Assembly (NCBI RefSeq): GCF_900107415.1 | Contig: NZ_FNPX01000001.1 | Coordinates: forward strand, 248,001 to 312,000 | Direction of reading: 5' to 3' | Source: Jannaschia faecimaris | GTDB taxonomy: Bacteria; Pseudomonadota; Alphaproteobacteria; Rhodobacterales; Rhodobacteraceae | Length of the DNA: 64,000 bases | Shown: positions 1-64,000 of the stretch, piece by piece | Numbering within the stretch: the stretch's first letter is position 1 | How the letters are laid out: every line of letters begins with the position of its first letter | The notes under the pieces: generated by a model | The model's input: the letters and a program-made list of their open reading frames with translations, nothing else | Database searches by the model: none | Told to the model about the DNA's origin: nothing | Program-made: the position numbers and the translations under genes

Positions 1-1452
1 CTTATGCAGTTGCCTGATCTTGCGGTCGGCGCGCAGCGTGGCGAGTATTTCGGCAAAACCGGGCGCGCCGTCCTTGAGCGACTTGTCGCGGCCGCCCGAC
101 ATGTTCCACTTGTCCCAGTAGTCGATGCCGAGATCCTCGTTGATGTGGTTTGCACGACCGCGGTTCTTTTTCAGGATATAGCTTTCGAGCGAGCGGAGCG
201 GATAGTGATGCTGATACGCCGCGTCTTGGCATCCGTCCCACGGCATCGTCCACGTCTTGCCCTTGTTCATCCGGCTGGAGATGTCGGCCCCCGTGGGCGA
301 CTTCCAGACGATGCGATCCTGCCAATCCTCGCGAACACGGGGGCGGTGCAGTCCGAAGTGGTACATCGCTTCGGGTTTGCGGAACATGGTCTTCACGTCG
401 CGCTTCGTGCGCCCGCCCCGCTTGGGCACCTTTTCGCAAATGTGAAACTGCGCGGTCAGCGGCTTGTCCTTGAACGCCTGCACACCGCCATTCCCGAAGA
501 TCTTCCAGGGAAAGCTCACGACGTCCGTTTCAGGGCCTAAATGGCGCATCAGAGCCTGAATCGTGCGGTCTTCAAGCTTCACATTGATGAATTCGTCGAC
601 GTCAGCGATCAGGATCCAAGTGGCCTTGTGCAGTAACACGTGGTCCCGCGCCCATTTCAAAGCCGATTTGTGCGGTCCGCGTTGCAGGACAGTGTTCACC
701 TGGTGCGTCAGCACGCCACCGGCGGGCGAAACCTCCTCCAACCGGTCCAGCAGGGGGTCGGTCGTGTCGTCGCAATCGTTCGTGAAGACGAGAAAATCGG
801 TGAAGCCGATGGCGCGGTGATGCGCGATCCATTCCAGGATGTAGGGGGATTCGTTTTTCATCGTGGATATGATGAGAAACCGTTCGTCGGTTGGGCGGCC
901 CTGTAAGACAACCGTTTCAGGCAGGCTCAGCGTCCAGAACTGACCCTCGTTCCGCCAGATCGCGCCGTCCAGCCGGGCGGCGATATCCATTACCGCCTCG
1001 CGCACCGGGCGACCCATTTCCTTGCCCCAATGGAAGCCGCCCCCGCCGATGATGCCGCCGGGGCGCACCACGCGGACGGCCTGTTCCAGGTCGGCAAGCA
1101 CCACGTCGTAGTGCTTGTTCCCATCCAGCCAGAGCCAGTCGAGCGAGGCATCCCGCAAACCATTCAGCGCCGCAGTGGACGGCAGCCGCACGATGCTGGC
1201 CTGCGGGAAGGCGTCCGTTACGGCAGCGAATTGCGCGTCGCGGGTCGCTTGGTCGGCCGTGTAAGCAAAAGGCCGGGCGTCCTGTTCCGCGTCTTCGGCC
1301 CAGGGGTCGATCAGGATCAGGGTCTCGGGAGCGGCGATGTCGATCAGGGCGCGCGTGGCACGACCTTCGTGGGTGCCGACCTCGGCACCGCGCGCCCCTT
1401 TCGGAAACGACTCGATCATCTTCTGACCGTTCTTGCGCAGGGCGCCAGGCAT
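1..1452 (-). CDS. Methyltransferase / GT2-type glycosyltransferase fusion (partial, runs off the window)
   Basis: The frame is open from an ATG at 1452 to the window edge (484 codons visible, C-terminus missing). Residues about 1-185 look like a class I SAM-dependent methyltransferase: an acidic glycine loop (EVGTHEGRATRALIDI) and a following LILIDPWAED strand, then WLDGNKHYDVVLADL. From about residue 188 a second module begins with FLIISTMKNESPYILEWIAHH, followed by LIADVDEFINV. This is the pattern of the GT2-like family Glyco_tranf_2_4, with a DxD-type metal site. The start lies 4 nt after the stop of the GSCFA gene, so the two are co-transcribed. A role in modifying and assembling a surface glycan is inferred. 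The order methyltransferase then glycosyltransferase in one chain is unusual. The substrate is unknown. Confidence 0.72.
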   Translation of the reverse strand, partial: MPGALRKNGQKMIESFPKGARGAEVGTHEGRATRALIDIAAPETLILIDPWAEDAEQDARPFAYTADQATRDAQFAAVTDAFPQASIVRLPSTAALNGLRDASLDWLWLDGNKHYDVVLADLEQAVRVVRPGGIIGGGGFHWGKEMGRPVREAVMDIAARLDGAIWRNEGQFWTLSLPETVVLQGRPTDERFLIISTMKNESPYILEWIAHHRAIGFTDFLVFTNDCDDTTDPLLDRLEEVSPAGGVLTHQVNTVLQRGPHKSALKWARDHVLLHKATWILIADVDEFINVKLEDRTIQALMRHLGPETDVVSFPWKIFGNGGVQAFKDKPLTAQFHICEKVPKRGGRTKRDVKTMFRKPEAMYHFGLHRPRVREDWQDRIVWKSPTGADISSRMNKGKTWTMPWDGCQDAAYQHHYPLRSLESYILKKNRGRANHINEDLGIDYWDKWNMSGGRDKSLKDGAPGFAEILATLRADRKIRQLHK

Positions 1453-1456
1453 CCGA

Positions 1457-2596
1457 CTACTTCTTCAGCAGTGTTTCGAGACGATCCAACTGCGCCCGGA
1501 TCGCAGCCTCGGCCTCGGGGTGACGGGCGACCTTGCGCTTGCCCATGATCCGTTTGAGCGCGTTCAGATTGTCATCCCGCACCGCGGCCTCCAACCGGTC
1601 GGAGATCAGGCCGGCACAAGACAGTGCCGCAATCCAATGCTTGAGCATCTCCTCGTCCGTAGGTTGCTTCTCGCACCAGACCTGTTCGAAGAGCATCATG
1701 ATGAAGTCGAGCACGGCCTTGGGCAGGTGCCTTCGGTCCTGCTTGAAGGGCGAATGGAAGACGTCGGTAATGATTTCGTAGCTGGGCCAGTAGTGCAGGT
1801 ATCCCTCATCCCCCAGCTCCCGCATCAGCTCGTCCAGCGCGACGCGCAGAACAGATTTTGATACGGAATTGGCGCTGATGCAGGACACGGGCCGGAAGGT
1901 CGCGATCAGGGGCACCGGCGACAGCGTGGTGATGATCTTGGCGTCCGGGCGGTGTTTGCGGATCAGCGCGTAGATCGCGCGGATGTTGTCCTTGTTTTCC
2001 TCGACGGTGGTCACGCGGAACTTGTGGCGCGACGGGTCATAGACCTCTGCCGGGATGGAGCGCCAGAATACGCCGCCTGTGACCTCGTCATACCAGACTT
2101 CCGACAGGCCGAAGGTCAGTATGAACAGATCCGTCTTGGAGAAGATATCCAGCGTTTGCTTGCGGATATCCTCGTCGTAGCCGTAGCTTTCGGCGGAGTA
2201 GCCGTGCCAGAGATCCTCTTCGAATCTCGTGCCCTCGAAGGCCCACTCGAACTGCTGTCGGATGACGAAGCTGTTCACCATCCCCTCGCCGCACTTCACG
2301 ACATAGGCGTTCGAGCCCTGGTCCCTGGTAAGGATGCTGTAGTTCCGTCCGGCCAGCCAATTCGAGATGTTCGCCGCGAAACACGATCCGAATGCGGTGA
2401 TCTTGGTGTCCGGCGTTACCATACGCCGGGCCGGCTCCCACCCCTGCGTGACCCATTTCAGCGCAGCGTCGGTCTCGGCCATCTTCTCGAAGTCGGGGTT
2501 GAAGTTCGTATGCTCCCCCCGAAACCAGGTCCGGAATACGCCTTCCTGACGGGTATGCTGAAAGTTGAACGTATTGGCTTCGGCTTTCTTGTTCAT
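1457..2596 (-). CDS. GSCFA family protein
   Basis: The protein has 379 residues. The diagnostic GSCFA motif sits at residues 70-74 (AFGSCFAANI), which defines the GSCFA family (SGNH-hydrolase-like fold). A second family-like stretch, LFILTFGLSEVWYD, lies near residue 155. Such proteins occur in bacterial polysaccharide and capsule gene sets; the biochemical reaction is not established, but the SGNH-like fold suggests an esterase or acyl-modifying role. There is no signal peptide. It is the first gene of a minus-strand pair with the methyltransferase/glycosyltransferase fusion 4 nt downstream, which supports a glycan role. The ATG at 2596 gives a full-length product. Confidence 0.82.
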   Translation of the reverse strand: MNKKAEANTFNFQHTRQEGVFRTWFRGEHTNFNPDFEKMAETDAALKWVTQGWEPARRMVTPDTKITAFGSCFAANISNWLAGRNYSILTRDQGSNAYVVKCGEGMVNSFVIRQQFEWAFEGTRFEEDLWHGYSAESYGYDEDIRKQTLDIFSKTDLFILTFGLSEVWYDEVTGGVFWRSIPAEVYDPSRHKFRVTTVEENKDNIRAIYALIRKHRPDAKIITTLSPVPLIATFRPVSCISANSVSKSVLRVALDELMRELGDEGYLHYWPSYEIITDVFHSPFKQDRRHLPKAVLDFIMMLFEQVWCEKQPTDEEMLKHWIAALSCAGLISDRLEAAVRDDNLNALKRIMGKRKVARHPEAEAAIRAQLDRLETLLKK

Positions 2597-2868
2597 CGCT
2601 CGGGCATCCTTGGGAAGCAGGTCGAAACTTGGGCTGTCATCACAGATGAAAGGAACGCCCGCCCAATGGCCCCTGCTCCGGGCGCGGTTCTAGACCGAGA
2701 CCCCTTTGAGGACGGATCCGCGCCCCGGAGATAGCGGGAGGTCATCTTGTCAGGCATTGGCATGCGTCAAGTCCTGCCGTGAAAGGCACATCAGTTCGGG
2801 TCAGGGCTCAGGTGGCAGAAAAATACGGCACAATGTTGGCATGGTGGATGATTGTAGCGAAATCGCGA

Positions 2869-3903
2869 TCAATCGGTCAGGCGATTCCGCAGCGTATTGC
2901 CAGCGATGAACGTCGGCGTGAGTTCCACCCGGCGGTCGTCGCCATCGAATGTATAGTCCCCCGCGACGATCCGCGCTGCGATCTGCCCTGCTTCCCGGCG
3001 GCGGCTGTCCACGGTGGCCAGATTGCGCGGCAAACCGTCCAGCAACTCGAAGGCATTGAACCCCGCAAGACCCAGGCCTCCACCAACATCCAGCCCCTGC
3101 TCCAGCGCATAGAGCAGGCCGCCTGCGCCCGTCAGGTCGTTGGTATAGAAGAGAAAATCCACATCTGGCGTGCGTTCCAGCATGGCTTTGGTCATTTCGC
3201 GACCCTTGGCAAAGCCGGACCAACCCGAATAGGCCATATGGTCGGCGACCGGGATATTGTTTTCGGACAGTGCCTGTTCCAACCCCTCGATCCGCTTGCG
3301 GGCGCGATGATCGCCATCGACCTTGGTGCCCAGCAGCCCGACACGTTTGTACCCGCGCGCCGCGATCTCGGTCCCGACCTGGTAGCCCGCGCGCCGGTGA
3401 CTGATGCCCACCGCAGCGTCGATCGGGTCGCCGTCCACATCCATCACCTCGACGACCGGCACACCGCAGTTGGCCAGCATCGCGCGGCTTGCCTCAGTAT
3501 GCTCCAGCCCCGCGATAATCACACCCGAGGGCCGCCATGACAGCATCTCGAAAAGGGTCTTTTCTTCCTTTTCAGGGTCGTAATTCGTGGCCCCGATCAC
3601 AGGTTGCAGGGGCGTGTCGGCCAGGACCTCATCGATCCCGGCGATCACCTCGGGGAAGACGAGGTTGGACAGACTGGGCACGATCACGGCCACCAGGTTG
3701 ACCCGGTTGGATGCCAAGGCACCCGCGATCTTGTTGGGGACATAGCCCAGGCGTTTGGCCGCCTCGACCACCTTGGCGCGGGTCTTGTCGCTCACGTCGC
3801 CGCGATTGCGCAGAACCCGACTGACGGTCATTTCGCTGACGCCCGACGCCTCGGAGACGTCGCGAAGGGTCAGATGCTGATGGCGGGTGTTGCGGCGCGT
3901 CAA
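2869..3903 (-). CDS. LacI-family repressor, GntR/IdnR (gluconate) type
   Basis: An N-terminal LacI helix-turn-helix (LTLRDVSEASGVSEMTVSRVLRN) is followed by the hinge (GYVPNKIAGALAS) and a periplasmic-binding-like effector domain. The effector domain (VIVPSLSNLVFPEVIAGIDEV, then YDPEKEEKTLFEML) closely resembles gluconate repressor GntR/IdnR. A TTG at 3903 is chosen because a GGAGG ribosome site lies 5 nt before it and it gives a normal 344-residue LacI length; an upstream in-frame GTG at 3951 would add 16 unconserved residues. No gluconate kinase or transporter lies nearby, so its targets are outside the window. An imperfect palindrome just upstream (3929-3944) could be its own operator. Confidence 0.85.
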   Translation of the reverse strand: MTRRNTRHQHLTLRDVSEASGVSEMTVSRVLRNRGDVSDKTRAKVVEAAKRLGYVPNKIAGALASNRVNLVAVIVPSLSNLVFPEVIAGIDEVLADTPLQPVIGATNYDPEKEEKTLFEMLSWRPSGVIIAGLEHTEASRAMLANCGVPVVEVMDVDGDPIDAAVGISHRRAGYQVGTEIAARGYKRVGLLGTKVDGDHRARKRIEGLEQALSENNIPVADHMAYSGWSGFAKGREMTKAMLERTPDVDFLFYTNDLTGAGGLLYALEQGLDVGGGLGLAGFNAFELLDGLPRNLATVDSRRREAGQIAARIVAGDYTFDGDDRRVELTPTFIAGNTLRNRLTD

Positions 3904-3928
3904 ATGATCCTCCGGGGCGCGATTGTTC

Positions 3929-3944
3929 CGCACGTTAACGCGCG
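3929..3944. promoter_or_regulatory. Candidate operator upstream of the LacI-type repressor
   Basis: CGCACGTTAACGCGCG is a 16-bp palindrome with 7 of 8 complementary pairs. It lies 26 nt upstream of the preferred TTG start, where an autoregulatory operator would sit. LacI operators usually have a central CG, which this site lacks, so assignment to this protein is uncertain. Confidence 0.3.
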
Positions 3945-3991
3945 GGACCACCTGTGGACAAGGCGCACCGGACAGGGCTATCTGGAGCCGG

Positions 3992-4068
3992 GGTCCCGTG
4001 GCTCAACTGGATAGAGCAGCCCCCTCCTAAGGGGCAGGTTGCAGGTTCGAGTCCTGCCGGGATCACCA
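3992..4068 (+). tRNA. tRNA-Arg (anticodon CCU)
   Basis: The 77-nt cloverleaf can be drawn directly. The acceptor stem is GGTCCCG/CGGGATC with one G-T pair. The D-arm is GCTC/GAGC. The anticodon stem GCCCC/GGGGC encloses loop CTCCTAA, giving anticodon CCT. The T-arm is GCAGG-TTCGAGT-CCTGC. The CCA end is encoded. This tRNA type is a frequent integration site for islands, but no repeat of its 3' end was noticed elsewhere in the window. Confidence 0.97.
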
Positions 4069-4169
4069 TGCGTCGCCAACCCGTCGCGGCGAGAGGTTTA
4101 TCCGCCGTCCTTCCCATGCGACGATCACTCCTCGGGCACAACTTGCCCCTAACGGGAAGGACCGCCGCC

Positions 4170-4805
4170 ATGACCTTATCTCGCCTTGTCCTGATCGGGT
4201 TCAGCGGCAACATGCTTGAGGCATTCGAAGCGGCGCAGGCGCAGTACGAGATCGCCGCGATCCTCTCCGACGATCCGGCCCACGGCCCCGCGTTCGAAGG
4301 CGTGCCGGTTCATCCGCTGTCTGCGGTGCCGGAGTTCGGAGACGCGCAGTTTCTCTGCCTGATCGGATCGGAAAAATCGTTTCGCGGTCGCGGAGCGCTC
4401 ATAGCGCGGCTGGGCGTTCCGGCGACACGCTTCGCACGACTGATCGACGGGCACGCGGTCGTATCGCGTTTCGCGCAGGTCGGGGCGGGAAGCGTGCTGT
4501 TTTCAGGGGCGACACTGACGTCGAATGCGGTTTTGGGCGAACATGTGATGGTCTTGCCGCAGGCCGTCATCCACCACGACGTTACGATCGGAGATCACAG
4601 CATCATTGGTACGCACGTGACGATCGCGGGTGGCGTGCGGATCGGGGAAAGCTGTTATGTCGGCAGTGGGGCCACGATCATGAGCGGGGTACAGATCGGG
4701 GCGGGCGCATTGGTCGGAATGGCGGCGAATGTCATCCGGGACGTGGCCCCGGGTGACATTGTCGCGGGCAACCCCGCGCGCGTGCTGCGCGGGGCCGGTG
4801 GCTAG
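4170..4805 (+). CDS. PglD/NeuD-type sugar O/N-acetyltransferase
   Basis: A 211-residue protein with an N-terminal Rossmann-like segment (LVLIGFSGNMLEAFEAA) and a C-terminal left-handed beta-helix of hexapeptide repeats (VGAGSVLFSGATLTSNAVLG through VSGNPARVL-type end IVAGNPARVLRG). The paired histidines IHHDVTIGD match the catalytic region of PglD/NeuD acetyltransferases, which acetylate the amino group of a nucleotide-linked amino sugar. ATG 4170 is chosen because GGAAGGA lies just upstream; the open frame also runs through the preceding tRNA, which is not coding. It converges on a DegT aminotransferase gene with a 4-nt overlap, a pairing seen in bacillosamine-type pathways. Confidence 0.85.
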   Translation: MTLSRLVLIGFSGNMLEAFEAAQAQYEIAAILSDDPAHGPAFEGVPVHPLSAVPEFGDAQFLCLIGSEKSFRGRGALIARLGVPATRFARLIDGHAVVSRFAQVGAGSVLFSGATLTSNAVLGEHVMVLPQAVIHHDVTIGDHSIIGTHVTIAGGVRIGESCYVGSGATIMSGVQIGAGALVGMAANVIRDVAPGDIVAGNPARVLRGAGG

Positions 4806-5980
4806 GCCTCCATTGCCTGGAGAAACTTGACGGTCGACCGGGCTTCCGGCACCGCCTCTCTCAGGGCGTCCACAACGGTTTGCACCATGGCATCGGTCAT
4901 CAGCGGGTGGACCGGCAGCAGAACCGAATGATCCCGCGCGTACGTGGAACGGCGCAGATCGTGGCGCATGGGCAAATCGGCCTGCGACTCCTCAAGGTGC
5001 ATGCACATGATGCCGCGCCGGGTGGCGACGCCGCGATCCAGCATGGCCTGCATCAGCCGTTTCTGGTCGATGTCCGGATCAAGGGTAACGCAATAGCTTT
5101 GCCAGTTGCTCCGCGCCCAGGGCGGCTCGACCGGGGGCTTCGCACCGTGGATATCCGCCAGGCTCTCCGTAAGCTGCGCCGCGATCTCGCGACGTCTTCG
5201 AACGATTTCGGGCAGGCGCTTCAACTGAACGCGTCCCACCGCCGCCTGGATATCAGTCATGCGATAGTTGTAGCCAAGCTCCGGATAGTCCTCGAAGACG
5301 ATTTCCCGCGCCGCATGCCGGGCCGTGTCGGAGACCGACATGCTGTGCTGTCGCCACAGGCGAAACCGCGCATCTAGTGCCGCATCACGGGTCGTAAGCA
5401 TCCCGCCTTCGCCCGTCGTAATAACCTTGCGCGGGTGGAAAGAGAAACAGGCGACGTCCCCATGGGGTCGGCCGATCGCCTGCCATGTGTCATCTATCAG
5501 AATCTCCGATCCGATCGCGCAGGCCGCATCTTCGATCAACGGCAGGTTGTGTGCCTGCGCGATGGCAAGAAGCCCCGGCAGATCGCAGGGCATCCCGATC
5601 TGATGGACGCACAGAATCGCGCGTGTCTTCGACGTGATCGCCGCAGCCGTCGCATCAAGGTCGATGTTGAACCCGCCCGGCTCGATATCGACGAAAATCG
5701 GGATCGCACCACATTGCCGGATCGCGTTCGCGCCGGCGATAAACGAATGGCTCACGGTAATGACCTCGTCCCCGGGCCCGATTCCCAGTCCGAGGCAAGC
5801 CAGGTGCAGCGCGGTCGTGCAATTCGATACGGCACAGGCGTGGGGGGCCCCCACGTCCTCGGCGAATTCCGCCTCGAAGGCGGCAACCTGCGGCCCTTGG
5901 GACACCCATCCAGACAGAACGGCATCGTGGGCGGCTTGCGCCTCTTCCTCCCCGAGGAACGGCTTTGCGATGGGGATCAT
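4802..5980 (-). CDS. DegT/DnrJ/EryC1/StrS sugar aminotransferase
   Basis: 392 residues of a fold-type I PLP enzyme that transfers an amino group to a nucleotide-4-keto or 3-keto sugar. The catalytic lysine is K185 in SFHPRKVITTGEGG, and the ring-binding aspartate is D151 in LIEDAACAIG. The family stretch ELGYNYRMTDIQAAVGRVQL is present. Its start overlaps the upstream epimerase stop in an ATGA junction, so it is the last gene of the five-gene operon starting at 9625. It may work with the PglD-like acetyltransferase that converges on it. The exact sugar cannot be read from the sequence; perosamine- or bacillosamine-type products are both possible. Confidence 0.9.
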   Translation of the reverse strand: MIPIAKPFLGEEEAQAAHDAVLSGWVSQGPQVAAFEAEFAEDVGAPHACAVSNCTTALHLACLGLGIGPGDEVITVSHSFIAGANAIRQCGAIPIFVDIEPGGFNIDLDATAAAITSKTRAILCVHQIGMPCDLPGLLAIAQAHNLPLIEDAACAIGSEILIDDTWQAIGRPHGDVACFSFHPRKVITTGEGGMLTTRDAALDARFRLWRQHSMSVSDTARHAAREIVFEDYPELGYNYRMTDIQAAVGRVQLKRLPEIVRRRREIAAQLTESLADIHGAKPPVEPPWARSNWQSYCVTLDPDIDQKRLMQAMLDRGVATRRGIMCMHLEESQADLPMRHDLRRSTYARDHSVLLPVHPLMTDAMVQTVVDALREAVPEARSTVKFLQAMEA

Positions 5981-6975
5981 GCCGACACCTCCAGTGGGGG
6001 TTCAGTCGCCAGTTCGCTGCGCCACCAGTCGATCAGATCGGCGATGCCGCGGTCCACCGGGATCTCCGCTTCAAAACCAAGTTGTTCGGACGCGGCCACG
6101 GTCGAGGCCAGCCGCCGCGGCACGGGATTAACGCTGCGCTCCTCGGCGTGAACGGGGATCAGCTCGGGGCGGCCCATGCCCGCAGACAGCAGGTGCGCGA
6201 GGTCCAGCAGGGACGTCTCGGTGCCGCTGCCGACGTTGAACACGGCATCGGTTGCCGGCATGTTCGCCGCCAGGATATTGGCCCGCGCAACGTCGCGCAC
6301 GTCGATCATGTCCATGGTCTGCAACCCGTCGCCGAAGACGATGGGCGGCTGACCAGCCGCGATCCGCTCCATCCAACGGACCATCACCTCGGTATAGCGA
6401 CCGTGCAGATCCATCCGGGGCCCGTAGACGTTGAAATACCGCAAGGCGACGTAGTCGAGGCCGTACATGTCGTTGAACGACCGCAACAGACCCTCGCCCA
6501 TACTTTTCGCCGCACCGTAGAGTGTACGATTGCCATAGGGCGGGTCGGTCTCGGGCGTCGGGAAGCTGGGTGCCATTCCGTAGATCGATGCGGAAGACGC
6601 CATCACCACCTTGCGCACCCCGGCCTCCTTGCATGTCTGCAAAAGGTCATAGGTCGCCTGTACCATCACCGCCATCGCCGCATCGGGTTCAGCGGCGCAG
6701 TGCGTGATCCGCAGTGCCGCCTGATGGAACACGGTATCCGTTCCGATGACAAGCCGCTGCATCAGGGCGCGGTCGCAGATGTCGCCTTCGATCAGGTTCA
6801 ACCGGTCATCTTCGAGTGCGACGGCAAGGTTTTCCCGCCGCCCGCGCACCATGTTGTCGACTACGACGATCTCGCTGCATCCTTCCTGAAGAAGCAGATC
6901 GACGATATGCGAGCCGACAAAGCCGCTGCCGCCGGTCACCAGGACGCGTTTTCCGTAGAGGGGGCCACGTTTCAT
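5977..6975 (-). CDS. NAD-dependent nucleotide-sugar epimerase/dehydratase (extended SDR)
   Basis: 332 residues with the NAD-binding loop GGSGFVG (residues 15-21), an acidic D40 after the second strand, catalytic S127/S128 region MASSASIYG and the Y153xxxK157 pair in YGAAK. C-terminal substrate motifs RYFNVYGPRMDLHG and FNVGSGTETSLLDLA are typical of UDP-hexose 4-epimerase-like SDRs. It lies 12 nt after the DegT gene ending at 6988 and overlaps the next DegT gene by 4 nt. It probably supplies the sugar used by the aminotransferase operon or epimerises the product. The precise substrate is unknown. Confidence 0.88.
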   Translation of the reverse strand: MKRGPLYGKRVLVTGGSGFVGSHIVDLLLQEGCSEIVVVDNMVRGRRENLAVALEDDRLNLIEGDICDRALMQRLVIGTDTVFHQAALRITHCAAEPDAAMAVMVQATYDLLQTCKEAGVRKVVMASSASIYGMAPSFPTPETDPPYGNRTLYGAAKSMGEGLLRSFNDMYGLDYVALRYFNVYGPRMDLHGRYTEVMVRWMERIAAGQPPIVFGDGLQTMDMIDVRDVARANILAANMPATDAVFNVGSGTETSLLDLAHLLSAGMGRPELIPVHAEERSVNPVPRRLASTVAASEQLGFEAEIPVDRGIADLIDWWRSELATEPPLEVSA

Positions 6976-6987
6976 TGGGTCATCCTT

Positions 6988-8103
6988 TCATGCTTCGACC
7001 GGGATGGTCTCTCCAGCGTATCGGTTCACCGAAGTCAGGATCTGCCGCAGGTCGGAGTCGTTAAGTTCGGGATAGATCGGCAACGACAGGGTCGTGTCGG
7101 CCAGTGCCTCGGCCACGGGGAAATCACCACGGGCGTATCCCAGTCGCGCATAGGCGGGTTGCAAATGAACCGGCACGGGATAGTGAATGGCCGTCGGAAT
7201 ATTGACCGCCGCCAGTTGGGCGCGCACGGTGTCGCGGTCGGCCACCCGGATCGCATAGACGTGGCACGCGTGATCGTCGCCAATGGGCCCCGCCGGCCGT
7301 TCGATTTCGGGCGAAAGCTCCTCATGGTAGCGGTTCGCCACGCGCCGTCGGCCGGTGGTCCAGTCCTCCAGGTGCGGAAGCTTCACGTCCAGGATCGCTG
7401 CCTGCACCGTGTCCATGCGGGCGTTGAACCCCTCCAGGACGTGGTTGCCCTTACCCTTTTGACCCCAGTCGCTCAGGCACCGAACGCTATCGGCCAGCGC
7501 GGACGATCCGGTCACGATCGCCCCTCCTTCCCCATAAGCGCCAAGGTTCTTGCCGGGATAGAAGCTGAAGCAGCCGATGTCACCGAAGGTGCCCGCACGA
7601 TAGCCGTCGCGCGTCGCGCCGTGGGCCTGCGCCGCGTCTTCAATCACGATCAGGTCGTTCTGACGCGCGATGGCGCAGATCGCCTCCATGTCCGCCAGCC
7701 GTCCATGCAAATGAACCGGCAAGATGGCTTTCGTTTTCGGCGTGATGGCGGCAGCGATGCCCGCCGGGTCCATCGTCCAGGTCACCGGATCGATGTCGAC
7801 CAGGACGGGCGTTGCGCCAGCATAGAGAATGGCCGCCACCGTCGCCACAAAGGTCGAGGGCACCGTTATCACTTCGTCACCGGGTCCCACGCCCGCGGCC
7901 AGGAGTGCCATGTGCAGCGCCGAGGTGCCGCTGTTGACGGCGACGCAGTGCCGGGCCCCGCAAAAAGCGGCGAAGTTCTCTTCGAAGCGGTCGACAGGCT
8001 CGCCAAGGATGTAATTGCCGCTGCGCATCGTCTGGAGGACGGCGGCTTCGACGTCCTCCGCGATGGAGCGGTACTGACTGCGGAGATCTAGAAACGGAAT
8101 CAC
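6988..8103 (-). CDS. DegT-family aminotransferase, WbpE/WlbC-like
   Basis: 371 residues; PLP lysine K185 in SFYPGKNLGAYGEGGA and aspartate D156 in VIEDAAQAHGA. The FYPGKNLGAYGE stretch is characteristic of the WbpE/DesV-like subgroup that acts on 3-keto nucleotide sugars. Immediate neighbours are a Gfo/Idh dehydrogenase (WbpB-like, 4-nt ATGA overlap) and a hexapeptide acyltransferase (WbpD-like). In Pseudomonas these three enzymes oxidise, aminate and acetylate C3 of UDP-GlcNAcA. That pathway is inferred here from gene order and motifs. The UDP-GlcNAc 6-dehydrogenase needed to start it is not in the window. Confidence 0.9.
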   Translation of the reverse strand: MIPFLDLRSQYRSIAEDVEAAVLQTMRSGNYILGEPVDRFEENFAAFCGARHCVAVNSGTSALHMALLAAGVGPGDEVITVPSTFVATVAAILYAGATPVLVDIDPVTWTMDPAGIAAAITPKTKAILPVHLHGRLADMEAICAIARQNDLIVIEDAAQAHGATRDGYRAGTFGDIGCFSFYPGKNLGAYGEGGAIVTGSSALADSVRCLSDWGQKGKGNHVLEGFNARMDTVQAAILDVKLPHLEDWTTGRRRVANRYHEELSPEIERPAGPIGDDHACHVYAIRVADRDTVRAQLAAVNIPTAIHYPVPVHLQPAYARLGYARGDFPVAEALADTTLSLPIYPELNDSDLRQILTSVNRYAGETIPVEA

Positions 8104-9119
8104 GATGCGACCCTCTCTTGCTGAAGCTCAACTGGAAAGCCACGTTGCCGGGTGGACCGCGTCGCCGCGTCCAGCAACTCGACCACGCGCAGCCCGCTGT
8201 GGCCGTCGGTGATGGGCACGCCGCCGGTTTCGATGCACCGCACGAACTCCTGCACCTCGCTCAGCAAGGCTTCCTTGCTGGACAACGCCGGGGCATGCAT
8301 GTCGCCCAGCCGGTAGGACATCCTCGGCTCATAGGGGTTATCGCTGGGTGCGGCCCCGCGGTCATAGACTTTGACCTTCTCGCTGCTCTGCATGTCGTCG
8401 TAGATGATCATGCGGCGGCTTCCGCCGATCAGCGTCTGCCGGATCTTGACCGGGGCAAGCCAGTTCACGTTCAGATGGGCCATCGCGCCGTCGTCGTAAT
8501 AGATCGACATATGCGCCATGTTGGCCGGGCTGCCCTTGATGCAGGCGGCGGAACTGGCGGACACAGCCACCGGCTTCGCGTCGAAGATGTGGTCCAGGAT
8601 GGCCAGATCGTGCACAGCCAGGTCCCAAATGACGTTCACATCCTGCTGGAACAGCCCAAGGTTCACGCGGGTCGAGTCATAATAATAGACCTGACCCAAA
8701 TCGCCCTTCTTGATGAGCCGTGTGATTTCCTGAACCGCGCCGGTGTAGATAAAGGTATGGTCGACCATCAGGACCAGACCCTTCTTGTCCGCCAGTTCGA
8801 CCAACTCGGCGGCGCGCGCCGGGGTCTCGGCCATCGGCTTCTCGACGAGGACGTGCTTGCCGGCGCGGAGCGCCGCGCGGGCCAACTCAAAGTGGGTGGC
8901 GACCGGCGTGGCGATCATGATCGCATCGACCGCGGGATCGACGATCATCGCCTGGATGTCTGCCGTCAGCCGTGCATCCGGGTGGCGCAGCGCCGCACGG
9001 GCACAGGCGGCATCGGACTGGTCGGCAATCATCTCGACTCGCGCACATCCCGATTCGGACACTGCACGTGCGAGGTTCGGACCCCAATACCCATAGCCTG
9101 CGATACCCATTCTAATCAT
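8100..9119 (-). CDS. Gfo/Idh/MocA oxidoreductase, WbpB/WlbA-like
   Basis: 339 residues. N-terminal Rossmann fold GIAGYGYWGPNLARAV, then the family EKP motif in KHVLVEKPMAETPARAAE. C-terminal substrate domain includes DHTFIYTGAVQEI and DVNVIWDLAVHDLAILDHI, with the conserved histidine of the family active site. WlbA/WbpB enzymes oxidise C3 of UDP-GlcNAc uronic acid using NAD. Overlaps of 4 nt on both sides tie it to the acyltransferase upstream and the DegT aminotransferase downstream, as expected for a 3-amino-sugar pathway. Confidence 0.88.
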   Translation of the reverse strand: MIRMGIAGYGYWGPNLARAVSESGCARVEMIADQSDAACARAALRHPDARLTADIQAMIVDPAVDAIMIATPVATHFELARAALRAGKHVLVEKPMAETPARAAELVELADKKGLVLMVDHTFIYTGAVQEITRLIKKGDLGQVYYYDSTRVNLGLFQQDVNVIWDLAVHDLAILDHIFDAKPVAVSASSAACIKGSPANMAHMSIYYDDGAMAHLNVNWLAPVKIRQTLIGGSRRMIIYDDMQSSEKVKVYDRGAAPSDNPYEPRMSYRLGDMHAPALSSKEALLSEVQEFVRCIETGGVPITDGHSGLRVVELLDAATRSTRQRGFPVELQQERVAS

Positions 9120-9625
9120 GATTGCGTCTCCAGATTCTGGCTGTGTTCATTTTTAAATGCTTCTTGAGTGCCGATCCGGCGCGCCGGAACGCCTGCCATG
9201 ATCGCGCCGTCAGGCACGTCACGGGTCACGACCGCGCCGGCCCCGATCAGGGCTCCGGTCCCGATCCTCAGTCCACACAGGATTGTTGCGTTCGACCCGA
9301 TGGCAGCCCCACGCCCCACGTGCGTCGGCTCGCAGGTCCAGTCGTCACTGCCCTTGAGGGTGCCGTCGGCGTTGGTTGCGGCAGGATAGACGTCGTTGGT
9401 GAACATCACGCCGTGCCCGACGAAGACGCCGTCCTCAAGCGTGACGCCCTCGCAAATGAAGCTGTGGGAGGAAACCTTGCAGTCCGCACCGACGACGCTT
9501 CCGGCCTGGATCTCCACGAACGGGCCGATGCGGCTACCCGCCCCGACCTCGCAGCCATAAAGGTTAACCAGATCGGGATGCGTGACCGTGACATTCGGAC
9601 CGAGAGTGCAATTGGTAATGGGCAA
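9116..9625 (-). CDS. Hexapeptide-repeat N-acetyltransferase, WbpD/WlbB-like
   Basis: Left-handed beta-helix acyltransferase with the WbpD/WlbB signature VNLYGCEVGAGSRIGPFVEIQ, SSHSFICEGV and GHGVMFTNDVYP, ending IMAGVPARRIG. It is predicted to acetylate the 3-amino group of a UDP-sugar made by the two downstream genes. I chose the TTG at 9625 because homology starts there and AGGA lies about 8 nt upstream; the product is then 169 residues. An ATG at 9784 would add 53 low-complexity residues without resemblance to the family. It is the first gene of the minus-strand operon and overlaps the Gfo/Idh gene by 4 nt. Confidence 0.85.
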   Translation of the reverse strand: MPITNCTLGPNVTVTHPDLVNLYGCEVGAGSRIGPFVEIQAGSVVGADCKVSSHSFICEGVTLEDGVFVGHGVMFTNDVYPAATNADGTLKGSDDWTCEPTHVGRGAAIGSNATILCGLRIGTGALIGAGAVVTRDVPDGAIMAGVPARRIGTQEAFKNEHSQNLETQS

Positions 9626-10311
9626 GTCGGTTGTCCTGTCTTCGGTTGGCCAAAATGGTTCGGCACTACGGATCAAGCCCTGAGGCTCGCAAACAGGCGG
9701 TGTTTGTTGAACTAGGCATTTGGGCGGATCGGCGCATGAATTGAGCGGCTCTACTCCGGCATCAAGACCGCCCGGAGGAGCCATTCAGCGGAAGGCGGTG
9801 CACAGGTTGTCAGACCCCGCCGACCCAAAGACCACCAAAGAGCCCTCTAGGATGTCCGATAGGATGAGACCTTGCGCCCTTTGGAGGAGTGCGAGTCGGC
9901 TGGCGATTGGGTCCGGACCCAACTCCGAAGCCAGATTTAGCGGTGGTTACTTGCCGACAGGCGGCAAACCCCCGCCGAAGCGTGCCCCCCCGGGCGAGCC
10001 GGTGCGCAACTTCAAATAATGGAAGCGGCTTTTCGCCGAAAAGGACGGTCGCCGGAAAATCCGTGACAACTCTTTGTAGAAACACGGCAATCATCCGCCT
10101 TAGGCATTAAATGTCCCCCATGCCGGAGCCGTAGTCGGGTTCGGGCAAACGGGAACTCGCTCACCCAAAGGGCGAGGTCTGGCGAACGAAAAGGAGGCTG
10201 ATACTTAATCCAGACGATACGAAACGCTGCTTCACCACCTGCTCGACCGCGGGATCAGCACAATCGCTCTTCTCGGGCCGAACGCCCAAAATAAAAAAAA
10301 GGACTCATTGA
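9626..10311. other. Long divergent intergenic region between the sugar operon and the beta-helix gene
   Basis: About 690 nt with no convincing coding frame. It separates two divergent transcription units and holds a perfect 16-bp palindrome (9907-9922). An A-rich stretch plus AGGA precedes the ATG at 10312. No tRNA or clear sigma-70 promoter pair was recognised, and no repeats of neighbouring DNA were seen. Confidence 0.5.
9907..9922. promoter_or_regulatory. Perfect 16-bp palindrome, putative operator
   Basis: TTGGGTCCGGACCCAA is fully self-complementary with no spacer. It lies about 280 nt upstream of the acyltransferase start and 390 nt upstream of the beta-helix gene start. No binding protein can be assigned; the local Crp-like and LuxR-like regulators are candidates only by proximity. 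Confidence 0.4.
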
Positions 10312-12588
10312 ATGGCAGTCTACTATGTCGACGTAAATGGAAACGATGGGGCGGACGGAAGTGCCGGCTCACCTTTCCGCAGTATTTCCCGTGCGCTTGA
10401 TTCAAATCTGGCCCCCGGGGACGAAATCGTGGTCCGCGCGGGAACTTATGACGAGTCGCTCAACATCAATCGCGGTGGATCCGCGGCGGGCGACGTCACC
10501 CTGCGGGCCGAAGTGCCCGGAACCGTCCTGATCGAGCCGAGCTCCGGCTGGAACGCGATCAGCGTCAACGCGAACTACGTCACGATCGAGGGTTTCGAGA
10601 TCGCGAACGCCGCAGGCGACGGGATCGAGGCCGATAACGTTCACCACATCACCGTGCGCGATAACGTCCTGCACGGGAATGGCGAGTCGGGGATTCAATT
10701 CAACTACTCCGACTTCATCACCGTCGAAGGCAACGAGACCTACGGGAACGCGGCCTCGGGGTGGTATTCCGGCATCTCGATCTACCAGAACCGGAACATC
10801 ACGGGCGACACCAGCACGGACGGCTTCCGAACGATCGTCCGCAACAACGTCAGCTATGACAACGTGACCTATGGCGGTGCCCATACCGACGGGAACGGCA
10901 TCATCATCGATGACTTCCAGAGCACGCAGGCATCAGGCTTTCCAAACTACACCTTCGCCACCCTGGTCGAGGGGAACGTCGCCTACGGCAACGGCGGTAA
11001 GGGCATCCAGGTCGTCTGGAGCGATAACGTCACCGTGCGTGGCAACACCGCCTATCACAACAACGTCGACCAAGCGAACGACGGCACGTGGCGGGGCGAG
11101 ATCTCGAACTCGCAGTCCAGCGACAACACCTTCGTCAACAACATCATGGTCGCCGATCCGGGCATCAACAGTGACAACCGAGCCGTCGACAACACCTCCT
11201 ACGGTGGTTACTCTAACGACAACGTCGTCTGGCAGAACAACTTGATGTTCAACGGCTCGATCGGCCAGGTTTCGGCACGTACCGACGGCGGAAACCCTGC
11301 CCCCAGCACTGCGGACGGCAACCTGTATGGCGTCGACCCCGAGTTCGTCGATCCGGCAAACGGGAACTTCAACCTTGCCGCAGGATCCCCGGCGATCGAC
11401 TCGGGTACCGGGGCCTTTGGCCTGTTCAGTACGGATGTGGACGGCGACGGACGCACCAACGGTACGGTCGATATCGGTGCGCAGGAAGCTGGAAGCACTG
11501 CCGCGGCAGCACCAGCGCCATCGCAACCCGCGCCAGCTCCGACGCCCGAGCCTGCACCTGCGCCTGAACCGGTATTCGAGCCGGCTCCGGCTCCGGCTCC
11601 GGCGGACAATACCGCTCCGGAAGCGAAAACCGACATCGGATTCGAGACATCCCCCGATTCGCCGCTGATCCTGCGGCAGGCGGATCTCGTCGCCAATGAC
11701 ACAGATGCCGACGGAGACACGATCACGATCTCATCGATCGTCAGTACGAAGAACGGTGAAGCAAGCATAACGGAGGACGGTGACATCCTGTTCACTTCCG
11801 ACGGCGGAGCGCGCGCAACCGTTGTCTACCGTGTCACCGACGGAAACGGCGGATTCGATACCGCACGGGCAAGGATCAAGGTCGACGAAGATGCGACTCC
11901 CGCCCCCGTGACCGAAAGCGCCGCGATCGAGGCCCCGGCACCAGTTTTGCTTGGTTTGCCAGCAAGTACGACAGAGTCCGGGGAGGTCACAGCACCGCTG
12001 ATACCAACGACCTATCAGAGCATTCTGACCGACATGGGTCAGCCGTTCGATGTTGCACTTAACGACACATCGGCGGTTGAGCTCGGCATGCGCTTCTGCG
12101 TTGAAACCGCGGGCGAAATCGACGGCTTCCGCGTCTGGCGCGGCGAGGCGAACGACGCTGAAATGCCGGCGACGCTCTGGGATGGGAATGGTAACGCCAT
12201 CGCAACGGCCACCTTCGTCGATACGGTCGATGGCGGCTGGCAGGAGGTCATGCTCGACACTCCCATCGCCGTGGAGGCAGGACAGAGTTACACCGTGTCC
12301 TACCAGGCCCCCCAGGGGACCTACGCCTACAGCCAGGGGTTCTTCGACCAGACGATCTCGTCGGGTGCGCTCCACGTGGAAGCCGACGCCGGGGTCTTCG
12401 ACTATGGCCTGACCAACGCCGCGCCGACGGAGAGCTACAACCAGAGCAACTACTGGATCGATGTTCTGTTCGATGCAGCTCCGGACGTGGACAGCTTCAC
12501 CTTCCAGACCGAAGTGGCGTTGGATACCTTTTCCAGCGGTGCGCTCCTGATCCCCGAACCTGGGGTGCCGATGGACTGGTTTGCCTGA
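10312..12588 (+). CDS. Right-handed beta-helix / cadherin-like / DUF4082 extracellular protein
   Basis: 758 residues. Residues 1-395 are Asn/Gly-rich right-handed beta-helix coils (GNDGADGSAGSPFRSISRAL, then repeated VRGN/VEGN steps), a fold used by polysaccharide lyases and epimerases. A Pro/Ala/Glu linker (394-433) follows, then a tandem cadherin-like module with ANDTDADGDT (434-530), then one DUF4082 module (about 567-722) ending NQSNYWIDVLFD. There is no N-terminal signal peptide. The chain ends in MDWFA, an acidic residue plus hydrophobic residues, which fits a type I secretion signal. Its place beside the exopolysaccharide locus suggests a role in trimming, epimerising or binding that polymer; the activity is not established. 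Confidence 0.85.
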   Translation: MAVYYVDVNGNDGADGSAGSPFRSISRALDSNLAPGDEIVVRAGTYDESLNINRGGSAAGDVTLRAEVPGTVLIEPSSGWNAISVNANYVTIEGFEIANAAGDGIEADNVHHITVRDNVLHGNGESGIQFNYSDFITVEGNETYGNAASGWYSGISIYQNRNITGDTSTDGFRTIVRNNVSYDNVTYGGAHTDGNGIIIDDFQSTQASGFPNYTFATLVEGNVAYGNGGKGIQVVWSDNVTVRGNTAYHNNVDQANDGTWRGEISNSQSSDNTFVNNIMVADPGINSDNRAVDNTSYGGYSNDNVVWQNNLMFNGSIGQVSARTDGGNPAPSTADGNLYGVDPEFVDPANGNFNLAAGSPAIDSGTGAFGLFSTDVDGDGRTNGTVDIGAQEAGSTAAAAPAPSQPAPAPTPEPAPAPEPVFEPAPAPAPADNTAPEAKTDIGFETSPDSPLILRQADLVANDTDADGDTITISSIVSTKNGEASITEDGDILFTSDGGARATVVYRVTDGNGGFDTARARIKVDEDATPAPVTESAAIEAPAPVLLGLPASTTESGEVTAPLIPTTYQSILTDMGQPFDVALNDTSAVELGMRFCVETAGEIDGFRVWRGEANDAEMPATLWDGNGNAIATATFVDTVDGGWQEVMLDTPIAVEAGQSYTVSYQAPQGTYAYSQGFFDQTISSGALHVEADAGVFDYGLTNAAPTESYNQSNYWIDVLFDAAPDVDSFTFQTEVALDTFSSGALLIPEPGVPMDWFA

Positions 12589-12652
12589 GGCACGCAAGGC
12601 TTTTAGGAAAGATTACTAGAAGCGATTGCGACCTACCTCCTCTGATAACAGC

Positions 12653-12689
12653 CCTCCGCCCGATGACTCCATAGCTCATCGGGCGGAGG
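12653..12689 (+). terminator. Strong hairpin, likely transcription end or processing point
   Basis: A perfect 14-bp stem (CCTCCGCCCGATGA and its complement) with a 9-nt loop lies 65 nt after the beta-helix gene. It has no clear U-tract, so it may be a Rho-assisted or attenuating structure between two genes in the same direction. Confidence 0.5.
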
Positions 12690-12712
12690 ACACTTTGCAC
12701 CGCAAGAAGCCC

Positions 12713-12746
12713 CGAATTTGACCGTCAGGTGAATTTCCCAAATTCG
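12713..12746. promoter_or_regulatory. Nested inverted repeats upstream of the DUF4082 giant gene
   Basis: Outer arms CGAATTTG/CAAATTCG (8 bp, 18-nt spacer) contain an inner dyad GAATTT-CCC-AAATTC (12731-12745) that shares the right arm. Three copies of the same half-site lie 59-92 nt before the ATG at 12805, a position suited to a promoter-proximal operator. The regulator is unknown. Confidence 0.45.
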
Positions 12747-12804
12747 CGCCACGGTGCACACTCGCCCTTTGTCCGGCAATCCGGCCGACACGGAGGGATA
12801 TCGA

Positions 12805-15800
12805 ATGGCGCTGAACCCCATCATCGCGGAAAACCTGAAACCCGGCACGGCTCGCGAAATCTGGGATGCTCCGGCGAGCAATCAGATCGAAGGCTTCGCC
12901 ACAGACTTCAGCGTCGATCAGGGCGAGGGGGTCACCTTCAAGATCAACGTCAATGCCGCCGAGGGGGTCGAGGTCCCCTACACCATCGAGATCTACCGGC
13001 TGGGATACTACGGCGGCGACGGTGCGACGCTGGTGACGACGCTGGACGGGCTGACCGGAACGGCGCAACCCGATCCGATCACCGATGAGCGCGGGCTGGT
13101 GGACGCTGGCAACTGGGCGGCTTCTGCCCAATGGTTGACGCCCGAAGACGCAGTCTCCGGCGTCTATCTGGCCAAGCTTGTGCGCGCCGACAATGGCGAG
13201 ACGAACCAGATACCCTTCATTGTGCGCGAAGACGCCCTCCGCTCCGACGGAACGCGCAGCGATATCGTCCTTCAGACGTCGGACACGACGTGGCAGGCCT
13301 ACAACGGCTGGGCCGGCAACAATTCGCAGGTCGGCGGGAACTTCTACGGCGGTTTCCCCTCCGAAGATCCCGGACTCCCGGATCCGAGCCCGCTGGGCGT
13401 GGATCGCGCCTATGCCGTATCCTACAACCGGCCCATGATCACGCGCGACGGCGGCGGCTTTGCCGCGGGGGCGCAGGATTACCTGTTCGGTGCCGATTAC
13501 GCCGCGATCTACTGGCTGGAAAAGCAGGGCTATGACGTCAGCTACATCTCGGGCGTGGATACGGATCGGCTGGGGGTCGACGCGCTTTTGGGGCACAAAT
13601 CGTTCCTGTCGGTCGGGCACGACGAATACTGGTCCGGAGATCAGCGAGACAATGTCGAGGCCGCGCGCGACGCTGGGGTAAACCTCCAGTTCTGGGGCGG
13701 CAACGACATGTACTGGAAGACTCGCTGGGAGACGAGCATCGATGGCAACGGTACCGAGTACCGCACCCTCGTGAGCTACAAGGAAACATGGGCGAATTAC
13801 TCGTTGGGCGCGCAGCCCGAGGATTACGCCAACCTGGATCCCGCGAACGAATGGACGGGCACCTGGCGCGATCTGCGGTTCGTTGAGTCGGTCGATGCAC
13901 AAGGCAACCTGATCGCCAGCGGGGCCGAGCCGGAACACGCCCTGATCGGTACAGCGTTCAAGGGCGATGGTGCCACTGTTGATGACGTCGGAGTGGACGT
14001 TCCAGCCGAACTTGCGGGCCTGCGCTTCTGGCGCGACACGACCGTCGCGGATGGTGGCGTGACGAACCTCGCCCCCGGAATCATCGGCTACGAATGGAAC
14101 AACGTGCCGGATGACGAATTCCGTCCGGCGGGCCTGATCGAATTGTCGAACACATTGGTGGATTGGCCAGAGCTTCTGATAGACCAGGGCAGCCGCACCG
14201 TCCCCGGTACGGACACGCATGCGCTGACGCTCTACCGGGCCCCGTCCGGCGCGCTGGTGTTCTCCGCAGGTACCGTATTCTGGACCTGGGGCCTGAGCGA
14301 TGAGCACGACTCCTCGCCCTATGGCGTATTGGTCGAGAACCTCGCACTCAAACAGTTTACCATCAATATGTTTGCAGACATGGGCATTCAGCCCGGCGTT
14401 TCCGACGCGATCCTGGCGTCTCGCGGCCTGGTCCGGGCCGAAGCGTCGACCGACACGGTCGCAGCTAGCATCACACTCGACAACATCCCCGACGAGGTTC
14501 TCGCGTTTCAAACCTACGTCATCAGCGGGACGGCGACCGATGACGACGGCGATCCGTTGACCGACGATGGACAAGTCGCGATGGTCGAGGTGTCATTTGA
14601 CGACGGCGCGACGTGGCGGCCCGCCGAAGGGCGTGCCAACTGGACCTATTCCTGGACTCCGGTCGTTGCAGACACCTACACGATCCGCGCGCGCGCCATC
14701 GACGACAGCCTCAATCTGCCGGTCAACACCGGCCTTCCTTCGGACATCGTGACGGTCACGACTCCGCCGCTGCCCGACAGTTTCTCGCTGTTCGACGGTA
14801 CTCCGGTAGCCGAAGCACCGATCAGTGACGCGGCTGCCCTCGAACTGGGGGTCAGGTTTGAAGTGGCACAGACCGGTGTCGTGACCGAGTTGAGCTACTG
14901 GCGTGCGGCAGGGGATGCTGACGATACGGATGTTCGTAGCGGGCACCTTTGGGGCCCGGCGGGCAACCTTTTGGCGACAGTCACCTTCAACTCTGCACCC
15001 GGCGCAGTCGGATGGCAGACCGTCGCCCTCAGCACGCCCGTGACGGTTACGGCCGGCCAGACCTACACCGCCTCCTACAAAACCCTGGACAACTACGTCG
15101 CAAGCGCCGGATTCTTCGCGTTCGACTACTCCGAACCCTTTAACCAGTTGTCCGTTCCAGCCACCATCGGCGGAGTGTACCGCTACGGAGCCGACCTGGC
15201 CGTGCCGACGCAAAGCTTCCAGGAAAGCAACTACTGGGTCGACCTGACCTATGAGATTGGTGCGCCCGGCAACACGGCCCCTGTCATCACCAGCGGGACC
15301 GCGTTTTCCACGGTCGAGAACGGCTTCACCGCCGCCACGATTGTGGCGCAGGACGGTCAGAATGACGTGCTGACCTACTCGATCGCCGGCGGGGTCGACG
15401 CGGCACGGTTCAACATCGACGCAACCAGCGGCGTCCTCAGCTTCGTCGACCGTCCCGATTTCGAGCTGCCCGCCGATACCGGGGGCGACAATATCTATGA
15501 CGTCACGGTCGCAGTGTCCGACGGGATCGCCCCTGCGGTGACGCAGGATATCCAGATCACCGTGACGGATCAGGATCCTGAGAGCCCGCCCAACCCACTC
15601 GACTCGCTGTTCAATGAAACGCCGGTGAGTGCGCCTCTCCTGAACGACGGACAGGCTCTGGAACTGGGCGTGGAGTTCGAGGCGACCCAGGCTGGCGTCA
15701 TCACCGAGGTACGCTACTACCGCGCGGCCGGGGATGCGGGTGATACCGACGTGCGCGCCGCACACCTGTGGAACGCCGCCGGAACCCTTCTGGCGACCGG

Positions 15801-16968
15801 GCAATTCATCTCCGCACCGGGCGAGACAGGCTGGCAGACGGCAACGTTTGCATCGCCGGTCCTGATCCAGGCAGGCCAGACCTATACCGCCTCCTACCGT
15901 ACCGACGACAATTACCTTGGCTCGAGCGGGTTCTTCGGGACCAACTATACCAACGCCTCCGGCGTGCTCAGCGCGGATGCCATTACAAACGGCGTCTATC
16001 GCTACGGTGCCGACCTCGCCGCCCCGACCTCGAGCTTCAATGCGACGAACTACTGGGTCGACCTGGGCTTCGAGCCCGGCGTGGTACCCAGCAACGAGGC
16101 CCCCGTCCTGACGTCGGCCAACGCGTTCTCGGCCCTTGAGAACCAGACCCTCGCGGGCACGATCACGGCGACCGATGCGGACAACAACCTGTTGACCTAC
16201 TCGATCGCCGGCGGGGTCGACGCGGCACGGTTCAACATCGACGCAACCAGCGGCGTCCTCAGCTTCGTCGACCGTCCCGATTTCGAGCTGCCCGCCGATA
16301 CCGGGGGCGACAATATCTATGACGTCACGGTCGCAGTGTCCGACGGGATCGCCCCTGCGGTGACGCAGGATATCCAGATCACCGTGACGGATGAAGACCC
16401 GGAGGCCCCGCCGCTTTCCTTCGCCACCTTGTTCGCGGAGACCGACACACCGGCAACCACGATCACCACCGACCCGACGGTTTACGAGCTCGGCGTGCAG
16501 TTCTCGGCGACAACCGAAGGGGAAGTTTCTGACCTGCGCTATTTCCGCAGCACTCCGGACGCGAGCGATACGGATGTGCGCGTTCTGAACCTGTGGGATT
16601 CGAATGGGAACCGGCTGGCCACGACAACGGTTCAGTCGGATCCGGGCGACACCGGCTGGCAGATCGGTGCACTGTCAGCACCCGTGACGCTGACGCCCGG
16701 CTCGGATTACGTTGTGTCTTATGGCACTACGGAGAACTACGTCGCCACGTCGTTCTTCTTCCAATCCGATTACACGGGCCCCGACGGTTTGTTGGAGGCC
16801 GGTGGCGGGAACAACGGGCTCTTTGCGGCCGGCCTCACAGATGTCTTCCCGACCCAGAGTTACCAATCAACGAATTACTGGGTTGATGTGGGCTTCGACG
16901 TCACGCCGCTCGCCGCCTTGTCGGCGCTGCTGCAAAACGCACCGCTTGTCGATGAACTGGTATTCTGA
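12805..16968 (+). CDS. Dimethylformamidase-like domain with three DUF4082 and two cadherin repeats, large extracellular protein
   Basis: 1387 residues; ATG 12805 follows GGAGG. Residues 1-545 resemble the large-subunit domain of N,N-dimethylformamidase (IEIYRLGYYGG, SVGHDEYWSGDQRD, FWGGNDMYWK). H272 and E274 in GHDEYW sit where Paracoccus dimethylformamidase has active-site residues of its mononuclear iron centre. An Ig-like module (550-655) follows, then DUF4082 (657-816), cadherin (820-922), DUF4082 (932-1090), cadherin (1099-1196) and DUF4082 (1205-1367). Each DUF4082 ends with NYWVD. No signal peptide is present; the C-terminus VDELVF fits type I secretion. Substrate unknown; the domain is also found in non-amidase contexts, so I do not claim DMF hydrolysis. 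A 200-bp segment is perfectly duplicated within the two cadherin modules. Confidence 0.85.
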   Translation: MALNPIIAENLKPGTAREIWDAPASNQIEGFATDFSVDQGEGVTFKINVNAAEGVEVPYTIEIYRLGYYGGDGATLVTTLDGLTGTAQPDPITDERGLVDAGNWAASAQWLTPEDAVSGVYLAKLVRADNGETNQIPFIVREDALRSDGTRSDIVLQTSDTTWQAYNGWAGNNSQVGGNFYGGFPSEDPGLPDPSPLGVDRAYAVSYNRPMITRDGGGFAAGAQDYLFGADYAAIYWLEKQGYDVSYISGVDTDRLGVDALLGHKSFLSVGHDEYWSGDQRDNVEAARDAGVNLQFWGGNDMYWKTRWETSIDGNGTEYRTLVSYKETWANYSLGAQPEDYANLDPANEWTGTWRDLRFVESVDAQGNLIASGAEPEHALIGTAFKGDGATVDDVGVDVPAELAGLRFWRDTTVADGGVTNLAPGIIGYEWNNVPDDEFRPAGLIELSNTLVDWPELLIDQGSRTVPGTDTHALTLYRAPSGALVFSAGTVFWTWGLSDEHDSSPYGVLVENLALKQFTINMFADMGIQPGVSDAILASRGLVRAEASTDTVAASITLDNIPDEVLAFQTYVISGTATDDDGDPLTDDGQVAMVEVSFDDGATWRPAEGRANWTYSWTPVVADTYTIRARAIDDSLNLPVNTGLPSDIVTVTTPPLPDSFSLFDGTPVAEAPISDAAALELGVRFEVAQTGVVTELSYWRAAGDADDTDVRSGHLWGPAGNLLATVTFNSAPGAVGWQTVALSTPVTVTAGQTYTASYKTLDNYVASAGFFAFDYSEPFNQLSVPATIGGVYRYGADLAVPTQSFQESNYWVDLTYEIGAPGNTAPVITSGTAFSTVENGFTAATIVAQDGQNDVLTYSIAGGVDAARFNIDATSGVLSFVDRPDFELPADTGGDNIYDVTVAVSDGIAPAVTQDIQITVTDQDPESPPNPLDSLFNETPVSAPLLNDGQALELGVEFEATQAGVITEVRYYRAAGDAGDTDVRAAHLWNAAGTLLATGQFISAPGETGWQTATFASPVLIQAGQTYTASYRTDDNYLGSSGFFGTNYTNASGVLSADAITNGVYRYGADLAAPTSSFNATNYWVDLGFEPGVVPSNEAPVLTSANAFSALENQTLAGTITATDADNNLLTYSIAGGVDAARFNIDATSGVLSFVDRPDFELPADTGGDNIYDVTVAVSDGIAPAVTQDIQITVTDEDPEAPPLSFATLFAETDTPATTITTDPTVYELGVQFSATTEGEVSDLRYFRSTPDASDTDVRVLNLWDSNGNRLATTTVQSDPGDTGWQIGALSAPVTLTPGSDYVVSYGTTENYVATSFFFQSDYTGPDGLLEAGGGNNGLFAAGLTDVFPTQSYQSTNYWVDVGFDVTPLAALSALLQNAPLVDELVF
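15371..15570 (+). repeat. 200-bp perfect direct repeat, copy 1
   Basis: By base-by-base reading this is identical to 16193-16392. It encodes most of the first cadherin-like module. The copies are 822 bp apart, exactly 274 codons, so reading frame is kept, and flanking DNA diverges at once on both sides. Confidence 0.95.
16193..16392 (+). repeat. 200-bp perfect direct repeat, copy 2
   Basis: Second copy of the repeat at 15371-15570, within the second cadherin-like module. Synonymous sites are also identical, unlike the adjacent DUF4082 modules, which have diverged. Confidence 0.95.
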
Positions 16969-16989
16969 GGGGCTACGTGCATTGCGGCT

Positions 16990-17034
16990 CCGGCCCGGCT
17001 CGCGCGTCTATCGCAAGATAGCGCGCGGGGCCGG
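16990..17034. terminator. Bidirectional hairpin between convergent genes
   Basis: Stem pieces are CCGGCCC/GGGCCGG, CGCGCG/CGCGCG and CTATC/GATAG closed by a GCAA tetraloop, with small bulges on the left arm. It contains the stop codon of the Crp-like gene on the minus strand and lies 22 nt after the DUF4082 giant gene. No U-tract follows on either strand, so termination is likely but not certain. Confidence 0.55.
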
Positions 17035-17802
17035 CATCAGGTAGCCGGGGTCGAAACCACAAAGCTCCGACAGGCGCGGCGCGTTCAGGATCACGACGCG
17101 GCCGTTGCGATGGATAAGAAGCTCCCGCTCCCGAAGGTCCCGCAGGGTTCGGTTGACGTGGATCGCGCTGAGCCCGAGCATATCCGCCAACAGGTATTGC
17201 GTCAGCGGCAGCGGGAAATCGTGGGGGTCGGACTGGCCCGCCTGTCCCATGCGGACGCCCAGTTCCAGAAAGAAATGAGATACCCGCTCCAACGCGCCGC
17301 GACGGCCGTTGTTGATCAGATGTTCGACTAAGATCGCGTGGTCGCGCGCCAGAAACCAAGACAGCGCATGGGAAAGGCCGTTGCCTTCGTTCATCGCCGA
17401 CATTAGGTCGACGATCGAAAATTCCGCGACCTCCACCTCGGTCAGCGGTTCGATGAACCTGTCTGAAATCTGAATCTGGGTGCAGTGAAAGCCGAGAATG
17501 TCCCCCGGAACGTGGCAATCCAGCAGCTGGCGCGAGCCATCGTGGAGAATCTTGTAGGTGATCGTCCACCCCTTAAGCAGGACAAAAGCCCGCCGATCCC
17601 GCGCCGGACGATCCACTAGGTTGTCGGTGGGGCGCAGTGTCAGCCTGCGCCGCTCCAAATCGGATATCGTAAGGCGGTTTTCTTCAGACAAGCTAAAATA
17701 CCGACTAAGGACGCGGTAAAAAGGGTCGGATGCGGGGGTTATCGGCTTGTCTGATTGATCGAATATCACGGTTGGCACCCACTCAAGTAAACAAGGGTGC
17801 AC
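17008..17802 (-). CDS. Crp/Fnr-family transcriptional regulator (first of two)
   Basis: 264 residues. Cyclic-nucleotide-binding-like beta-barrel with AFVLLKGWTITYKILHDGSRQLLD, a dimer helix, and a C-terminal helix-turn-helix (LADMLGLSAIHVNRTLRDLRE). There are no N-terminal cysteine clusters, so it is not an oxygen-sensing FNR, and the recognition helix reads HVNR in place of the FNR-type E-SR. It resembles the second Crp-like gene at 34176-34907, and the pair brackets the exopolysaccharide locus. The start is uncertain: GTG at 17802 is used, with in-frame GTG codons 8 and 11 residues later and no clear ribosome site. Control of the nearby polysaccharide genes is inferred from position only. 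Confidence 0.85.
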   Translation of the reverse strand: MHPCLLEWVPTVIFDQSDKPITPASDPFYRVLSRYFSLSEENRLTISDLERRRLTLRPTDNLVDRPARDRRAFVLLKGWTITYKILHDGSRQLLDCHVPGDILGFHCTQIQISDRFIEPLTEVEVAEFSIVDLMSAMNEGNGLSHALSWFLARDHAILVEHLINNGRRGALERVSHFFLELGVRMGQAGQSDPHDFPLPLTQYLLADMLGLSAIHVNRTLRDLRERELLIHRNGRVVILNAPRLSELCGFDPGYLMPAPRAILR

Positions 17803-18137
17803 CGGCGCGCGCGGAAAGGGGAGGAACTGGCGTTTGACACGATGCTGACCTCCCTGCCGTTAACCTTCGTTAACACTCTATACGACAGGTTAACCCATTC
17901 AAGAAACATAAGTTCCCGACCATCTAGGAAATTGCCCCGATAGATTTGTTAACTAGGATCCGGCCTAGGTCCTTGGCACAGTGCACCCTGATCTTGATTG
18001 GCGCGCCCTGGCGGCGGCGTCCCGGTCATGGGTTTCGCGACCATCCTGGCAGACGCAGGGCAAACATTGGGGACGCCGCATGGGACATCCGCGTGCGAGG
18101 CGGAGCTGTGCAGCCCCGCCCCGGAAACGGCGAGTCC
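17803..18137. promoter_or_regulatory. Intergenic region with four GTTAAC sites
   Basis: This 335-nt gap lies upstream of the Crp-like gene. It holds GTTAAC at 17859, 17869, 17889 and 17948; the first three are 10 and 20 bp apart, that is, on one face of the helix. GTTAAC is the half-site of alphaproteobacterial CtrA, but the spacing between the first two TTAA cores is 6, not the canonical 7. No coding frame is supported here. Confidence 0.45.
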
Positions 18138-19124
18138 CTAGACCAGGGTCGCTACGCGGTCAGCTCGTTCCTGCATCCGGGAGATCCAGTCGTAGGTTTC
18201 AGCCATACCCGTGCGGAGCGGTTTGGACGGAGCCCATCCGAGCCGCTGACGGATTAGTGTGTTGTCGGAATTCCGTCCACGAACGCCCTGCTGACCCGCG
18301 ATATTGCGGACGCTGATGTTCTTACCTGAAATCCCGATGATCATCTCGGCCAGCGCGTTGATCGAGATCATCTCCGTCGATCCGATATTGACGGGCCCGG
18401 CGAAATCCGACCGCAGCAGGCGCAGAGTTCCTTCGACACATTCATCGACGTGCAGGAACGACCGCGTCTGCAGACCGTCGCCCCAAACCTCGATCGTGCC
18501 GCCGTTCGGCGTCTCGGCAACCTTGCGGCACAGGGCGGCCGGGGCCTTTTCCTTGCCACCGGTCCACGTGCCCTCGGGGCCAAAGATATTGTGGTAGCGC
18601 GCAACCCGGCACGTCATTCCGTAGTTGCGTGCATAGGCGAGGAAGAGACGCTCCGAAAACAGCTTCTCCCATCCGTATTCGCTGTCGGGGTTGGCGGGAT
18701 AGGCGCTATCTTCGGCGCAGTTCGGATTGTCCGGGTCCAGCTGGTTGTGCTCCGGATACATGCACGCCGACGAGGAGTAGAAAATTCGCCCAACGCCGTG
18801 CTCCCGGCAGGCATCGAGGACGTTCAGATTGATCATCGCCGAATTGTGCATGATGTCGGCGTCGTTCTCCCCGGTGAAGATGTACCCTGCCCCGCCCATG
18901 TCGGCCGCCAACTGATACACTTCATCGAAGCGACGATCGATCACGGAGCGCACGAGAGACTGCTCCCTCAGATCGCCGAGAACGAACCGGTCGGCCGGGC
19001 TCTTGGAAAATTCGCAGCGCTTCAGGTCGACGGCGGTAACAGTCATCCCCTCACGCTTTAGACGCTTGACGATGTGGCTGCCGATGAAGCCACCGGCGCC
19101 GAGAACGAGTGCTGTCTTGGTCAT
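18138..19124 (-). CDS. gme: GDP-mannose 3,5-epimerase-like SDR
   Basis: 328 residues with NAD loop GAGGFIG (9-15), catalytic Y150xxxK154 (EYGWEK) and two stretches that match plant GDP-mannose 3,5-epimerase closely: QLAADMGGAGYI (71-82) and WTGGKEKAPAALCRK (187-201), plus YSSSACMYPE containing C121. C121 and K193 correspond to the acid/base pair of the plant enzyme, which converts GDP-D-mannose to GDP-L-galactose or GDP-L-gulose. It would supply an L-sugar to the exopolysaccharide. ATG 19124 follows GAGGAA. It lies 49 nt after the Wzz/ExoP-like gene and is the last gene of that minus-strand operon. Confidence 0.82.
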   Translation of the reverse strand: MTKTALVLGAGGFIGSHIVKRLKREGMTVTAVDLKRCEFSKSPADRFVLGDLREQSLVRSVIDRRFDEVYQLAADMGGAGYIFTGENDADIMHNSAMINLNVLDACREHGVGRIFYSSSACMYPEHNQLDPDNPNCAEDSAYPANPDSEYGWEKLFSERLFLAYARNYGMTCRVARYHNIFGPEGTWTGGKEKAPAALCRKVAETPNGGTIEVWGDGLQTRSFLHVDECVEGTLRLLRSDFAGPVNIGSTEMISINALAEMIIGISGKNISVRNIAGQQGVRGRNSDNTLIRQRLGWAPSKPLRTGMAETYDWISRMQERADRVATLV

Positions 19125-19173
19125 GTCGTATTCCTCTGTTCAGGTTTCGATTGTGCTGTAGGATCGATCCGCG

Positions 19174-21360
19174 TCACCAGTTTTCACCGGGAACCTTCGC
19201 CGAGAAGGTCGCTGAATCGCGGAACGAGTAGAGTTTCTGCCGGCCCGGATTGACGTTGGTCAGAACGGCCAGGACCGCGACGTTGCGCGCCGTGCGCAGC
19301 CGCTCCACCGCAAGGCGAACCAGCGCGCCGCGCGTACTGCCCCAGGTCACCACCAGCAGGACGCTCTCCACGGCGGCGGCGATCTGGATGACCGACGCAT
19401 TGCTGAGAACCGGCGGACACAGAAAGATCGGTGTCAGCCCACGTGCGGCGGCATAGTCGATCAGGGGTGCGATCCGGCTGTCATCGTGCAGCGTCGGCAG
19501 ACGTCCAGCACCCCGCGGCAACAGCAGTACACCCTCGTGCGATGTCTGAATGACGAGGCTGTCCAACAGGGCCGTCGTGGCTGGCTCGCTTCGCTGCGGA
19601 CCACGCAGATAGCGAACAAGCCCGGAGTCGGGTCGAACCGTCGCCGTCTTGCCACGGTTGCGGGCGGGCCGGGTGTCAATCAGAAGAACGCCATGCCCCT
19701 CGGCGGATATATCGGCAGCCAGCAGACCGGCGAAGCGGTCCATCGAGTCCGCATTCTCGGTTGCGATGATCGCAAGACTGTCGGGGATTAATCCGTCGTT
19801 CGCCGCCTTGATCGACACGACAGACCCTCGCAACGCGTCCATCAGCCCCGGGTCAGCCTGAGGTCGATTGTGCAGTCGTGCGCGGAGCTTCGGGCGCGGC
19901 AAGGAACCGACGGGGGTCAGGCCCGGAACGTCTGACAATTGCTCAAGACTCCGGACGGTGGGGTCCATGACTTCCAGGATGCCTGCCAACGTCAGCGCCA
20001 CGATCAGCGCGGCAACAGCCGCGATGGCCAAAGTGACCTTGCGGCTGCGTCCTTCCTGCCAGATCGGTTCGGTTGCAGGGGCCAGAATTTCCACGTCGAC
20101 CGGCGGTTGCAGCAGGCGCGCTGCAAGCAAGCGGTGCCGGTCCTCCAGACTGTCGAGGACGGCGCGCTGTTCGTCGGCGCGCCGCAGAAGATCGACCAGC
20201 GTCAATTCGGCCATCGACGTTCGGGCCAAGGCGTCCTCGCTGTCGCTGAGAGTCTTCAGGAGGGTCGCTTCCCGATCACTCAGCTGTTGGAGCTGGATCG
20301 TCATCGTTTCGATCCACGTTGTCAGTTCATCACGGATCGCCGTCTCCAACTCCTCGATCCTGGCCTGCTCCACGCGAACACCCCCGAAGGCTTCGCCGTA
20401 GCTGGCCTGCATCCGCGTCAACTCCCGCTTGCGGGCCTGGAGAAGCTGGCGCATCTCGGTCAGTGCTTCGCTTTCGTCTGTGACGGCTGTGCCACCGGCG
20501 CTCAACGCCATCTCCGCGGCGGCCGCGCGCCCCGACAGTTCAAGTTGAGCGGCCCGAATTTCGCTAATCTGTTCGCTCAGCCGAGAAACATTCGCCGACA
20601 GCAGTTCAGCACCCCGCCCGACGGACACAACGCCGCTCTGCCCCTGGAATCGTTCAAGCGTGGCAACACGGCGCTCGACAACTTCCCGTTGCGCCTCGAT
20701 CTGTTGGTTAAGACTGGCCAGAACGTCGGCAATGCGCTGTTTGTGCCCGGCTTCCCGGTCGGTACGGTAAATCTCGACTATGGAATTCGGCACCGCCGCA
20801 GCCAATTTCGGATCGGGCGCCGTGAACAGCACCTCTACCATTTGGCTCTCCACACGCCGCCAAACCGACAAGCGACCATTGAAGCTGGCCAAGACACGGG
20901 CCGCGGTTTCCTCGCTGTCTGGCTCCTCCGGGGGGGCGTCATCTGCCACGAACGGCAAGGAATCAATAATTGCCCGGATTGGTCCCTTTTCATCGGCAGC
21001 AGGGTTGAACCCTGGATGATCCTGCAAGTTGAATCGGGCGATGACTTGGTCCGCGATCGCGCGGGAACGCAGACGCTCGACCTCGTTGTTGATGTCCAGC
21101 ACAGGTTCGTCCGCCCGCGGGTCGGCCACCATCACCTGTTGCAGTATGAATTGCGCCCGCGCCTGATATTTCGGGGCACTCGCAAGGACAAAGGGCAATG
21201 CAAGGATCGTCAGAACCAGGGTGACGGCGGATATGAACCAGATTCTGCGACGGATCAGCCGGAAAATCCCAGTCATGTCGATATCGGCCTCGCGAATGCG
21301 AGGAGCTTCGGGGGCCTCGAGCGAGAGGCGGGCCCGACTATCCTGAACAATGCGGTTCAT
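19174..21360 (-). CDS. Wzz/ExoP-like chain-length and co-polymerase protein with degenerate kinase domain
   Basis: 728 residues. A first membrane helix (IWFISAVTLVLTILALPFVLA, about 33-53), a long periplasmic coiled coil and a second membrane helix (VTLAIAAVAALIVALTLAGIL) define the PCP-2a/GumC-ExoP family that sets exopolysaccharide chain length. The cytoplasmic C-terminus keeps the fold of a BY-kinase (SLAIIATEN at about 525, VLLIDTRPA at about 557). The Walker A loop, normally GEGKST, is replaced by ENADSMDR, and there is no C-terminal tyrosine cluster. It therefore probably does not phosphorylate itself. The start overlaps the upstream GT4 gene by 4 nt. Confidence 0.85.
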   Translation of the reverse strand: MNRIVQDSRARLSLEAPEAPRIREADIDMTGIFRLIRRRIWFISAVTLVLTILALPFVLASAPKYQARAQFILQQVMVADPRADEPVLDINNEVERLRSRAIADQVIARFNLQDHPGFNPAADEKGPIRAIIDSLPFVADDAPPEEPDSEETAARVLASFNGRLSVWRRVESQMVEVLFTAPDPKLAAAVPNSIVEIYRTDREAGHKQRIADVLASLNQQIEAQREVVERRVATLERFQGQSGVVSVGRGAELLSANVSRLSEQISEIRAAQLELSGRAAAAEMALSAGGTAVTDESEALTEMRQLLQARKRELTRMQASYGEAFGGVRVEQARIEELETAIRDELTTWIETMTIQLQQLSDREATLLKTLSDSEDALARTSMAELTLVDLLRRADEQRAVLDSLEDRHRLLAARLLQPPVDVEILAPATEPIWQEGRSRKVTLAIAAVAALIVALTLAGILEVMDPTVRSLEQLSDVPGLTPVGSLPRPKLRARLHNRPQADPGLMDALRGSVVSIKAANDGLIPDSLAIIATENADSMDRFAGLLAADISAEGHGVLLIDTRPARNRGKTATVRPDSGLVRYLRGPQRSEPATTALLDSLVIQTSHEGVLLLPRGAGRLPTLHDDSRIAPLIDYAAARGLTPIFLCPPVLSNASVIQIAAAVESVLLVVTWGSTRGALVRLAVERLRTARNVAVLAVLTNVNPGRQKLYSFRDSATFSAKVPGENW

Positions 21361-22580
21361 GCGCTTCGACCCCGTCCTTCCGGAACAGCCAGGCGTCCGG
21401 GCCGGACTGACGCGAGGACGGCGTCAAGGCGAGACATGTAGGCCTCCATGCTAAGCGCGCGCAGGTAATACGCGCGCCCCGAGCCGGCCAGGCGGTTACG
21501 ACGCTCCGGCTGGGTCACCAGGTCGGCCAGGGCATGCGCAAGCGCGACTGGATCACCGACCGGCACGAAGGCGCAGTTCACGTCGTCCGTCAGAATTTCC
21601 TCGTGTGCACCGACCGGGGTCGTAACCACCGCCAGCCCTTGTGCCAGACCTTCAAGCACAGCCATCGCCATGCCTTCGCCGTGGGACGGCAGAACCAGGA
21701 TGTCGGAGTCGCGGCAAAGGTCGCGGGCGTCATCGGCCGAAAGCCAGCCCGGCATGGTGACACGATTTGTCAGGCCAAGTTCGGCGGCCTTGGCCCGGTA
21801 CAGGTCGACTGGCCCGTCGCCAGCCAGAACCGCGCGCCAGCGAAGGGCTTCCATGCTGGGATGTGCCAGCGCCTTTAGAAGCTCCGGCACGCCCTTTCGT
21901 TCGCCAAGCTGGCCGAGGAAGACAATTCCCACGTCCTTACCGGTATCGGGAAACGCCTTGATGGCACCCCGGATCGGGTCTGGGACGGCATTGTGCAGAA
22001 TATCCACGCGCGCCTGCGGAACCCCAAGCAGATCCACGACCGTACCGGCGTCGCGGCGACCCAGCGTGATCACCCGATCCGCCTTCTGGAACAGGTCGCG
22101 GATAAGACGTTGGTGCGACGGGGGGCGACGGCGGAAATCCTGCGCGTAGTCGAAATCGTGCAGGTGCAGGACATGCGCGCACCCCAACCGTCGGGCAAGC
22201 CACCCGAGGATCAGCTTACGCGCCGTGCTGCCCCGCCCGGCGATATGCAGATGATGGATGCGTTGCGGCGCGACAACCCGATCAACGATCATCAGTGCGG
22301 CCGCAGCCCCAAGACGAAACGGCGATGTCAGCGGCGACCAGCGCGGGCCACGTGTATCGGTAACGCGATGATCGCGCCCGTCACAAGCGCCGAGGATGTA
22401 ACCGATAAGTCGGCCGATTCCGCCGCCATGCTCCGCTCCGCCCGCAACGTAATGACGTACGCTCGGCTGACCGGCTGCTGTCGGTTGTCTGGATTTATTC
22501 GTCAACAAGACGGGCCCCGTCGTTTCAAATGCTTGGACTGAGTGTCTTGGCAGGACGGGATCGGGGCAATTCGCCTTCAC
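21357..22580 (-). CDS. GT4-family glycosyltransferase
   Basis: 407 residues with the GT-B donor-binding half well conserved: VFLGQLGERKGVPELLKAL, then LPSHGEGMAMAVLEGLAQGLAVV with the EX7E motif that contacts the nucleotide-sugar. The acceptor half contains HHLHIAGRGSTARK and LHLHDFDYAQDF. The first 35 or so residues look non-conserved, so an internal start is possible. It is predicted to add a sugar to the lipid-linked repeat unit at the cytoplasmic face. It lies 30 nt after another GT4 gene and overlaps the Wzz-like gene by 4 nt. The sugar donor cannot be determined. Confidence 0.85.
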   Translation of the reverse strand: MKANCPDPVLPRHSVQAFETTGPVLLTNKSRQPTAAGQPSVRHYVAGGAEHGGGIGRLIGYILGACDGRDHRVTDTRGPRWSPLTSPFRLGAAAALMIVDRVVAPQRIHHLHIAGRGSTARKLILGWLARRLGCAHVLHLHDFDYAQDFRRRPPSHQRLIRDLFQKADRVITLGRRDAGTVVDLLGVPQARVDILHNAVPDPIRGAIKAFPDTGKDVGIVFLGQLGERKGVPELLKALAHPSMEALRWRAVLAGDGPVDLYRAKAAELGLTNRVTMPGWLSADDARDLCRDSDILVLPSHGEGMAMAVLEGLAQGLAVVTTPVGAHEEILTDDVNCAFVPVGDPVALAHALADLVTQPERRNRLAGSGRAYYLRALSMEAYMSRLDAVLASVRPGRLAVPEGRGRSA

Positions 22581-22610
22581 GATATCGCGGTGGTCCGTTC
22601 GAATGGGGGG

Positions 22611-23708
22611 CTAGGCCGTTTGAACGATTCGGGCGTAGAGCCGCCGGGCCTCCGCGCCCACAATCGGCGGTGCGACGACCCTTTCGGCCCACTCCTGCGC
22701 CGCCTCACCACATCGGGCCCGCAGCGCGTCATCCCGTGCCATCCGCACGATGGCCGCCGCCAGCGCCCCCGGATCGTCGGGTGGAACGACCAGACCCATG
22801 TCGTTCGGCTCCACCGTGGCGCGCAGCTCGCCCACGTCCGTTACGACCACGGGTTTGCCGAATGTCGCGGCAACGGGCAGGACGCCGCTCTGCGACGCCT
22901 CACGGTACGGCAGGACCACCATGTCAGCGTCGAGGAACAGTTGCGCAACCTCGGCGTCCGGTATGAACCGGTGGCGGATGTCATACCGTGCGGACTGACC
23001 CATCATCTGCGACAGATCATGCGGGTCATCTCCGCGCCCGGCGATCACGATGGACAGGTCAGGCACATCGTCCCCGATTAACGCCTCCGCCTGCATCAGA
23101 AGGTCCAGCCCCTTGTAGGCGAAGATTCGTCCGAACATCAGCACGTTGAACTTCCCCCGAGGCCGTGGCCGCAGGCCCCGCGCGCGCGCCAACTCCGCAT
23201 AACGGGGCATCGCCGGATGCGGCAGCACATGCAGGCGGTCCGGAGGCAGAGAGAACGCCTCCAGTGCCTGCTGGCGCAGCCCTTCGCCATGAACCACGAT
23301 ATCGTCCGACTGCCGCACGATCAGGCGCGGGCTCCAAGCGGGCAAAGTGGCGGTGTCCCGGTCGCCGGGGTGCAAACGCGCATCATGCACCGTCGTGAGC
23401 AGCGGAACGGGTCGCCAGAACGGCAGGGCCGCATTCAGCCAGAGCGCCGTATTACTGAGCAGGTGAATGATGTCCGGTTCCTCGCGGCGGATGAGCCGGG
23501 TCAGCCGCCACAGGAAGGCCGGGTTGGTCAAGCTGCGGTGACGGGGCCAATCCATCAGGTGAAGGTCGATCTTTGGATCAAGGCTGTCACGCAAATCAGC
23601 GAACCGGGCGCGCGGCAGAACAAGTGTCAGGGGCCCATGCGCCGCGACACCGTTGGCAAAGGCGATGGCGTAGTCGGCGGGCTCGGACCCGATCATCAGG
23701 ACCTTCAT
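22611..23708 (-). CDS. GT4-family glycosyltransferase
   Basis: 365 residues. The N-terminus MKVLMIGSEPADYAIAFANGV and DIIHLLSNTALWLN form the acceptor domain; NVLMFGRIFAYKGLDLLMQA and the region ADMVVLPYREASQSGVLPVAATFGKP form the donor domain, with E in YREASQSG in the EX7E position. It overlaps the GT2 gene upstream by 4 nt and is co-transcribed with the export and chain-length genes. It should extend the exopolysaccharide repeat unit; donor and linkage are unknown. Confidence 0.87.
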   Translation of the reverse strand: MKVLMIGSEPADYAIAFANGVAAHGPLTLVLPRARFADLRDSLDPKIDLHLMDWPRHRSLTNPAFLWRLTRLIRREEPDIIHLLSNTALWLNAALPFWRPVPLLTTVHDARLHPGDRDTATLPAWSPRLIVRQSDDIVVHGEGLRQQALEAFSLPPDRLHVLPHPAMPRYAELARARGLRPRPRGKFNVLMFGRIFAYKGLDLLMQAEALIGDDVPDLSIVIAGRGDDPHDLSQMMGQSARYDIRHRFIPDAEVAQLFLDADMVVLPYREASQSGVLPVAATFGKPVVVTDVGELRATVEPNDMGLVVPPDDPGALAAAIVRMARDDALRARCGEAAQEWAERVVAPPIVGAEARRLYARIVQTA

Positions 23709-24628
23709 TGTGGCCTGACAGCGGTCTGCCCGAACGCGCGAAACGCATCGCGCGCACGCCTTGCGAAGTTGGGTTCAGCCCGGTCGCGCAGCCCAGCCCC
23801 CAAAAGCCGCAGACGGTCGCCACGCGATGCACCGTCATGCTTGGCCTGCGCCACCCGGTGGGCGTGATGGTCCGCAAGGTCAAGCCGCCAGGGCAGGCCG
23901 TCCCGGCACAGAAAATCGTTGGTCAGCTCGATCGTCAAACGCCAATGCGACATCCGCTTGCGCAACATGGCTGCGTCATCCTGTGCCCGGTACCACGTGT
24001 TGTCGTGAATGCGGTAGCAGCCCAGAATCTCCGGCAAGGCGACGACTTCGGCAAGGAACGGGTAAACCCCTACCAGCCAGGCATCCGCCGAGATCCGCAG
24101 GACTGGCGGGATGTCCCCCGCGCGCTGCCAGAGTGATCGGCGCACGGACACGGCCGACGTCATCGGAAATGGCCAGACCCCTCCCGTTCGCGCCATCATA
24201 GGGGCCAAGTCCCCATCACAGAGACTGCGCGGGATCGGGCGAAAGGCGGCGCTTCCATCCGAAAGCGTGGGCTGCAACCGATGATACACCAGACCCGCGG
24301 CGGGGTTGGCGGCAAACGCCGCGCCCACCGCCGACAGCTTGCCCGGCGCGAACCAGTCGTCCGCATCCAGAAAGCACAAAAGCTCCCCGGTACTGGCCTT
24401 CACGCCCGCGTTGATCGCAGCGGCCTGGCCAGCATTGCGCTGAAACACCGGTTTGATCCGGTCGCCGAAACTCTCGATCAAGTCGCGCGACGCGTCCGTG
24501 GATCCATCGTCGACCACCACGACCTGGGCCGCAACGTCGGCCTGATCCAACGCGGATTCGATGGCGCGGCTCAGGTAGGGCGCGTAATTGTAGTTATTGA
24601 TGATGACGCTGATCGAGGGGGCGGTCAT
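23705..24628 (-). CDS. GT2-family glycosyltransferase
   Basis: 307 residues from ATG 24628 (MTAPSISVIINNYNYAPYLS). The GT-A fold is shown by VVVDDGSTDASRDLI, NAGQAAAINAGV and the DxD site FLDADDWF that binds the metal and nucleotide-sugar. The frame is open for 35 more codons upstream, but the family N-terminus starts at the chosen ATG. It lies 31 nt after the export protein gene and overlaps the following GT4 gene by 4 nt. Cytoplasmic or membrane-peripheral; it probably adds one residue of the polysaccharide repeat. Confidence 0.9.
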   Translation of the reverse strand: MTAPSISVIINNYNYAPYLSRAIESALDQADVAAQVVVVDDGSTDASRDLIESFGDRIKPVFQRNAGQAAAINAGVKASTGELLCFLDADDWFAPGKLSAVGAAFAANPAAGLVYHRLQPTLSDGSAAFRPIPRSLCDGDLAPMMARTGGVWPFPMTSAVSVRRSLWQRAGDIPPVLRISADAWLVGVYPFLAEVVALPEILGCYRIHDNTWYRAQDDAAMLRKRMSHWRLTIELTNDFLCRDGLPWRLDLADHHAHRVAQAKHDGASRGDRLRLLGAGLRDRAEPNFARRARDAFRAFGQTAVRPQ

Positions 24629-24659
24629 GACGAGAAACCTTGTTTCGTTTGAACGTCCG

Positions 24660-25829
24660 TCATCCACGCGGCAGCACGAAGGACCGCAGCTCGACGATAT
24701 CGCCGGGTGCAAGCTCGGTATCGGGGGACGCACTCAGTTCCTCGGTCGTGTCGCCGGTTCGGCGATAGATGACGATCTGTCCTTCGGGCACTTCGCTGGT
24801 GTCGGTGCTGGACCGTACCTCGCTCAGGTGACCTGTCAGGATTTCAAGCTCCGCCCGAAGGGCTTCCCGTCGGCCCAGCGCTGAACGGTAGGCCTCCCGG
24901 TCGGCAACACGGGCGGCAGCAAGCGACGACTCGGTGCGATAGAGGATATCGGCAGTCGTCTGCGCCGCGCGGGCGGAGTAGGCATGGTTGTCCAGGATAT
25001 CGCGCGACAGGCGGGAACTTTCGCGTTGCAAGTCGGAAAGCTGCGGGGCCGGGACAAGACCGCGGGCGACAAGGTCGCGCATCCGCTCGACCTCGGCTTG
25101 CTGCACGTCCTGTTCGGATAACTGGAGTTCGGCTTGCTGACGCAGCACCTCCCGTTCGGTCTCAACCAGGTCGAGTGCCGTCTCGGCATGGGCCACTTCT
25201 GCGTCGCGCGTGCGCTCCAGATCATCCAGCAGGGCACGATCGACTGGTGTCAGGTCCGCTTCCGGTGGTTTTTCGGCAGGATCCTCTGCCAGCAGCGCCT
25301 GAAGACGCGCGATTTCGCTGTCGACCTGGTCCAGAGAGTAGATGGTAGCGCGCCTGCGAGACACCAGTTCGATGACCCTGCCCGGATTGACCGCGCCACT
25401 CTCGGCAGACCGGATCCGTCCCCCGGCGGAAATAAGGGCGTGCCGCACGGTAAGGCCGGGCTCAAAGGAGACTGCGCCACTGCGGGCGACGGCACCGCCG
25501 ACATAGATCGGACGGTAGACGGCCACCTCCACTAGGACAGACGGATTAAGCAGGATTTTGTTGCTGATAAGGGTCTGTTTGATGCTTTCACGAATATCGC
25601 CGAGCTGAGTTCCCGCCACATCCACTGTTCCGATAAACGGAAGGCTGATTCGACCGTCCGCATCGACACGGGCATTCCGCTCGACCTCTGGCAGGCCCAC
25701 GACACTAACGAACAGGACGTCGCCCCGCTCCACCGTCGTCTCGGCCTGCGCCGCACCGGTAATGGCGAACAACAGCGCAACAACACCGAGCGCGCGGATC
25801 CATATCGACTGACCGACAGTCCGTTTCAT
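24660..25829 (-). CDS. Polysaccharide biosynthesis/export protein, ExoF/Wza family
   Basis: 389 residues from ATG 25829. A signal peptide (hydrophobic ALGVVALLFAITGAAQA, cleavage near residue 29) leads to a polysaccharide export domain (VERGDVLFVSVVGLPEVERN, then GRISLPFIGTV) and an SLBB-like domain (VYVGGAVARSGAVSFEPGLTVRHALISAGG). A long coiled coil (about 165-330) follows, then a beta-rich end. The coiled coil is typical of ExoF-like members and is not found in E. coli Wza; it may reach the Wzz/ExoP partner. There is no lipobox cysteine. It is the first gene of the minus-strand operon that runs to the GDP-mannose epimerase. Confidence 0.88.
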   Translation of the reverse strand: MKRTVGQSIWIRALGVVALLFAITGAAQAETTVERGDVLFVSVVGLPEVERNARVDADGRISLPFIGTVDVAGTQLGDIRESIKQTLISNKILLNPSVLVEVAVYRPIYVGGAVARSGAVSFEPGLTVRHALISAGGRIRSAESGAVNPGRVIELVSRRRATIYSLDQVDSEIARLQALLAEDPAEKPPEADLTPVDRALLDDLERTRDAEVAHAETALDLVETEREVLRQQAELQLSEQDVQQAEVERMRDLVARGLVPAPQLSDLQRESSRLSRDILDNHAYSARAAQTTADILYRTESSLAAARVADREAYRSALGRREALRAELEILTGHLSEVRSSTDTSEVPEGQIVIYRRTGDTTEELSASPDTELAPGDIVELRSFVLPRG

Positions 25830-26088
25830 GGTTGAGTCGCCTCCTGTCCGGCAGGCCGAACGGCCCGTCACCATCAACGTAACGGCTCACGAGCCCGTAG
25901 CGAACGTCTCCAATGGGAGGCAGTGACGCATATGCCTACGCCTTTCGTCGTCGGCGCACCTGCAAGCGGAGGAGAAGTCCGGCCCGTCATCCTGCGGAGG
26001 TGGGGCTTCGTTCAGGCCCCCGCACAAGGCAGGGTAAAGGTCAGACCGCCCGTCGGCGGACACCACCCCCGAACCCGAAGGATCTCGT
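25830..26088. promoter_or_regulatory. Divergent promoter region of the two main exopolysaccharide units
   Basis: 259 nt between the export operon (minus) and the polymerase gene (plus). No confident -35/-10 pair or palindrome was recognised. An AAGGA site lies just before the TTG start at 26089. Confidence 0.4.
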
Positions 26089-27384
26089 TTGTCGGACATT
26101 GCCCATCCCTCCGTGTCCCGTCACGTTCCCGGCCTGTGGGTCAATTGGCGCACGATTGAATGGGTCGGGGCGGCGGGGTCGATCTTCCTTCTGTCGGGTG
26201 CCGTCTTTCCACTGTTATTGATGTCGATCTCAGGGACTTTGGGCGGGGGTGAGCGTGCGCTTCTCCGGATGCTTCAGGTGCCCGTCATCCTGTTCACATT
26301 TGGGATTCTGGCGCGACATCCGGGGCCACTCCTGTTGGCGATGCGGCGAACCTATCCCATGGTCATTCTGATCATGATGGCATTTGCCTCGGTGGTCTGG
26401 TCCATCGCGCCGTCGATTTCCATGCGGCGCGCGGTGGCGCTCGTGGCGTCGATCGTGCTGGCCTATTTCCTGGCCGTCCGATTTACGCCTCGGCAACTCC
26501 TGGTGCTGTTTGCAAGCGTGATCGGAGTTTGTCTCGGGCTGAGCCTGGTTGCGGCGCTCCTTGTTCCGCAGTTTGCCCTGATGCCCGACGGTACCGGACT
26601 GCGGGGCGTCTACTCGCACAAGAACGTTCTGGGCTGGGCGTCATCCCTTGGATTCATCCTGTCGTTGGGATTGATCGGGGACGGTGCCCGCAACCTGCGC
26701 CGGGCGGGCATCGTGCTCCTGGGCATGAGCGTTGTCTGCCTGGCCCTGTCCACATCCTCCACCGGGGTGTTCGCCTCGACGGTAAGCCTGATCCTGACCG
26801 GGTTCTATGCCCTCCTGCGGCGCGCATCGGGCTTGCGGCGGGCGGTACTGATCCTTGTCGCGCTTCAACTTGCGGCCGTGGCTTTGCTGCTTCTCGGGAC
26901 GGTACTGGTTCCCCTGCTCGAACACATGGGCAAAGATGCGACGCTCACGGGCCGTGTCCCCCTGTGGGAGCTGGTCGATGTCTACATCGCGGAGCGTTTC
27001 TGGACCGGCTATGGATACCAGGCCTTCTGGGTGCCGTGGAATCCGGATGCGCAAAGCATCATCCAAACTCTGCGATGGACACCACCGCACGCCCACAATG
27101 GGTTCCGCGATGTATTGCTCAGTTTTGGTGCGGGGGGCTTGTTCCTCTTGGCCTGGACGATCCTGACGGCGGTCCGGCGCGCGGCATGGCTGCATTGCAA
27201 CCAGCCCGATGGGGGGTGGGGTTGGATGAATGTGACGATCGGGGCGATGCTCGTGTTGAACCTGTCCGAAAGCAGCTTCCTGGCGCAGAACGATATCCAG
27301 TGGCTTCTGATGATGACTGTGATCGCCTCCGTCGCCCTGTACGGCGGGGGGATTCGCCGAGGGGTGGCACCGGAAACAGTTTGA
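26089..27384 (+). CDS. Wzy/ExoQ-type polysaccharide polymerase (O-antigen ligase family)
   Basis: 431 residues, with about ten hydrophobic segments, and the O-antigen ligase/polymerase signature in the large loop: GVYSHKNVLGWASSLGF and later GYGYQAFW and PPHAHNGFRDVLLSFG, with the conserved His of the family. It polymerises lipid-linked repeat units on the periplasmic side of the inner membrane. The initiation codon is TTG (MSDIAHPS), supported by AAGGA 7 nt upstream. It stands alone, divergent from the export operon, with 252 nt before the next gene. Confidence 0.87.
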   Translation: MSDIAHPSVSRHVPGLWVNWRTIEWVGAAGSIFLLSGAVFPLLLMSISGTLGGGERALLRMLQVPVILFTFGILARHPGPLLLAMRRTYPMVILIMMAFASVVWSIAPSISMRRAVALVASIVLAYFLAVRFTPRQLLVLFASVIGVCLGLSLVAALLVPQFALMPDGTGLRGVYSHKNVLGWASSLGFILSLGLIGDGARNLRRAGIVLLGMSVVCLALSTSSTGVFASTVSLILTGFYALLRRASGLRRAVLILVALQLAAVALLLLGTVLVPLLEHMGKDATLTGRVPLWELVDVYIAERFWTGYGYQAFWVPWNPDAQSIIQTLRWTPPHAHNGFRDVLLSFGAGGLFLLAWTILTAVRRAAWLHCNQPDGGWGWMNVTIGAMLVLNLSESSFLAQNDIQWLLMMTVIASVALYGGGIRRGVAPETV

Positions 27385-27636
27385 CCGGACCGTCTCCTTT
27401 TCGGCACCGGCCATGACGCGCATTCGGTCGGATGGTGCCCTCCTTGATCGGCGAACACCACCCCACGGCCTTTTCAACACCGCCTTTCGGTGGGTCCGCT
27501 CCACCGGAGTGCATGCGGGGGGCTGACCTTCCGACGCGGGTATCTCCATCGGACAGGCCGCTATTTCATCGTTCTTCCAAGTTCCAAGAGAGGCACCGCC
27601 TTCGCTAACTTAATATTGTAACGCAAGGGATTAACG

Positions 27637-28491
27637 ATGTCATTGATTGCCGCTCCGACCTCCGACCCCGAGGCGATCCAACTCGCGTCGGCCAAATCGG
27701 CCCCGCGCGAAACCGGATCAACGAATGTCCTCGGCGTCTCCGTGTCGGCACTATCGCTTCCGGCTGCTGTTGAGATGATCGGCAATGCAGTCGCAACTGA
27801 CCGGCGGGGCTATGTCTGCGTTTGCGGTGTGCACGGCGTCATCGAGTGCAAGCGCGATCCCGCCCTCCGCAAGATCCACAATGACGCAATGGCCGTGACC
27901 CCGGACGGGATGCCGCTTGTCTGGGCTCTTCATGCCGATGGCCACGATACTGCAGGTCGGGTGTACGGCCCTGACCTGATGCATGCGGTCTTTGCCGACG
28001 GTTGCGCGACCGGAATGCGGCATTTCCTGTACGGTACGACACCGGAGGCGCTGACCCGGCTTCAGCAAAGCCTCAAGCGCCTGTATCCCGATGCCTTGAT
28101 CGCAGGCAGCTATGCGCCCCCCTTTCGCCAGCTTACCCCCGATGAGGAGGCGCACGTCGCCCAGATCATCAATGACGCCTGCGTGGATGTCGTCTGGGTC
28201 GGGCTGAGCACGCCCAAGCAGGAGCGATGGATGGCCACGATGCGCGATCGGCTTGATCCGGCCGTTCTGATCGGTGTGGGCGCGGCCTTCGACTTCATCG
28301 GTGGGAACAAGCGCGCCGCTCCGGCGGTCCTGCAAGGCATGGGCCTAGAATGGGCGTTTCGACTGCTGACCGAGCCGCGCAGGCTCTGGCGGCGCTATGC
28401 CCGCATTGTGCCGTCATACCTGTTTTTACGCTTTCTTCAGAAAACCGGACTGCGCCGCTTTCCGATCCAATCGCAGGAGGGAAAGCCATGA
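27637..28491 (+). CDS. WecG/TagA/CpsF-family glycosyltransferase
   Basis: 284 residues with the GT26 motifs VCVCGVHGVIECKRDPALRKIHNDA, TPDGMPLVWAL, RVYGPDLMHAVF and DVVWVGLSTPKQERWMATMRDRLD. GT26 enzymes transfer a sugar such as ManNAc, ManNAcA or glucose to a polyprenyl-PP-linked first sugar, so it probably makes the second step of the repeat unit. Its stop overlaps the start of the ExoY-type initiating transferase by 4 nt (ATGA), which fits acting directly after it. Confidence 0.9.
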   Translation: MSLIAAPTSDPEAIQLASAKSAPRETGSTNVLGVSVSALSLPAAVEMIGNAVATDRRGYVCVCGVHGVIECKRDPALRKIHNDAMAVTPDGMPLVWALHADGHDTAGRVYGPDLMHAVFADGCATGMRHFLYGTTPEALTRLQQSLKRLYPDALIAGSYAPPFRQLTPDEEAHVAQIINDACVDVVWVGLSTPKQERWMATMRDRLDPAVLIGVGAAFDFIGGNKRAAPAVLQGMGLEWAFRLLTEPRRLWRRYARIVPSYLFLRFLQKTGLRRFPIQSQEGKP

Positions 28492-29186
28492 TGCGAGCCG
28501 ACCATCCAACTCCGACCGACCGTCGGATGACACCGGAACCAGCTGCCCGTCGACGCTCCGAACCTCTTGGTTATCTCATCACGAAGCGGCTGTTCGACCT
28601 GTCTATCGCGGTACCCGCATTGGTGGTGGCGACCCCGGTGATCTTGCTGGCATCCGCAGCCATCTGGTGCGCCGATCCAGGGCCGGTCTTCTATCGCCAG
28701 ACCCGCGAGGGGCAGGGCGGACGCAAGCTACGGATGCTCAAGCTTCGTACGATGTACTGCGACGCCGAGGCGCGGCTTGAAACACTCCTCAAGAACGACC
28801 CCGCCGCCCGCGCGGAATGGGAAAGCCGCTTCAAGCTGCGCCACGATCCGCGGATTCTGCCCTTCGTCGGCCGGGTCCTGCGCTCATCCAGCGTGGACGA
28901 ACTGCCCCAGCTCATCCATGTGCTGACGGGCGAGATGAGCATCGTCGGGCCGCGGCCTTTTCCCGAGTACCACCTGGCCGCGATGCCGCCCTCGTTCCGC
29001 GCCCGACGGCGCAAGGTTCCCCCCGGCATTACCGGTCTGTGGCAGGTCACCGCGCGCAGCGATTGCGACATCGCCGAGCAGCAGGCCCTGGACGAACGCT
29101 ATATCGATACCCGGTCCCTGGGCGTCGACCTGAAGATCGTGCTTCGCACGTTCCGGGCCCTTTTTCGGGGCCGGGGTGCCTACTGA
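28488..29186 (+). CDS. ExoY-type undecaprenyl-phosphate sugar-1-phosphate transferase
   Basis: 232 residues. One membrane helix ([17 protein letters not shown]) precedes the catalytic domain of the monotopic polyprenyl-P hexose-1-P transferases: [25 protein letters not shown], then [25 protein letters not shown] and PGITGLWQV. It starts the repeat unit on undecaprenyl phosphate, with galactose or glucose as the usual first sugar in ExoY relatives. ATG 28488 is preferred over upstream codons because AGGAGGG lies 5 nt before it and the family starts here; a second ATG follows directly. Confidence 0.92.
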
Positions 29187-29236
29187 CCGCAGTTACAATT
29201 TTCCAAGATTCCTTTTTTGAGTACAAGGAGACGACC

Positions 29237-30268
29237 ATGTGTGCCGATAAGACGATACTGGTGACGGGGGGAGCCGGATTTTTAGGCTCATATCTTTGCG
29301 AGAGCCTTCTGAAAGCGGGCAACGACGTGCTGTGCCTCGACAATTTCCACACGGGCAGCCGCAAGAACATCGCACATCTGCTGGATGACCGCCGGTTTGA
29401 ACTTTTGCGCCACGACGTGACCGTCCCCTTGGTCGCAGAGGTCGACGAGATCTATAACCTCGCCTGCCCGGCCTCTCCCATCCACTACCAGCTGGACCCG
29501 GTTCAGACCGTCCGGACCAACGTGCAGGGCGCGCTCAACCTTCTCGATCTGGCGGTGCGCGGGAACGCAAAGATTTTCCAGGCCTCCACCAGCGAAGTCT
29601 ACGGTGACCCCCATGTGCACCCGCAGGTCGAGGGATACTTCGGCAACGTCAACCCGGTCGGCCCCCGCGCCTGCTACGACGAGGGCAAACGTTGCGCCGA
29701 GACATTGTTCTTCGACTATCACCGGCAGTACGGCCTCGACATCCGCGTGGTGCGGATCTTCAACACCTACGGACCACGGATGCGCGCCGACGATGGACGC
29801 GTGGTGTCGAACTTCATCGTTCAGGCCCTCCGCGGAGAGCCGATCACGATCTATGGCGACGGATCGCAGACGCGGTCGTTCTGCTATGTCGATGACCTGA
29901 TCCGTGGGTTCATCTCGTTGATGGACGCGCCCAGCACGGTGCCGAACCCGTGCAACATCGGCAATCCGACCGAATTCACCATGCGGGAGCTGGCGACGCT
30001 TGTTCTGGAGTTGACGGGATCCAAGTCCCAACTGGTCGAACGCCCACTGCCACAGGACGACCCGACCCAACGTCGGCCCGACATCTCCCGTGCCAAGAAA
30101 TACCTGGACTGGGAACCGGCAGTGGAACTGCGCGAGGGGTTGGCGAAAACCATCGCGTATTTCGAGGCCGATCTCACTTCCGGCGAGGACGCACCGAAGG
30201 CGCGACCCCTTCCTGCCCCCGTCCGCGCCCGCGCCCGTTCTGCGGCGCTGAACAAGGAGACTGTGTGA
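29237..30268 (+). CDS. uxs: UDP-glucuronate decarboxylase (UDP-xylose synthase)
   Basis: 343 residues from ATG 29237, which follows AAGGAG. Extended SDR with [23 protein letters not shown], the UXS signature [21 protein letters not shown] and the YxxxK pair in CYDEGKR, and later [10 protein letters not shown] and [15 protein letters not shown]. These match UDP-xylose synthases that decarboxylate UDP-glucuronate. It would supply UDP-xylose for the exopolysaccharide. The C-terminal 20 residues are Arg/Ala/Pro-rich. The stop overlaps the next gene start (GTGA). Confidence 0.88.
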
Positions 30269-31461
30269 AGCTGATCGTCTTCGCCCACCGACTGGAGCTG
30301 GGCGAGACTCAGATCGATGCCATCGAAATGGCCGCTGCCTTGTGCGACAGGCACGGGTTCGACGTGGTTCTCCACGCCGCGCCCGGCCCCGCGCTGGAAC
30401 AGGCGAATGCGCGCGGCTTGCGCTATGCGCCGGCCCCCGATGTACGATTGAGTCCGACAATTGCCCGTATGCGGGCCCTGCGCGACCTTGTGCGACGGGA
30501 GGAGCCGGATCTGATCCACGCCTGGGATTGGTGGCAAGGTTTGGAAGCCTATATCGGCACGCACCTGACGATGGGCGTGCCGCTCGTCATTTCTGACATG
30601 ATGATGAGTCTGACCGGGGCTTTGCCACGCGATGTGCCGACGACCTTCGGCTTTCCCGCGCAACAGGAACTGGCGCAGGCACGTGGGTGGCGCAGAACCG
30701 ACCTGTTGCCATCGCCGGTGAACCTTGTCGCGAACGCCCCGAACGCGGTTGATGCGGCGCAGTTTCGTCGACTTCACGACATCGCGTTGAATGACATCCT
30801 GCTCGTCTCCGTATCGCGTCCTTCGGCCGAGATGGGGTCAGACGCCTTGATCCGTGCGATCCGAGCTGTGCGACACATGGGAACCGCGCTGCCGTTGCGC
30901 CTGCTGCTCATCGGGGATGGCCCGGCCCGCACGCAATTGCGGGCCCTCGCAGACGAGGCGAACGAACATCTCGGCCGTCTGGCGGTCATCCTGACCGGTC
31001 CGATGGCCGACCCGCGTCCGGCCTACGCGGCCAGCGACGTCGTGCTGGGCATGGGGGCATCCGCCCTGCGCGGCCTGGCCTTCGCGAAACCCGTCATTGT
31101 CGTCGGCGGACAGGGGTTTGCACGGATCTTCGATTCTGAAAGTGCACCGATATTTCTCCGGTCCGGTCTGTTCGGAAAGCGTGCCAGCGGAACTGACAAT
31201 CACCCGATGGCCGACGCGATCGGCAAGCTTGCCTGGGATCCGGAGTTGCGACGCCACCTGGCTGACACCGGGCTGGATTTCGTGACACGACACCATGGGC
31301 TGGACATGGTCACCGATCGGTTCGCCCAGTTCTGTCACGAGGCGGTGACCCATCGAAACGGACGCTCCGGGACTTTCTGGCCATTGTGCCGCACGGCATT
31401 CTTCTATCTGCGTGAACGCAGATTCCGCGTGGCCGCGCGTGATACATTAGGGAAGGTCTGA
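30265..31461 (+). CDS. GT4-like glycosyltransferase
   Basis: 398 residues from a GTG at 30265 that overlaps the stop of the UDP-xylose synthase gene (GTGA), which explains why a shorter or longer start is not needed. The N-terminus [25 protein letters not shown] and [15 protein letters not shown] form an acceptor domain; [17 protein letters not shown] and [26 protein letters not shown] form the donor domain. The usual EX7E motif is weak here (GASALRGLA), so it is a divergent GT-B enzyme. Its place in the operon argues for adding xylose or another late sugar. Confidence 0.78.
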
Positions 31462-31464
31462 AAA

Positions 31465-32931
31465 ATCGTTCGTCGATCATTTGCACTCGCGTTTGCGGAC
31501 AAATCCATCGTTGTCGGTGTGGCGATCCTGTCGATGGCGGTCCTGTCGCGCATCCTCACGCCTGCGGAGATCGGTCTGTTCATCGTCTCAAGCACGTTCG
31601 TCGTCCTGGTGGAGGCGCTGCGTGACTTCGGCATCGGCGCATTTCTCATCAGCGAAACCGGCCTGACGCAACGACTGACAAGAACGGCCGTCACGCTTAT
31701 CGCGTCATTCTCGCTCTTGCTGGGGGGCGCGCTTTTCGTCGGTGCACCGACGGTCGCCGGGTTCTACGGTGACCCGGCGATGACCGATATGATACGCGTG
31801 GCAACGGTCGGCTTTCTTCTGGCCCCGATCAGCGCACCGCTCCTGGCGCTTTTGCGGCGTGACATGCAGTTCGGCAAGGTCGCCAGCATCAACATCTGCG
31901 CGGGGCTAGGCAACGGCGCGGCGACCATCGCGTTGGCCCTGGCAGGAGTTGGCCCACTCAGCCTCGTGATAGGAAGCGTAACATCGGCGGGAATTACTGC
32001 AGTCGGAGCGGCGTTCTTCCGGCCCGATATCGCAATCTTCCGGCCTGGCTTACACGGTTGGCGGAGGGTTCTGGCCTTCGGGTCTTGGTCCAGCGTCGTG
32101 ACGATGCTTGGATTGATCCTCGATGCCTTCCCCCGGCTGATTCTCGGCCGGATCCTGGGGTTGGGGGCTGTCGGTCTGTTCGCGCGCACGGTTTCGATTG
32201 CGCAATTGCCCGACCGCCTGATCTTCAGCGCGGTGCAGCCGGTTCTTCTACCCGCCTTGGCAGATCACGCGCGCGCGAACGGGACGCTGAGCGCCCCTTT
32301 CCTGCGCGGTTTGTCATATATTTCGGGGCTTCAATGGCCAGCGCTGGCGATGATCACGCTGTTTGCCGATCCGATCGTACGCCTGCTTCTTGGTGATCAA
32401 TGGCTGGACGTGGTGCCTCTTGTCCGGATTGTGGCCCCTGCCCTGTTCTGCGTATTTCCGATCTACATGTGCTATCCGACATTAGTGGCCTGCGGTCGGT
32501 TGCCACAGATGGCGACGGCAATGGCGATCCTGCTGATCCCCAGTTGTGCCATCATGCTCGCCGCATCCACGATCAGCCTTCAGGCAATGGCGGCGAGCCT
32601 GTTTGTGACTGGACCCCTGCAGGTCGCGATCTTGCTTACCACAGTCCGTCGGTACGTACCGTTCGAATGGGGGGACCTTGCAGCACGGATGATGCACAGC
32701 GCTGGCATCACGATCACGACTATCGCGATGCCCGCAGCGGTTCTGTTGTCGGAAGAATCATGGTCGAACCTCGGCGCAGGTTCTCTGTTGGTCGCCGGGA
32801 TCGGCGCAGGCATCGGTTGGGCCTGCGCCGTTCATTTTCTAGATCATCCGCTCAAATCCGAGCTGACTGCCCTGTCGTCCGTGATGCAGTCATCCCGGCA
32901 TGGCAGGCGTGAGCCTTTGATGCGGTCCTGA
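31465..32931 (+). CDS. Wzx-type oligosaccharide flippase with a probable ATC start
   Basis: Up to 488 residues with 12-14 hydrophobic helices of the MOP/polysaccharide flippase superfamily; ARLLTPAEIG-like motif (SRILTPAEIGLFIVSSTFVV) and EALRDFGIGAFLI near the N-terminus. It moves lipid-linked repeat units across the inner membrane. The first standard start (GTG 31519) would remove IVRRSFALAFADKSIVVG, which looks like the conserved first helix entry of relatives. The frame back to the stop at 31459 has no ATG, GTG or TTG before it; an ATC at 31465 lies 8 nt after GGAAGG, so ATC is the likely start. It is the last gene of the plus-strand operon and its 3' end overlaps the LuxR-type gene on the other strand by 80 nt. 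Confidence 0.8.
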   Translation: MVRRSFALAFADKSIVVGVAILSMAVLSRILTPAEIGLFIVSSTFVVLVEALRDFGIGAFLISETGLTQRLTRTAVTLIASFSLLLGGALFVGAPTVAGFYGDPAMTDMIRVATVGFLLAPISAPLLALLRRDMQFGKVASINICAGLGNGAATIALALAGVGPLSLVIGSVTSAGITAVGAAFFRPDIAIFRPGLHGWRRVLAFGSWSSVVTMLGLILDAFPRLILGRILGLGAVGLFARTVSIAQLPDRLIFSAVQPVLLPALADHARANGTLSAPFLRGLSYISGLQWPALAMITLFADPIVRLLLGDQWLDVVPLVRIVAPALFCVFPIYMCYPTLVACGRLPQMATAMAILLIPSCAIMLAASTISLQAMAASLFVTGPLQVAILLTTVRRYVPFEWGDLAARMMHSAGITITTIAMPAAVLLSEESWSNLGAGSLLVAGIGAGIGWACAVHFLDHPLKSELTALSSVMQSSRHGRREPLMRS

Positions 32932-33742
32932 CGTCAGCCGAAGAAGACTTTTCCGGCCAGCCCGTCATCTGGTTGAGGAGAACAGCCGCCTCGGTCCGAT
33001 TGGTCGCCTTCAGCTTCTGGAAGATGTTCCGGACATGGACCTTGACCGTGCTTTCGCGCAGCGACAGCTCGTATGCGATGGTTTTGTTCGCCGATCCGCA
33101 CCGCAGGGCATCCGCCACTGCGACCTGCCGATCAGTGAATTCTTCAAGCGCATTGGCCCGACCGGCGACTGTGTCGGTGGTCACCTTGCGCATCGCAAGA
33201 AGGCTGGTGCGCGGCAAGAAAACACCACCTGATACGGCCAGCCAGATCGCCTCGACGATATCCTCGAACTCTATGCAGGGGGGGATGTATCCGGACGCGC
33301 CGCAATCGAGCGCAGCAATACACGCCTCTATATCCTGGGCCGCACCAAGCGCCACGACAGGAACGCCGTTTGTCTGTGCCACAATGCTCCGCAATTCGCT
33401 TTGCACATCATCATTCGACAATTCACTGGATCCGAGATTGGCCAGAATAACCTGCCGAACGTCTGCGGAACCGAACTCCTCTTGCCACTCCTCGACCGTA
33501 CCGTAGCCGCGCACGACGGATCCCTTGCACTGATTGGTGAGACACTGGACGAAACACGCACGCTCCATCGTGCGGCGATCAATTACGATGTAGACGTCGA
33601 AGGCGGGCTTCAGGTCACGGGTCGGAGTAACCACTTCCCGGATATCAGATCGGGACGCAATCGGCGTCACGGACGAACGATCAAACCGATCCGGCGCATT
33701 CTCCAGCGCCAACTTCATCGAACTGCTGTTTTCCTTTGTCAT
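32852..33742 (-). CDS. LuxR-type regulator with degenerate receiver domain
   Basis: 296 residues from ATG 33742. The C-terminal helix-turn-helix is typical LuxR/FixJ (FTDRQVAVADALRCGSANKTIAYELSLRESTVKVHVRNIFQKL, about 202-244). The N-terminal half has a receiver-like outline (CGASGYIPPCIEFEDIVEAIWLAVSG), but the phospho-acceptor Asp is Asn102 (VILANLG) and the conserved Lys is replaced in GYIPP. Phosphorylation control is therefore unlikely. CsgD and VpsT, matrix regulators with atypical receivers, are a useful comparison. Position at the end of the exopolysaccharide locus suggests control of it. An inverted repeat sits about 60 nt upstream. Confidence 0.85.
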   Translation of the reverse strand: MTKENSSSMKLALENAPDRFDRSSVTPIASRSDIREVVTPTRDLKPAFDVYIVIDRRTMERACFVQCLTNQCKGSVVRGYGTVEEWQEEFGSADVRQVILANLGSSELSNDDVQSELRSIVAQTNGVPVVALGAAQDIEACIAALDCGASGYIPPCIEFEDIVEAIWLAVSGGVFLPRTSLLAMRKVTTDTVAGRANALEEFTDRQVAVADALRCGSANKTIAYELSLRESTVKVHVRNIFQKLKATNRTEAAVLLNQMTGWPEKSSSADVRTASKAHACHAGMTASRTTGQSARI

Positions 33743-34175
33743 CTCTTTGTACCTTCCACTTGTCGGAACTAATACGATCCGCACTATAAAAAAATACCCA
33801 TCAGGAACGTCCTGAGACGGGCTTACTCAAAAAGATGCTCGATCAACCTCACCATCCGTCACGCCTGTGCCTGCGCGATTCGTTTGGTTAACAGTCTCAT
33901 AATTATGGCGGAAGTTTGCTCAGAAGACGCTAATGCAGGTTAGCCTCTCTCGAAATGACTGGATATCTATTTCATTTAATTGAATTTTTCCGAAATATTC
34001 ATTCTGCCGGAAAACTAGACGATAGGCGGAAAAATGCTGATAAATCAGAACGCCTGCCCGGTGGTGCGGCGGAAAGGGTTAACCCACTGATCGTTACGAA
34101 AACCATAAGCGGTACATCTGGAGACCTTCGCGCGCGCCCGTTCGCGTGCACTCGGGTGCGGGTGGCACCTTTACG
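33743..34175. other. AT-rich intergenic region upstream of the LuxR-type gene
   Basis: 433 nt without a supported gene. It contains an inverted repeat (33801-33815), a GTTAAC at 33887, a 10-bp palindrome GGGTTAACCC at 34076 and CTGAT-AA-ATCAG at 34037-34048. The stretch 33951-34050 is clearly AT-rich compared with its neighbours, which suits a promoter or protein-bound region. Confidence 0.5.
33801..33815. promoter_or_regulatory. Inverted repeat upstream of the LuxR-type regulator
   Basis: TCAGGA-ACG-TCCTGA has perfect 6-bp arms and a 3-nt spacer, 58 nt upstream of the ATG at 33742. On the minus strand it is followed by a T-rich run, so it could act as an operator or a short hairpin in the leader. 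No binding protein is assigned. Confidence 0.4.
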
Positions 34176-34907
34176 CTATTCCAAGATCAGTCCTCCATGA
34201 TCAAGATAGCCCATATCGCAGTTCGCCGTCTCCATGGCCCGATCAATGTTCCCGAATTTAACGACACCGCCTCGGAAGGTGACGCCCGTGTCTTCTCGTA
34301 GTTGCCTCAGAACGCGATTCACATGCACCGCGCTCAGCCCGAGCGCATCGGCCAGATGATATTGCGTCAACGGGCAGGGAAAAGACTGCTGCCTGCCCAT
34401 GCCGACCAGCCGGAGTCTGGCCCTCATCTCAAGCAGGAAATGCGCCACACGTTCAAGGGCATGCCGCCGACCCACGCTGACCAGGCGCTCCACCACGATG
34501 GCTTCATCCGCCGACAGGGCCCACATCATAGCGGCTGCGACCCTTGGTTGACTACTGAACAGCTCCATGACCTCATCGAGATGAATGCTGGCGGCCACGA
34601 TATCCGTGATCGGTTCGACATTGTGGTCTACCGTGCGCAAAAGAACGCTGCGCATACCGATGAAATCACCGGCAATCTGGAAATCAACGATTTGACGCGA
34701 TCCGTCCCGCAGGATCTTGAAAGAACTGACCCACCCTTCCAAAAGGACGAAGGCGCGATGCTCAGTGTCGCCTTCGTGAATTATCTCCTTTCCCGACGCA
34801 AATCTGCGTCGGGTCCGGGTCAAATCCGTTAGGACAGTACGCTCCTCACCCGAAAGCCGTATACTAGCCCCCAGCTTTCGGATCAGCGGATTTGTCTCTT
34901 TGGTCAA
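34176..34907 (-). CDS. Crp/Fnr-family transcriptional regulator (second of two)
   Basis: 243 residues. Sensor barrel with HRAFVLLEGWVSSFKILRDGSRQIVDF and helix-turn-helix LADALGLSAVHVNRVLRQLRED. It shares the HVNR recognition helix and the barrel motif with the protein at 17008-17802, so the two are paralogues. There is no cysteine cluster for iron-sulfur binding. The start is TTG 34907, with GAGGA about 12 nt upstream; no ATG or GTG in frame gives a full sensor domain. A TTGAT-TGAA-ATCGT element lies 46 nt upstream and may be a self-binding site or chance. Confidence 0.85.
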   Translation of the reverse strand: MTKETNPLIRKLGASIRLSGEERTVLTDLTRTRRRFASGKEIIHEGDTEHRAFVLLEGWVSSFKILRDGSRQIVDFQIAGDFIGMRSVLLRTVDHNVEPITDIVAASIHLDEVMELFSSQPRVAAAMMWALSADEAIVVERLVSVGRRHALERVAHFLLEMRARLRLVGMGRQQSFPCPLTQYHLADALGLSAVHVNRVLRQLREDTGVTFRGGVVKFGNIDRAMETANCDMGYLDHGGLILE

Positions 34908-35131
34908 TGGCGCATCATCCTCAAATCAGGCGGCGTAGGCAGTCATTCTGGATTGATTGAAATCGTAACCAAGGCACGTCTCCAAATGCTGACACATGTT
35001 AGTTCTATTGCGGTATCTACCCGGATTCCTACTCGAACGAATGAGCCGGCCCACAACGCGGATACCCGATCGACGGAGGCGTGGTACGCGTATGTACTTT
35101 GTGTGTACCTCTTTCGGAAAAATTTCATGCT

Positions 35132-35164
35132 TTAGGGCAAGATGGTGTAATTCTAATGCCCTAA
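35132..35164. promoter_or_regulatory. Inverted repeat with 8-bp arms
   Basis: Arms TTAGGGCA and TGCCCTAA are perfectly complementary, separated by 17 nt. Arm centres are 25 nt apart. It lies mid-way in the divergent region. Function unknown. Confidence 0.35.
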
Positions 35165-35382
35165 CACTCGAGCAGCCGATTCATCAGGCCTTCAAATCAT
35201 CCCCAATCGACCGGAAGGACGGCCACTAGATTGTTCACCGAACTCGCTGATGCCATCATCATTGTGCAATCCGACTGCAGTTCACCGCGGGTCTGGACAC
35301 CTTGCGGCGGTCTGGAATTTCTCCTTTCACAGGAATACACCCATGTCGAAGGCCCTTGATACCAAGTGTGGCCCCGATCGGT

Positions 35383-35396
35383 TTGACCAAAGTCAA
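35383..35396. promoter_or_regulatory. FNR/DNR-like box upstream of cytochrome c gene
   Basis: TTGAC-CAAA-GTCAA is a perfect inverted repeat with N4 spacing, matching the FNR/DNR consensus layout TTGAT-N4-ATCAA with the DNR-type C/G change. It lies 67 nt upstream of the cytochrome c start, a normal activator distance. The adjacent Crp-like protein lacks the E-SR recognition helix, so an FnrL- or DNR-type protein from elsewhere is the better candidate. Confidence 0.5.
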
Positions 35397-35463
35397 GGAC
35401 CGCACCCATACCCCTGACCGAGGGTGAGGGCCGAGCAGACAGACAAGACAGATAAGGACGCCC

Positions 35464-35856
35464 ATGCGCACCCCCAGCCTCCTCGCCTTCGGCTTGATGA
35501 CCATTTCGGCCTGCGTGACCGAGAACGCCACTCCGACCGAGGCCGATATCGACGCGACCCGCGGGGCCGCCCTTTTCGCTCAGGATTGTGCCGCATGTCA
35601 CGGCGCGATGGGAACGGGCGTCATCGGGCCGGATCTAACGACACTTTCCAGCCGCAACGGTGGCGCCTTCCCCCGCGACCGCGTGATGGCGACAATCGAC
35701 GGGTTGGGCCGCCACGAGGAGGCAGGCGGGGTAATGCCCGAGTTCGGCGCAAACGGACTGGGCCCCACCGTCATCGTGGAGCACGACGGTCTTGGCACGC
35801 CGGTGCCTGCCGACCTTCTGGCGCTGACGGCCTTTCTGGAAGAAATCCAACGCTGA
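35464..35856 (+). CDS. Class I c-type cytochrome, putative lipoprotein
   Basis: 130 residues. The N-terminal signal ends at a lipobox-like TISAC (C17), so the mature protein may be lipid-anchored in the periplasm. The haem site is C42-A-A-C45-H46 (AQDCAACHGAMG), and the axial methionine is probably in GVMPEFGANGL. One haem, small size: an electron carrier for a periplasmic oxidoreductase or respiratory chain. ATAAGGA precedes the ATG. It is followed after 80 nt by a helicase gene and stands alone. Confidence 0.88.
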   Translation: MRTPSLLAFGLMTISACVTENATPTEADIDATRGAALFAQDCAACHGAMGTGVIGPDLTTLSSRNGGAFPRDRVMATIDGLGRHEEAGGVMPEFGANGLGPTVIVEHDGLGTPVPADLLALTAFLEEIQR

Positions 35857-35936
35857 CGGCCCTATACTTCCGCGCGCTATGGGCGTAAGGGCAGCCCCTT
35901 GCCGCCCCGACTGCGCGGCCACGAAAGGCCATTCCC

Positions 35937-37886
35937 ATGAAAAAAGCCCTCGCCGATGCGCTCGAGGCGCGTGGATACAACACGCTCACACCTGTTCAGG
36001 AAGCCGTCCTCGACCCCCAACTCGACGGGGTGGACATGCTCGTCTCTGCCCAGACCGGGTCCGGCAAGACGCTGGGCTTCGGCCTCGCCATTGCGCCCAC
36101 ACTGCTTGGTACCGCTGAGTCCTTTGCACAGGCCGGTCCGCCGCTCGCCCTTATCATCGCGCCCACGCGCGAACTGGCGATGCAGGTCAAGCGCGAACTC
36201 TCCTGGCTTTATGAAAAAGCCGGTGCCGTTCTGGCCTCGACCGTCGGCGGCATGGACATGCGTGACGAACGCCGGTCGTTGGACCGCGGCGCACACATCG
36301 TCGTCTCCACGCCCGGCCGCCTGCGCGACCACATCGCACGCGGCTCCATCGACCTGAGCGAGATTCGCGCCGTCGTTCTGGACGAGGCGGACGAGATGCT
36401 GGACCTGGGCTTCCGCGAGGATCTGGAATTCATTCTGGGTGAATGCCCCGAAGCGCGGCAAACCCTTCTTTTCTCCGCCACCGTTCCCGCCGCGATCGCC
36501 AAGCTGGCCGAATCCTATCAGCAGGATGCCGTTCGCGTTGCGACCGTAAATCCCAAGGAACAGCACGCAGACATCGAATACACCGCCCTCGAAGTCGGCC
36601 CGCGCGACGGCGAGAACGCGATCATCAATGTCCTGCGCTTTCACGAGGCACCCAACGCCATCGTCTTTTGCAACACCCGCGCCATGGTCAACCGCCTGAC
36701 GACCCGGCTGTCGAACCGGGGGTTCTCCGTCGTCGCCCTGTCCGGGGAGCTGAGCCAAGCCGAACGGACGCACGCGTTGCAAGCCATGCGCGACGGACGC
36801 GCGCGCGTCTGCGTCGCCACCGATGTGGCCGCGCGCGGTATCGACCTGCCAAATCTGGACCTTGTGATCCACGCAGAATTGCCGACCGGGTCCGACACGC
36901 TGCTTCACCGCTCGGGTCGCACGGGCCGTGCCGGACGCAAGGGCGTCAGCGCCCTGATCGTGCCCCCCGCCGCCAAGAAGAAGGCGCAACGCCTTCTGGG
37001 CTGGGCCAAGCTTTCGTCCACTTGGGCCCCTGCCCCCGGTGCCGACGAGGTACGCGAGAAGGACCGGGAACGGCTGCTGGCCGATCCCGCTTGGTTCGAG
37101 GACATTTCCGAAAGCGAATCGCCCACCGTGGTCGAACTGACTGCGCGCTTCAGCCCGGAACAGCTCGCCGCGGCCTATCTGCGCCTCAAGGCCGAACGGC
37201 AGACCGCGCCCGAAGACCTCTCCGACATCAAGTCAGCACCGCCCGAAAAGGCCCGCCAGGAATTCGGCCCGTCCGTGTGGTTTGCCATTCAAGGCGGTCG
37301 TCAGGCCCACCAGGACCCGCGCCGCCTGTTGCCGATGCTGTGCAAGGTTGGCGGCCTGACCCGCGACGACATCGGCGCGATCCGCATCCGTGACGACGAA
37401 AGCTTCTTTCAGATCGCCGAGGCGCGGGCCGAAGGTTTCGTCAAATCGCTCGGCTCCGACATGGTGGGCGAAGACGGCCTGACCATCCGCCGCTCCGATG
37501 CCCCCCCGGCGCAAGGGTACACGCCGGGCGGCAAGCCCGGTGGTGGCTACAAGGGCAACAAACCTCGCGGTGACACGCCGCAGGGCGAGCGCCCCGCATG
37601 GAAAGACAAGAAAGAGGGCGCGGGTAAGCCCGAGCATCCCAACGCCAAGCCGCGCAAACCGCATTTCGATCGTCCGGAGGGTGTCGTCGAAGACTATAAG
37701 CGGCCGTCCAAACCCGGCGGCAAGCCAAGCGGTAAACCCGGCAAACCAGGTGCGAAGCCCTATCAGGGCAAGCCCGGCGGCAAACCCGCGTTCAAGGGTA
37801 AGGGTCCCAAGCCGGGCGGTGCGCCGGCGACGGCCAAGCCCAACAGCAAGAAGAACAAGGCCCGCGCCGCCGCCAAGAAGGACTGA
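35937..37886 (+). CDS. DEAD-box RNA helicase with DbpA-like C-terminal domain
   Basis: 649 residues. Motifs in order: AQTGSGKT (I), PTRELA (Ia), DEADEMLDLGF (II), SAT (III), FCNTRAMVNRL, ATDVAARGIDLP (V), HRSGRTGRAG (VI). Around residues 430-540 there is a DbpA/DeaD-type RNA-binding fold (GAIRIRDDESFFQIAEARAEGFVKSL), then a Gly/Pro/Lys-rich basic tail (about 545-649). It acts on structured RNA, with ribosome assembly or cold adaptation the usual role of this subgroup. ATG 35937 is near the typical family N-terminus (KKALADALEARGYNTLTPVQEAVL). Confidence 0.93.
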   Translation: MKKALADALEARGYNTLTPVQEAVLDPQLDGVDMLVSAQTGSGKTLGFGLAIAPTLLGTAESFAQAGPPLALIIAPTRELAMQVKRELSWLYEKAGAVLASTVGGMDMRDERRSLDRGAHIVVSTPGRLRDHIARGSIDLSEIRAVVLDEADEMLDLGFREDLEFILGECPEARQTLLFSATVPAAIAKLAESYQQDAVRVATVNPKEQHADIEYTALEVGPRDGENAIINVLRFHEAPNAIVFCNTRAMVNRLTTRLSNRGFSVVALSGELSQAERTHALQAMRDGRARVCVATDVAARGIDLPNLDLVIHAELPTGSDTLLHRSGRTGRAGRKGVSALIVPPAAKKKAQRLLGWAKLSSTWAPAPGADEVREKDRERLLADPAWFEDISESESPTVVELTARFSPEQLAAAYLRLKAERQTAPEDLSDIKSAPPEKARQEFGPSVWFAIQGGRQAHQDPRRLLPMLCKVGGLTRDDIGAIRIRDDESFFQIAEARAEGFVKSLGSDMVGEDGLTIRRSDAPPAQGYTPGGKPGGGYKGNKPRGDTPQGERPAWKDKKEGAGKPEHPNAKPRKPHFDRPEGVVEDYKRPSKPGGKPSGKPGKPGAKPYQGKPGGKPAFKGKGPKPGGAPATAKPNSKKNKARAAAKKD

Positions 37887-37898
37887 CGCTGGAGCACC

Positions 37899-37928
37899 GC
37901 GAACCTGCTCCTCGTCGGGCAGGTTCGC
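37899..37928. terminator. Hairpin between convergent genes
   Basis: A perfect 10-bp stem GCGAACCTGC/GCAGGTTCGC with a 10-nt loop lies between the helicase stop and the stop of the convergent winged-helix gene. There is no U-tract on either strand, so it may block or stabilise transcripts from both sides. Confidence 0.5.
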
Positions 37929-37933
37929 CTGCG

Positions 37934-38665
37934 TCAACTCATCCGGATGACCTTGGGATCCAGGGCCAGAACATAACCCTGCCGCGTGATGTTGCGGATC
38001 AGGAGGTGGGTGACGATCTGGTTGCCCAGCGCATCGCGCAGTCTCTTGATGCGGGTCGCGCCCGCCGCTTCCTCGCACTCGATCTCGGGCCTGCCCGAGA
38101 TCATCGATTCGATCTGCACACCCGTCAGCATGTCACCGTCCAGCCGCGCCTCGGCCAGAACGGCCAGCGTCTCCATCGCAGCATCGGTCAGCTTCAACTC
38201 GATATCGTTGAGCATTACGGCATTCTCGGCCCGCGCCAGGATCAGTGACGTCACCTGGATGCCCGATCGCTCAATCTCGCCCATGCGCCGGTTGAGCGTC
38301 ACGATCGCCACCAAAAGCACCATGCAGGCAACGAGCAGGGCCGTGGCGAACACCAGAAGCACGAAGATGATCGTCCGGTAACTGGCCAGAACGTCGGAAA
38401 ACGCCGTGCCCGACTGCGCCAGAACTTCAAGAAGTCCGATCTCGGCCGGGGCGGTCAGGTCGGATTCGACGAACAACTGCTCGACCCGCGCGTTGAACGC
38501 GTTGGCATCGGGCAGGGTCGCAAACAGGAAGACCGCCGCCGCCAGCAGGATCAGGACGATGGCCGCAATGCCCAGCCCGACGACCTTGGCCGAGGCTGCG
38601 CGCGTTTCAGTAACGGAGGAAGTATTCGCCGGCACTTGCTTTCCTTCGCTGGAGTCCGTCGTCAT
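37934..38665 (-). CDS. Membrane protein with C-terminal OmpR-type winged helix
   Basis: 243 residues. Two membrane helices (28-50 and 99-122) enclose a short periplasmic loop, leaving the C-terminus in the cytoplasm. Residues about 151-240 look like an OmpR/PhoB winged helix: ELKLTDAAMETLAVLAEA, then TRIKRLRDALGNQIVTHLLIRNITRQGYVLAL, with the GYVL turn of the wing. This is the reverse of ToxR/CadC, where the DNA-binding domain precedes the membrane segment. Function unknown; a membrane-tethered transcription regulator is inferred. Its start overlaps the small secreted-protein gene by about 59 nt. Confidence 0.7.
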   Translation of the reverse strand: MTTDSSEGKQVPANTSSVTETRAASAKVVGLGIAAIVLILLAAAVFLFATLPDANAFNARVEQLFVESDLTAPAEIGLLEVLAQSGTAFSDVLASYRTIIFVLLVFATALLVACMVLLVAIVTLNRRMGEIERSGIQVTSLILARAENAVMLNDIELKLTDAAMETLAVLAEARLDGDMLTGVQIESMISGRPEIECEEAAGATRIKRLRDALGNQIVTHLLIRNITRQGYVLALDPKVIRMS

Positions 38666-38885
38666 CGAAGACCGACATTACCTGCAGCAATTGCCACCCG
38701 TCGCCAAGGCGCGCGCGCAAAGTATCCGCAGCAGACTGAGGGTCACAAGCCGATGGCCGGAGCTCGATGACGCCGTAATGAAGCTGCAAAGGGTTGTCCT
38801 GCTTTGCCTTGTAATCAGCATAGCAAGCCGCCGATGCGGGTCCGGCCAGCAGCAGCGCCAGCATGAAGGGGAGTGCATGTTTCAT
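38607..38885 (-). CDS. Small secreted protein of unknown function
   Basis: From ATG 38885 the product has 92 residues, with a clear signal peptide (KHALPFMLALLLAGPASA) and an Ala-Cys start to the mature chain. The mature part has two cysteines (ACYADYK and SACDPQSA), which could form a disulfide. I recognise no family. An alternative GTG/ATG 6 codons upstream would give MSHEWRMKH. It lies just upstream of the membrane winged-helix gene in the same direction and overlaps its start, so co-transcription is likely. Confidence 0.65.
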   Translation of the reverse strand: MKHALPFMLALLLAGPASAACYADYKAKQDNPLQLHYGVIELRPSACDPQSAADTLRARLGDGWQLLQVMSVFDDDGLQRRKASAGEYFLRY

Positions 38886-39022
38886 GCGCCATTCATGCGA
38901 CACCCATTCGCGTCAGGCAATGACACAGGTGCCGCTATCGCATGACATCGCCCGGTCATTGAGCATCAGACGGCCCGAAACGCAGGCTCGGAGCATCCCG
39001 AGACAGCCAGAGGAGTTCCGTT

Positions 39023-39502
39023 ATGTTCCGCACCATCCTTGCCGCCACGCTATCCGCCGCGATTGCCCTCCCCCTGACGACAGCACCCGCCACCGCGCAT
39101 GATATCGGCTATGCCCACCGCCACGACCGCGGGAGCAATGCAGGCCCCGCCATCGCGATTCTGGGCGGTCTGGCCGCACTCTACCTGCTCAAGCGGCAAT
39201 CGGACCGACGGGATGACAAGCGTCGCGCCGCGCCCGCCCCCGTGCGCCGCGATGACATTTATCGCCCGCCGCGCCGCGATAGCCGCCGCGTCCTGCCCGA
39301 TAATTGCTTTCGCAGGCTCGAAACCCGCCGGGGTGAAGTCCGCGGCTATGGCGCGCGCTGCATGCAGCGCTCAGTCGCACGGCCAGGCAGCCTTCCACCG
39401 GAATGCATCCGGCAGGTCCGCACCGATCGCGGCACCCGAAACCTCTACACCGCGCGCTGCATGCGGCGGGCTGGCTGGACCTCCCGCACCGCGCGGCGTT
39501 GA
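39023..39502 (+). CDS. Small secreted or membrane-anchored basic protein, unknown function
   Basis: 159 residues. Signal-like N-terminus (TILAATLSAAIALPLTTAPATAH), a second hydrophobic segment (GPAIAILGGLAALYLL, 45-60), then an Arg-rich tail with CFRRLETRRGEVRGYGARCMQR and a related second copy ECIRQVRTDRGTRNLYTARCMRR. The two copies suggest an internal repeat of about 35 residues with paired cysteines. AGAGGAG precedes the ATG. Function unknown; no family recognised. Confidence 0.7.
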   Translation: MFRTILAATLSAAIALPLTTAPATAHDIGYAHRHDRGSNAGPAIAILGGLAALYLLKRQSDRRDDKRRAAPAPVRRDDIYRPPRRDSRRVLPDNCFRRLETRRGEVRGYGARCMQRSVARPGSLPPECIRQVRTDRGTRNLYTARCMRRAGWTSRTARR

Positions 39503-39533
39503 CGCTCTGACGGGGGAACGACAGGGTCGCACG

Positions 39534-40166
39534 ATGAAACGAACAGCGCCGAGCACCGCATCACCCGACTTTACCCACGAGCGCGCCGCCCTTGACCGCG
39601 GGGCGCGCTGCGTCGTCGGACTGGACGAGGTGGGCCGCGGCCCCTGGGCCGGGCCCGTCGTTGCCTGCGCCGCCCGCCTTGTCGGCGATGCCCCGCCCGG
39701 ACTGAACGATTCCAAGAAGCTGACAGCGGTACGCCGGGAGGCCATGGTCCCGCTTTTGTTGACCTGTTGCGAGGTCGGATTCGGCGAAGCGTCGGTCGAG
39801 GAGATCGACACCCTCAACATCCGGCAGGCCACGCATCTGGCGATGCGGCGCGCGGTGGCCGCGCTGCCACAAGCTCCGGACTATCTCCTGATCGACGGAA
39901 ACGACTGCCCCGCCTGGGTGGATTGTCCACGAGAACTGCTGATCAAGGGCGATGGGCGCTCATTGTCCATCGCGGCGGCTTCAGTTCTGGCAAAAACAAG
40001 GCGAGATCAAGGCATGGTGTCGCTGGCGCAACAACACCCCGGCTACGGCTGGGAGAGCAACGCCGGCTACGGCACAAAGTCACACCAGGACGGTCTCGCA
40101 AAACTGGGCGTGACACTACATCATAGGCGCTCCTTTGCACCCATACGCAAGATGTTGTGCCAATAG
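39534..40166 (+). CDS. rnhB: Ribonuclease HII
   Basis: 210 residues. RNase HII motifs: VVGLDEVGRGPWAGPVVACA with the first catalytic Asp and Glu, NDSKKLTAVRREAM, DYLLIDGND with the third Asp, and IKGDGRSLSIAAASVLAKTRRD with the fourth. It removes RNA primers and single ribonucleotides from DNA. Start ATG 39534 gives the usual length. It precedes ccrM in the same direction with 115 nt between, an order also seen in other alphaproteobacteria. Confidence 0.95.
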   Translation: MKRTAPSTASPDFTHERAALDRGARCVVGLDEVGRGPWAGPVVACAARLVGDAPPGLNDSKKLTAVRREAMVPLLLTCCEVGFGEASVEEIDTLNIRQATHLAMRRAVAALPQAPDYLLIDGNDCPAWVDCPRELLIKGDGRSLSIAAASVLAKTRRDQGMVSLAQQHPGYGWESNAGYGTKSHQDGLAKLGVTLHHRRSFAPIRKMLCQ

Positions 40167-40227
40167 GACTGCCTTATTCTTGCCCCATCCGACCCATGGA
40201 CGGTTAATCGCCGTCCCGTCATGTTGA

Positions 40228-41388
<1,161 letters not shown>

Positions 41389-41409
41389 CGTCGCGACCAA
41401 CTTACCGCC

Positions 41410-41440
41410 TGCGGTCCCTGTCCAATGTCCGGGGACCGCA
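41410..41440 (+). terminator. First hairpin after ccrM
   Basis: TGCGGTCCC/GGGACCGCA forms a 9-bp stem with a 13-nt loop, 22 nt after the stop. There is no U-tract. It precedes the stronger terminator at 41445-41484. Confidence 0.5.
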
Positions 41441-41444
41441 ACTT

Positions 41445-41484
41445 AACCCCTGTTCCCGCTTGTCGGGTTCAGGGGTTCTTTTTT
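41445..41484 (+). terminator. Rho-independent terminator of ccrM
   Basis: The stem AACCCCTG/CAGGGGTT continues inward as CCCG/CGGG and is followed by CTTTTTT on the plus strand. It lies 57 nt after the ccrM stop. Confidence 0.85.
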
Positions 41485-41515
41485 GCAGCAAATCCAACGC
41501 GCCGGTTGCGGCAAA

Positions 41516-41546
41516 CGAAAAACGCGCCCCCGAAGGGACGCGCTTT
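41516..41546 (-). terminator. Rho-independent terminator of the small secreted protein gene
   Basis: On the minus strand, AAAGCGCGTCCC pairs with GGGGCGCGTTT around a TTCG tetraloop and is followed by a T-rich run. It lies 35 nt after the stop of the gene at 41581-41760 and is back-to-back with the ccrM terminator. Confidence 0.8.
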
Positions 41547-41580
41547 CCAAAGAATCGGTTGGTTCGTCGCTTTGCTTGGA

Positions 41581-41760
41581 TCAGTCCGAAGCAGCGGCGG
41601 CCAGCAGGATGATCGCCAGGATCGGAACAATGATGCCAGCGGACGAGGACGAGGTGTCCTCGACGATGACAACGGGCTCGACCGGGGCCGGAGCGGGGTT
41701 GCCAGCGAAAGCGGCGGTGGAAGCGAACGTCAGAGCGGTCGCGAGAGCGAGTTTCTTCAT
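41581..41760 (-). CDS. 59-residue secreted or membrane miniprotein
   Basis: ATG 41760 follows GGAGG at good spacing. The N-terminus is a signal peptide (KKLALATALTFASTAAFA), then a Pro-rich spacer (GNPAPAPVEPVV) with acid residues, then a C-terminal hydrophobic segment (AGIIVPILAIILLAAAAS). It may stay as a membrane miniprotein. Such proteins are common in Rhodobacteraceae and sometimes mislabelled ferrochelatase; no enzymatic motif is present. Good ribosome site and a terminator support it as a real single gene. Confidence 0.75.
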   Translation of the reverse strand: MKKLALATALTFASTAAFAGNPAPAPVEPVVIVEDTSSSSAGIIVPILAIILLAAAASD

Positions 41761-41913
41761 AGTAGTATCCTCCAAGATACGCCATTATGTGAGGGGACAG
41801 CTGCCACACAATATGACACCCAAGACTGTACCTCGTCTTATTCGTTAAACAGCTATGACATGGCTTTGCAACGATTCCAGCATGCAGCGACAACAGCTTT
41901 CGCTAAAATTTCG

Positions 41914-42501
41914 TCAAATTAGCAACACCTGTGTACCCACCTGGGTCATCCCGAAAACCTCGGCGATGTGTTCATTATAGAGGCCAATGCAGCCAGAGGA
42001 AGACTTTCGCCCGATCTTGCGCGTGTCGTGGGTTCCGTGAATCCGGTAATAGGTCCACGACAGGTACAGGGCGTGCGTGCCTAAGGGATTTTCGGGGCCC
42101 GGCCCCACGACGGCAGGCCATTCCGGATTGCGGCGAAGCATGTTCGGCGTCGGCCGCCAAGTCGGTCCCACGACTTTGCGCACAACACTGGTGCGACCGC
42201 GACGCGTCAGATCCTCGGACTGCGGCACCGAGGAGGGGTACAGGTGATAGTCCCCTGATTCTTCCCACATGTGCAGCGCGCGACTTTCTATATCCACAAG
42301 GATCGCGCCGTTGGAGAGGTTCGAGAAATGCGACCGCCAGTCACGCGCACGAAAGCTGGATGTGTTCCGACGCGTCGTACTCGAAAGTGCCTGTTCCATT
42401 TGCACCGAATCAGGAAGTGTCTGGGCAGCAGCGGGCAGCATCAAGGTGGACGCAGCGGCGGCTCCGGTCGCAAGAAAAGCTCGACGATCAATAGGATGCA
42501 T
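41914..42501 (-). CDS. L,D-transpeptidase (YkuD), twin-arginine-like signal
   Basis: 195 residues from ATG 42501, with CAGGAGA upstream. The N-terminus DRRAFLATGAAAASTLMLPAAAQ resembles a Tat/Sec signal, so it is exported. The YkuD catalytic core is YYRIHGTHDTRKIGRKSSSGCIGL: His in HGTHD and Cys in SGCIGL. The Arg usual after the Cys (GCIRL) is Gly here, a difference found in a family subset. It crosslinks peptidoglycan by 3-3 bonds or attaches proteins. The next-but-one gene encodes a second YkuD protein. Confidence 0.9.
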   Translation of the reverse strand: MHPIDRRAFLATGAAAASTLMLPAAAQTLPDSVQMEQALSSTTRRNTSSFRARDWRSHFSNLSNGAILVDIESRALHMWEESGDYHLYPSSVPQSEDLTRRGRTSVVRKVVGPTWRPTPNMLRRNPEWPAVVGPGPENPLGTHALYLSWTYYRIHGTHDTRKIGRKSSSGCIGLYNEHIAEVFGMTQVGTQVLLI

Positions 42502-42706
42502 GGGACTCTCCTGCGGTTTTCTGTCCAGCCGGGATCGTAAGAACCGCCCTGGCCGAACTATCGGCATGAACAATTATTTCATCCTACATGCGAAACCCGC
42601 AACACCCCGCAAAAGTTCGCCTAAAACAGAATGTCCATGGCATTTGCGTCCCCACTTGCTCCGTTATAGTCACGGAGAACCGCTCAAAGACCCTGGGGAC
42701 TTGCTA

Positions 42707-43216
42707 ATGAATCGCCGTTTTGCCTTGATCCTGCTCGGCTCCACCGTTTTGGCGGCCTGTGCACCGCCACCGCCGCAGCTTGGCCCCGATGGTCGACCGC
42801 TCCCGAAACTCTACCGGATTTCCAGCGCAGATGCCCGTCGCATTCCGTTCCGGGCGCTCGACGCCGTGAATGCGCTGCGTCAGGGGGCCGGTGCCCGGCC
42901 GCTGGAACTGGACAGCAAATTGTCCGCAGCCGCCGAAACCCATGCCCGCGACATGTCGTTGCAAAATCGTCCCTGGCACTTCGGGTCCGACGGCTCATCA
43001 CCGATCGACCGGGCTCGGCGCGTGGGATTCGACGGGCAGCTTCTGGGCGAGACACTCTCGGAAACCTACGAAACCGAGCTTGAAACCGTGGCCGCGTGGC
43101 TTCAGGAACCCGGGCCGCGCCGCGTCCTGCTCGACCCGGAGGCCCGCCGCATGGGCTTCGCTTTCTACCAAGAGCGCAACGGCAAGATCTGGTACACGCT
43201 GAACGTGGGCACCTGA
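42707..43216 (+). CDS. CAP (SCP/PR1)-domain lipoprotein
   Basis: 169 residues from ATG 42707. Lipoprotein signal with lipobox VLAAC (C19). The CAP domain reads FRALDAVNALRQGAGARPLELDSKLSAAAETHARDMS, then NRPWHFGSDGSSPIDRARRVGF and LGETLSETY; the H and E residues that form the CAP cleft are visible. The family binds lipids or has wall-related roles in bacteria, unresolved here. It lies between two L,D-transpeptidase genes, which supports a cell-envelope role. Confidence 0.85.
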   Translation: MNRRFALILLGSTVLAACAPPPPQLGPDGRPLPKLYRISSADARRIPFRALDAVNALRQGAGARPLELDSKLSAAAETHARDMSLQNRPWHFGSDGSSPIDRARRVGFDGQLLGETLSETYETELETVAAWLQEPGPRRVLLDPEARRMGFAFYQERNGKIWYTLNVGT

Positions 43217-43281
43217 TCAAGCTTCTCATATTAATAGAAAAACGGGGACAGCGGGGGCCCGGTGGTGCCCGCGGCGCTTGA

Positions 43282-43788
43282 TCAGGCGAAGATATCGACC
43301 GGCACGCCGTTCTGTACCATTGCATAGATCAGCTTCATCTCGCGGTTTGTCACCGCCACGCAGCCGGCAGTCCAGTCCTTGCCGCGGCCGCGGCGCTTAT
43401 CGCCCCAACCGTGGATAAAGATGTCACCGCCCGGCTTCTTGCCCATGGCTTCGGCATAGGCGCGATCTTCCGCGTTCGGATAATCGATCCCGACCGAAAG
43501 ATAGAAATCTGAATTCGGGTTGCGCCGGTCGATATGATACCGGCCTTCCGGCGTCTTGCCATCGCCCTCGAACTGCTTGGGGCCCTCGGCAGTAAAGCCC
43601 AGTTGAACCTCATAGGGCTCCAGAAGGACGTTGTGGTGAAACAGGTACATCGCCCGGTTCGACTTCTGGATTTCGACCCGCGTGACCTGCGGCCCGCGGT
43701 AGGTCATGAACTTGGTTCCGCATCCCATGGCGAATGCTGCCGAACCGAGGGTAAGCGAAAGCGCGCCCCGACGGGTGAATTTTTCCAT
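43282..43788 (-). CDS. L,D-transpeptidase (YkuD), putative lipoprotein
   Basis: 168 residues from ATG 43788. A signal peptide ends at AFAMGCG, a lipobox-like site (Cys22), so it may be lipid-anchored. The catalytic core is DIFIHGWGDKRRGRGKDWTAGCVAVTN, with His in IHGWG and Cys in TAGCVAV. The residue after GC is V and the usual Ser/His-Gly is TAG, as in the ErfK-like subgroup. It probably crosslinks peptidoglycan. It converges on the CAP lipoprotein gene. Confidence 0.9.
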   Translation of the reverse strand: MEKFTRRGALSLTLGSAAFAMGCGTKFMTYRGPQVTRVEIQKSNRAMYLFHHNVLLEPYEVQLGFTAEGPKQFEGDGKTPEGRYHIDRRNPNSDFYLSVGIDYPNAEDRAYAEAMGKKPGGDIFIHGWGDKRRGRGKDWTAGCVAVTNREMKLIYAMVQNGVPVDIFA

Positions 43789-43861
43789 ATCTGCCTGCCT
43801 GCACTCTGACGTTGCACTGTTTGGAACCTGCATAGCGCAGAATCACGCCTATCGGAACGGC

Positions 43862-44740
43862 TCACGTTTTCGTGATGACCCCGTCGCGGTCACGCCGCAA
43901 CAGGTCCGTCAACCCGGCACGATAGTCAGGGTACAGCAACTCGACCCCCAGATCCGTCTTGATCCTGTCGTTCCGAACTCGCTTTGACTCGGCATAGAAG
44001 CTGCGCGCCATAGGGGTCATCTCCGCCGCTTCAAAATCCTCCTCAGGCGGCAATGGCTGGCCCAGCAGTTCCGCTGCGTATCCGATCACGTCCTGCGGCG
44101 GGGCCGGGTCGTCGTCGCACAGGTTGTAGATGGCCCCCGCATCGGGCCGCGCAATGCTGGCCGCAAGGACCTGTGCAATGTCTTCCACGTGGATGCGACT
44201 GAAGACCTGCCCCGGCTTCACGATCCGCCGCGCCGTTCCGTTGCGGACCTTGGCGAATGGCCCCCGCCCCGGACCATAGATTCCTGCCAGCCGGAAGACA
44301 TGTAACGGCGCGCCGGTTCTGGCGGCCAGCGCCTGCCACGCCGCCTCGGCCTCGACCCGCCATTTGCCCCGCCGCGTGGTCGGTGTCAGCGGGGTCTCCT
44401 CATCGATCCAACCGCCCGCATGGTCGCCATAGACGCCCGTGGTCGACAGGTACCCAACCCAGTCCATCCGGCCCAAATTCGTCTCTAGTAAGTGCAAATA
44501 AGCCCGTAGAATCGGATCCCCCGCCTCGTCTGGCCCGGCGGAGATCAGCACATGCGTCGCCCGCGCCATCCCGTCGTCCAGCGCCTCTCCGAAGATCACC
44601 GGCTCCACGCCCTCGCCACGCAACGTGTCCGCCTTTTCCGCCGATCGGGTCGTGCCGATCACCGTCCAACCCTCAGCCAACAACAGAGGCGTCAGGGCAC
44701 GCGCAGAATAGCCATGCCCGAAACTCAGCAACGTTTTCAT
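43862..44740 (-). CDS. YeeZ-like SDR family protein
   Basis: 292 residues. N-terminal nucleotide-binding loop [13 protein letters not shown], then [16 protein letters not shown] and [14 protein letters not shown], matching the atypical extended SDR subfamily of YeeZ. The Tyr-xxx-Lys pair is absent; the Tyr of GVYG is present. Reaction unknown. It is the last gene of a minus-strand operon that begins with the GOGAT genes or mtgA, and its start overlaps the queG stop by 4 nt. Confidence 0.83.
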
Positions 44741-45753
44741 AACCGACCCACCGCCCAGCGCGCGGCATCAGCCACCGCTGCATCCGCGTCATCAAATAGT
44801 CCCTGAACAACGGGTTTCAGCCGTGCTTCCCCGGAATTACCGATGGCATAACAAACGTTGCGCACCATCCTGTCCCGCCCGATCCGCTTGATGGGCGAAC
44901 CCGAGAACCGCGCCCGGAATGCCGCATCGTCCAGCACCGCCAACCCAGCCAGATCGGGTGCGCGGTGCGGTCCGTGGTACCGCAGATCCGACGCCGCGAC
45001 CGCGAACTTGTTCCACGGACAGACGGCCAGGCAATCGTCACAGCCATAGATCCGATTGCCCATCCTTGCGCGCAGGTCCATGTCCACCGGTCCGCTGTGC
45101 TCGATCGTCAGATAGGAAATGCACCGCCGTGCATCCAATTGAAACGGTGCGGGAAAAGCATCGGTCGGGCAGATGTCCAGACACTTGCGACAACTGCCGC
45201 AATGCTCGCCCTCGGCCACGTCGGGTGCCAGGTCCAGCGTGGTGAAAATCGCGCCAAGGAAGACCCAGTTCCCGAAATCGCGGCTGAGCAAGTTCGTGTG
45301 CTTGCCCTGCCAGCCCAGCCCCGCCGCCTGCGCCAGCGGCTTCTCCATCACCGGGGCCGTGTCGACGAAGACCTTCACCTCGCACTTGGCGTCGGTCACC
45401 ATCCAGCGCGCGACGCGTTTCAGCGCCTTCTTGACCACATCGTGGTAGTCCCGCCCCTGCGCATAGACTGAAATTGCGCCGTGTTCGGGTCTTTCGAGAT
45501 CCTCCAGCGGGTCATGTTCCGGGGCATAGGAATGCGCCAGCATCACCACCGACCGCGCCTCCGGCCAAAGGCTGGCCGGATCGCCGCGCCAAGCCGTCCG
45601 CTCGCCCATCCAGCCCATCTGCCCGTGGTGCCCGGCCTCAAGGAACCGGGCCAAGCTGTCCGGTGCCTCAGGGATCGCATCAGGCCGGCACACGCCCAGC
45701 GACACGAATCCCGCCGCCCGCGCCTCCGCCTCAAGCCGGCCGCGGAAGGTCAA
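44737..45753 (-). CDS. queG: Epoxyqueuosine reductase
   Basis: 338 residues from a TTG at 45753 that overlaps the GST stop (TTGA). Family N-terminus ([22 protein letters not shown]) starts right there. Two 4Fe-4S ferredoxin sites are present: [12 protein letters not shown] and CDDCLAVCP. Cobalamin-binding/active-site region: [21 protein letters not shown]. It reduces epoxyqueuosine to queuosine in tRNA wobble position. An upstream in-frame start would add 77 residues that overlap the GST gene and have no family similarity, so I reject it. Confidence 0.93.
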
Positions 45754-46415
45754 AAGTCCAGATCGGCATAGTGTTTCGCGGGCCGGAACCCCGGCACCAC
45801 ATCCGCCAGAATCGAACGGAACGCTGGTCGCGACTTGATCTTTGCATACCAGTCGCGCACCGCCTGGTTTCGGTTCCAATCCACGTCCGATGAATAATCG
45901 AGGCACGACAGATGTGCGGCAGCCGCAAAATCGGCGACCGTCAAGTCGGGCCCGGCCAGCCAGCGACTCCGATCCAGAAGCCACCCCATGTAATCCAGAT
46001 GGAATTTGATCGCCTTTACACCGTCCTTGACGTTCGCGCCGTCGGGATAGCCCGCGCGGGTCAGCTTCTTGTTGACCCGCTCATAGACCAGCTTCGAGGT
46101 CACTTCCTTGTGGAACTTGTCGTCGAACCAAGCCACCAGCCGCCGCACCTCGGCGCGCGCGGCCGCGTCCTTGGGCATCAAGGCGGGTTCGGGGTTCGTC
46201 TCTTCCAGGTATTCGCAAATTGCCCCGCTATCGGACAGCGTAAGCCCCTCGATCCGCAGCACCGGCACTTTGCCAGCGGCGTTGCGGCGCAGAAATTCTG
46301 ATGACGCCTCCCAATACCTCTCGTCGATCAGCTCCACTTCGAGCTTCTTCTCGGCCAGCACGAGCCGGACCTTCCGGCAAAACGGCGACAGGGCAAATTG
46401 ATATAGTTGGATCAT
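45750..46415 (-). CDS. Glutathione S-transferase family protein
   Basis: 221 residues from ATG 46415. The thioredoxin-like N-terminal domain has [26 protein letters not shown] with a CxxK-type site at the usual active position, and [24 protein letters not shown] with the cis-Pro and the glutathione-contacting S. The alpha-helical C-domain includes [23 protein letters not shown]. Substrate unknown. It overlaps queG by 4 nt; functional link to queG is not obvious. Confidence 0.9.
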
Positions 46416-46446
46416 GGATACGGGATGCCTCGTGCAGCGACGCTTT

Positions 46447-47211
46447 TCAATCCTCGAAGCACGCGGCCCTGCCATCCGCCAAGATCGTGGCGGCCCCGTC
46501 GCGCACGCGAGCGGCTTTCCGCTGTAGCGCAGCGCTCAGCCCGGCGGCGTTCCGATCCTTCGGGTTTGGCAGGATCGAGGCAAGCGCCGCCGCCTGACTG
46601 GCTGACAGGTCGCTTGCATTGACGCCGAAGTATCGTTGCGCCGCCGCCTGCACACCGAAGACACCCTCGTCGAATTCGGCCACGTTCAGATAAATCTCGA
46701 TGATCCGCCGCTTGGACCAAAGGGTTTCCATCAGCGGGGTCAGCCCCGCTTCCAAAGCCTTGCGCGGCCAGCTGCGGCCCTGCCAGAGGAAGGCGTTCTT
46801 GACGACCTGCTGGCTGATGGTTGACGCACCCCGATTGCTTCCCTCCTCGATCGCCTCGCGGATGGCTTCGACATCAAAGCCCCAATGGTTGCAGAAGTTC
46901 GCGTCCTCGGCCGCCACGGCTGACCGCGCCATGACAGGCGCGATGGCGTCGATATCGACCCATGCCCGCTCGACCCCGCCAAGGCGCGAACCCTCCGACC
47001 ATATATAGGGCGTCGTCGGCGGATCGATCCAGCGATAGGCCAGCACCCAGGCCACCAGCGCCACCGCCCCCCAGAACAGGCCGCGCACGATCCAACGCAA
47101 CATACGACGCAGGACCGGCGGTTGCGCCTTGGCCGAAGCCGTCTTCGCCGCGGACCGCTTGCGCGCCGGGGCCTTCTTCTTTGCGGGTGATTTCGATGTG
47201 GATCGTGCCAT
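46447..47211 (-). CDS. mtgA: Monofunctional peptidoglycan transglycosylase
   Basis: 254 residues. Basic N-terminal tail, one membrane helix (GLFWGAVALVAWVLAYRW), then a GT51 domain: AVAAEDANFCNHWGFD with the catalytic Glu, GASTISQQVVKNAFLW, RKALEAGLTPLMETLWSKRRIIEIYLN. Length and single domain match MtgA. It polymerises lipid II into glycan strands on the periplasmic face. It is separated from gltB by a good terminator, so it starts its own unit with GST, queG and the SDR gene. Confidence 0.94.
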   Translation of the reverse strand: MARSTSKSPAKKKAPARKRSAAKTASAKAQPPVLRRMLRWIVRGLFWGAVALVAWVLAYRWIDPPTTPYIWSEGSRLGGVERAWVDIDAIAPVMARSAVAAEDANFCNHWGFDVEAIREAIEEGSNRGASTISQQVVKNAFLWQGRSWPRKALEAGLTPLMETLWSKRRIIEIYLNVAEFDEGVFGVQAAAQRYFGVNASDLSASQAAALASILPNPKDRNAAGLSAALQRKAARVRDGAATILADGRAACFED

Positions 47212-47246
47212 GCCCTCACCAACCGGCCTGCGCGCCTGCGGTCAAG

Positions 47247-47277
47247 AAAAACCCCGCCCGCCGAGAGGCGAACGGGG
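47247..47277 (-). terminator. Rho-independent terminator of gltB
   Basis: On the minus strand, an 11-bp stem (CCCCGTTCGCC/GGCGGGCGGGG with two G-T pairs) and a TCTC loop precede TTTTTCTT. It lies 23 nt after the gltB stop. Confidence 0.85.
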
Positions 47278-47299
47278 CAAAAGCGTCACTTTTCAGGGA

Positions 47300-50200
47300 C
47301 TATTCGGCTGGAATCGCCCCTGCATTCTTGCTCAGCGGAGCAGGGATATGGACCAGCATCTCCTTGGGGCAGACCTGAAGGAAATGGGCCTTCTCACGCT
47401 CCCAGTCAGACAGGATTCGGCGGGCTTTTACCGAGTTGGTCTCTGCGGCGTGCCTCTCGACAAGGCGGTGCAACTGCGCCTCCCAATGGGGCACCGTGAC
47501 AGGGCAGGTGACGAGCGTTTCCATGTTCATCAGCACCGCCGAAGACCCGTCCGGATCGTACAGATATGCCATGCCCCCGGTCATGCCCGCGCCGAAGTTC
47601 GCGCCGATGCTGCCCAGGATCACGGCAACCCCGCCGGTCATGTATTCGCAGCCGTTCGACCCGCACCCCTCGATCACGACCGACGCGCCCGAGTTGCGCA
47701 CGGCGAAACGTTCGCCCGCCCGGCCCGCGGCAAACAAATATCCGTCGGTCGCACCATACAGGACGGTGTTGCCGATAATCGTGTTCTCGTCCGCCTTGAG
47801 CGGCGACGCCATGGTCGGCCGTACCACGATGGTGCCCCCCGACAGACCCTTGCCGACATAGTCGTTGGCATCCCCCGACACTTCCAGCTTCAGCCCCGGT
47901 GCCAGGAAGGCCCCCAGCGACTGACCGGCGGACCCCTGCAGCTTGACCGTCAGGTGATCGGGTTGCAGCGAATTGCGCATCCCGAACTTGGACACCACGT
48001 GGCTGGAAATCCGCGTGCCGACGGTGCGGTGTGTGTTCTGCACCGCGTATTGCAGCTGCATCTTTTCGCCGTCGTTCAGGAAACGCTGTGCGTCCTGCAC
48101 GATCTGCGCGTCCAGCGTGTCGGGCACCGCGTTGCGCGGCTTGTTGCGGTCGTAGTTGATGCGATCCGCGCCATCGACCGTGATCAGCAGCGGGTTCAGG
48201 TCCAGGTCGTCCAGATGCGCCGACCCGCGCGAAACCTGCGTCAGCAGGTCGGCCCGGCCAATCACCTCGTCCAAAGATCTGGCCCCGATCTCGGCCAGGA
48301 TCTCGCGGACTTCCTGGGCGTAGAAGGTGATCAGGTTGACCACCTTGTCGGCGGTACCGGTAAACTTGGCGCGCAACTCGGGGTTCTGCGTGCACACGCC
48401 CACCGGGCAGGTGTTCGACTGGCACTGCCGCACCATGATGCACCCCATCGAGATGAGGGCGGCGGTGCCGATGCCGTATTCCTCGGCCCCCATCATCGCG
48501 GCCATGACGATGTCCCGCCCGGTCCGCAGTCCACCGTCGGTGCGCAGGGTCACCCGCTCCCGCAGCTTGTTCATCGCCAGAACCTGATGCGCCTCGGTCA
48601 GGCCCATTTCCCACGGCAGACCCGCGTATTTGATCGACGTCGCGGGCGACGCGCCCGTGCCGCCGTTGTGCCCCGAAATCAGGATGACGTCGGCCTTGGC
48701 CTTGGCCACGCCGGCCGCAATCGTGCCGACGCCCGATGATGCCACCAGCTTGACGGTCACCTTGCAGCGCGGATTGATCTGCTTGAGGTCGTAGATCAGC
48801 TGCGCCAGGTCCTCGATCGAATAGATGTCGTGGTGCGGCGGGGGTGAAATCAGCGTCACGCCCTTGGTCGAATGGCGCAGCCGCGCGATCAGGTCGGTGA
48901 CCTTCATGCCGGGCAACTGACCGCCCTCGCCGGGCTTGGCCCCCTGCGCGACCTTGATCTCAAGCTCCTCGCAGTGGTTCAGGTATTCCGCCGTGACACC
49001 GAAGCGCCCCGAAGCGACCTGCTTGATCTTGGCCGACGGGTTGTCGCCGTTGGGCTCCGGCACGAAATGCGCCGGATCTTCCCCGCCCTCGCCCGAGTCG
49101 GACTTGGCCCCGATCCGGTTCATCGCAACATTGAGCAGCTTGTGCGCCTCCGGGGACAGGGCCCCGAGGCTCATGCCCGGCGTCACGAACCGCTTTCGGA
49201 TCGAGGTGATGCTCTCGACTTCCTCGATCGGGATGGGTGCCCCCTTGGGCTTGATCGCCAAAAGGTCGCGCAGGTGGATCGGCGGATTCGACTGCATCGC
49301 GTGGCTGAACTGCTTCCAGACCTCGTAGGAGCCGCGGTCGCAGGCCGTCTGGAGCATATGCATCGTCTTGGCTTCCCAGGCGTGCTTCTCGCCCGAGCGA
49401 CGCGCCTTGTAGAAGCCGCCAATCGGCAGAACGTTCGACGCCCCGTGATAGGCGCTTGCGTGCACCGCCTCCAATTTCTTCTGGATACCGTTCGTGCCGA
49501 TACCGGAAATCCGGCTCAACATGCCGGGGAAGTACTCCGCGCACATCGCCCGGCTCAATCCGACTGCCTCGAAGTTCAGACCGCCGCGATAGGAGGAGAT
49601 GACCGAAATGCCCATTTTCGCCATGATCTTCAACAATCCGGCATCAATGGCCTGACGATAGCGGTCAACCGCGACGTCCAGCGTACAATCCAGCAGACCC
49701 TTCTCGATCCGGTCAGCCAGGCTGTCCTGCGCCAGATAGGCGTTAACCGTGGTCGCGCCACAGCCGATCAGCACCGCGAAATAATGCGGGTCGATGCATT
49801 CGGCCGACCGCACGTTGATCGAACAGAAAGTCCGCAACCCCTTGCTTATCAACCACGAATGCACGGCGGACGTCGCCAGGATCATCGGCATCGCGACCTT
49901 GTCTTCGCCCTGCATGCGGTCGGTCAGGACGATATGCCCCGCACCAGAGCGTACCGCATCCTCGGCCTCGGCCCGGATCCTCTCCAGGCCTTCCTTCAAG
50001 GCACCAAAGATACCACCGGCCTCGAACGTGCAGTCGATTGTTACCACGGATTCCGCAAAATGGTCGAACATCGCCTGGAATTGCGAGTTGCCGACGAAAG
50101 GCGAGGGCAATTCGAGGATCTCGGTCTGCGACGAATCCTCGTCCAGCACGTTCTTGAGGTTTCCGAACCGTGTCTTCAGGCTCATCACCCGGAACTCACG

Positions 50201-51838
50201 AAGCGAGTCGATGGGCGGGTTGGTCACCTGGCTGAACGCCTGGCGGAAGAAGTGGCTCAGGGGACGATACTTCTCGGACAGCACGGCACTGGGCGTGTCG
50301 TCGCCCATGGAGGCCAACGTCTCTTTTCCGTCCTCGGCCATCGGGGCAAGGATCTGCTCCAGCTCCTCGATGGAATATCCGGCGGCCACCTGCCGCGTGC
50401 GCAACTCGTCACCCGAATGGACAGCCGTTTCGGCGACGCCCTTGGTGACTTCGGTCAAGTCAGTGATCTTCTCCACCCACTCCCCGAACGGCAGTGCGCG
50501 GGCCAGCTTGTCCTTGATCTCTGTGTCGTGGAACAGGGTTCCCTTTTCCATGTCCACGGCGATCATCTGGCCGGGTCCCAGGGCCCCCTTTTCCACGACT
50601 ATGCTTTCATCGACCGGCACCATCCCGGCCTCGGATCCGGCGATCAACAGACCGTCGCCGGTCAGGGTATAGCGCATCGGGCGCAAACCGTTCCGGTCAA
50701 GCCCCGCACAGACCCAGCGGCCGTCGGTCATGGCCAGCGCGGCAGGTCCGTCCCACGGCTCCATCACCGCGTTGCAATAGGCATACATGTCGCGCCAGGC
50801 GTCGGGCAATTCGACCGCCGACTGCGACCAGGACTCTGGCACCAGCATCGTCTTGGCCATGGGTGCCGACCGCCCGGCCCGCACCATCACCTCGAACACG
50901 GAATCCAGCGCGGCGGAATCCGACGCGCCCTTGGGGACGATCGGCTTGATGTCCTCGGCCATCTCGCCAAAGGCACCGGAGGCCATGCGGATCTCGTGCG
51001 ATTTCATCCAGTTGACGTTACCCTTCAGGGTATTGATCTCGCCGTTGTGGGCCAACATCCGGAACGGCTGCGCCAGCCACCACTGCGGGAAGGTGTTGGT
51101 CGAATACCGCTGGTGGTAGATTGCGAAGGCGCTCTCGAACCGCTCGTCCTGAAGATCAGGGTAGAATTCCGCCACCTGCTCGGCCAGCATCATACCCTTG
51201 TAGATCACGCCCCGGCAGGACAGCGAGGCAAGATAAAGCCCGCTGATCTGCGCCGCGATGGCTGCCTTCTCGATCCGGCGGCGGATGACATAGAGCTCAC
51301 GCTCAAAGGTGTCTTCGTCCACGCCTTTGACGTTGGAGATCAGAATCTGCTCGATCTCGGGGCGGGTCGCGTTGGCCTTCTCGCCCAGACAATCGATGTT
51401 CACCGGCACGTGGCGCCAGCCATAGATGTAATACCCCATCCGCAAGACCTCGGTCTCCACGATGGTCCGGCAGACTTCCTGCGCGCTGAAGTTGTCGCGC
51501 GGCAGGAAAACCTGCCCCACGGCGATGCGCTTGCCCTCGTGCGGTTCGTGGCCTGTGCGGCGGATCTGGTCCTTGAAGAACTCCACCGGGATCTGCACGT
51601 GGATGCCCGCGCCGTCACCCGTCTTGCCGTCGGCGTCCACCGCACCCCGGTGCCAGATGGCCTTGAGCGCCGCGATCCCGGCCTCGACCACCTTGCGCGA
51701 CCGCTTGCCCGAGATGTTCACGACAAGACCCACCCCGCAGGAGGCGTGTTCGCTGTCCTCATGATACAAGCTGTTGCTGTCCATGGCTTGGCGGCGGGTC
51801 AGCTCGTCGCGTTCCCAGTCACTGAAATAATGGGTCAT
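47300..51838 (-). CDS. gltB: Glutamate synthase (NADPH), large subunit
   Basis: 1512 residues, the usual length. N-terminal class II amidotransferase: the nucleophile is Cys34 in EHASCGVGLV after a propeptide, which must be removed. GDGAGIHVQIP, the central domain, the FMN-binding synthase domain (KPGEGGQLPGMKVTDLIARLRHSTKGVTLISPPPHHDIYSIEDLAQLI) and 3Fe-4S cysteines (ISMGCIMVRQCQSNTCPVGVCTQ) are present, then the GXGXG repeat C-terminal domain. It makes glutamate from glutamine and 2-oxoglutarate with GltD. The ATG overlaps the hydrolase stop by 4 nt. Confidence 0.97.
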   Translation of the reverse strand: MTHYFSDWERDELTRRQAMDSNSLYHEDSEHASCGVGLVVNISGKRSRKVVEAGIAALKAIWHRGAVDADGKTGDGAGIHVQIPVEFFKDQIRRTGHEPHEGKRIAVGQVFLPRDNFSAQEVCRTIVETEVLRMGYYIYGWRHVPVNIDCLGEKANATRPEIEQILISNVKGVDEDTFERELYVIRRRIEKAAIAAQISGLYLASLSCRGVIYKGMMLAEQVAEFYPDLQDERFESAFAIYHQRYSTNTFPQWWLAQPFRMLAHNGEINTLKGNVNWMKSHEIRMASGAFGEMAEDIKPIVPKGASDSAALDSVFEVMVRAGRSAPMAKTMLVPESWSQSAVELPDAWRDMYAYCNAVMEPWDGPAALAMTDGRWVCAGLDRNGLRPMRYTLTGDGLLIAGSEAGMVPVDESIVVEKGALGPGQMIAVDMEKGTLFHDTEIKDKLARALPFGEWVEKITDLTEVTKGVAETAVHSGDELRTRQVAAGYSIEELEQILAPMAEDGKETLASMGDDTPSAVLSEKYRPLSHFFRQAFSQVTNPPIDSLREFRVMSLKTRFGNLKNVLDEDSSQTEILELPSPFVGNSQFQAMFDHFAESVVTIDCTFEAGGIFGALKEGLERIRAEAEDAVRSGAGHIVLTDRMQGEDKVAMPMILATSAVHSWLISKGLRTFCSINVRSAECIDPHYFAVLIGCGATTVNAYLAQDSLADRIEKGLLDCTLDVAVDRYRQAIDAGLLKIMAKMGISVISSYRGGLNFEAVGLSRAMCAEYFPGMLSRISGIGTNGIQKKLEAVHASAYHGASNVLPIGGFYKARRSGEKHAWEAKTMHMLQTACDRGSYEVWKQFSHAMQSNPPIHLRDLLAIKPKGAPIPIEEVESITSIRKRFVTPGMSLGALSPEAHKLLNVAMNRIGAKSDSGEGGEDPAHFVPEPNGDNPSAKIKQVASGRFGVTAEYLNHCEELEIKVAQGAKPGEGGQLPGMKVTDLIARLRHSTKGVTLISPPPHHDIYSIEDLAQLIYDLKQINPRCKVTVKLVASSGVGTIAAGVAKAKADVILISGHNGGTGASPATSIKYAGLPWEMGLTEAHQVLAMNKLRERVTLRTDGGLRTGRDIVMAAMMGAEEYGIGTAALISMGCIMVRQCQSNTCPVGVCTQNPELRAKFTGTADKVVNLITFYAQEVREILAEIGARSLDEVIGRADLLTQVSRGSAHLDDLDLNPLLITVDGADRINYDRNKPRNAVPDTLDAQIVQDAQRFLNDGEKMQLQYAVQNTHRTVGTRISSHVVSKFGMRNSLQPDHLTVKLQGSAGQSLGAFLAPGLKLEVSGDANDYVGKGLSGGTIVVRPTMASPLKADENTIIGNTVLYGATDGYLFAAGRAGERFAVRNSGASVVIEGCGSNGCEYMTGGVAVILGSIGANFGAGMTGGMAYLYDPDGSSAVLMNMETLVTCPVTVPHWEAQLHRLVERHAAETNSVKARRILSDWEREKAHFLQVCPKEMLVHIPAPLSKNAGAIPAE

Positions 51839-52584
51839 GGGGTCTCTCCTTGAACAGGGATGGCGGGGCGGGACGGTCCTTCGACCATCTCCGAATAGCG
51901 TTGGTACAGGGCTTCGACGCGGGCTTTTCTGCCCCTGATAATCGCGCCGATCAGGTCGTAGAGGATCCCCGTCTCTTTCAGCGAACCCGCCAGGTTGTGG
52001 CGGCCGCGCGGCAGGATCCAGCGATGCACCCGCTTGTCTTGGGGCGCGAATTCCAGATGGTCGATATCTTCACGACACCCGCCACCTGCCGTGAGATAAT
52101 ACTGTGTGCGTGTGCTGGCAAAGGTTTCGCCGACATTCCGCGCGGGCATCTTGCCATAGCGCTTCATGATATCGGGCCAGCGCGTGTCGTCGGTCAGGTC
52201 ACGGGCCAGCGTCAACTGCGGCGAGAACGCGATGGCCCGCTTCACGCGCAGGTCCTGCGGCAGCAAGAGCGCGCCATAGCCACCCATCGAATTGCCAAGC
52301 GTCACGATCTCTTCGATCCCTTCGGACCGGCGCAGGTACCGCACCAGCTTGACGATTTTCGACCACAGGCCCGGTGCCGAGTACCACGTCGCGCGCCGAT
52401 CGGTCACGAACAGCACGTTGTTCTCCCCTCGGCGCGACGCAGAGGCGGCAAATTCATCCAGCGGCGCGCCACCGAAGCCGGCCTGCACGCCGGTGAACAC
52501 CACGATCATCCGCCGCGCGCTGCCGGGCAGCCAGCGCAGAAGAAGCTCCTCATCCTGGAGCACGGTGTCGATGGTCGGAGCCAT
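51835..52584 (-). CDS. Alpha/beta hydrolase-like protein
   Basis: 249 residues. The nucleophile elbow GNSMGGYGALL and an RRMIVVFTGVQAGFGG first strand fit an alpha/beta hydrolase; the late His is likely in PRGRHNLAGSL. No signal peptide. Substrate unknown. It sits between gltD and gltB in the same direction and overlaps gltB by 4 nt, so it is co-transcribed with the GOGAT subunits. That is not the normal order, and no role in glutamate synthesis is known. Confidence 0.78.
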   Translation of the reverse strand: MAPTIDTVLQDEELLLRWLPGSARRMIVVFTGVQAGFGGAPLDEFAASASRRGENNVLFVTDRRATWYSAPGLWSKIVKLVRYLRRSEGIEEIVTLGNSMGGYGALLLPQDLRVKRAIAFSPQLTLARDLTDDTRWPDIMKRYGKMPARNVGETFASTRTQYYLTAGGGCREDIDHLEFAPQDKRVHRWILPRGRHNLAGSLKETGILYDLIGAIIRGRKARVEALYQRYSEMVEGPSRPAIPVQGETP

Positions 52585-52682
52585 TTGGATTTCATCAACC
52601 TCTGGAACTGGTCAGCTATACTGACCTTTCAGCTTCAATACGTATGCCGTGTATCACCCGCGGATCATCCGTCGGATTCCCA

Positions 52683-54149
52683 TCATTCGGCGGCGATCAC
52701 CGGCGCATCTGCGGCGGAAAATTTCTCCAGAATTGCATCGGCGGCCTCGCGTCCGTCGCGGATCGCCCAGACCACCAAGGAGGCACCGCGCACGATGTCC
52801 CCAACCGCATAGACACCGTCCAACGGGGTCTCATGGGTGCGAAAATCGGCCTTCACCGTACCCCAACGAGTCACTTCCAACTCGGGCTTGGACCACAGCG
52901 TCGGCAATGATTCGGGCTCAAAGCCCAGCGCCTTCACCACGAGATCGGCTTCCTCGATATAGTCAGCCCCCTCGATCAGTTCCGGCTTCTGGCGGCCCGT
53001 GGCGTCCGGCTCTCCCAGGCGCATTTTCTGGACGTTGACGCCGCTCACGGCAACGCCACCCTCGGAGGCTTCCTGAAGCCCGGCCTCGAACCCGGCGGGC
53101 GCTGTCAGCCAGACAAACTCGACGCCCTCTTCCTCGGCGTTCTGCACTTCGCGCTGCGAACCGGGCATGTTCGCCCGGTCACGCCGGTACAGGCACTTCA
53201 CCGATGTTGCCCCCTGACGGACAGCCGTGCGCACGCAGTCCATAGCCGTGTCGCCGCCACCGATGACAACGACGCGCTTGCCCTCCGCCGACAGCTCCCC
53301 GCTATCGAACTCGGGCACGTCGTCGCCAAAGCTCTTGCGGTTCGACGCGGTCAGATAGTCGATGGCACGCACGACACCCCGTGCGTCGGCATTCTTTCCG
53401 TCCAGTTCCCGCGTCTTGTAGACGCCGGTAGCAACGATGACCGCGTCATGCTTTTCGCGGATCTGATCGAATGTGATATCCCGGCCAACCTCGCAGTTCA
53501 GCACGAACGCGACGCCGCCGTCGGCCAGTTGGTCATTGCGGCGCATCACGACATCCTTTTCCAGCTTGAAGCCGGGGATGCCATAGGTCAGCAAGCCGCC
53601 CGCACGATCGTAGCGGTCATAGACGGTAACCTGCACGCCCGCTCGGCGCAGCATATCCGCCGCGGCCAGGCCACCGGGGCCGGCACCGATGATTCCGACA
53701 CTCTCGGCCCGTTCGCGACGCGGTTTGATTGACGGAACCCAGCCCATCTCGAAGGCGGTATCGGTGATGTATTTCTCGACCGCACCGATGGTGACGGTGC
53801 CGTGGCCCGACTTCTCGATCACGCAGTTGCCTTCGCACAGGCGATCCTGCGGACAGATACGACCACAAATCTCGGGGAAGGTGTTGGTGGCTTGGCTGAT
53901 CTCGTAGGCCTCTTGCAACCGCCCTTCGGCCACAAGACGCAGCCAGTCAGGGATGTTGTTGTGCAAGGGGCAGTGGGTCTGGCAATACGGTACGCCGCAC
54001 TGGCTGCACCGGCCGGCTTGTTCGGCCGCGCGCTCGGCAGCATACTCGCGGTAGATTTCGCCGAAGTCTTCCTTCCGGGTCTCCGCATCCCGCTTCTCAG
54101 GAGTCTTGCGTTCGACGGTTACGAACTGGAGCATCTTGTTGCCAGCCAT
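52683..54149 (-). CDS. gltD: Glutamate synthase, small subunit
   Basis: 488 residues. N-terminal cysteine region for Fe-S clusters (AGRCSQCGVPYCQTHCPLHNNIPDWL and ICPQDRLCEGNCVIEKSGHG), FAD site VGIIGAGPGGLAAADMLRRAG, and NADPH site RVVVIGGGDTAMDCVRTAV. It feeds electrons from NADPH to GltB. ATG 54149 follows GGAGG. First gene of gltD-hydrolase-gltB; an elaborate palindrome and a plausible promoter lie directly upstream. Confidence 0.96.
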   Translation of the reverse strand: MAGNKMLQFVTVERKTPEKRDAETRKEDFGEIYREYAAERAAEQAGRCSQCGVPYCQTHCPLHNNIPDWLRLVAEGRLQEAYEISQATNTFPEICGRICPQDRLCEGNCVIEKSGHGTVTIGAVEKYITDTAFEMGWVPSIKPRRERAESVGIIGAGPGGLAAADMLRRAGVQVTVYDRYDRAGGLLTYGIPGFKLEKDVVMRRNDQLADGGVAFVLNCEVGRDITFDQIREKHDAVIVATGVYKTRELDGKNADARGVVRAIDYLTASNRKSFGDDVPEFDSGELSAEGKRVVVIGGGDTAMDCVRTAVRQGATSVKCLYRRDRANMPGSQREVQNAEEEGVEFVWLTAPAGFEAGLQEASEGGVAVSGVNVQKMRLGEPDATGRQKPELIEGADYIEEADLVVKALGFEPESLPTLWSKPELEVTRWGTVKADFRTHETPLDGVYAVGDIVRGASLVVWAIRDGREAADAILEKFSAADAPVIAAE

Positions 54150-54172
54150 GGAATCCTCCTGCGTGGTCGGGA

Positions 54173-54200
54173 ATTATCGCATAAACGATGCTTAGGTGAA
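54173..54200 (-). promoter_or_regulatory. Putative sigma-70-type promoter of gltD
   Basis: On the minus strand, TTCACC (54200-54195) and GATAAT (54178-54173) are spaced 16 nt and end 23 nt before the ATG. The -10 is a good match and the -35 is fair. Confidence 0.5.
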
Positions 54201-54225
54201 CATAAAGTCAGCAATGCTGACCTAA
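54192..54225. promoter_or_regulatory. Nested palindromic operator upstream of gltD
   Basis: Inner arms GTCAGCA/TGCTGAC (54207-54213 and 54215-54221) with a single central base form a perfect dyad. Outer arms TTAGGT (54192) and ACCTAA (54220) form a second inverted pair that shares the right half. It overlaps the -35 of the gltD promoter, so a repressor or an Lrp/NtrC-like regulator of nitrogen assimilation is suspected. It could also affect the divergent uppP gene. Confidence 0.55.
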
Positions 54226-54366
54226 TACATCATTTTTCGCCATTCGCGCGCACGCCACCGCGACAAATTGCCGTTTTTTAGGTCCGTATCGGACCATTCA
54301 CCCGACTTCCCCTGTCACGTCCCCTGCTTCATGGTGCGAAAAACAAGTCGAATCAGGCAGTCCACA

Positions 54367-55167
54367 ATGGCACTTTGGCATCTTATCCTCCTGGCGATGA
54401 TTCAGGGCGTGACAGAATTCCTGCCGATATCTTCCTCGGCGCATCTGATCCTTGTCCCACAACTGACTGGAATTCAGGATCAAGGGGTCGCGTTGGACGT
54501 TGCGCTGCACATCGGAACGCTGGGGGCTGTCCTGCTGTACTTCCGTACTGAGGTGATGCGCGCGCTGGTCGGCACCGCAGGCTTGTTCGCGCGTCGTTGG
54601 GGACCGGACGAACGCCTCGCCGCCGGGCTGGCCATTGCAACGGTGCCGGTGATGATCGCGGGGCTGGTGCTGAAGATCACCGGGGCGTCGGACCTGCTGC
54701 GCTCGGTCGCGGTGATCGGGTGGGCTACGATCCTCTTTGGAGCACTGCTTTGGTTGTTTGATCGATATGGCGGCAGCGAAAAGGACATCACAGACTGGAC
54801 GCCTGGACAGGCGATTAAATTTGGCATCTGGCAAGCGCTGGCGCTGATTCCCGGAACATCCCGCTCGGGCATCTGCATCACCGGGGCGCGCGCGATGGGG
54901 TACGGCCGGGAGGATGCGGCCCGCATCTCGATGCTGATGTCGATCCCGACGATCATCGCTTCGGGTTTTTTGCTCTCGCTCGACCTGATCGGCCAGACCG
55001 ATGGGCAACTTGTGCGCGATGCGGCCATTGCCGCGGTCATGGCCTTCTTCGCGGCACTGGCCGCGCTGGCACTGATGATGCGGCTGCTTCGGTCGGTGAG
55101 TTTCACGCCTTACGTGATTTACCGCATGATGCTTGGCGCATTTCTCCTCGGTTGGGTTTACCTCTAG
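54367..55167 (+). CDS. uppP: Undecaprenyl-diphosphatase (UppP/BacA)
   Basis: 266 residues from ATG 54367, which begins the usual family N-terminus (ALWHLILLAMIQGVTEFLPISSSAHLILVP). The catalytic Glu is in QGVTEFLPISSSAH and the second signature is ALIPGTSRSGICITGARAMG. About seven or eight membrane helices. It recycles undecaprenyl-PP to undecaprenyl-P, needed both for peptidoglycan and for the exopolysaccharide. Its 3' end overlaps the MATE gene stop by 4 nt. Confidence 0.95.
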   Translation: MALWHLILLAMIQGVTEFLPISSSAHLILVPQLTGIQDQGVALDVALHIGTLGAVLLYFRTEVMRALVGTAGLFARRWGPDERLAAGLAIATVPVMIAGLVLKITGASDLLRSVAVIGWATILFGALLWLFDRYGGSEKDITDWTPGQAIKFGIWQALALIPGTSRSGICITGARAMGYGREDAARISMLMSIPTIIASGFLLSLDLIGQTDGQLVRDAAIAAVMAFFAALAALALMMRLLRSVSFTPYVIYRMMLGAFLLGWVYL

Positions 55168-56546
55168 TCGGGAACGGCCTTGGCGGGCACCGCGACCGGC
55201 AAGGCGTCGAGCGTCAAAAGATCCGTCGCCCGCGCCGCAACCAAGACGGCCCACGCACCAAACACGTTGGCCAGGACAGCCGCGCCCAGGATGCCCGCAT
55301 AGCCGAACAGCGTCACTCCCAGCCAGGCCAGTGGAACGTAGACGACCAACACGCGAGCAATAGAGAGCGTCATGGAATGGCCGGACTTAGAGATGGCGTT
55401 CAACGCCGCGTTCCCGGTCACAAGCATTCCGAAACCGAACAGCGACCAGCCAACGACACGCAGGTAGGATTCGGCGGCCTGCGTGCTGCTTTCGCTGGCA
55501 CCGAATGCGTTGGCGATAGGTTCGGCAAATACCGTCAGCACAAGCGCGACCAGCAGGCCGTACCCGACCGAAAACCCCAAACACAGGCGCAACGCCCGAC
55601 GGGCGCGGTAGCGCTTGTCGGCCCCCCAGTTCTGACCGACCACGGGCCCGATCCCTGCCGAAAGGGCCAGCAGCGGCACAGCCATGAACGATTCGACCCG
55701 TGTCGCCGCACCGAAGCCGCCCACGCTGGCGGAGCCGACGGTCGCAACTGCGGCAGTAACCAGCGCCATGCCGGCCGGGTTGATCGCGTTTGACGCGGCG
55801 GCGGGCCCACCGATCCCGGCGATGATCTTGGCGTTGCGCCACAGATCCCTGAACGGCTCGGAACAGGGCTGCAACATGCCCGACCGCAGGGCGAGATACC
55901 CTGCCAGAATGCTGGCTGTGACCATCGCCACCAACGTGCCCATCGCCGCGCCCGCGATCCCCATTTCGGGCACCGGGCCCCAACCCACGATGAACATCGG
56001 AGTCGTCGCCACGTTTACCACCGCCGAAAACACCATGATTCCGGCCGACGCCACGCCGCTGCCGTGCGCGCGAAAAACGGAGTTGATCAGCATCATCGAT
56101 ACAAGAAATGGAAATGACAGGCACCAGAGCGGCGTATACCGCAAAGCCGCGTCAAGAACCGCACGATCCGCGCCCAGCGCCTGAAACAGCAAGCCGTCCA
56201 GCAGCCAAAACAGAAGTCCGGCGATGACCGCCAGAACAATGCCGATGCCGAGGGAATGAAGGCCCCGGCGCGTCACGTCGTCATCGCTTTCCTTGCGGCC
56301 CAGCGCTTGGCTGATGATTGCCCCCGCACCTGCCGACAAACCGATCGACAACGATGAGATCGCTGTTGTCACCGGATACACGAAACCGACCGCAGCCAAG
56401 GCATCGGAGGAAACTTTGGCCAGAAAATACGCATCAACAAGACCCGTCGAGATAACCGCCAGAATTCCCAGCATCATGGGCCCTGCAAGCATTGCAAGCG
56501 TCTTCCAGATTGGGCCTTCAGTCAGGTCGCGTGTGTTCTCGGCCAT
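55164..56546 (-). CDS. MATE-family efflux transporter
   Basis: 460 residues with 12 hydrophobic segments. N-terminal MATE pattern: IWKTLAMLAGPMMLGILAVISTGLVDAYFLAKV, SIGLSAGAGAIISQALGRKESDD, and in the second half FGAATRVESFMAVPLLALSAGIGPVVGQNWGADKRYRARRAL. Exports cationic compounds or metabolites with Na or H ions. Substrate unknown. ATG 56546. Confidence 0.92.
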   Translation of the reverse strand: MAENTRDLTEGPIWKTLAMLAGPMMLGILAVISTGLVDAYFLAKVSSDALAAVGFVYPVTTAISSLSIGLSAGAGAIISQALGRKESDDDVTRRGLHSLGIGIVLAVIAGLLFWLLDGLLFQALGADRAVLDAALRYTPLWCLSFPFLVSMMLINSVFRAHGSGVASAGIMVFSAVVNVATTPMFIVGWGPVPEMGIAGAAMGTLVAMVTASILAGYLALRSGMLQPCSEPFRDLWRNAKIIAGIGGPAAASNAINPAGMALVTAAVATVGSASVGGFGAATRVESFMAVPLLALSAGIGPVVGQNWGADKRYRARRALRLCLGFSVGYGLLVALVLTVFAEPIANAFGASESSTQAAESYLRVVGWSLFGFGMLVTGNAALNAISKSGHSMTLSIARVLVVYVPLAWLGVTLFGYAGILGAAVLANVFGAWAVLVAARATDLLTLDALPVAVPAKAVPD

Positions 56547-56595
56547 ATCGGTCCCCTAAGATGAGGACGGGGACATAGTGCGGATGCGCGGCGCG

Positions 56596-57579
56596 TCAGG
56601 TCTTCATGTTCTTGGCGCTGTCCTTGATATCCGAATACTGACCCGAAGGGCGGAACCTCCACAGGTATCCGGGCAGGACCGTCTCCATCGTCGACGGCTC
56701 GATGCCGAGTGCCTTGAACCCCGGATAGTCACCGCTGGTAACATTGTCCTTGGCCAGGTTGCGCACCTGGTCCCGCGTCAGCACCCCGTTGTGCAGGACA
56801 CCGGCGGTAGCCTTCTGGCCGAAGTCCAGCACGGCCGCCATGATCCGCGCCACGAAAAACGGCACGGTCACGATCAGGGCACGGCGGCGGATGACCTTGA
56901 GCATGGTCTGCATCAGCTCCCGAAAGGTGTCGACATCCGGGCCACCCAGTTCATAAATCCCCGCCGGGGCCTTGCCGGTCAGCGCCAGTTCAGCGGCTGC
57001 TGCCACGTCATCGACGTAGACGGGCTGAAACTTAGTGTCGGGGCCCACCACCGGCAGAACCGGCGCAAGACGCGCCATGCCGGCGAAGCGGTTGAAGAAC
57101 TCGTCCTCGGGGCCGAACACGATGGAAGGGCGCAGGATTATGGCCCCCGGCTGATGCTCCAGCACTCCCGCCTCTCCAGCGGCCTTGGTGCGGGCATAGT
57201 CGCTGTCGCTATCGGCATCGGCACCGATGGCGCTTATCTGGACCATGTTCGTGATCCCCTCGTCGGCGGCAATGCGGGCAATACGGGTCGCGCCCTCGGC
57301 CTGCGTCGCCTCGAATGAGTTCTTGCCGGACGGGGCAAGGACCCCCACGCAGTTGACGACCGCATCGGCCCCCGACAGCGCAGCGGCAACGGAGGCGTCG
57401 TCGCGGATGTTCGCGAAAATCGGCTCGACCTGCCCGACGGCTCCGTACATGCGAACGAAATGCCCCTCGTTCGGGCGGCGGCAGGCGACGCGGACACGCC
57501 AGCCCTGTTTGGCCATTCGGCGGGCGATGTAGCGGCCGACGAAACCGGATCCGCCGAAAATGGTGACGAGCTTCTGCAT
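56596..57579 (-). CDS. NDUFA9-like NAD(P)-binding SDR (complex I-associated family)
   Basis: 327 residues from ATG 57579, with GGAGGG upstream. Atypical SDR: LVTIFGGSGFVGRYIARRMAKQGW nucleotide loop, then CVGVLAPSGKNSF and VQISAIGADADSDSDYARTKAAGE with the Y..K pair, and RPSIVFGPEDEFFNRFA. These match the alphaproteobacterial relatives of NDUFA9 (complex I accessory subunit family). Whether it binds complex I is not known. It stands alone upstream of tRNA-Leu. Confidence 0.88.
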   Translation of the reverse strand: MQKLVTIFGGSGFVGRYIARRMAKQGWRVRVACRRPNEGHFVRMYGAVGQVEPIFANIRDDASVAAALSGADAVVNCVGVLAPSGKNSFEATQAEGATRIARIAADEGITNMVQISAIGADADSDSDYARTKAAGEAGVLEHQPGAIILRPSIVFGPEDEFFNRFAGMARLAPVLPVVGPDTKFQPVYVDDVAAAAELALTGKAPAGIYELGGPDVDTFRELMQTMLKVIRRRALIVTVPFFVARIMAAVLDFGQKATAGVLHNGVLTRDQVRNLAKDNVTSGDYPGFKALGIEPSTMETVLPGYLWRFRPSGQYSDIKDSAKNMKT

Positions 57580-57705
57580 GGAAGACCCTCCTGAATTCAC
57601 GGTCCGCGATACCGCTCGAGAGCGGCGCGGGCAAGACTTTCGATTTTATGAACCAGAGCGATTGACACCCCACTCGACCGGATATACGCACCGCGCACCG
57701 TGGAT

Positions 57706-57792
<87 letters not shown>

Positions 57793-57810
57793 CGGTCTAC
57801 CATGCATGAA

Positions 57811-57854
57811 ACGCCCGGCGCGCCTTCTACCAGGGCCGCCGGGCGTTCGTGTTT
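57811..57854 (+). terminator. Terminator after tRNA-Leu
   Basis: ACGCCCGGCG pairs with CGCCGGGCGT (10 bp, 16-nt loop) and is followed by TCGTGTTTT. It lies 18 nt after the tRNA and just before rnd. Confidence 0.7.
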
Positions 57855-57880
57855 TCAGGACCGGATTTCAGGGGGCACCC

Positions 57881-58510
57881 ATGACCATCGCGCTGGACAA
57901 GATCACGCTGCACAAGGGCGATTTGCCTGACGGGCTGGATATGGGAAAATCGGTTGCGATCGATTGCGAGACCATGGGCCTGAACCCCCACCGCGACCGG
58001 CTTTGCCTGGTGCAGCTTTCGTCCGGCGACGGCACCGCGCACCTGGTGCAGGTGATGCAGGGCCAGACCGAGGCCCCGAACCTGGTCCGGCTGGTGAACG
58101 ACGACAGCGTGCTCAAATTGTTCCACTTTGGACGGTTCGATATCGCGGCGATGTACCACACGTTCGGTGCACTGGCGCAGCCGGTCTGGTGCTCCAAGAT
58201 CGCGTCGCGGTTGGTGCGGACCTATACCGACCGTCACGGCCTCAAGGCGCTTCTGTCGGAGCTTCTGCAGGAAGACATCTCCAAGATGCAGCAGACATCC
58301 GACTGGGGCGCGGCGGAGCTGACGGATGCGCAGATGGCCTATGCCGCATCCGACGTGCTGTACCTGCATCGCCTGAAAGACACTCTGGACGCCCGGCTGG
58401 AGCGCGAGGGACGGATGGAGATCGCGCAGGCCTGTTTCGATTTCCTGCCAACGCGGGCCAAGCTCGATCTCATCGGCTATCCCGAAACCGATATCTTCGC
58501 CCATTCCTAA
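57881..58510 (+). CDS. rnd: Ribonuclease D (short form, DEDD exonuclease)
   Basis: 209 residues from ATG 57881. DEDD-Y exonuclease motifs: VAIDCETMGL (Exo I), LFHFGRFDIAAM (Exo II) and QMAYAASDVLYLHRL (Exo III with Tyr). HRDC domains of full RNase D are absent, as in other Rhodobacteraceae. It trims RNA 3' ends. It is followed by the lptC-lptA-lptB genes in the same direction, 28 nt downstream, perhaps in one transcript. Confidence 0.92.
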   Translation: MTIALDKITLHKGDLPDGLDMGKSVAIDCETMGLNPHRDRLCLVQLSSGDGTAHLVQVMQGQTEAPNLVRLVNDDSVLKLFHFGRFDIAAMYHTFGALAQPVWCSKIASRLVRTYTDRHGLKALLSELLQEDISKMQQTSDWGAAELTDAQMAYAASDVLYLHRLKDTLDARLEREGRMEIAQACFDFLPTRAKLDLIGYPETDIFAHS

Positions 58511-58538
58511 TCGGACGCGCCGGGCCTAGATATTAACC

Positions 58539-59150
58539 ATGGCGATACGCAGCCCGACCACTCCCCTCCGCAGCCGGATCATCCGGTCGGCGACGCTGAT
58601 CCTGCCTGTTCTGGCACTTGCGTTGCTGTCCACAATGTTCCTTCTGGCGCGCAAGGTGAACCCCGACGATGCCATCCCGTATGCCGAAGTCGATGTATCG
58701 GAACGGGCCCGCGATCAGCAGCTGACCATGCCGCGCTTCGCTGGCGTGTCGCAGGGCCGGACGGCATTCGATCTGTCGGCGCGCCTGGCGCTCCCCGACC
58801 CGGAGGACCCCCGCCGCATGTCAGCCGTGGCCCTACGCCTTGTTCTGAACGACGCCGGTGGCGGTCGTGCGACGGTCATTTCGGATGCAGGCGATCTGGA
58901 CACTGCGGAACGGACCATCGTCCTGACGGGCGATGTGCGGGTCGAAACCTCGACTGGATACGTGCTCCGAACCGACCAGCTGGAAGGGTCATTGGCCGGG
59001 CTGGCAATCGTATCACCCGAGGAGGTCACGGGTGACGGACCGCTGGGCAAATTGCGCGCCGGCAGCATGGTCCTGACCGAGGATGAAAACGGCTCGGCGC
59101 TGATGCTATTCACGAATGGCGTGGATCTGCTATACACCCCCCCAAAGTGA
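58539..59150 (+). CDS. lptC: LPS export protein LptC
   Basis: 203 residues. Single N-terminal membrane helix (SATLILPVLALALLSTMFLLA), then a beta-jellyroll periplasmic domain (MPRFAGVSQGRTAFDLSA, IVLTGDVRVETSTGYVLRTDQLEG). Matches LptC, which links LptBFG to LptA. The stop overlaps the lptA GTG by 4 nt. It is part of the LPS transport bridge; LptF and LptG genes are not in the window. Confidence 0.9.
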   Translation: MAIRSPTTPLRSRIIRSATLILPVLALALLSTMFLLARKVNPDDAIPYAEVDVSERARDQQLTMPRFAGVSQGRTAFDLSARLALPDPEDPRRMSAVALRLVLNDAGGGRATVISDAGDLDTAERTIVLTGDVRVETSTGYVLRTDQLEGSLAGLAIVSPEEVTGDGPLGKLRAGSMVLTEDENGSALMLFTNGVDLLYTPPK

Positions 59151-59638
59151 TCCGGATTATTATGATGTTCTTGCGTGCCCTTGCCCTTCTCTTCCTTGCC
59201 CTTCCTGCGACGGCGCAGACATCCGATATCGGCTTCGGTCGTGGAAATTTCGACAATTCCGCCCCGGTTGAGGTGGCCGCAGACAACCTGGAGGTCGATC
59301 AGGCCACGGGGCGGGCCGTTCTGACAGGAAACGTCGTGATCGCGCAGGGTGACCTTCGCCTGTCGGCCCGGCAAGTCACCGTCGACTATACCACCACAGG
59401 CGGAAATCGGTCGATCGAGCGGCTCAACGCCAGCGGGGAGGTTTTGATTGTCGCAGGCGACGATGCGGCCGAGGGGCAGGAGGCGGTCTATACCCTTGGC
59501 TCCTCCGACATCCTGCTGACCGGCAACGTGGTTGTGACGCAGGCGGGAAACACGCTCGCCGGTGACCGGCTGACGGTGAACCTCAATTCCGGTGCGGGCG
59601 TCGTGACGGGCCGCGTGCGGACCACTCTGCAACCATGA
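59147..59638 (+). CDS. lptA: LPS transport periplasmic protein LptA
   Basis: 163 residues. The start is GTG 59147, overlapping the lptC stop (GTGA). Signal peptide [17 protein letters not shown]. OstA/LptA fold: [32 protein letters not shown] and [25 protein letters not shown]. Bridges LPS from LptC to the outer-membrane translocon. The stop overlaps the lptB ATG by 4 nt. Confidence 0.93.
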
Positions 59639-60384
59639 GCAAGTTCTCGGTCACCGAAGGCGAGGGCGGGCTGCACATTCGCAACCTGCGCAAGTCCTAC
59701 AAGAAGCGCCCAGTGATCCGCGACGTGTCGATGGACCTGGCGCGCGGCGAGGTCGTCGCACTGTTGGGGCCTAACGGCTCGGGCAAGACGACGACGTTCT
59801 ATTGCATCGCCGGCCTGGTGACACCGGACGGCGGCACAGTAACGCTGGACGGGGCCGACGTGACCTTCCTGCCGATGTATCGCCGCGCCAAGGCCGGAAT
59901 CGGATATTTGCCACAAGAGATGTCGATCTTCCGTGGCCTTACGGTCGAACAGAACATCATGGCAATTCTGGAGGTGGCCGAGCCCAAGCGCCACCGCCGC
60001 CGGGAGCGGTTGGAGGAGCTGTTGGGCGAATTCCACATCGAACACTTGCGCCGTGCCTCGGCAATGGCCCTGTCAGGCGGCGAACGTCGCAGGGTCGAGA
60101 TCGCGCGCTGCCTTGCCGCCAACCCCCGTTACCTGCTGCTGGACGAACCTTTCGCTGGTGTCGATCCGATCTCCGTCGGTGATATTCGCGCGCTGGTCGT
60201 GGAGCTGAAATCTCGTGGAATCGGGGTGCTCATCACGGATCACAACGTCCGGGAAACGCTGGAAATTGTCGATCGGGCCTATATCCTGCACGATGGCGGC
60301 GTCCTGATGTCGGGCACGCCCGACGAAGTGGTGTCCAACGACAACGTGCGACGGGTCTATCTGGGCGAGTCTTTCGCAAGATAG
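59635..60384 (+). CDS. lptB: LPS export ABC ATPase LptB
   Basis: 249 residues. ABC motifs: Walker [12 protein letters not shown]-loop, signature [13 protein letters not shown], Walker [13 protein letters not shown], and H-loop [10 protein letters not shown]. Sequence [25 protein letters not shown] is typical of LptB. It drives LPS extraction from the inner membrane with LptFGC. It is followed by a 223-nt gap before hpf. Confidence 0.96.
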
Positions 60385-60607
60385 CACGGGTTCACTGGGC
60401 CCATTGGGTCGAGGTCGATGCGTTTCAAGATTGACAGATGCCCCTGATAAAGCGCCCAATCAGGTATGGAGACCCGTCCACCTGCCCCTGTTCCGTTGGC
60501 TGGAACGCTTGTGCAGACCCTTACCGCCCCAGCGGTTCGGTGCCCGGACCCTCATGCAGCGACTTCGGTCAGGTCCGGCGGCTCCGCTATGCATTTCAGG
60601 AGGAATC

Positions 60608-61177
60608 ATGCGCTACCAGATCACAGGAAAACAGATCGACATCGGCGAAGCCCTGCAGACGCACGTCAAGACCGAGCTTGGCTCTGTCATCGACAAGTAC
60701 GCCCAGCGCCCAACCGATGCAAACATCGTCTTTTCCAAGTCGGCGCACGAATTCGGTTGCGAGGCGACGGTACACCTGTCGACCGGGTTGACCGCGCAAG
60801 CCAGTGCAAAAGCCACTGAAATCTATGCTGCTTTCGATGCTTGCAGTGAAAAGATGGACAAGCAGTTGCGCCGCTACAAGCGCCGACTGAAGAACCATCA
60901 TCAGGAGCGTTCTCAGCCGGTTGAACTTTCGGGGGCGTCCTCGTATATCCTCGCCGCAGAGGCGTCGGATGATGAACCTGATAGTCTTTCGCCCGTGATC
61001 GTGGCCGAGATGGAGACCAGAATCCCCTCCCTGTCCGTAGGCGAAGCGGTCATGCAAATGGAGTTGGCCAGCGCACCTGTGCTGGTGTTCAAGAACGAAA
61101 AGGGCGGCGGCGTGAACGTGGTCTACAAGCGAGAAGACGGAAACGTCGGCTGGATCGACCCTGCGACCAGCGCCTGA
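60608..61177 (+). CDS. hpf: Long ribosome hibernation promoting factor
   Basis: 189 residues from ATG 60608 (AGGAGGAAT just upstream). N-terminal S30AE domain (RYQITGKQIDIGEALQTHVKTELG), a linker and the C-terminal dimerisation domain typical of long HPF (SLSVGEAVMQMELASAPVLVFKNEKGGGVNVVYKREDGNVGWIDP). It pairs 70S ribosomes into inactive dimers in starvation. In many bacteria rpoN lies just upstream of hpf; here it is not present. ptsN follows after 32 nt. Confidence 0.94.
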   Translation: MRYQITGKQIDIGEALQTHVKTELGSVIDKYAQRPTDANIVFSKSAHEFGCEATVHLSTGLTAQASAKATEIYAAFDACSEKMDKQLRRYKRRLKNHHQERSQPVELSGASSYILAAEASDDEPDSLSPVIVAEMETRIPSLSVGEAVMQMELASAPVLVFKNEKGGGVNVVYKREDGNVGWIDPATSA

Positions 61178-61209
61178 AGCCGTCAGGTCGGCATCAACGA
61201 GGAAGAGCA

Positions 61210-61674
61210 ATGCAGTTGAGCGAAATATTGTCCCCCGGGGCAGTAAAGGTGTTGCCCAAGGCTTCCAGCAAGAAGCGTCTGTTCTGCGACCTCTCCGAGG
61301 TGGTCAAGGAACTGTATGGACTGGATTATGATGCCGCGTTCAACGCCCTGCAGGAACGCGAGGCGCTTGGAACGACGGGTGTGGGCGACGGTGTCGCCCT
61401 CCCCCACTCACGAATGGCCGACCTCGACCAGGTACATGGCGTCTTCATACGGCTGGAAGCGCCGCTGGACTTCGACGCGACGGATCGTAAGCCCGTGGAC
61501 CTTGTCTTCGCCCTGTTCGCCCCCGAGGGTGCGGGCGTTGCACACCTCAAGGCGCTTGCGCTGGTGTCGCGCACGCTGCGAGATTCGGCGCTTTGCGCCA
61601 AGCTGCGCGCCAATGGCGACCCGGCGATTCTCTACACGATCCTGACCGAGGCACAGTCGTCGGTCGCCGCCTGA
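61210..61674 (+). CDS. ptsN: PTS IIA-like nitrogen-regulatory protein
   Basis: 154 residues. EIIA-Ntr with the phospho-His in VGDGVALPHSRMADLDQV, and preceding LQEREALGTTGVG. It receives phosphate from the Ntr-PTS and regulates nitrogen and potassium responses. It shares direction with hpf and is separated by 32 nt. No other PTS proteins are in the window. Confidence 0.94.
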   Translation: MQLSEILSPGAVKVLPKASSKKRLFCDLSEVVKELYGLDYDAAFNALQEREALGTTGVGDGVALPHSRMADLDQVHGVFIRLEAPLDFDATDRKPVDLVFALFAPEGAGVAHLKALALVSRTLRDSALCAKLRANGDPAILYTILTEAQSSVAA

Positions 61675-61677
61675 CCG

Positions 61678-63054
61678 TCAGGAATTCTTCCATTTCTTGA
61701 AGCCGAAGCCGAGGTAGTCGCGTCGGTAGGCCTGCATGCAGGCGTGATCGATTTCTTCGGTAAGTATCGCGTCAAGTGCATCGCGTCCCGGCAAATCGAA
61801 GGTCGGCGCAATCCGTCCCGACCTTTCAGCCAGGCGCGCAAGCTCATCCTGCGCTTCACCCTCGCGGATAAGGCGCTGGGGCAGGACAGCCTGGGCCATC
61901 CCCGACAGAAGCGCGGCTTGGCTTGCCCATTCGGGGGCCGCGGGCAGTGACGACTGCCGGTTCAAATTTGCGCCCAAAAAGTTCAAAAATCCCAAGAACG
62001 CCACCGCAGGGGGGCCATCCAACTCGACTGCATGCTGGTTCGTCAGGATCCGACGCAGATTGTTTGCCTGCGGTCCATTGGCGGCCATCATCTTGCGGAA
62101 GGCATCGTGCGCACGGGCCAGCGGATGCCGAACGATCGTAAAACTGACGAATCCTTTGGCCTTTCGCATCCAAGGTCGCAATTGTTTCTGGGTGAGGCCT
62201 TCGGACGGGGGCACCCCGTCGAGCGCGGTCAGCCAGTCGCGCAGCGATTCCTCGGGTCCGCCCGGAATAGGCAGCGCAAGAAGCGGGCTGTCGGCCGCGG
62301 CCATGAACGTTGGCGTCGCGGGACCACGGGCGGGTTCGACGTTGACCGATCGCGACAGCAGAAATGGATCGAGCGTCGCGAGATGCGCGCGCATTTCGTC
62401 TGGGTTCTCGACCTTTTCCTCGATTTCGCCGGGGTTTTGCCGTTTGAGCTTGCCCGGCACCTCCTCCAACCTGGCCTTGGACCCAAGGAACGCGGCAAGC
62501 CCATTGAGAACATCTAGGTCGCCGATGTCGTCGTAGCCGATCCAGAATGCCGACTGGCCCGTCGTCTGTAGCTGTCGCTGGACCCGGTCACGGAAGCAGC
62601 GCTGGCGGTCAATGAGCGCATCGAAGTCGGCGCCGACGAACGTCGCCTTCGCGGCCTTGGCCATCTTGGGGTTCGTCAGGCGCCATTGGCCCGTCTGAGA
62701 TGCAATCGCCAGCGAGACATAGCTGTCCAGAGGATTGCGGCTGAGAATGACCTTGCCGATCTTCGGATCATCCAGAACCGCATCCAGTACGCGCGGGTCA
62801 TGATCATGGAAAAACCGGAACCCGCTGACCCCTGTCTGCGCCACGATTTTCCGCAGCAGCGCTATCGGATCAGACTCGCGCATTTTCATGTCGATTCCGA
62901 ACAACTCGGTCTGGTTTTTCGACCCTATGAAGACCGGGTTGAAAACTTCACCGAAGCTGGTGATGTCGGCCATTGTGTTGAGCGACTCCTCTAGGTGATT
63001 GGAGCCGGTCCGCATTTCCGCGAACAGGACGAAGGCGTCGAACCTAGTGGCCAT
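61678..63054 (-). CDS. Two-part sulfotransferase (NodH/Stf0-like)
   Basis: 458 residues from ATG 63054, with GGAG upstream. The N-terminal part has a PAPS-binding loop (FAEMRTGSNHLEESL) and the 3'-phosphate region KVILSRNPLDSYVSLAIASQTGQW, as in NodH/Stf0-type sulfotransferases. The C-terminal part has a second motif, FVSFTIVRHPLARAHDAFRKM, like the 3'-phosphate site of carbohydrate sulfotransferases, but I see no second P-loop. So the second half may be structural or may act on a partner sugar. The start overlaps the end of the upstream branching-glycosyltransferase-like gene by 11 nt. Confidence 0.8.
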   Translation of the reverse strand: MATRFDAFVLFAEMRTGSNHLEESLNTMADITSFGEVFNPVFIGSKNQTELFGIDMKMRESDPIALLRKIVAQTGVSGFRFFHDHDPRVLDAVLDDPKIGKVILSRNPLDSYVSLAIASQTGQWRLTNPKMAKAAKATFVGADFDALIDRQRCFRDRVQRQLQTTGQSAFWIGYDDIGDLDVLNGLAAFLGSKARLEEVPGKLKRQNPGEIEEKVENPDEMRAHLATLDPFLLSRSVNVEPARGPATPTFMAAADSPLLALPIPGGPEESLRDWLTALDGVPPSEGLTQKQLRPWMRKAKGFVSFTIVRHPLARAHDAFRKMMAANGPQANNLRRILTNQHAVELDGPPAVAFLGFLNFLGANLNRQSSLPAAPEWASQAALLSGMAQAVLPQRLIREGEAQDELARLAERSGRIAPTFDLPGRDALDAILTEEIDHACMQAYRRDYLGFGFKKWKNS

Positions 63055-64000
63055 CAAAGCTCCCCATCACCTGCGGCTTCATTCCCGCGTTGCGTAATTT
63101 TTGCAGGAAAACCGGGAAAGCGGACAGGTCGCGAATTTCGGGCAGGTCGGTCAGGCGGCGTGGGCCGGGTCCGGTGATTTCCCGCATCACGTTATTTACC
63201 TTTTCCTTTGGGTTCACGACGAAATCCGCAAGCGTCCAAAGGTGAAGGCGCGCAGCAACGCCGGGGGCCTTCAGCTCACGCAGGAAGGCAAGCTCGGCGC
63301 GTTGCAGGCGCGCAGCCTCGGTTTTCACCTCGTCGAACTCCATGTTTGACGTATGCAGCGGCACGGCCCATGCCCCCGAGATCACAACGAGAGTCGCGTT
63401 CGGATCTCGGGCCAGAAATGCCCCTATCTCGGGTTGGTCGTTCGGCCCGAAGAAGAAGCTCTGCCGCTCTCCTCGGGTGGACCACAGAAGATTGGTCAGG
63501 AACTGCTCCGGCCGATAGTCGCGCAGCGCGGCGCTGTCGGACAGACAACCGTTGATCACGGTCTCACCGCCCGCGAATTGAACACGGTCAGGGTGATAGA
63601 GATGCCCGTGCACGCGACCACCCAAACGCCGCGCGAGCCAGGGTTGGACCTCCTCGAACAGATCCTCGAACCCGCAGAAAACGTTGTAGCGCGCAGCGGT
63701 GATCCCGTTTTCCAAACCGGGCGACGGAAAGCGGGCCTGCGAATAAAGACCGGGCCGGCCCTGCCCCCGACGTTCGTTCGCCTTGGAAAACACGCGATCG
63801 ATCTTGCCCGGATTGGGCTCCCCCCGCCGAGTAACAGGACGGTTGTCATCCAGAAACGTCTGGTACAGCTTATCTGCCCGTGGCCAGATCTTGCGGGCGA
63901 CGAAGCAATCCGAGCGCTCCAGCAAGGGCTGGTGGTCATCGTAGAAGATATGCGGCTTTCCATACACGTCGAACTTGGACAACGTCAGGGAGCGGCTCTC
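63044..64000 (-). CDS. C-terminal part of a DUF5928-like branching glycosyltransferase (partial)
   Basis: Frame open from the window edge to a stop at 63044 (about 318 codons visible), so the N-terminus lies outside. GKPHIFYDDHQPLLERSDCFVARKIWP, PNPGKIDRVFSKANERR, VHGHLYHPDRVQFAGGETVING and LWSTRGERQSFFFGPND resemble, from memory, the C-terminal half of Rhodobacteraceae proteins with an N-terminal core-2/I-branching (GT14) domain and a DUF5928 tail. Those proteins often precede a NodH-like sulfotransferase, as here. A TTG at 63982 could be misread as a start, but the frame continues beyond it. Target glycan unknown. Confidence 0.6.
   Translation of the reverse strand, partial: ESRSLTLSKFDVYGKPHIFYDDHQPLLERSDCFVARKIWPRADKLYQTFLDDNRPVTRRGEPNPGKIDRVFSKANERRGQGRPGLYSQARFPSPGLENGITAARYNVFCGFEDLFEEVQPWLARRLGGRVHGHLYHPDRVQFAGGETVINGCLSDSAALRDYRPEQFLTNLLWSTRGERQSFFFGPNDQPEIGAFLARDPNATLVVISGAWAVPLHTSNMEFDEVKTEAARLQRAELAFLRELKAPGVAARLHLWTLADFVVNPKEKVNNVMREITGPGPRRLTDLPEIRDLSAFPVFLQKLRNAGMKPQVMGSFDGH

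Follow-up and report, generated by a model that had tools for sequence, protein, structure and literature searches.

Two adjacent DUF4082 proteins of Jannaschia faecimaris as probable type I secretion substrates and putative enzymes of a neighbouring exopolysaccharide

The main finding of this work was the identification of two adjacent genes, here called P1 and P2, within a polysaccharide cluster of Jannaschia faecimaris. We consider it somewhat probable (about 0.58) that both products are exported by type I secretion (T1SS) and act outside the cell as enzymes on the polysaccharide made by the surrounding cluster. The analysis showed the domains of both proteins, the fold of the P2 domain with conserved active-site positions, the conservation of the cluster and a co-occurrence at the level of whole genomes. 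The features of the window, that is, the whole stretch of 64,000 nucleotides that was analysed, are given below; percentages are identities to pRL9 of Rhizobium johnstonii 3841 for the best aligned piece of each gene, unless another partner is named.

4170..4805, + strand, hexapeptide acyltransferase, NeuD/PglD-like by reading (Pfam Hexapep; inferred start)
4802..5980, - strand, DegT1 sugar aminotransferase, cassette (60%)
5977..6975, - strand, SDR epimerase/dehydratase, cassette (58%)
6988..8103, - strand, DegT2 sugar aminotransferase, cassette (57%)
8100..9119, - strand, MocA-type sugar dehydrogenase, cassette, co-occurrence marker (52%; UDP-GlcNAc 3-dehydrogenase model 142.5 bits, below the cut-off of 450)
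9116..9784, - strand, hexapeptide sugar N-acyltransferase, cassette (66%)
10312..12588, + strand, P1, 758 aa, C-terminus DWFA
10312-11496, + strand, P1 putative beta-helix enzyme domain, about residues 1-395 (Pfam Beta_helix, E 7.2e-10)
11608-11883, + strand, P1 cadherin-like domain (Pfam Cadherin_5, E 2.9e-15)
12043-12459, + strand, P1 DUF4082, single copy (Pfam, E 3e-43)
12805..16968, + strand, P2, 1387 aa from ATG 12805, C-terminus ELVF
12982-14304, + strand, P2 DMFA2_C amidohydrolase domain, PF20254 (Pfam, E 1.1e-89, 301.9 bits, cut-off 27)
13300-13302, 13618-13620 and 13624-13626, + strand, putative P2 metal site, Y166, H272 and E274
13423-13425, + strand, Y207, candidate second Tyr of that site
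14815-15240, 15637-16059 and 16444-16884, + strand, P2 DUF4082, three copies (Pfam, E 2.3e-112)
within 12805-16968, + strand, P2 cadherin in two stretches (Pfam, E 8.6e-15) and an Ig-like region
17008..17802, - strand, Crp-type regulator beside P2 (also adjoins P2 in locus L017, 48%)
18138..19124, - strand, SDR epimerase (Epim2)
19174..21360, - strand, Wzz/ExoP-type chain-length protein
21357..24733, - strand, three glycosyltransferases, GT4, GT4 and GT2 (58, 60 and 61%)
24660..25877, - strand, ExoF-type export protein (Poly_export; 26%)
26089..27384, + strand, Wzy-type polymerase/ligase (45%)
27637..28491, + strand, WecG/TagA glycosyltransferase (58%)
28350..29186, + strand, bacterial sugar transferase, priming (Bac_transf; 58%; start uncertain)
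29237..30184, + strand, UDP-glucuronate decarboxylase-like gene, coordinates of the matched region (73%; the pRL9 counterpart carries this annotation)
29950..31461, + strand, GT4 glycosyltransferase (start uncertain)
31519..32931, + strand, Wzx-type flippase
32852..33784, - strand, LuxR-type regulator (GerE; 40% to a pRL9 regulator)

The cassette, which comprises a dehydrogenase, two aminotransferases, an SDR protein and two hexapeptide acyltransferases, suggests by its predicted gene functions the synthesis of a multiply N-acylated amino sugar; the NCBIfam matches of five cassette proteins all scored below their curated cut-offs. Sixteen genes of the window were matched in pRL9, with P1 at 67% and P2 at 49% identity. 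Much the same gene set was found on pLA6_003 and on an Albibacillus contig, and on a plasmid segment of Paracoccus liaowanqingii P1 and polysaccharide genes are accompanied by a formyltransferase and by an incomplete cassette, in which no MocA gene is annotated. An earlier note made on the window had placed the pair beside an exopolysaccharide locus and suggested a check of whether the two co-occur elsewhere. In pRL9, pLA6_003 and Albibacillus, the pair or its members are indeed found in exopolysaccharide clusters. For many relatives of P2, however, the flanks examined (10 kb or less, with a good number of shorter contigs) contained no exopolysaccharide gene, ExoF being seen in 20 of the best 80 of 201 P2 loci. 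Strain 3841 of R. leguminosarum/johnstonii (pRL90140, pRL90159, pRL90161 and bltDE of pRL9) has in common with the window the orthologous helix, the DMFA2_C and DUF4082 proteins and the polysaccharide cluster. However, the P1 orthologue of pRL9 bears RTX repeats whereas P1 of the window bears cadherin and DUF4082, and the P2-type genes of pRL9 are adjoined by an HlyB-type exporter and COG0523 genes, neither of which occurs in the window cluster. The glycosyltransferase pRL90136, which was reported to be needed for lentil root colonisation (PMC11103875), would by its numbering be the GT2 of the pRL9 version of this cluster. The accessible portions of the publications on the pRL9 proteins name neither a DMFase domain nor a link to a sugar.

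Both open reading frames lie within 10312-16968 as had been proposed, with the start of P2 moved to ATG 12805. This start is more plausible than GTG 12754, giving a protein of 1387 rather than 1404 aa, because a ggagg lies just upstream and the homology to relatives begins there. The dimethylformamidase-like, Ig, DUF4082 and cadherin composition proposed for P2 was recovered by Pfam, and so were the beta-helix, cadherin and DUF4082 domains proposed for P1. The description of two giant proteins fits P2, but not P1 with its 758 aa.

By family profile and modelled fold, P2 carries an amidohydrolase domain of the dimethylformamidase (DMFase)/acylase type, with the corresponding activity predicted. 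The sequence search with the P2 domain retrieved the N-acetyl-(R)-beta-phenylalanine acylase (8huy) at E 8e-10, or 6.8e-16 by profile, and the profile search matched DMFase at E 9.2e-5. The structure model of P2 (pLDDT 78.5) gave Foldseek matches with E 2.7e-12 and 1.2e-9 at probability 1.00; the first nine were the acylase (8huy, 8i5a) and DMFase, with a TM of about 0.4 for this multi-domain query and 12-16% identity. DMFase binds iron through Y399, Y440 and E521, and its activity needs H519 (PMC7686228, accessible part). Counting positions in the printed alignment places Y166, H272 and E274 of P2 opposite Y399, H519 and E521 of DMFase; the three P2 residues were invariant in 54 out of 54 aligned sequences (P2 of the window and 53 of 87 usable relatives). 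Y440 of DMFase has no aligned partner in P2; Y207 is invariant and lies 41 residues from Y166, the same spacing as in DMFase, and since it sits in a low-confidence loop (pLDDT <50) it is a candidate second Tyr only. P2 thus has in common with N,N-dimethylformamidase and the 8huy/8i5a acylase the fold, sequence similarity and the positions of the Tyr and His-x-Glu residues. Unlike them, it combines many domains in one large chain, DUF4082 and cadherin among them, it is probably exported, and its second Tyr is a candidate. Our literature searches found no publication joining dimethylformamidase to type I secretion, and none on the beta-phenylalanine acylase.

P1 resembles, according to its model, the right-handed beta-helix proteins of the AlgE/RbmB/PL6 kind and is a putative polysaccharide enzyme. 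The model was built from four sequences and had a pLDDT of 54.7, being poor outside the helix and leaving DUF4082 unresolved. AlgE6, AlgE4, an alginate epimerase/lyase, RbmB, PL6 enzymes and GH136 were among its first Foldseek matches, at E 3.3e-6 to 7.7e-6 on this weak model and with 12-18% identity in the alignments; a phage tailspike also ranked near the top. The AlgE mannuronan C5-epimerases of Azotobacter and the RbmB lyase of Vibrio are beta-helix enzymes like P1, although the carrier modules of P1, cadherin and DUF4082, differ from theirs. The AlgE enzymes are exported RTX proteins. RbmB is a lyase that cleaves the Vibrio polysaccharide of its own organism (PMC11637428, accessible part).

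The only DUF4082 domains found by a Pfam search of the genome were four, one in P1 and three in P2. The domain is weakly PHR-like: two relatives scored above the cut-off of 23.6 (31.6 and 25.6 bits), and P2 of the window scored below it. The accessible portions of the literature searched assign no function to DUF4082, and the mention found was in secretome work.

Several lines of evidence bear on the export of the pair. An in-frame stop lies directly upstream of P1, and only 24 in-frame codons precede P2. The best N-terminal 12-residue mean hydropathy was 0.53 for P1 and 0.51 for P2, compared with 2.6 for the ExoF protein of the window and 3.1 for the HlyD protein of the genome. This crude hydropathy test revealed neither a Sec/Tat-like N-terminus nor a different start that would supply a hydrophobic signal, in line with the absence of an N-terminal signal that had been claimed. 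The C-terminal ends are DWFA in P1 and ELVF in P2, again as claimed, and an acidic residue followed by hydrophobic ones at the C-terminus is one known type of T1SS signal. Such an end (acidic plus 3-4 hydrophobic residues at the very end) was present in 11 of 20 ORFs of non-rhizobial-type relatives, which include one P1 relative (L019) and ORFs apparently frame-broken at the end (L031, probably L026), against 7 of 128 neighbouring genes (Fisher p 2.7e-7). None of 51 rhizobial-type ORFs showed it, these ending mostly in PQLAA (31/51), and the exporter that adjoins the rhizobial-type P2 genes on pRL9 belongs to a different type, which has a Peptidase_C39 domain. RTX repeats are common, not universal, in T1SS substrates; Pfam detected no HemolysinCabind in P1 or P2.

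The absence of a T1SS transporter from the window, stated in the earlier note, was borne out: the sole TIGR01842 match (59656-60336) is a plain ABC protein with 111.7 bits, below the cut-off. The search of the genome which that note had suggested did reveal a PrtD/HlyD pair, namely one intact PrtD-type ABC gene (C12:33693-35312, 643.8 bits, cut-off 510.15) followed by an HlyD gene; a second ABC gene of the genome, on contig C31, is split over two frames. The PrtD/HlyD genes are 223 kb from P1 and show no linkage to the pair in J. faecimaris. At locus L017, a PrtD 64% identical to that of J. faecimaris lies 8 kb from P1. Among the best 80 of 201 P2-like loci, a T1SS-type ABC gene (at least 60% query coverage) was present in 29, HlyD in 27 and both in 26, within flanks of at most 10 kb and with many contigs ending early.

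Further evidence comes from pRL9, whose P1 orthologue consists of the 67% identical helix followed by RTX repeats (E 2.3e-25) and fits pRL90140 in having six TPT repeats, though its computed mass of 75.3 kDa falls short of the published 79.0. pRL90140 is among the proteins missing from the supernatant of a prsD mutant, i.e., its secretion depends on PrsD (PMC2275737). Two P2-type proteins of pRL9 compute to 178.6 and 183.9 kDa, matching pRL90159 and pRL90161 (179 and 184 kDa), which are predicted BltDE substrates (PMC2275737). Export by T1SS is thus published for a relative of P1 and a prediction for relatives of P2, as far as the accessible text of that source goes. Taken together, the pRL9 orthologue of P1, the ABC and HlyD genes beside P2 relatives and the PrtD/HlyD pair of the genome itself give good support to T1SS export, and a type I channel is the probable route by which P1 and P2 leave the cell.

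The link to the sugar pathway was followed across genomes with MocA standing for the whole cassette. Among 295 Rhodobacteraceae genomes (thresholds E 1e-20 for P2 and E 1e-90 for MocA), P2 was present in 4 and MocA in 5, and all four genomes with P2 also had MocA. The chance of such an overlap among 295 is 1.6e-8, or 9.5e-7 without the genome of J. faecimaris itself, p-values that are weakened by kinship and block transfer. All four also have P1, and one genome (G263) contains the cluster with P2 absent. P2 and MocA were both found in the same 2 of 96 genomes of the class. MocA (E 1e-60) was present in 33 of 35 P2-bearing genomes, drawn from the best 80 of 201 loci and overlapping in part with the 295 (L020/G077, L027/G092); it was absent from the genomes of L025 and L026, and the weakest of the 33 matches was that of Saccharothrix (L079), with 45% identity. 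The two genes are not always neighbours. They lie on different contigs in G077, where MocA is at least 121 kb from the contig end, and in Roseobacter sp. GAI101 they are separated by about 3.3 Mb of a 3.79 Mb scaffold (about 0.5 Mb if circular). The cassette's amino sugar, as part of the polymer, is the most likely target of an exported amidohydrolase that tracks its pathway. A search for the P1 helix among 60 relatives recovered it from 1, the genome itself, and none of 19 congeners had it, which makes the trait accessory.

Based on these findings, we infer how the pair may leave the cell, what it may act on and by which reactions, and what DUF4082 may do there. P1 and P2 would be exported by T1SS, most likely through the PrtD/HlyD pair encoded elsewhere on the same contig. 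P1 would be a beta-helix enzyme of the C5-epimerase or lyase kind acting on the polymer backbone, and P2 a metal-dependent amidohydrolase with the DMFase/N-acyl-amino-acid-acylase fold, which would remove N-acyl groups from, or cut an amide in, the N-acylated amino sugar of the polymer. The DUF4082 and cadherin modules may hold both proteins on the matrix. A secreted polymer-modifying or polymer-binding module had been suggested in the earlier note, and this proposal gains support from the N-termini, where no Sec or Tat start was found, from the exporter present in the genome and from the exopolysaccharide link, with export and activity as its conditional parts. A similar arrangement is known from R. 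leguminosarum, whose Rap and Ply proteins leave the cell through the T1SS PrsDE; they lack a signal, are cadherin-like proteins or glycanases, and act on the exopolysaccharide of their own organism (PMC9298526, PMC2275737, accessible parts). The likeness is one of description, without sequence comparison, and P1 and P2 differ from them in their catalytic domains and in having DUF4082.

Other explanations must be considered. P1 and P2 could leave the cell as adhesins or matrix proteins whose enzyme-like domains serve as scaffolds for binding, in which case the polymer would be bound and cross-linked but not altered. In both proteins, large repeated modules of the beta-sandwich type (cadherin, DUF4082) predominate, and the biofilm matrix of R. 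leguminosarum is a site of action of PrsDE substrates with cadherin-like domains, the Rap proteins (PMC9298526, accessible part). Nevertheless, we regard this as unlikely, since the DMFase-aligned Tyr, His and Glu do not vary in any of the 54 P2 sequences and the helix of P1 has kept its 67% identity between the window and Rhizobium although the carrier modules were exchanged, as expected if an activity is kept.

It is quite improbable that the pair forms a module on mobile DNA for scavenging foreign polymers or for competition, attacking the polymers of others or acting like a bacteriocin. A bacteriocin-like role was suggested for pRL90159 and pRL90161 (PMC2275737) and repeated later (PMC10925705), as far as the accessible text of both sources goes, and the patchy spread (P2 in 4/295 family genomes, the P1 helix in 1/60 relatives) and the plasmid-borne relatives would fit such a role; however, P2 tracks a biosynthetic sugar gene of its own genome in 33/35 genomes, even where the two are far apart, as in G077 and Roseobacter sp. 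GAI101. That same separation bears on the idea that P1 and P2 are functionally unrelated passengers of a genomic island moving as a block, which we hold to be very improbable. Block inheritance would indeed yield co-occurrence, and a tRNA-Arg gene lies about 100 bp from the left edge of the cluster. Yet P2 and MocA co-occur when unlinked, the gene arrangement differs among the loci of Rhodobacterales, Rhodospirillales and Rhizobiales, and the 3' end of the tRNA-Arg gene is not repeated elsewhere in the window, the single 13-base match there falling within another tRNA gene.

If the reading of P1 and P2 as exported polysaccharide enzymes is true, an amide-cleaving enzyme would be added to the exported matrix enzymes, and RTX and DUF4082 tails would be interchangeable on the same enzyme domain. 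Relatives of P2 were previously described as bacteriocin-like, and the tie to one sugar pathway makes their function testable in R. leguminosarum 3841.

A further observation concerns the COG0523 GTPases. Among 61 ORF rows (closed P2 ORFs with 2.5 kb on both sides, L079 being counted twice), 39 showed a co-directional COG0523 match no more than 1.5 kb from P2, 10 upstream and 29 downstream; such a gene occurred in the flank of 46 P2 loci (best 80 of 201). As background, 38 of 96 class genomes match this GTPase at E 1e-25 and 8 of them closely, so that chance adjacency to P2 would be rare. pRL9 has two P2 paralogues, each with its own COG0523 gene, and the CXCC motif was present in all three COG0523 proteins examined. 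No COG0523 gene was found near P2 in the window or in its nearest relatives (L017, L019 and L020). A COG0523 protein serving P2 only was rejected, since P2 went unmatched in 7 of the 8 class genomes that carry a close member.

The GTPases linked to P2 fall in one subfamily of the tree, and two members of this subfamily from genomes without a P2 match adjoin a gene for ZnuA (L126) and one of the FUR family (L130), neighbours that point to zinc. A Zur-regulated zinc scavenger was not supported: a scan of the best 80 of 201 loci and of the window, with one consensus and two variants of it, gave no Zur-box site (up to 2 mismatches) within 900 bases upstream of P2 or COG0523. Since polypeptides are held to cross type I exporters in the unfolded state, metal loading of P2 in the cytosol would be a paradox. 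The Fe-type nitrile hydratase depends on an activator of the COG0523 family (PMC2770081, accessible part), and P2 with its COG0523 neighbour may be a parallel case. We tentatively raise, as a doubtful extension, that the P2 class may consist of exported metallo-amidohydrolases of the DMFase fold that de-N-acylate one alphaproteobacterial exopolysaccharide with a high content of a multiply N-acylated amino sugar, the neighbouring COG0523 GTPase serving metal supply in many lineages; if true, the COG0523 metallochaperones would gain a concrete candidate client. Among the cobW-family matches of the J. faecimaris genome, one is close to COG0523 and belongs to another subfamily than the GTPases linked to P2.

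The beta-helix domain of the P1 protein of the window is also found in its Rhizobium counterpart, where it is accompanied by RTX repeats, whereas cadherin and DUF4082 modules accompany it in the window:
Window 10312-12588, + strand, P1
L107 (Rhizobium pRL9 locus) 8039-10276, - strand, P1-type gene
Between Rhizobium and the window, carrier modules have been exchanged on one beta-helix domain.

P2-type genes (DMFA2_C and DUF4082 domains) are directly adjoined by COG0523 metallochaperone genes, often on the same strand, at three loci:
L107 33582-34766 and 40356-41588
L108 10599-11855
L128 1444-2703
Members of the same COG0523 subfamily located away from P2 loci lie adjacent to a ZnuA gene or a FUR-family gene in two genomes. 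In many Rhizobium genomes the contig ends inside the P2-type gene (L061, L069, L075, L083, L085), and therefore its full length is not readable there; internal repeats are perhaps the cause of these breaks.

A second PrtD-type exporter gene is carried by the J. faecimaris genome:
L116 (G000:C31) 9234-10807, PrtD-type ABC gene
Its coding sequence is split between two frames that overlap, and an HlyD-like match comes next; either the gene is broken or the assembly is wrong at this point.

At the cluster edge, about 100 bp separate a tRNA gene from the first gene on the cassette side (4170):
Window 3992-4068, + strand, tRNA-Arg (cct)
It possibly marks an island edge; a search within the window found no repeat matching it. 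A partial amino-sugar cassette on a Paracoccus liaowanqingii plasmid adjoins a further gene:
L109 17830-18714, + strand, formyltransferase
It could point to an N-formyl sugar.
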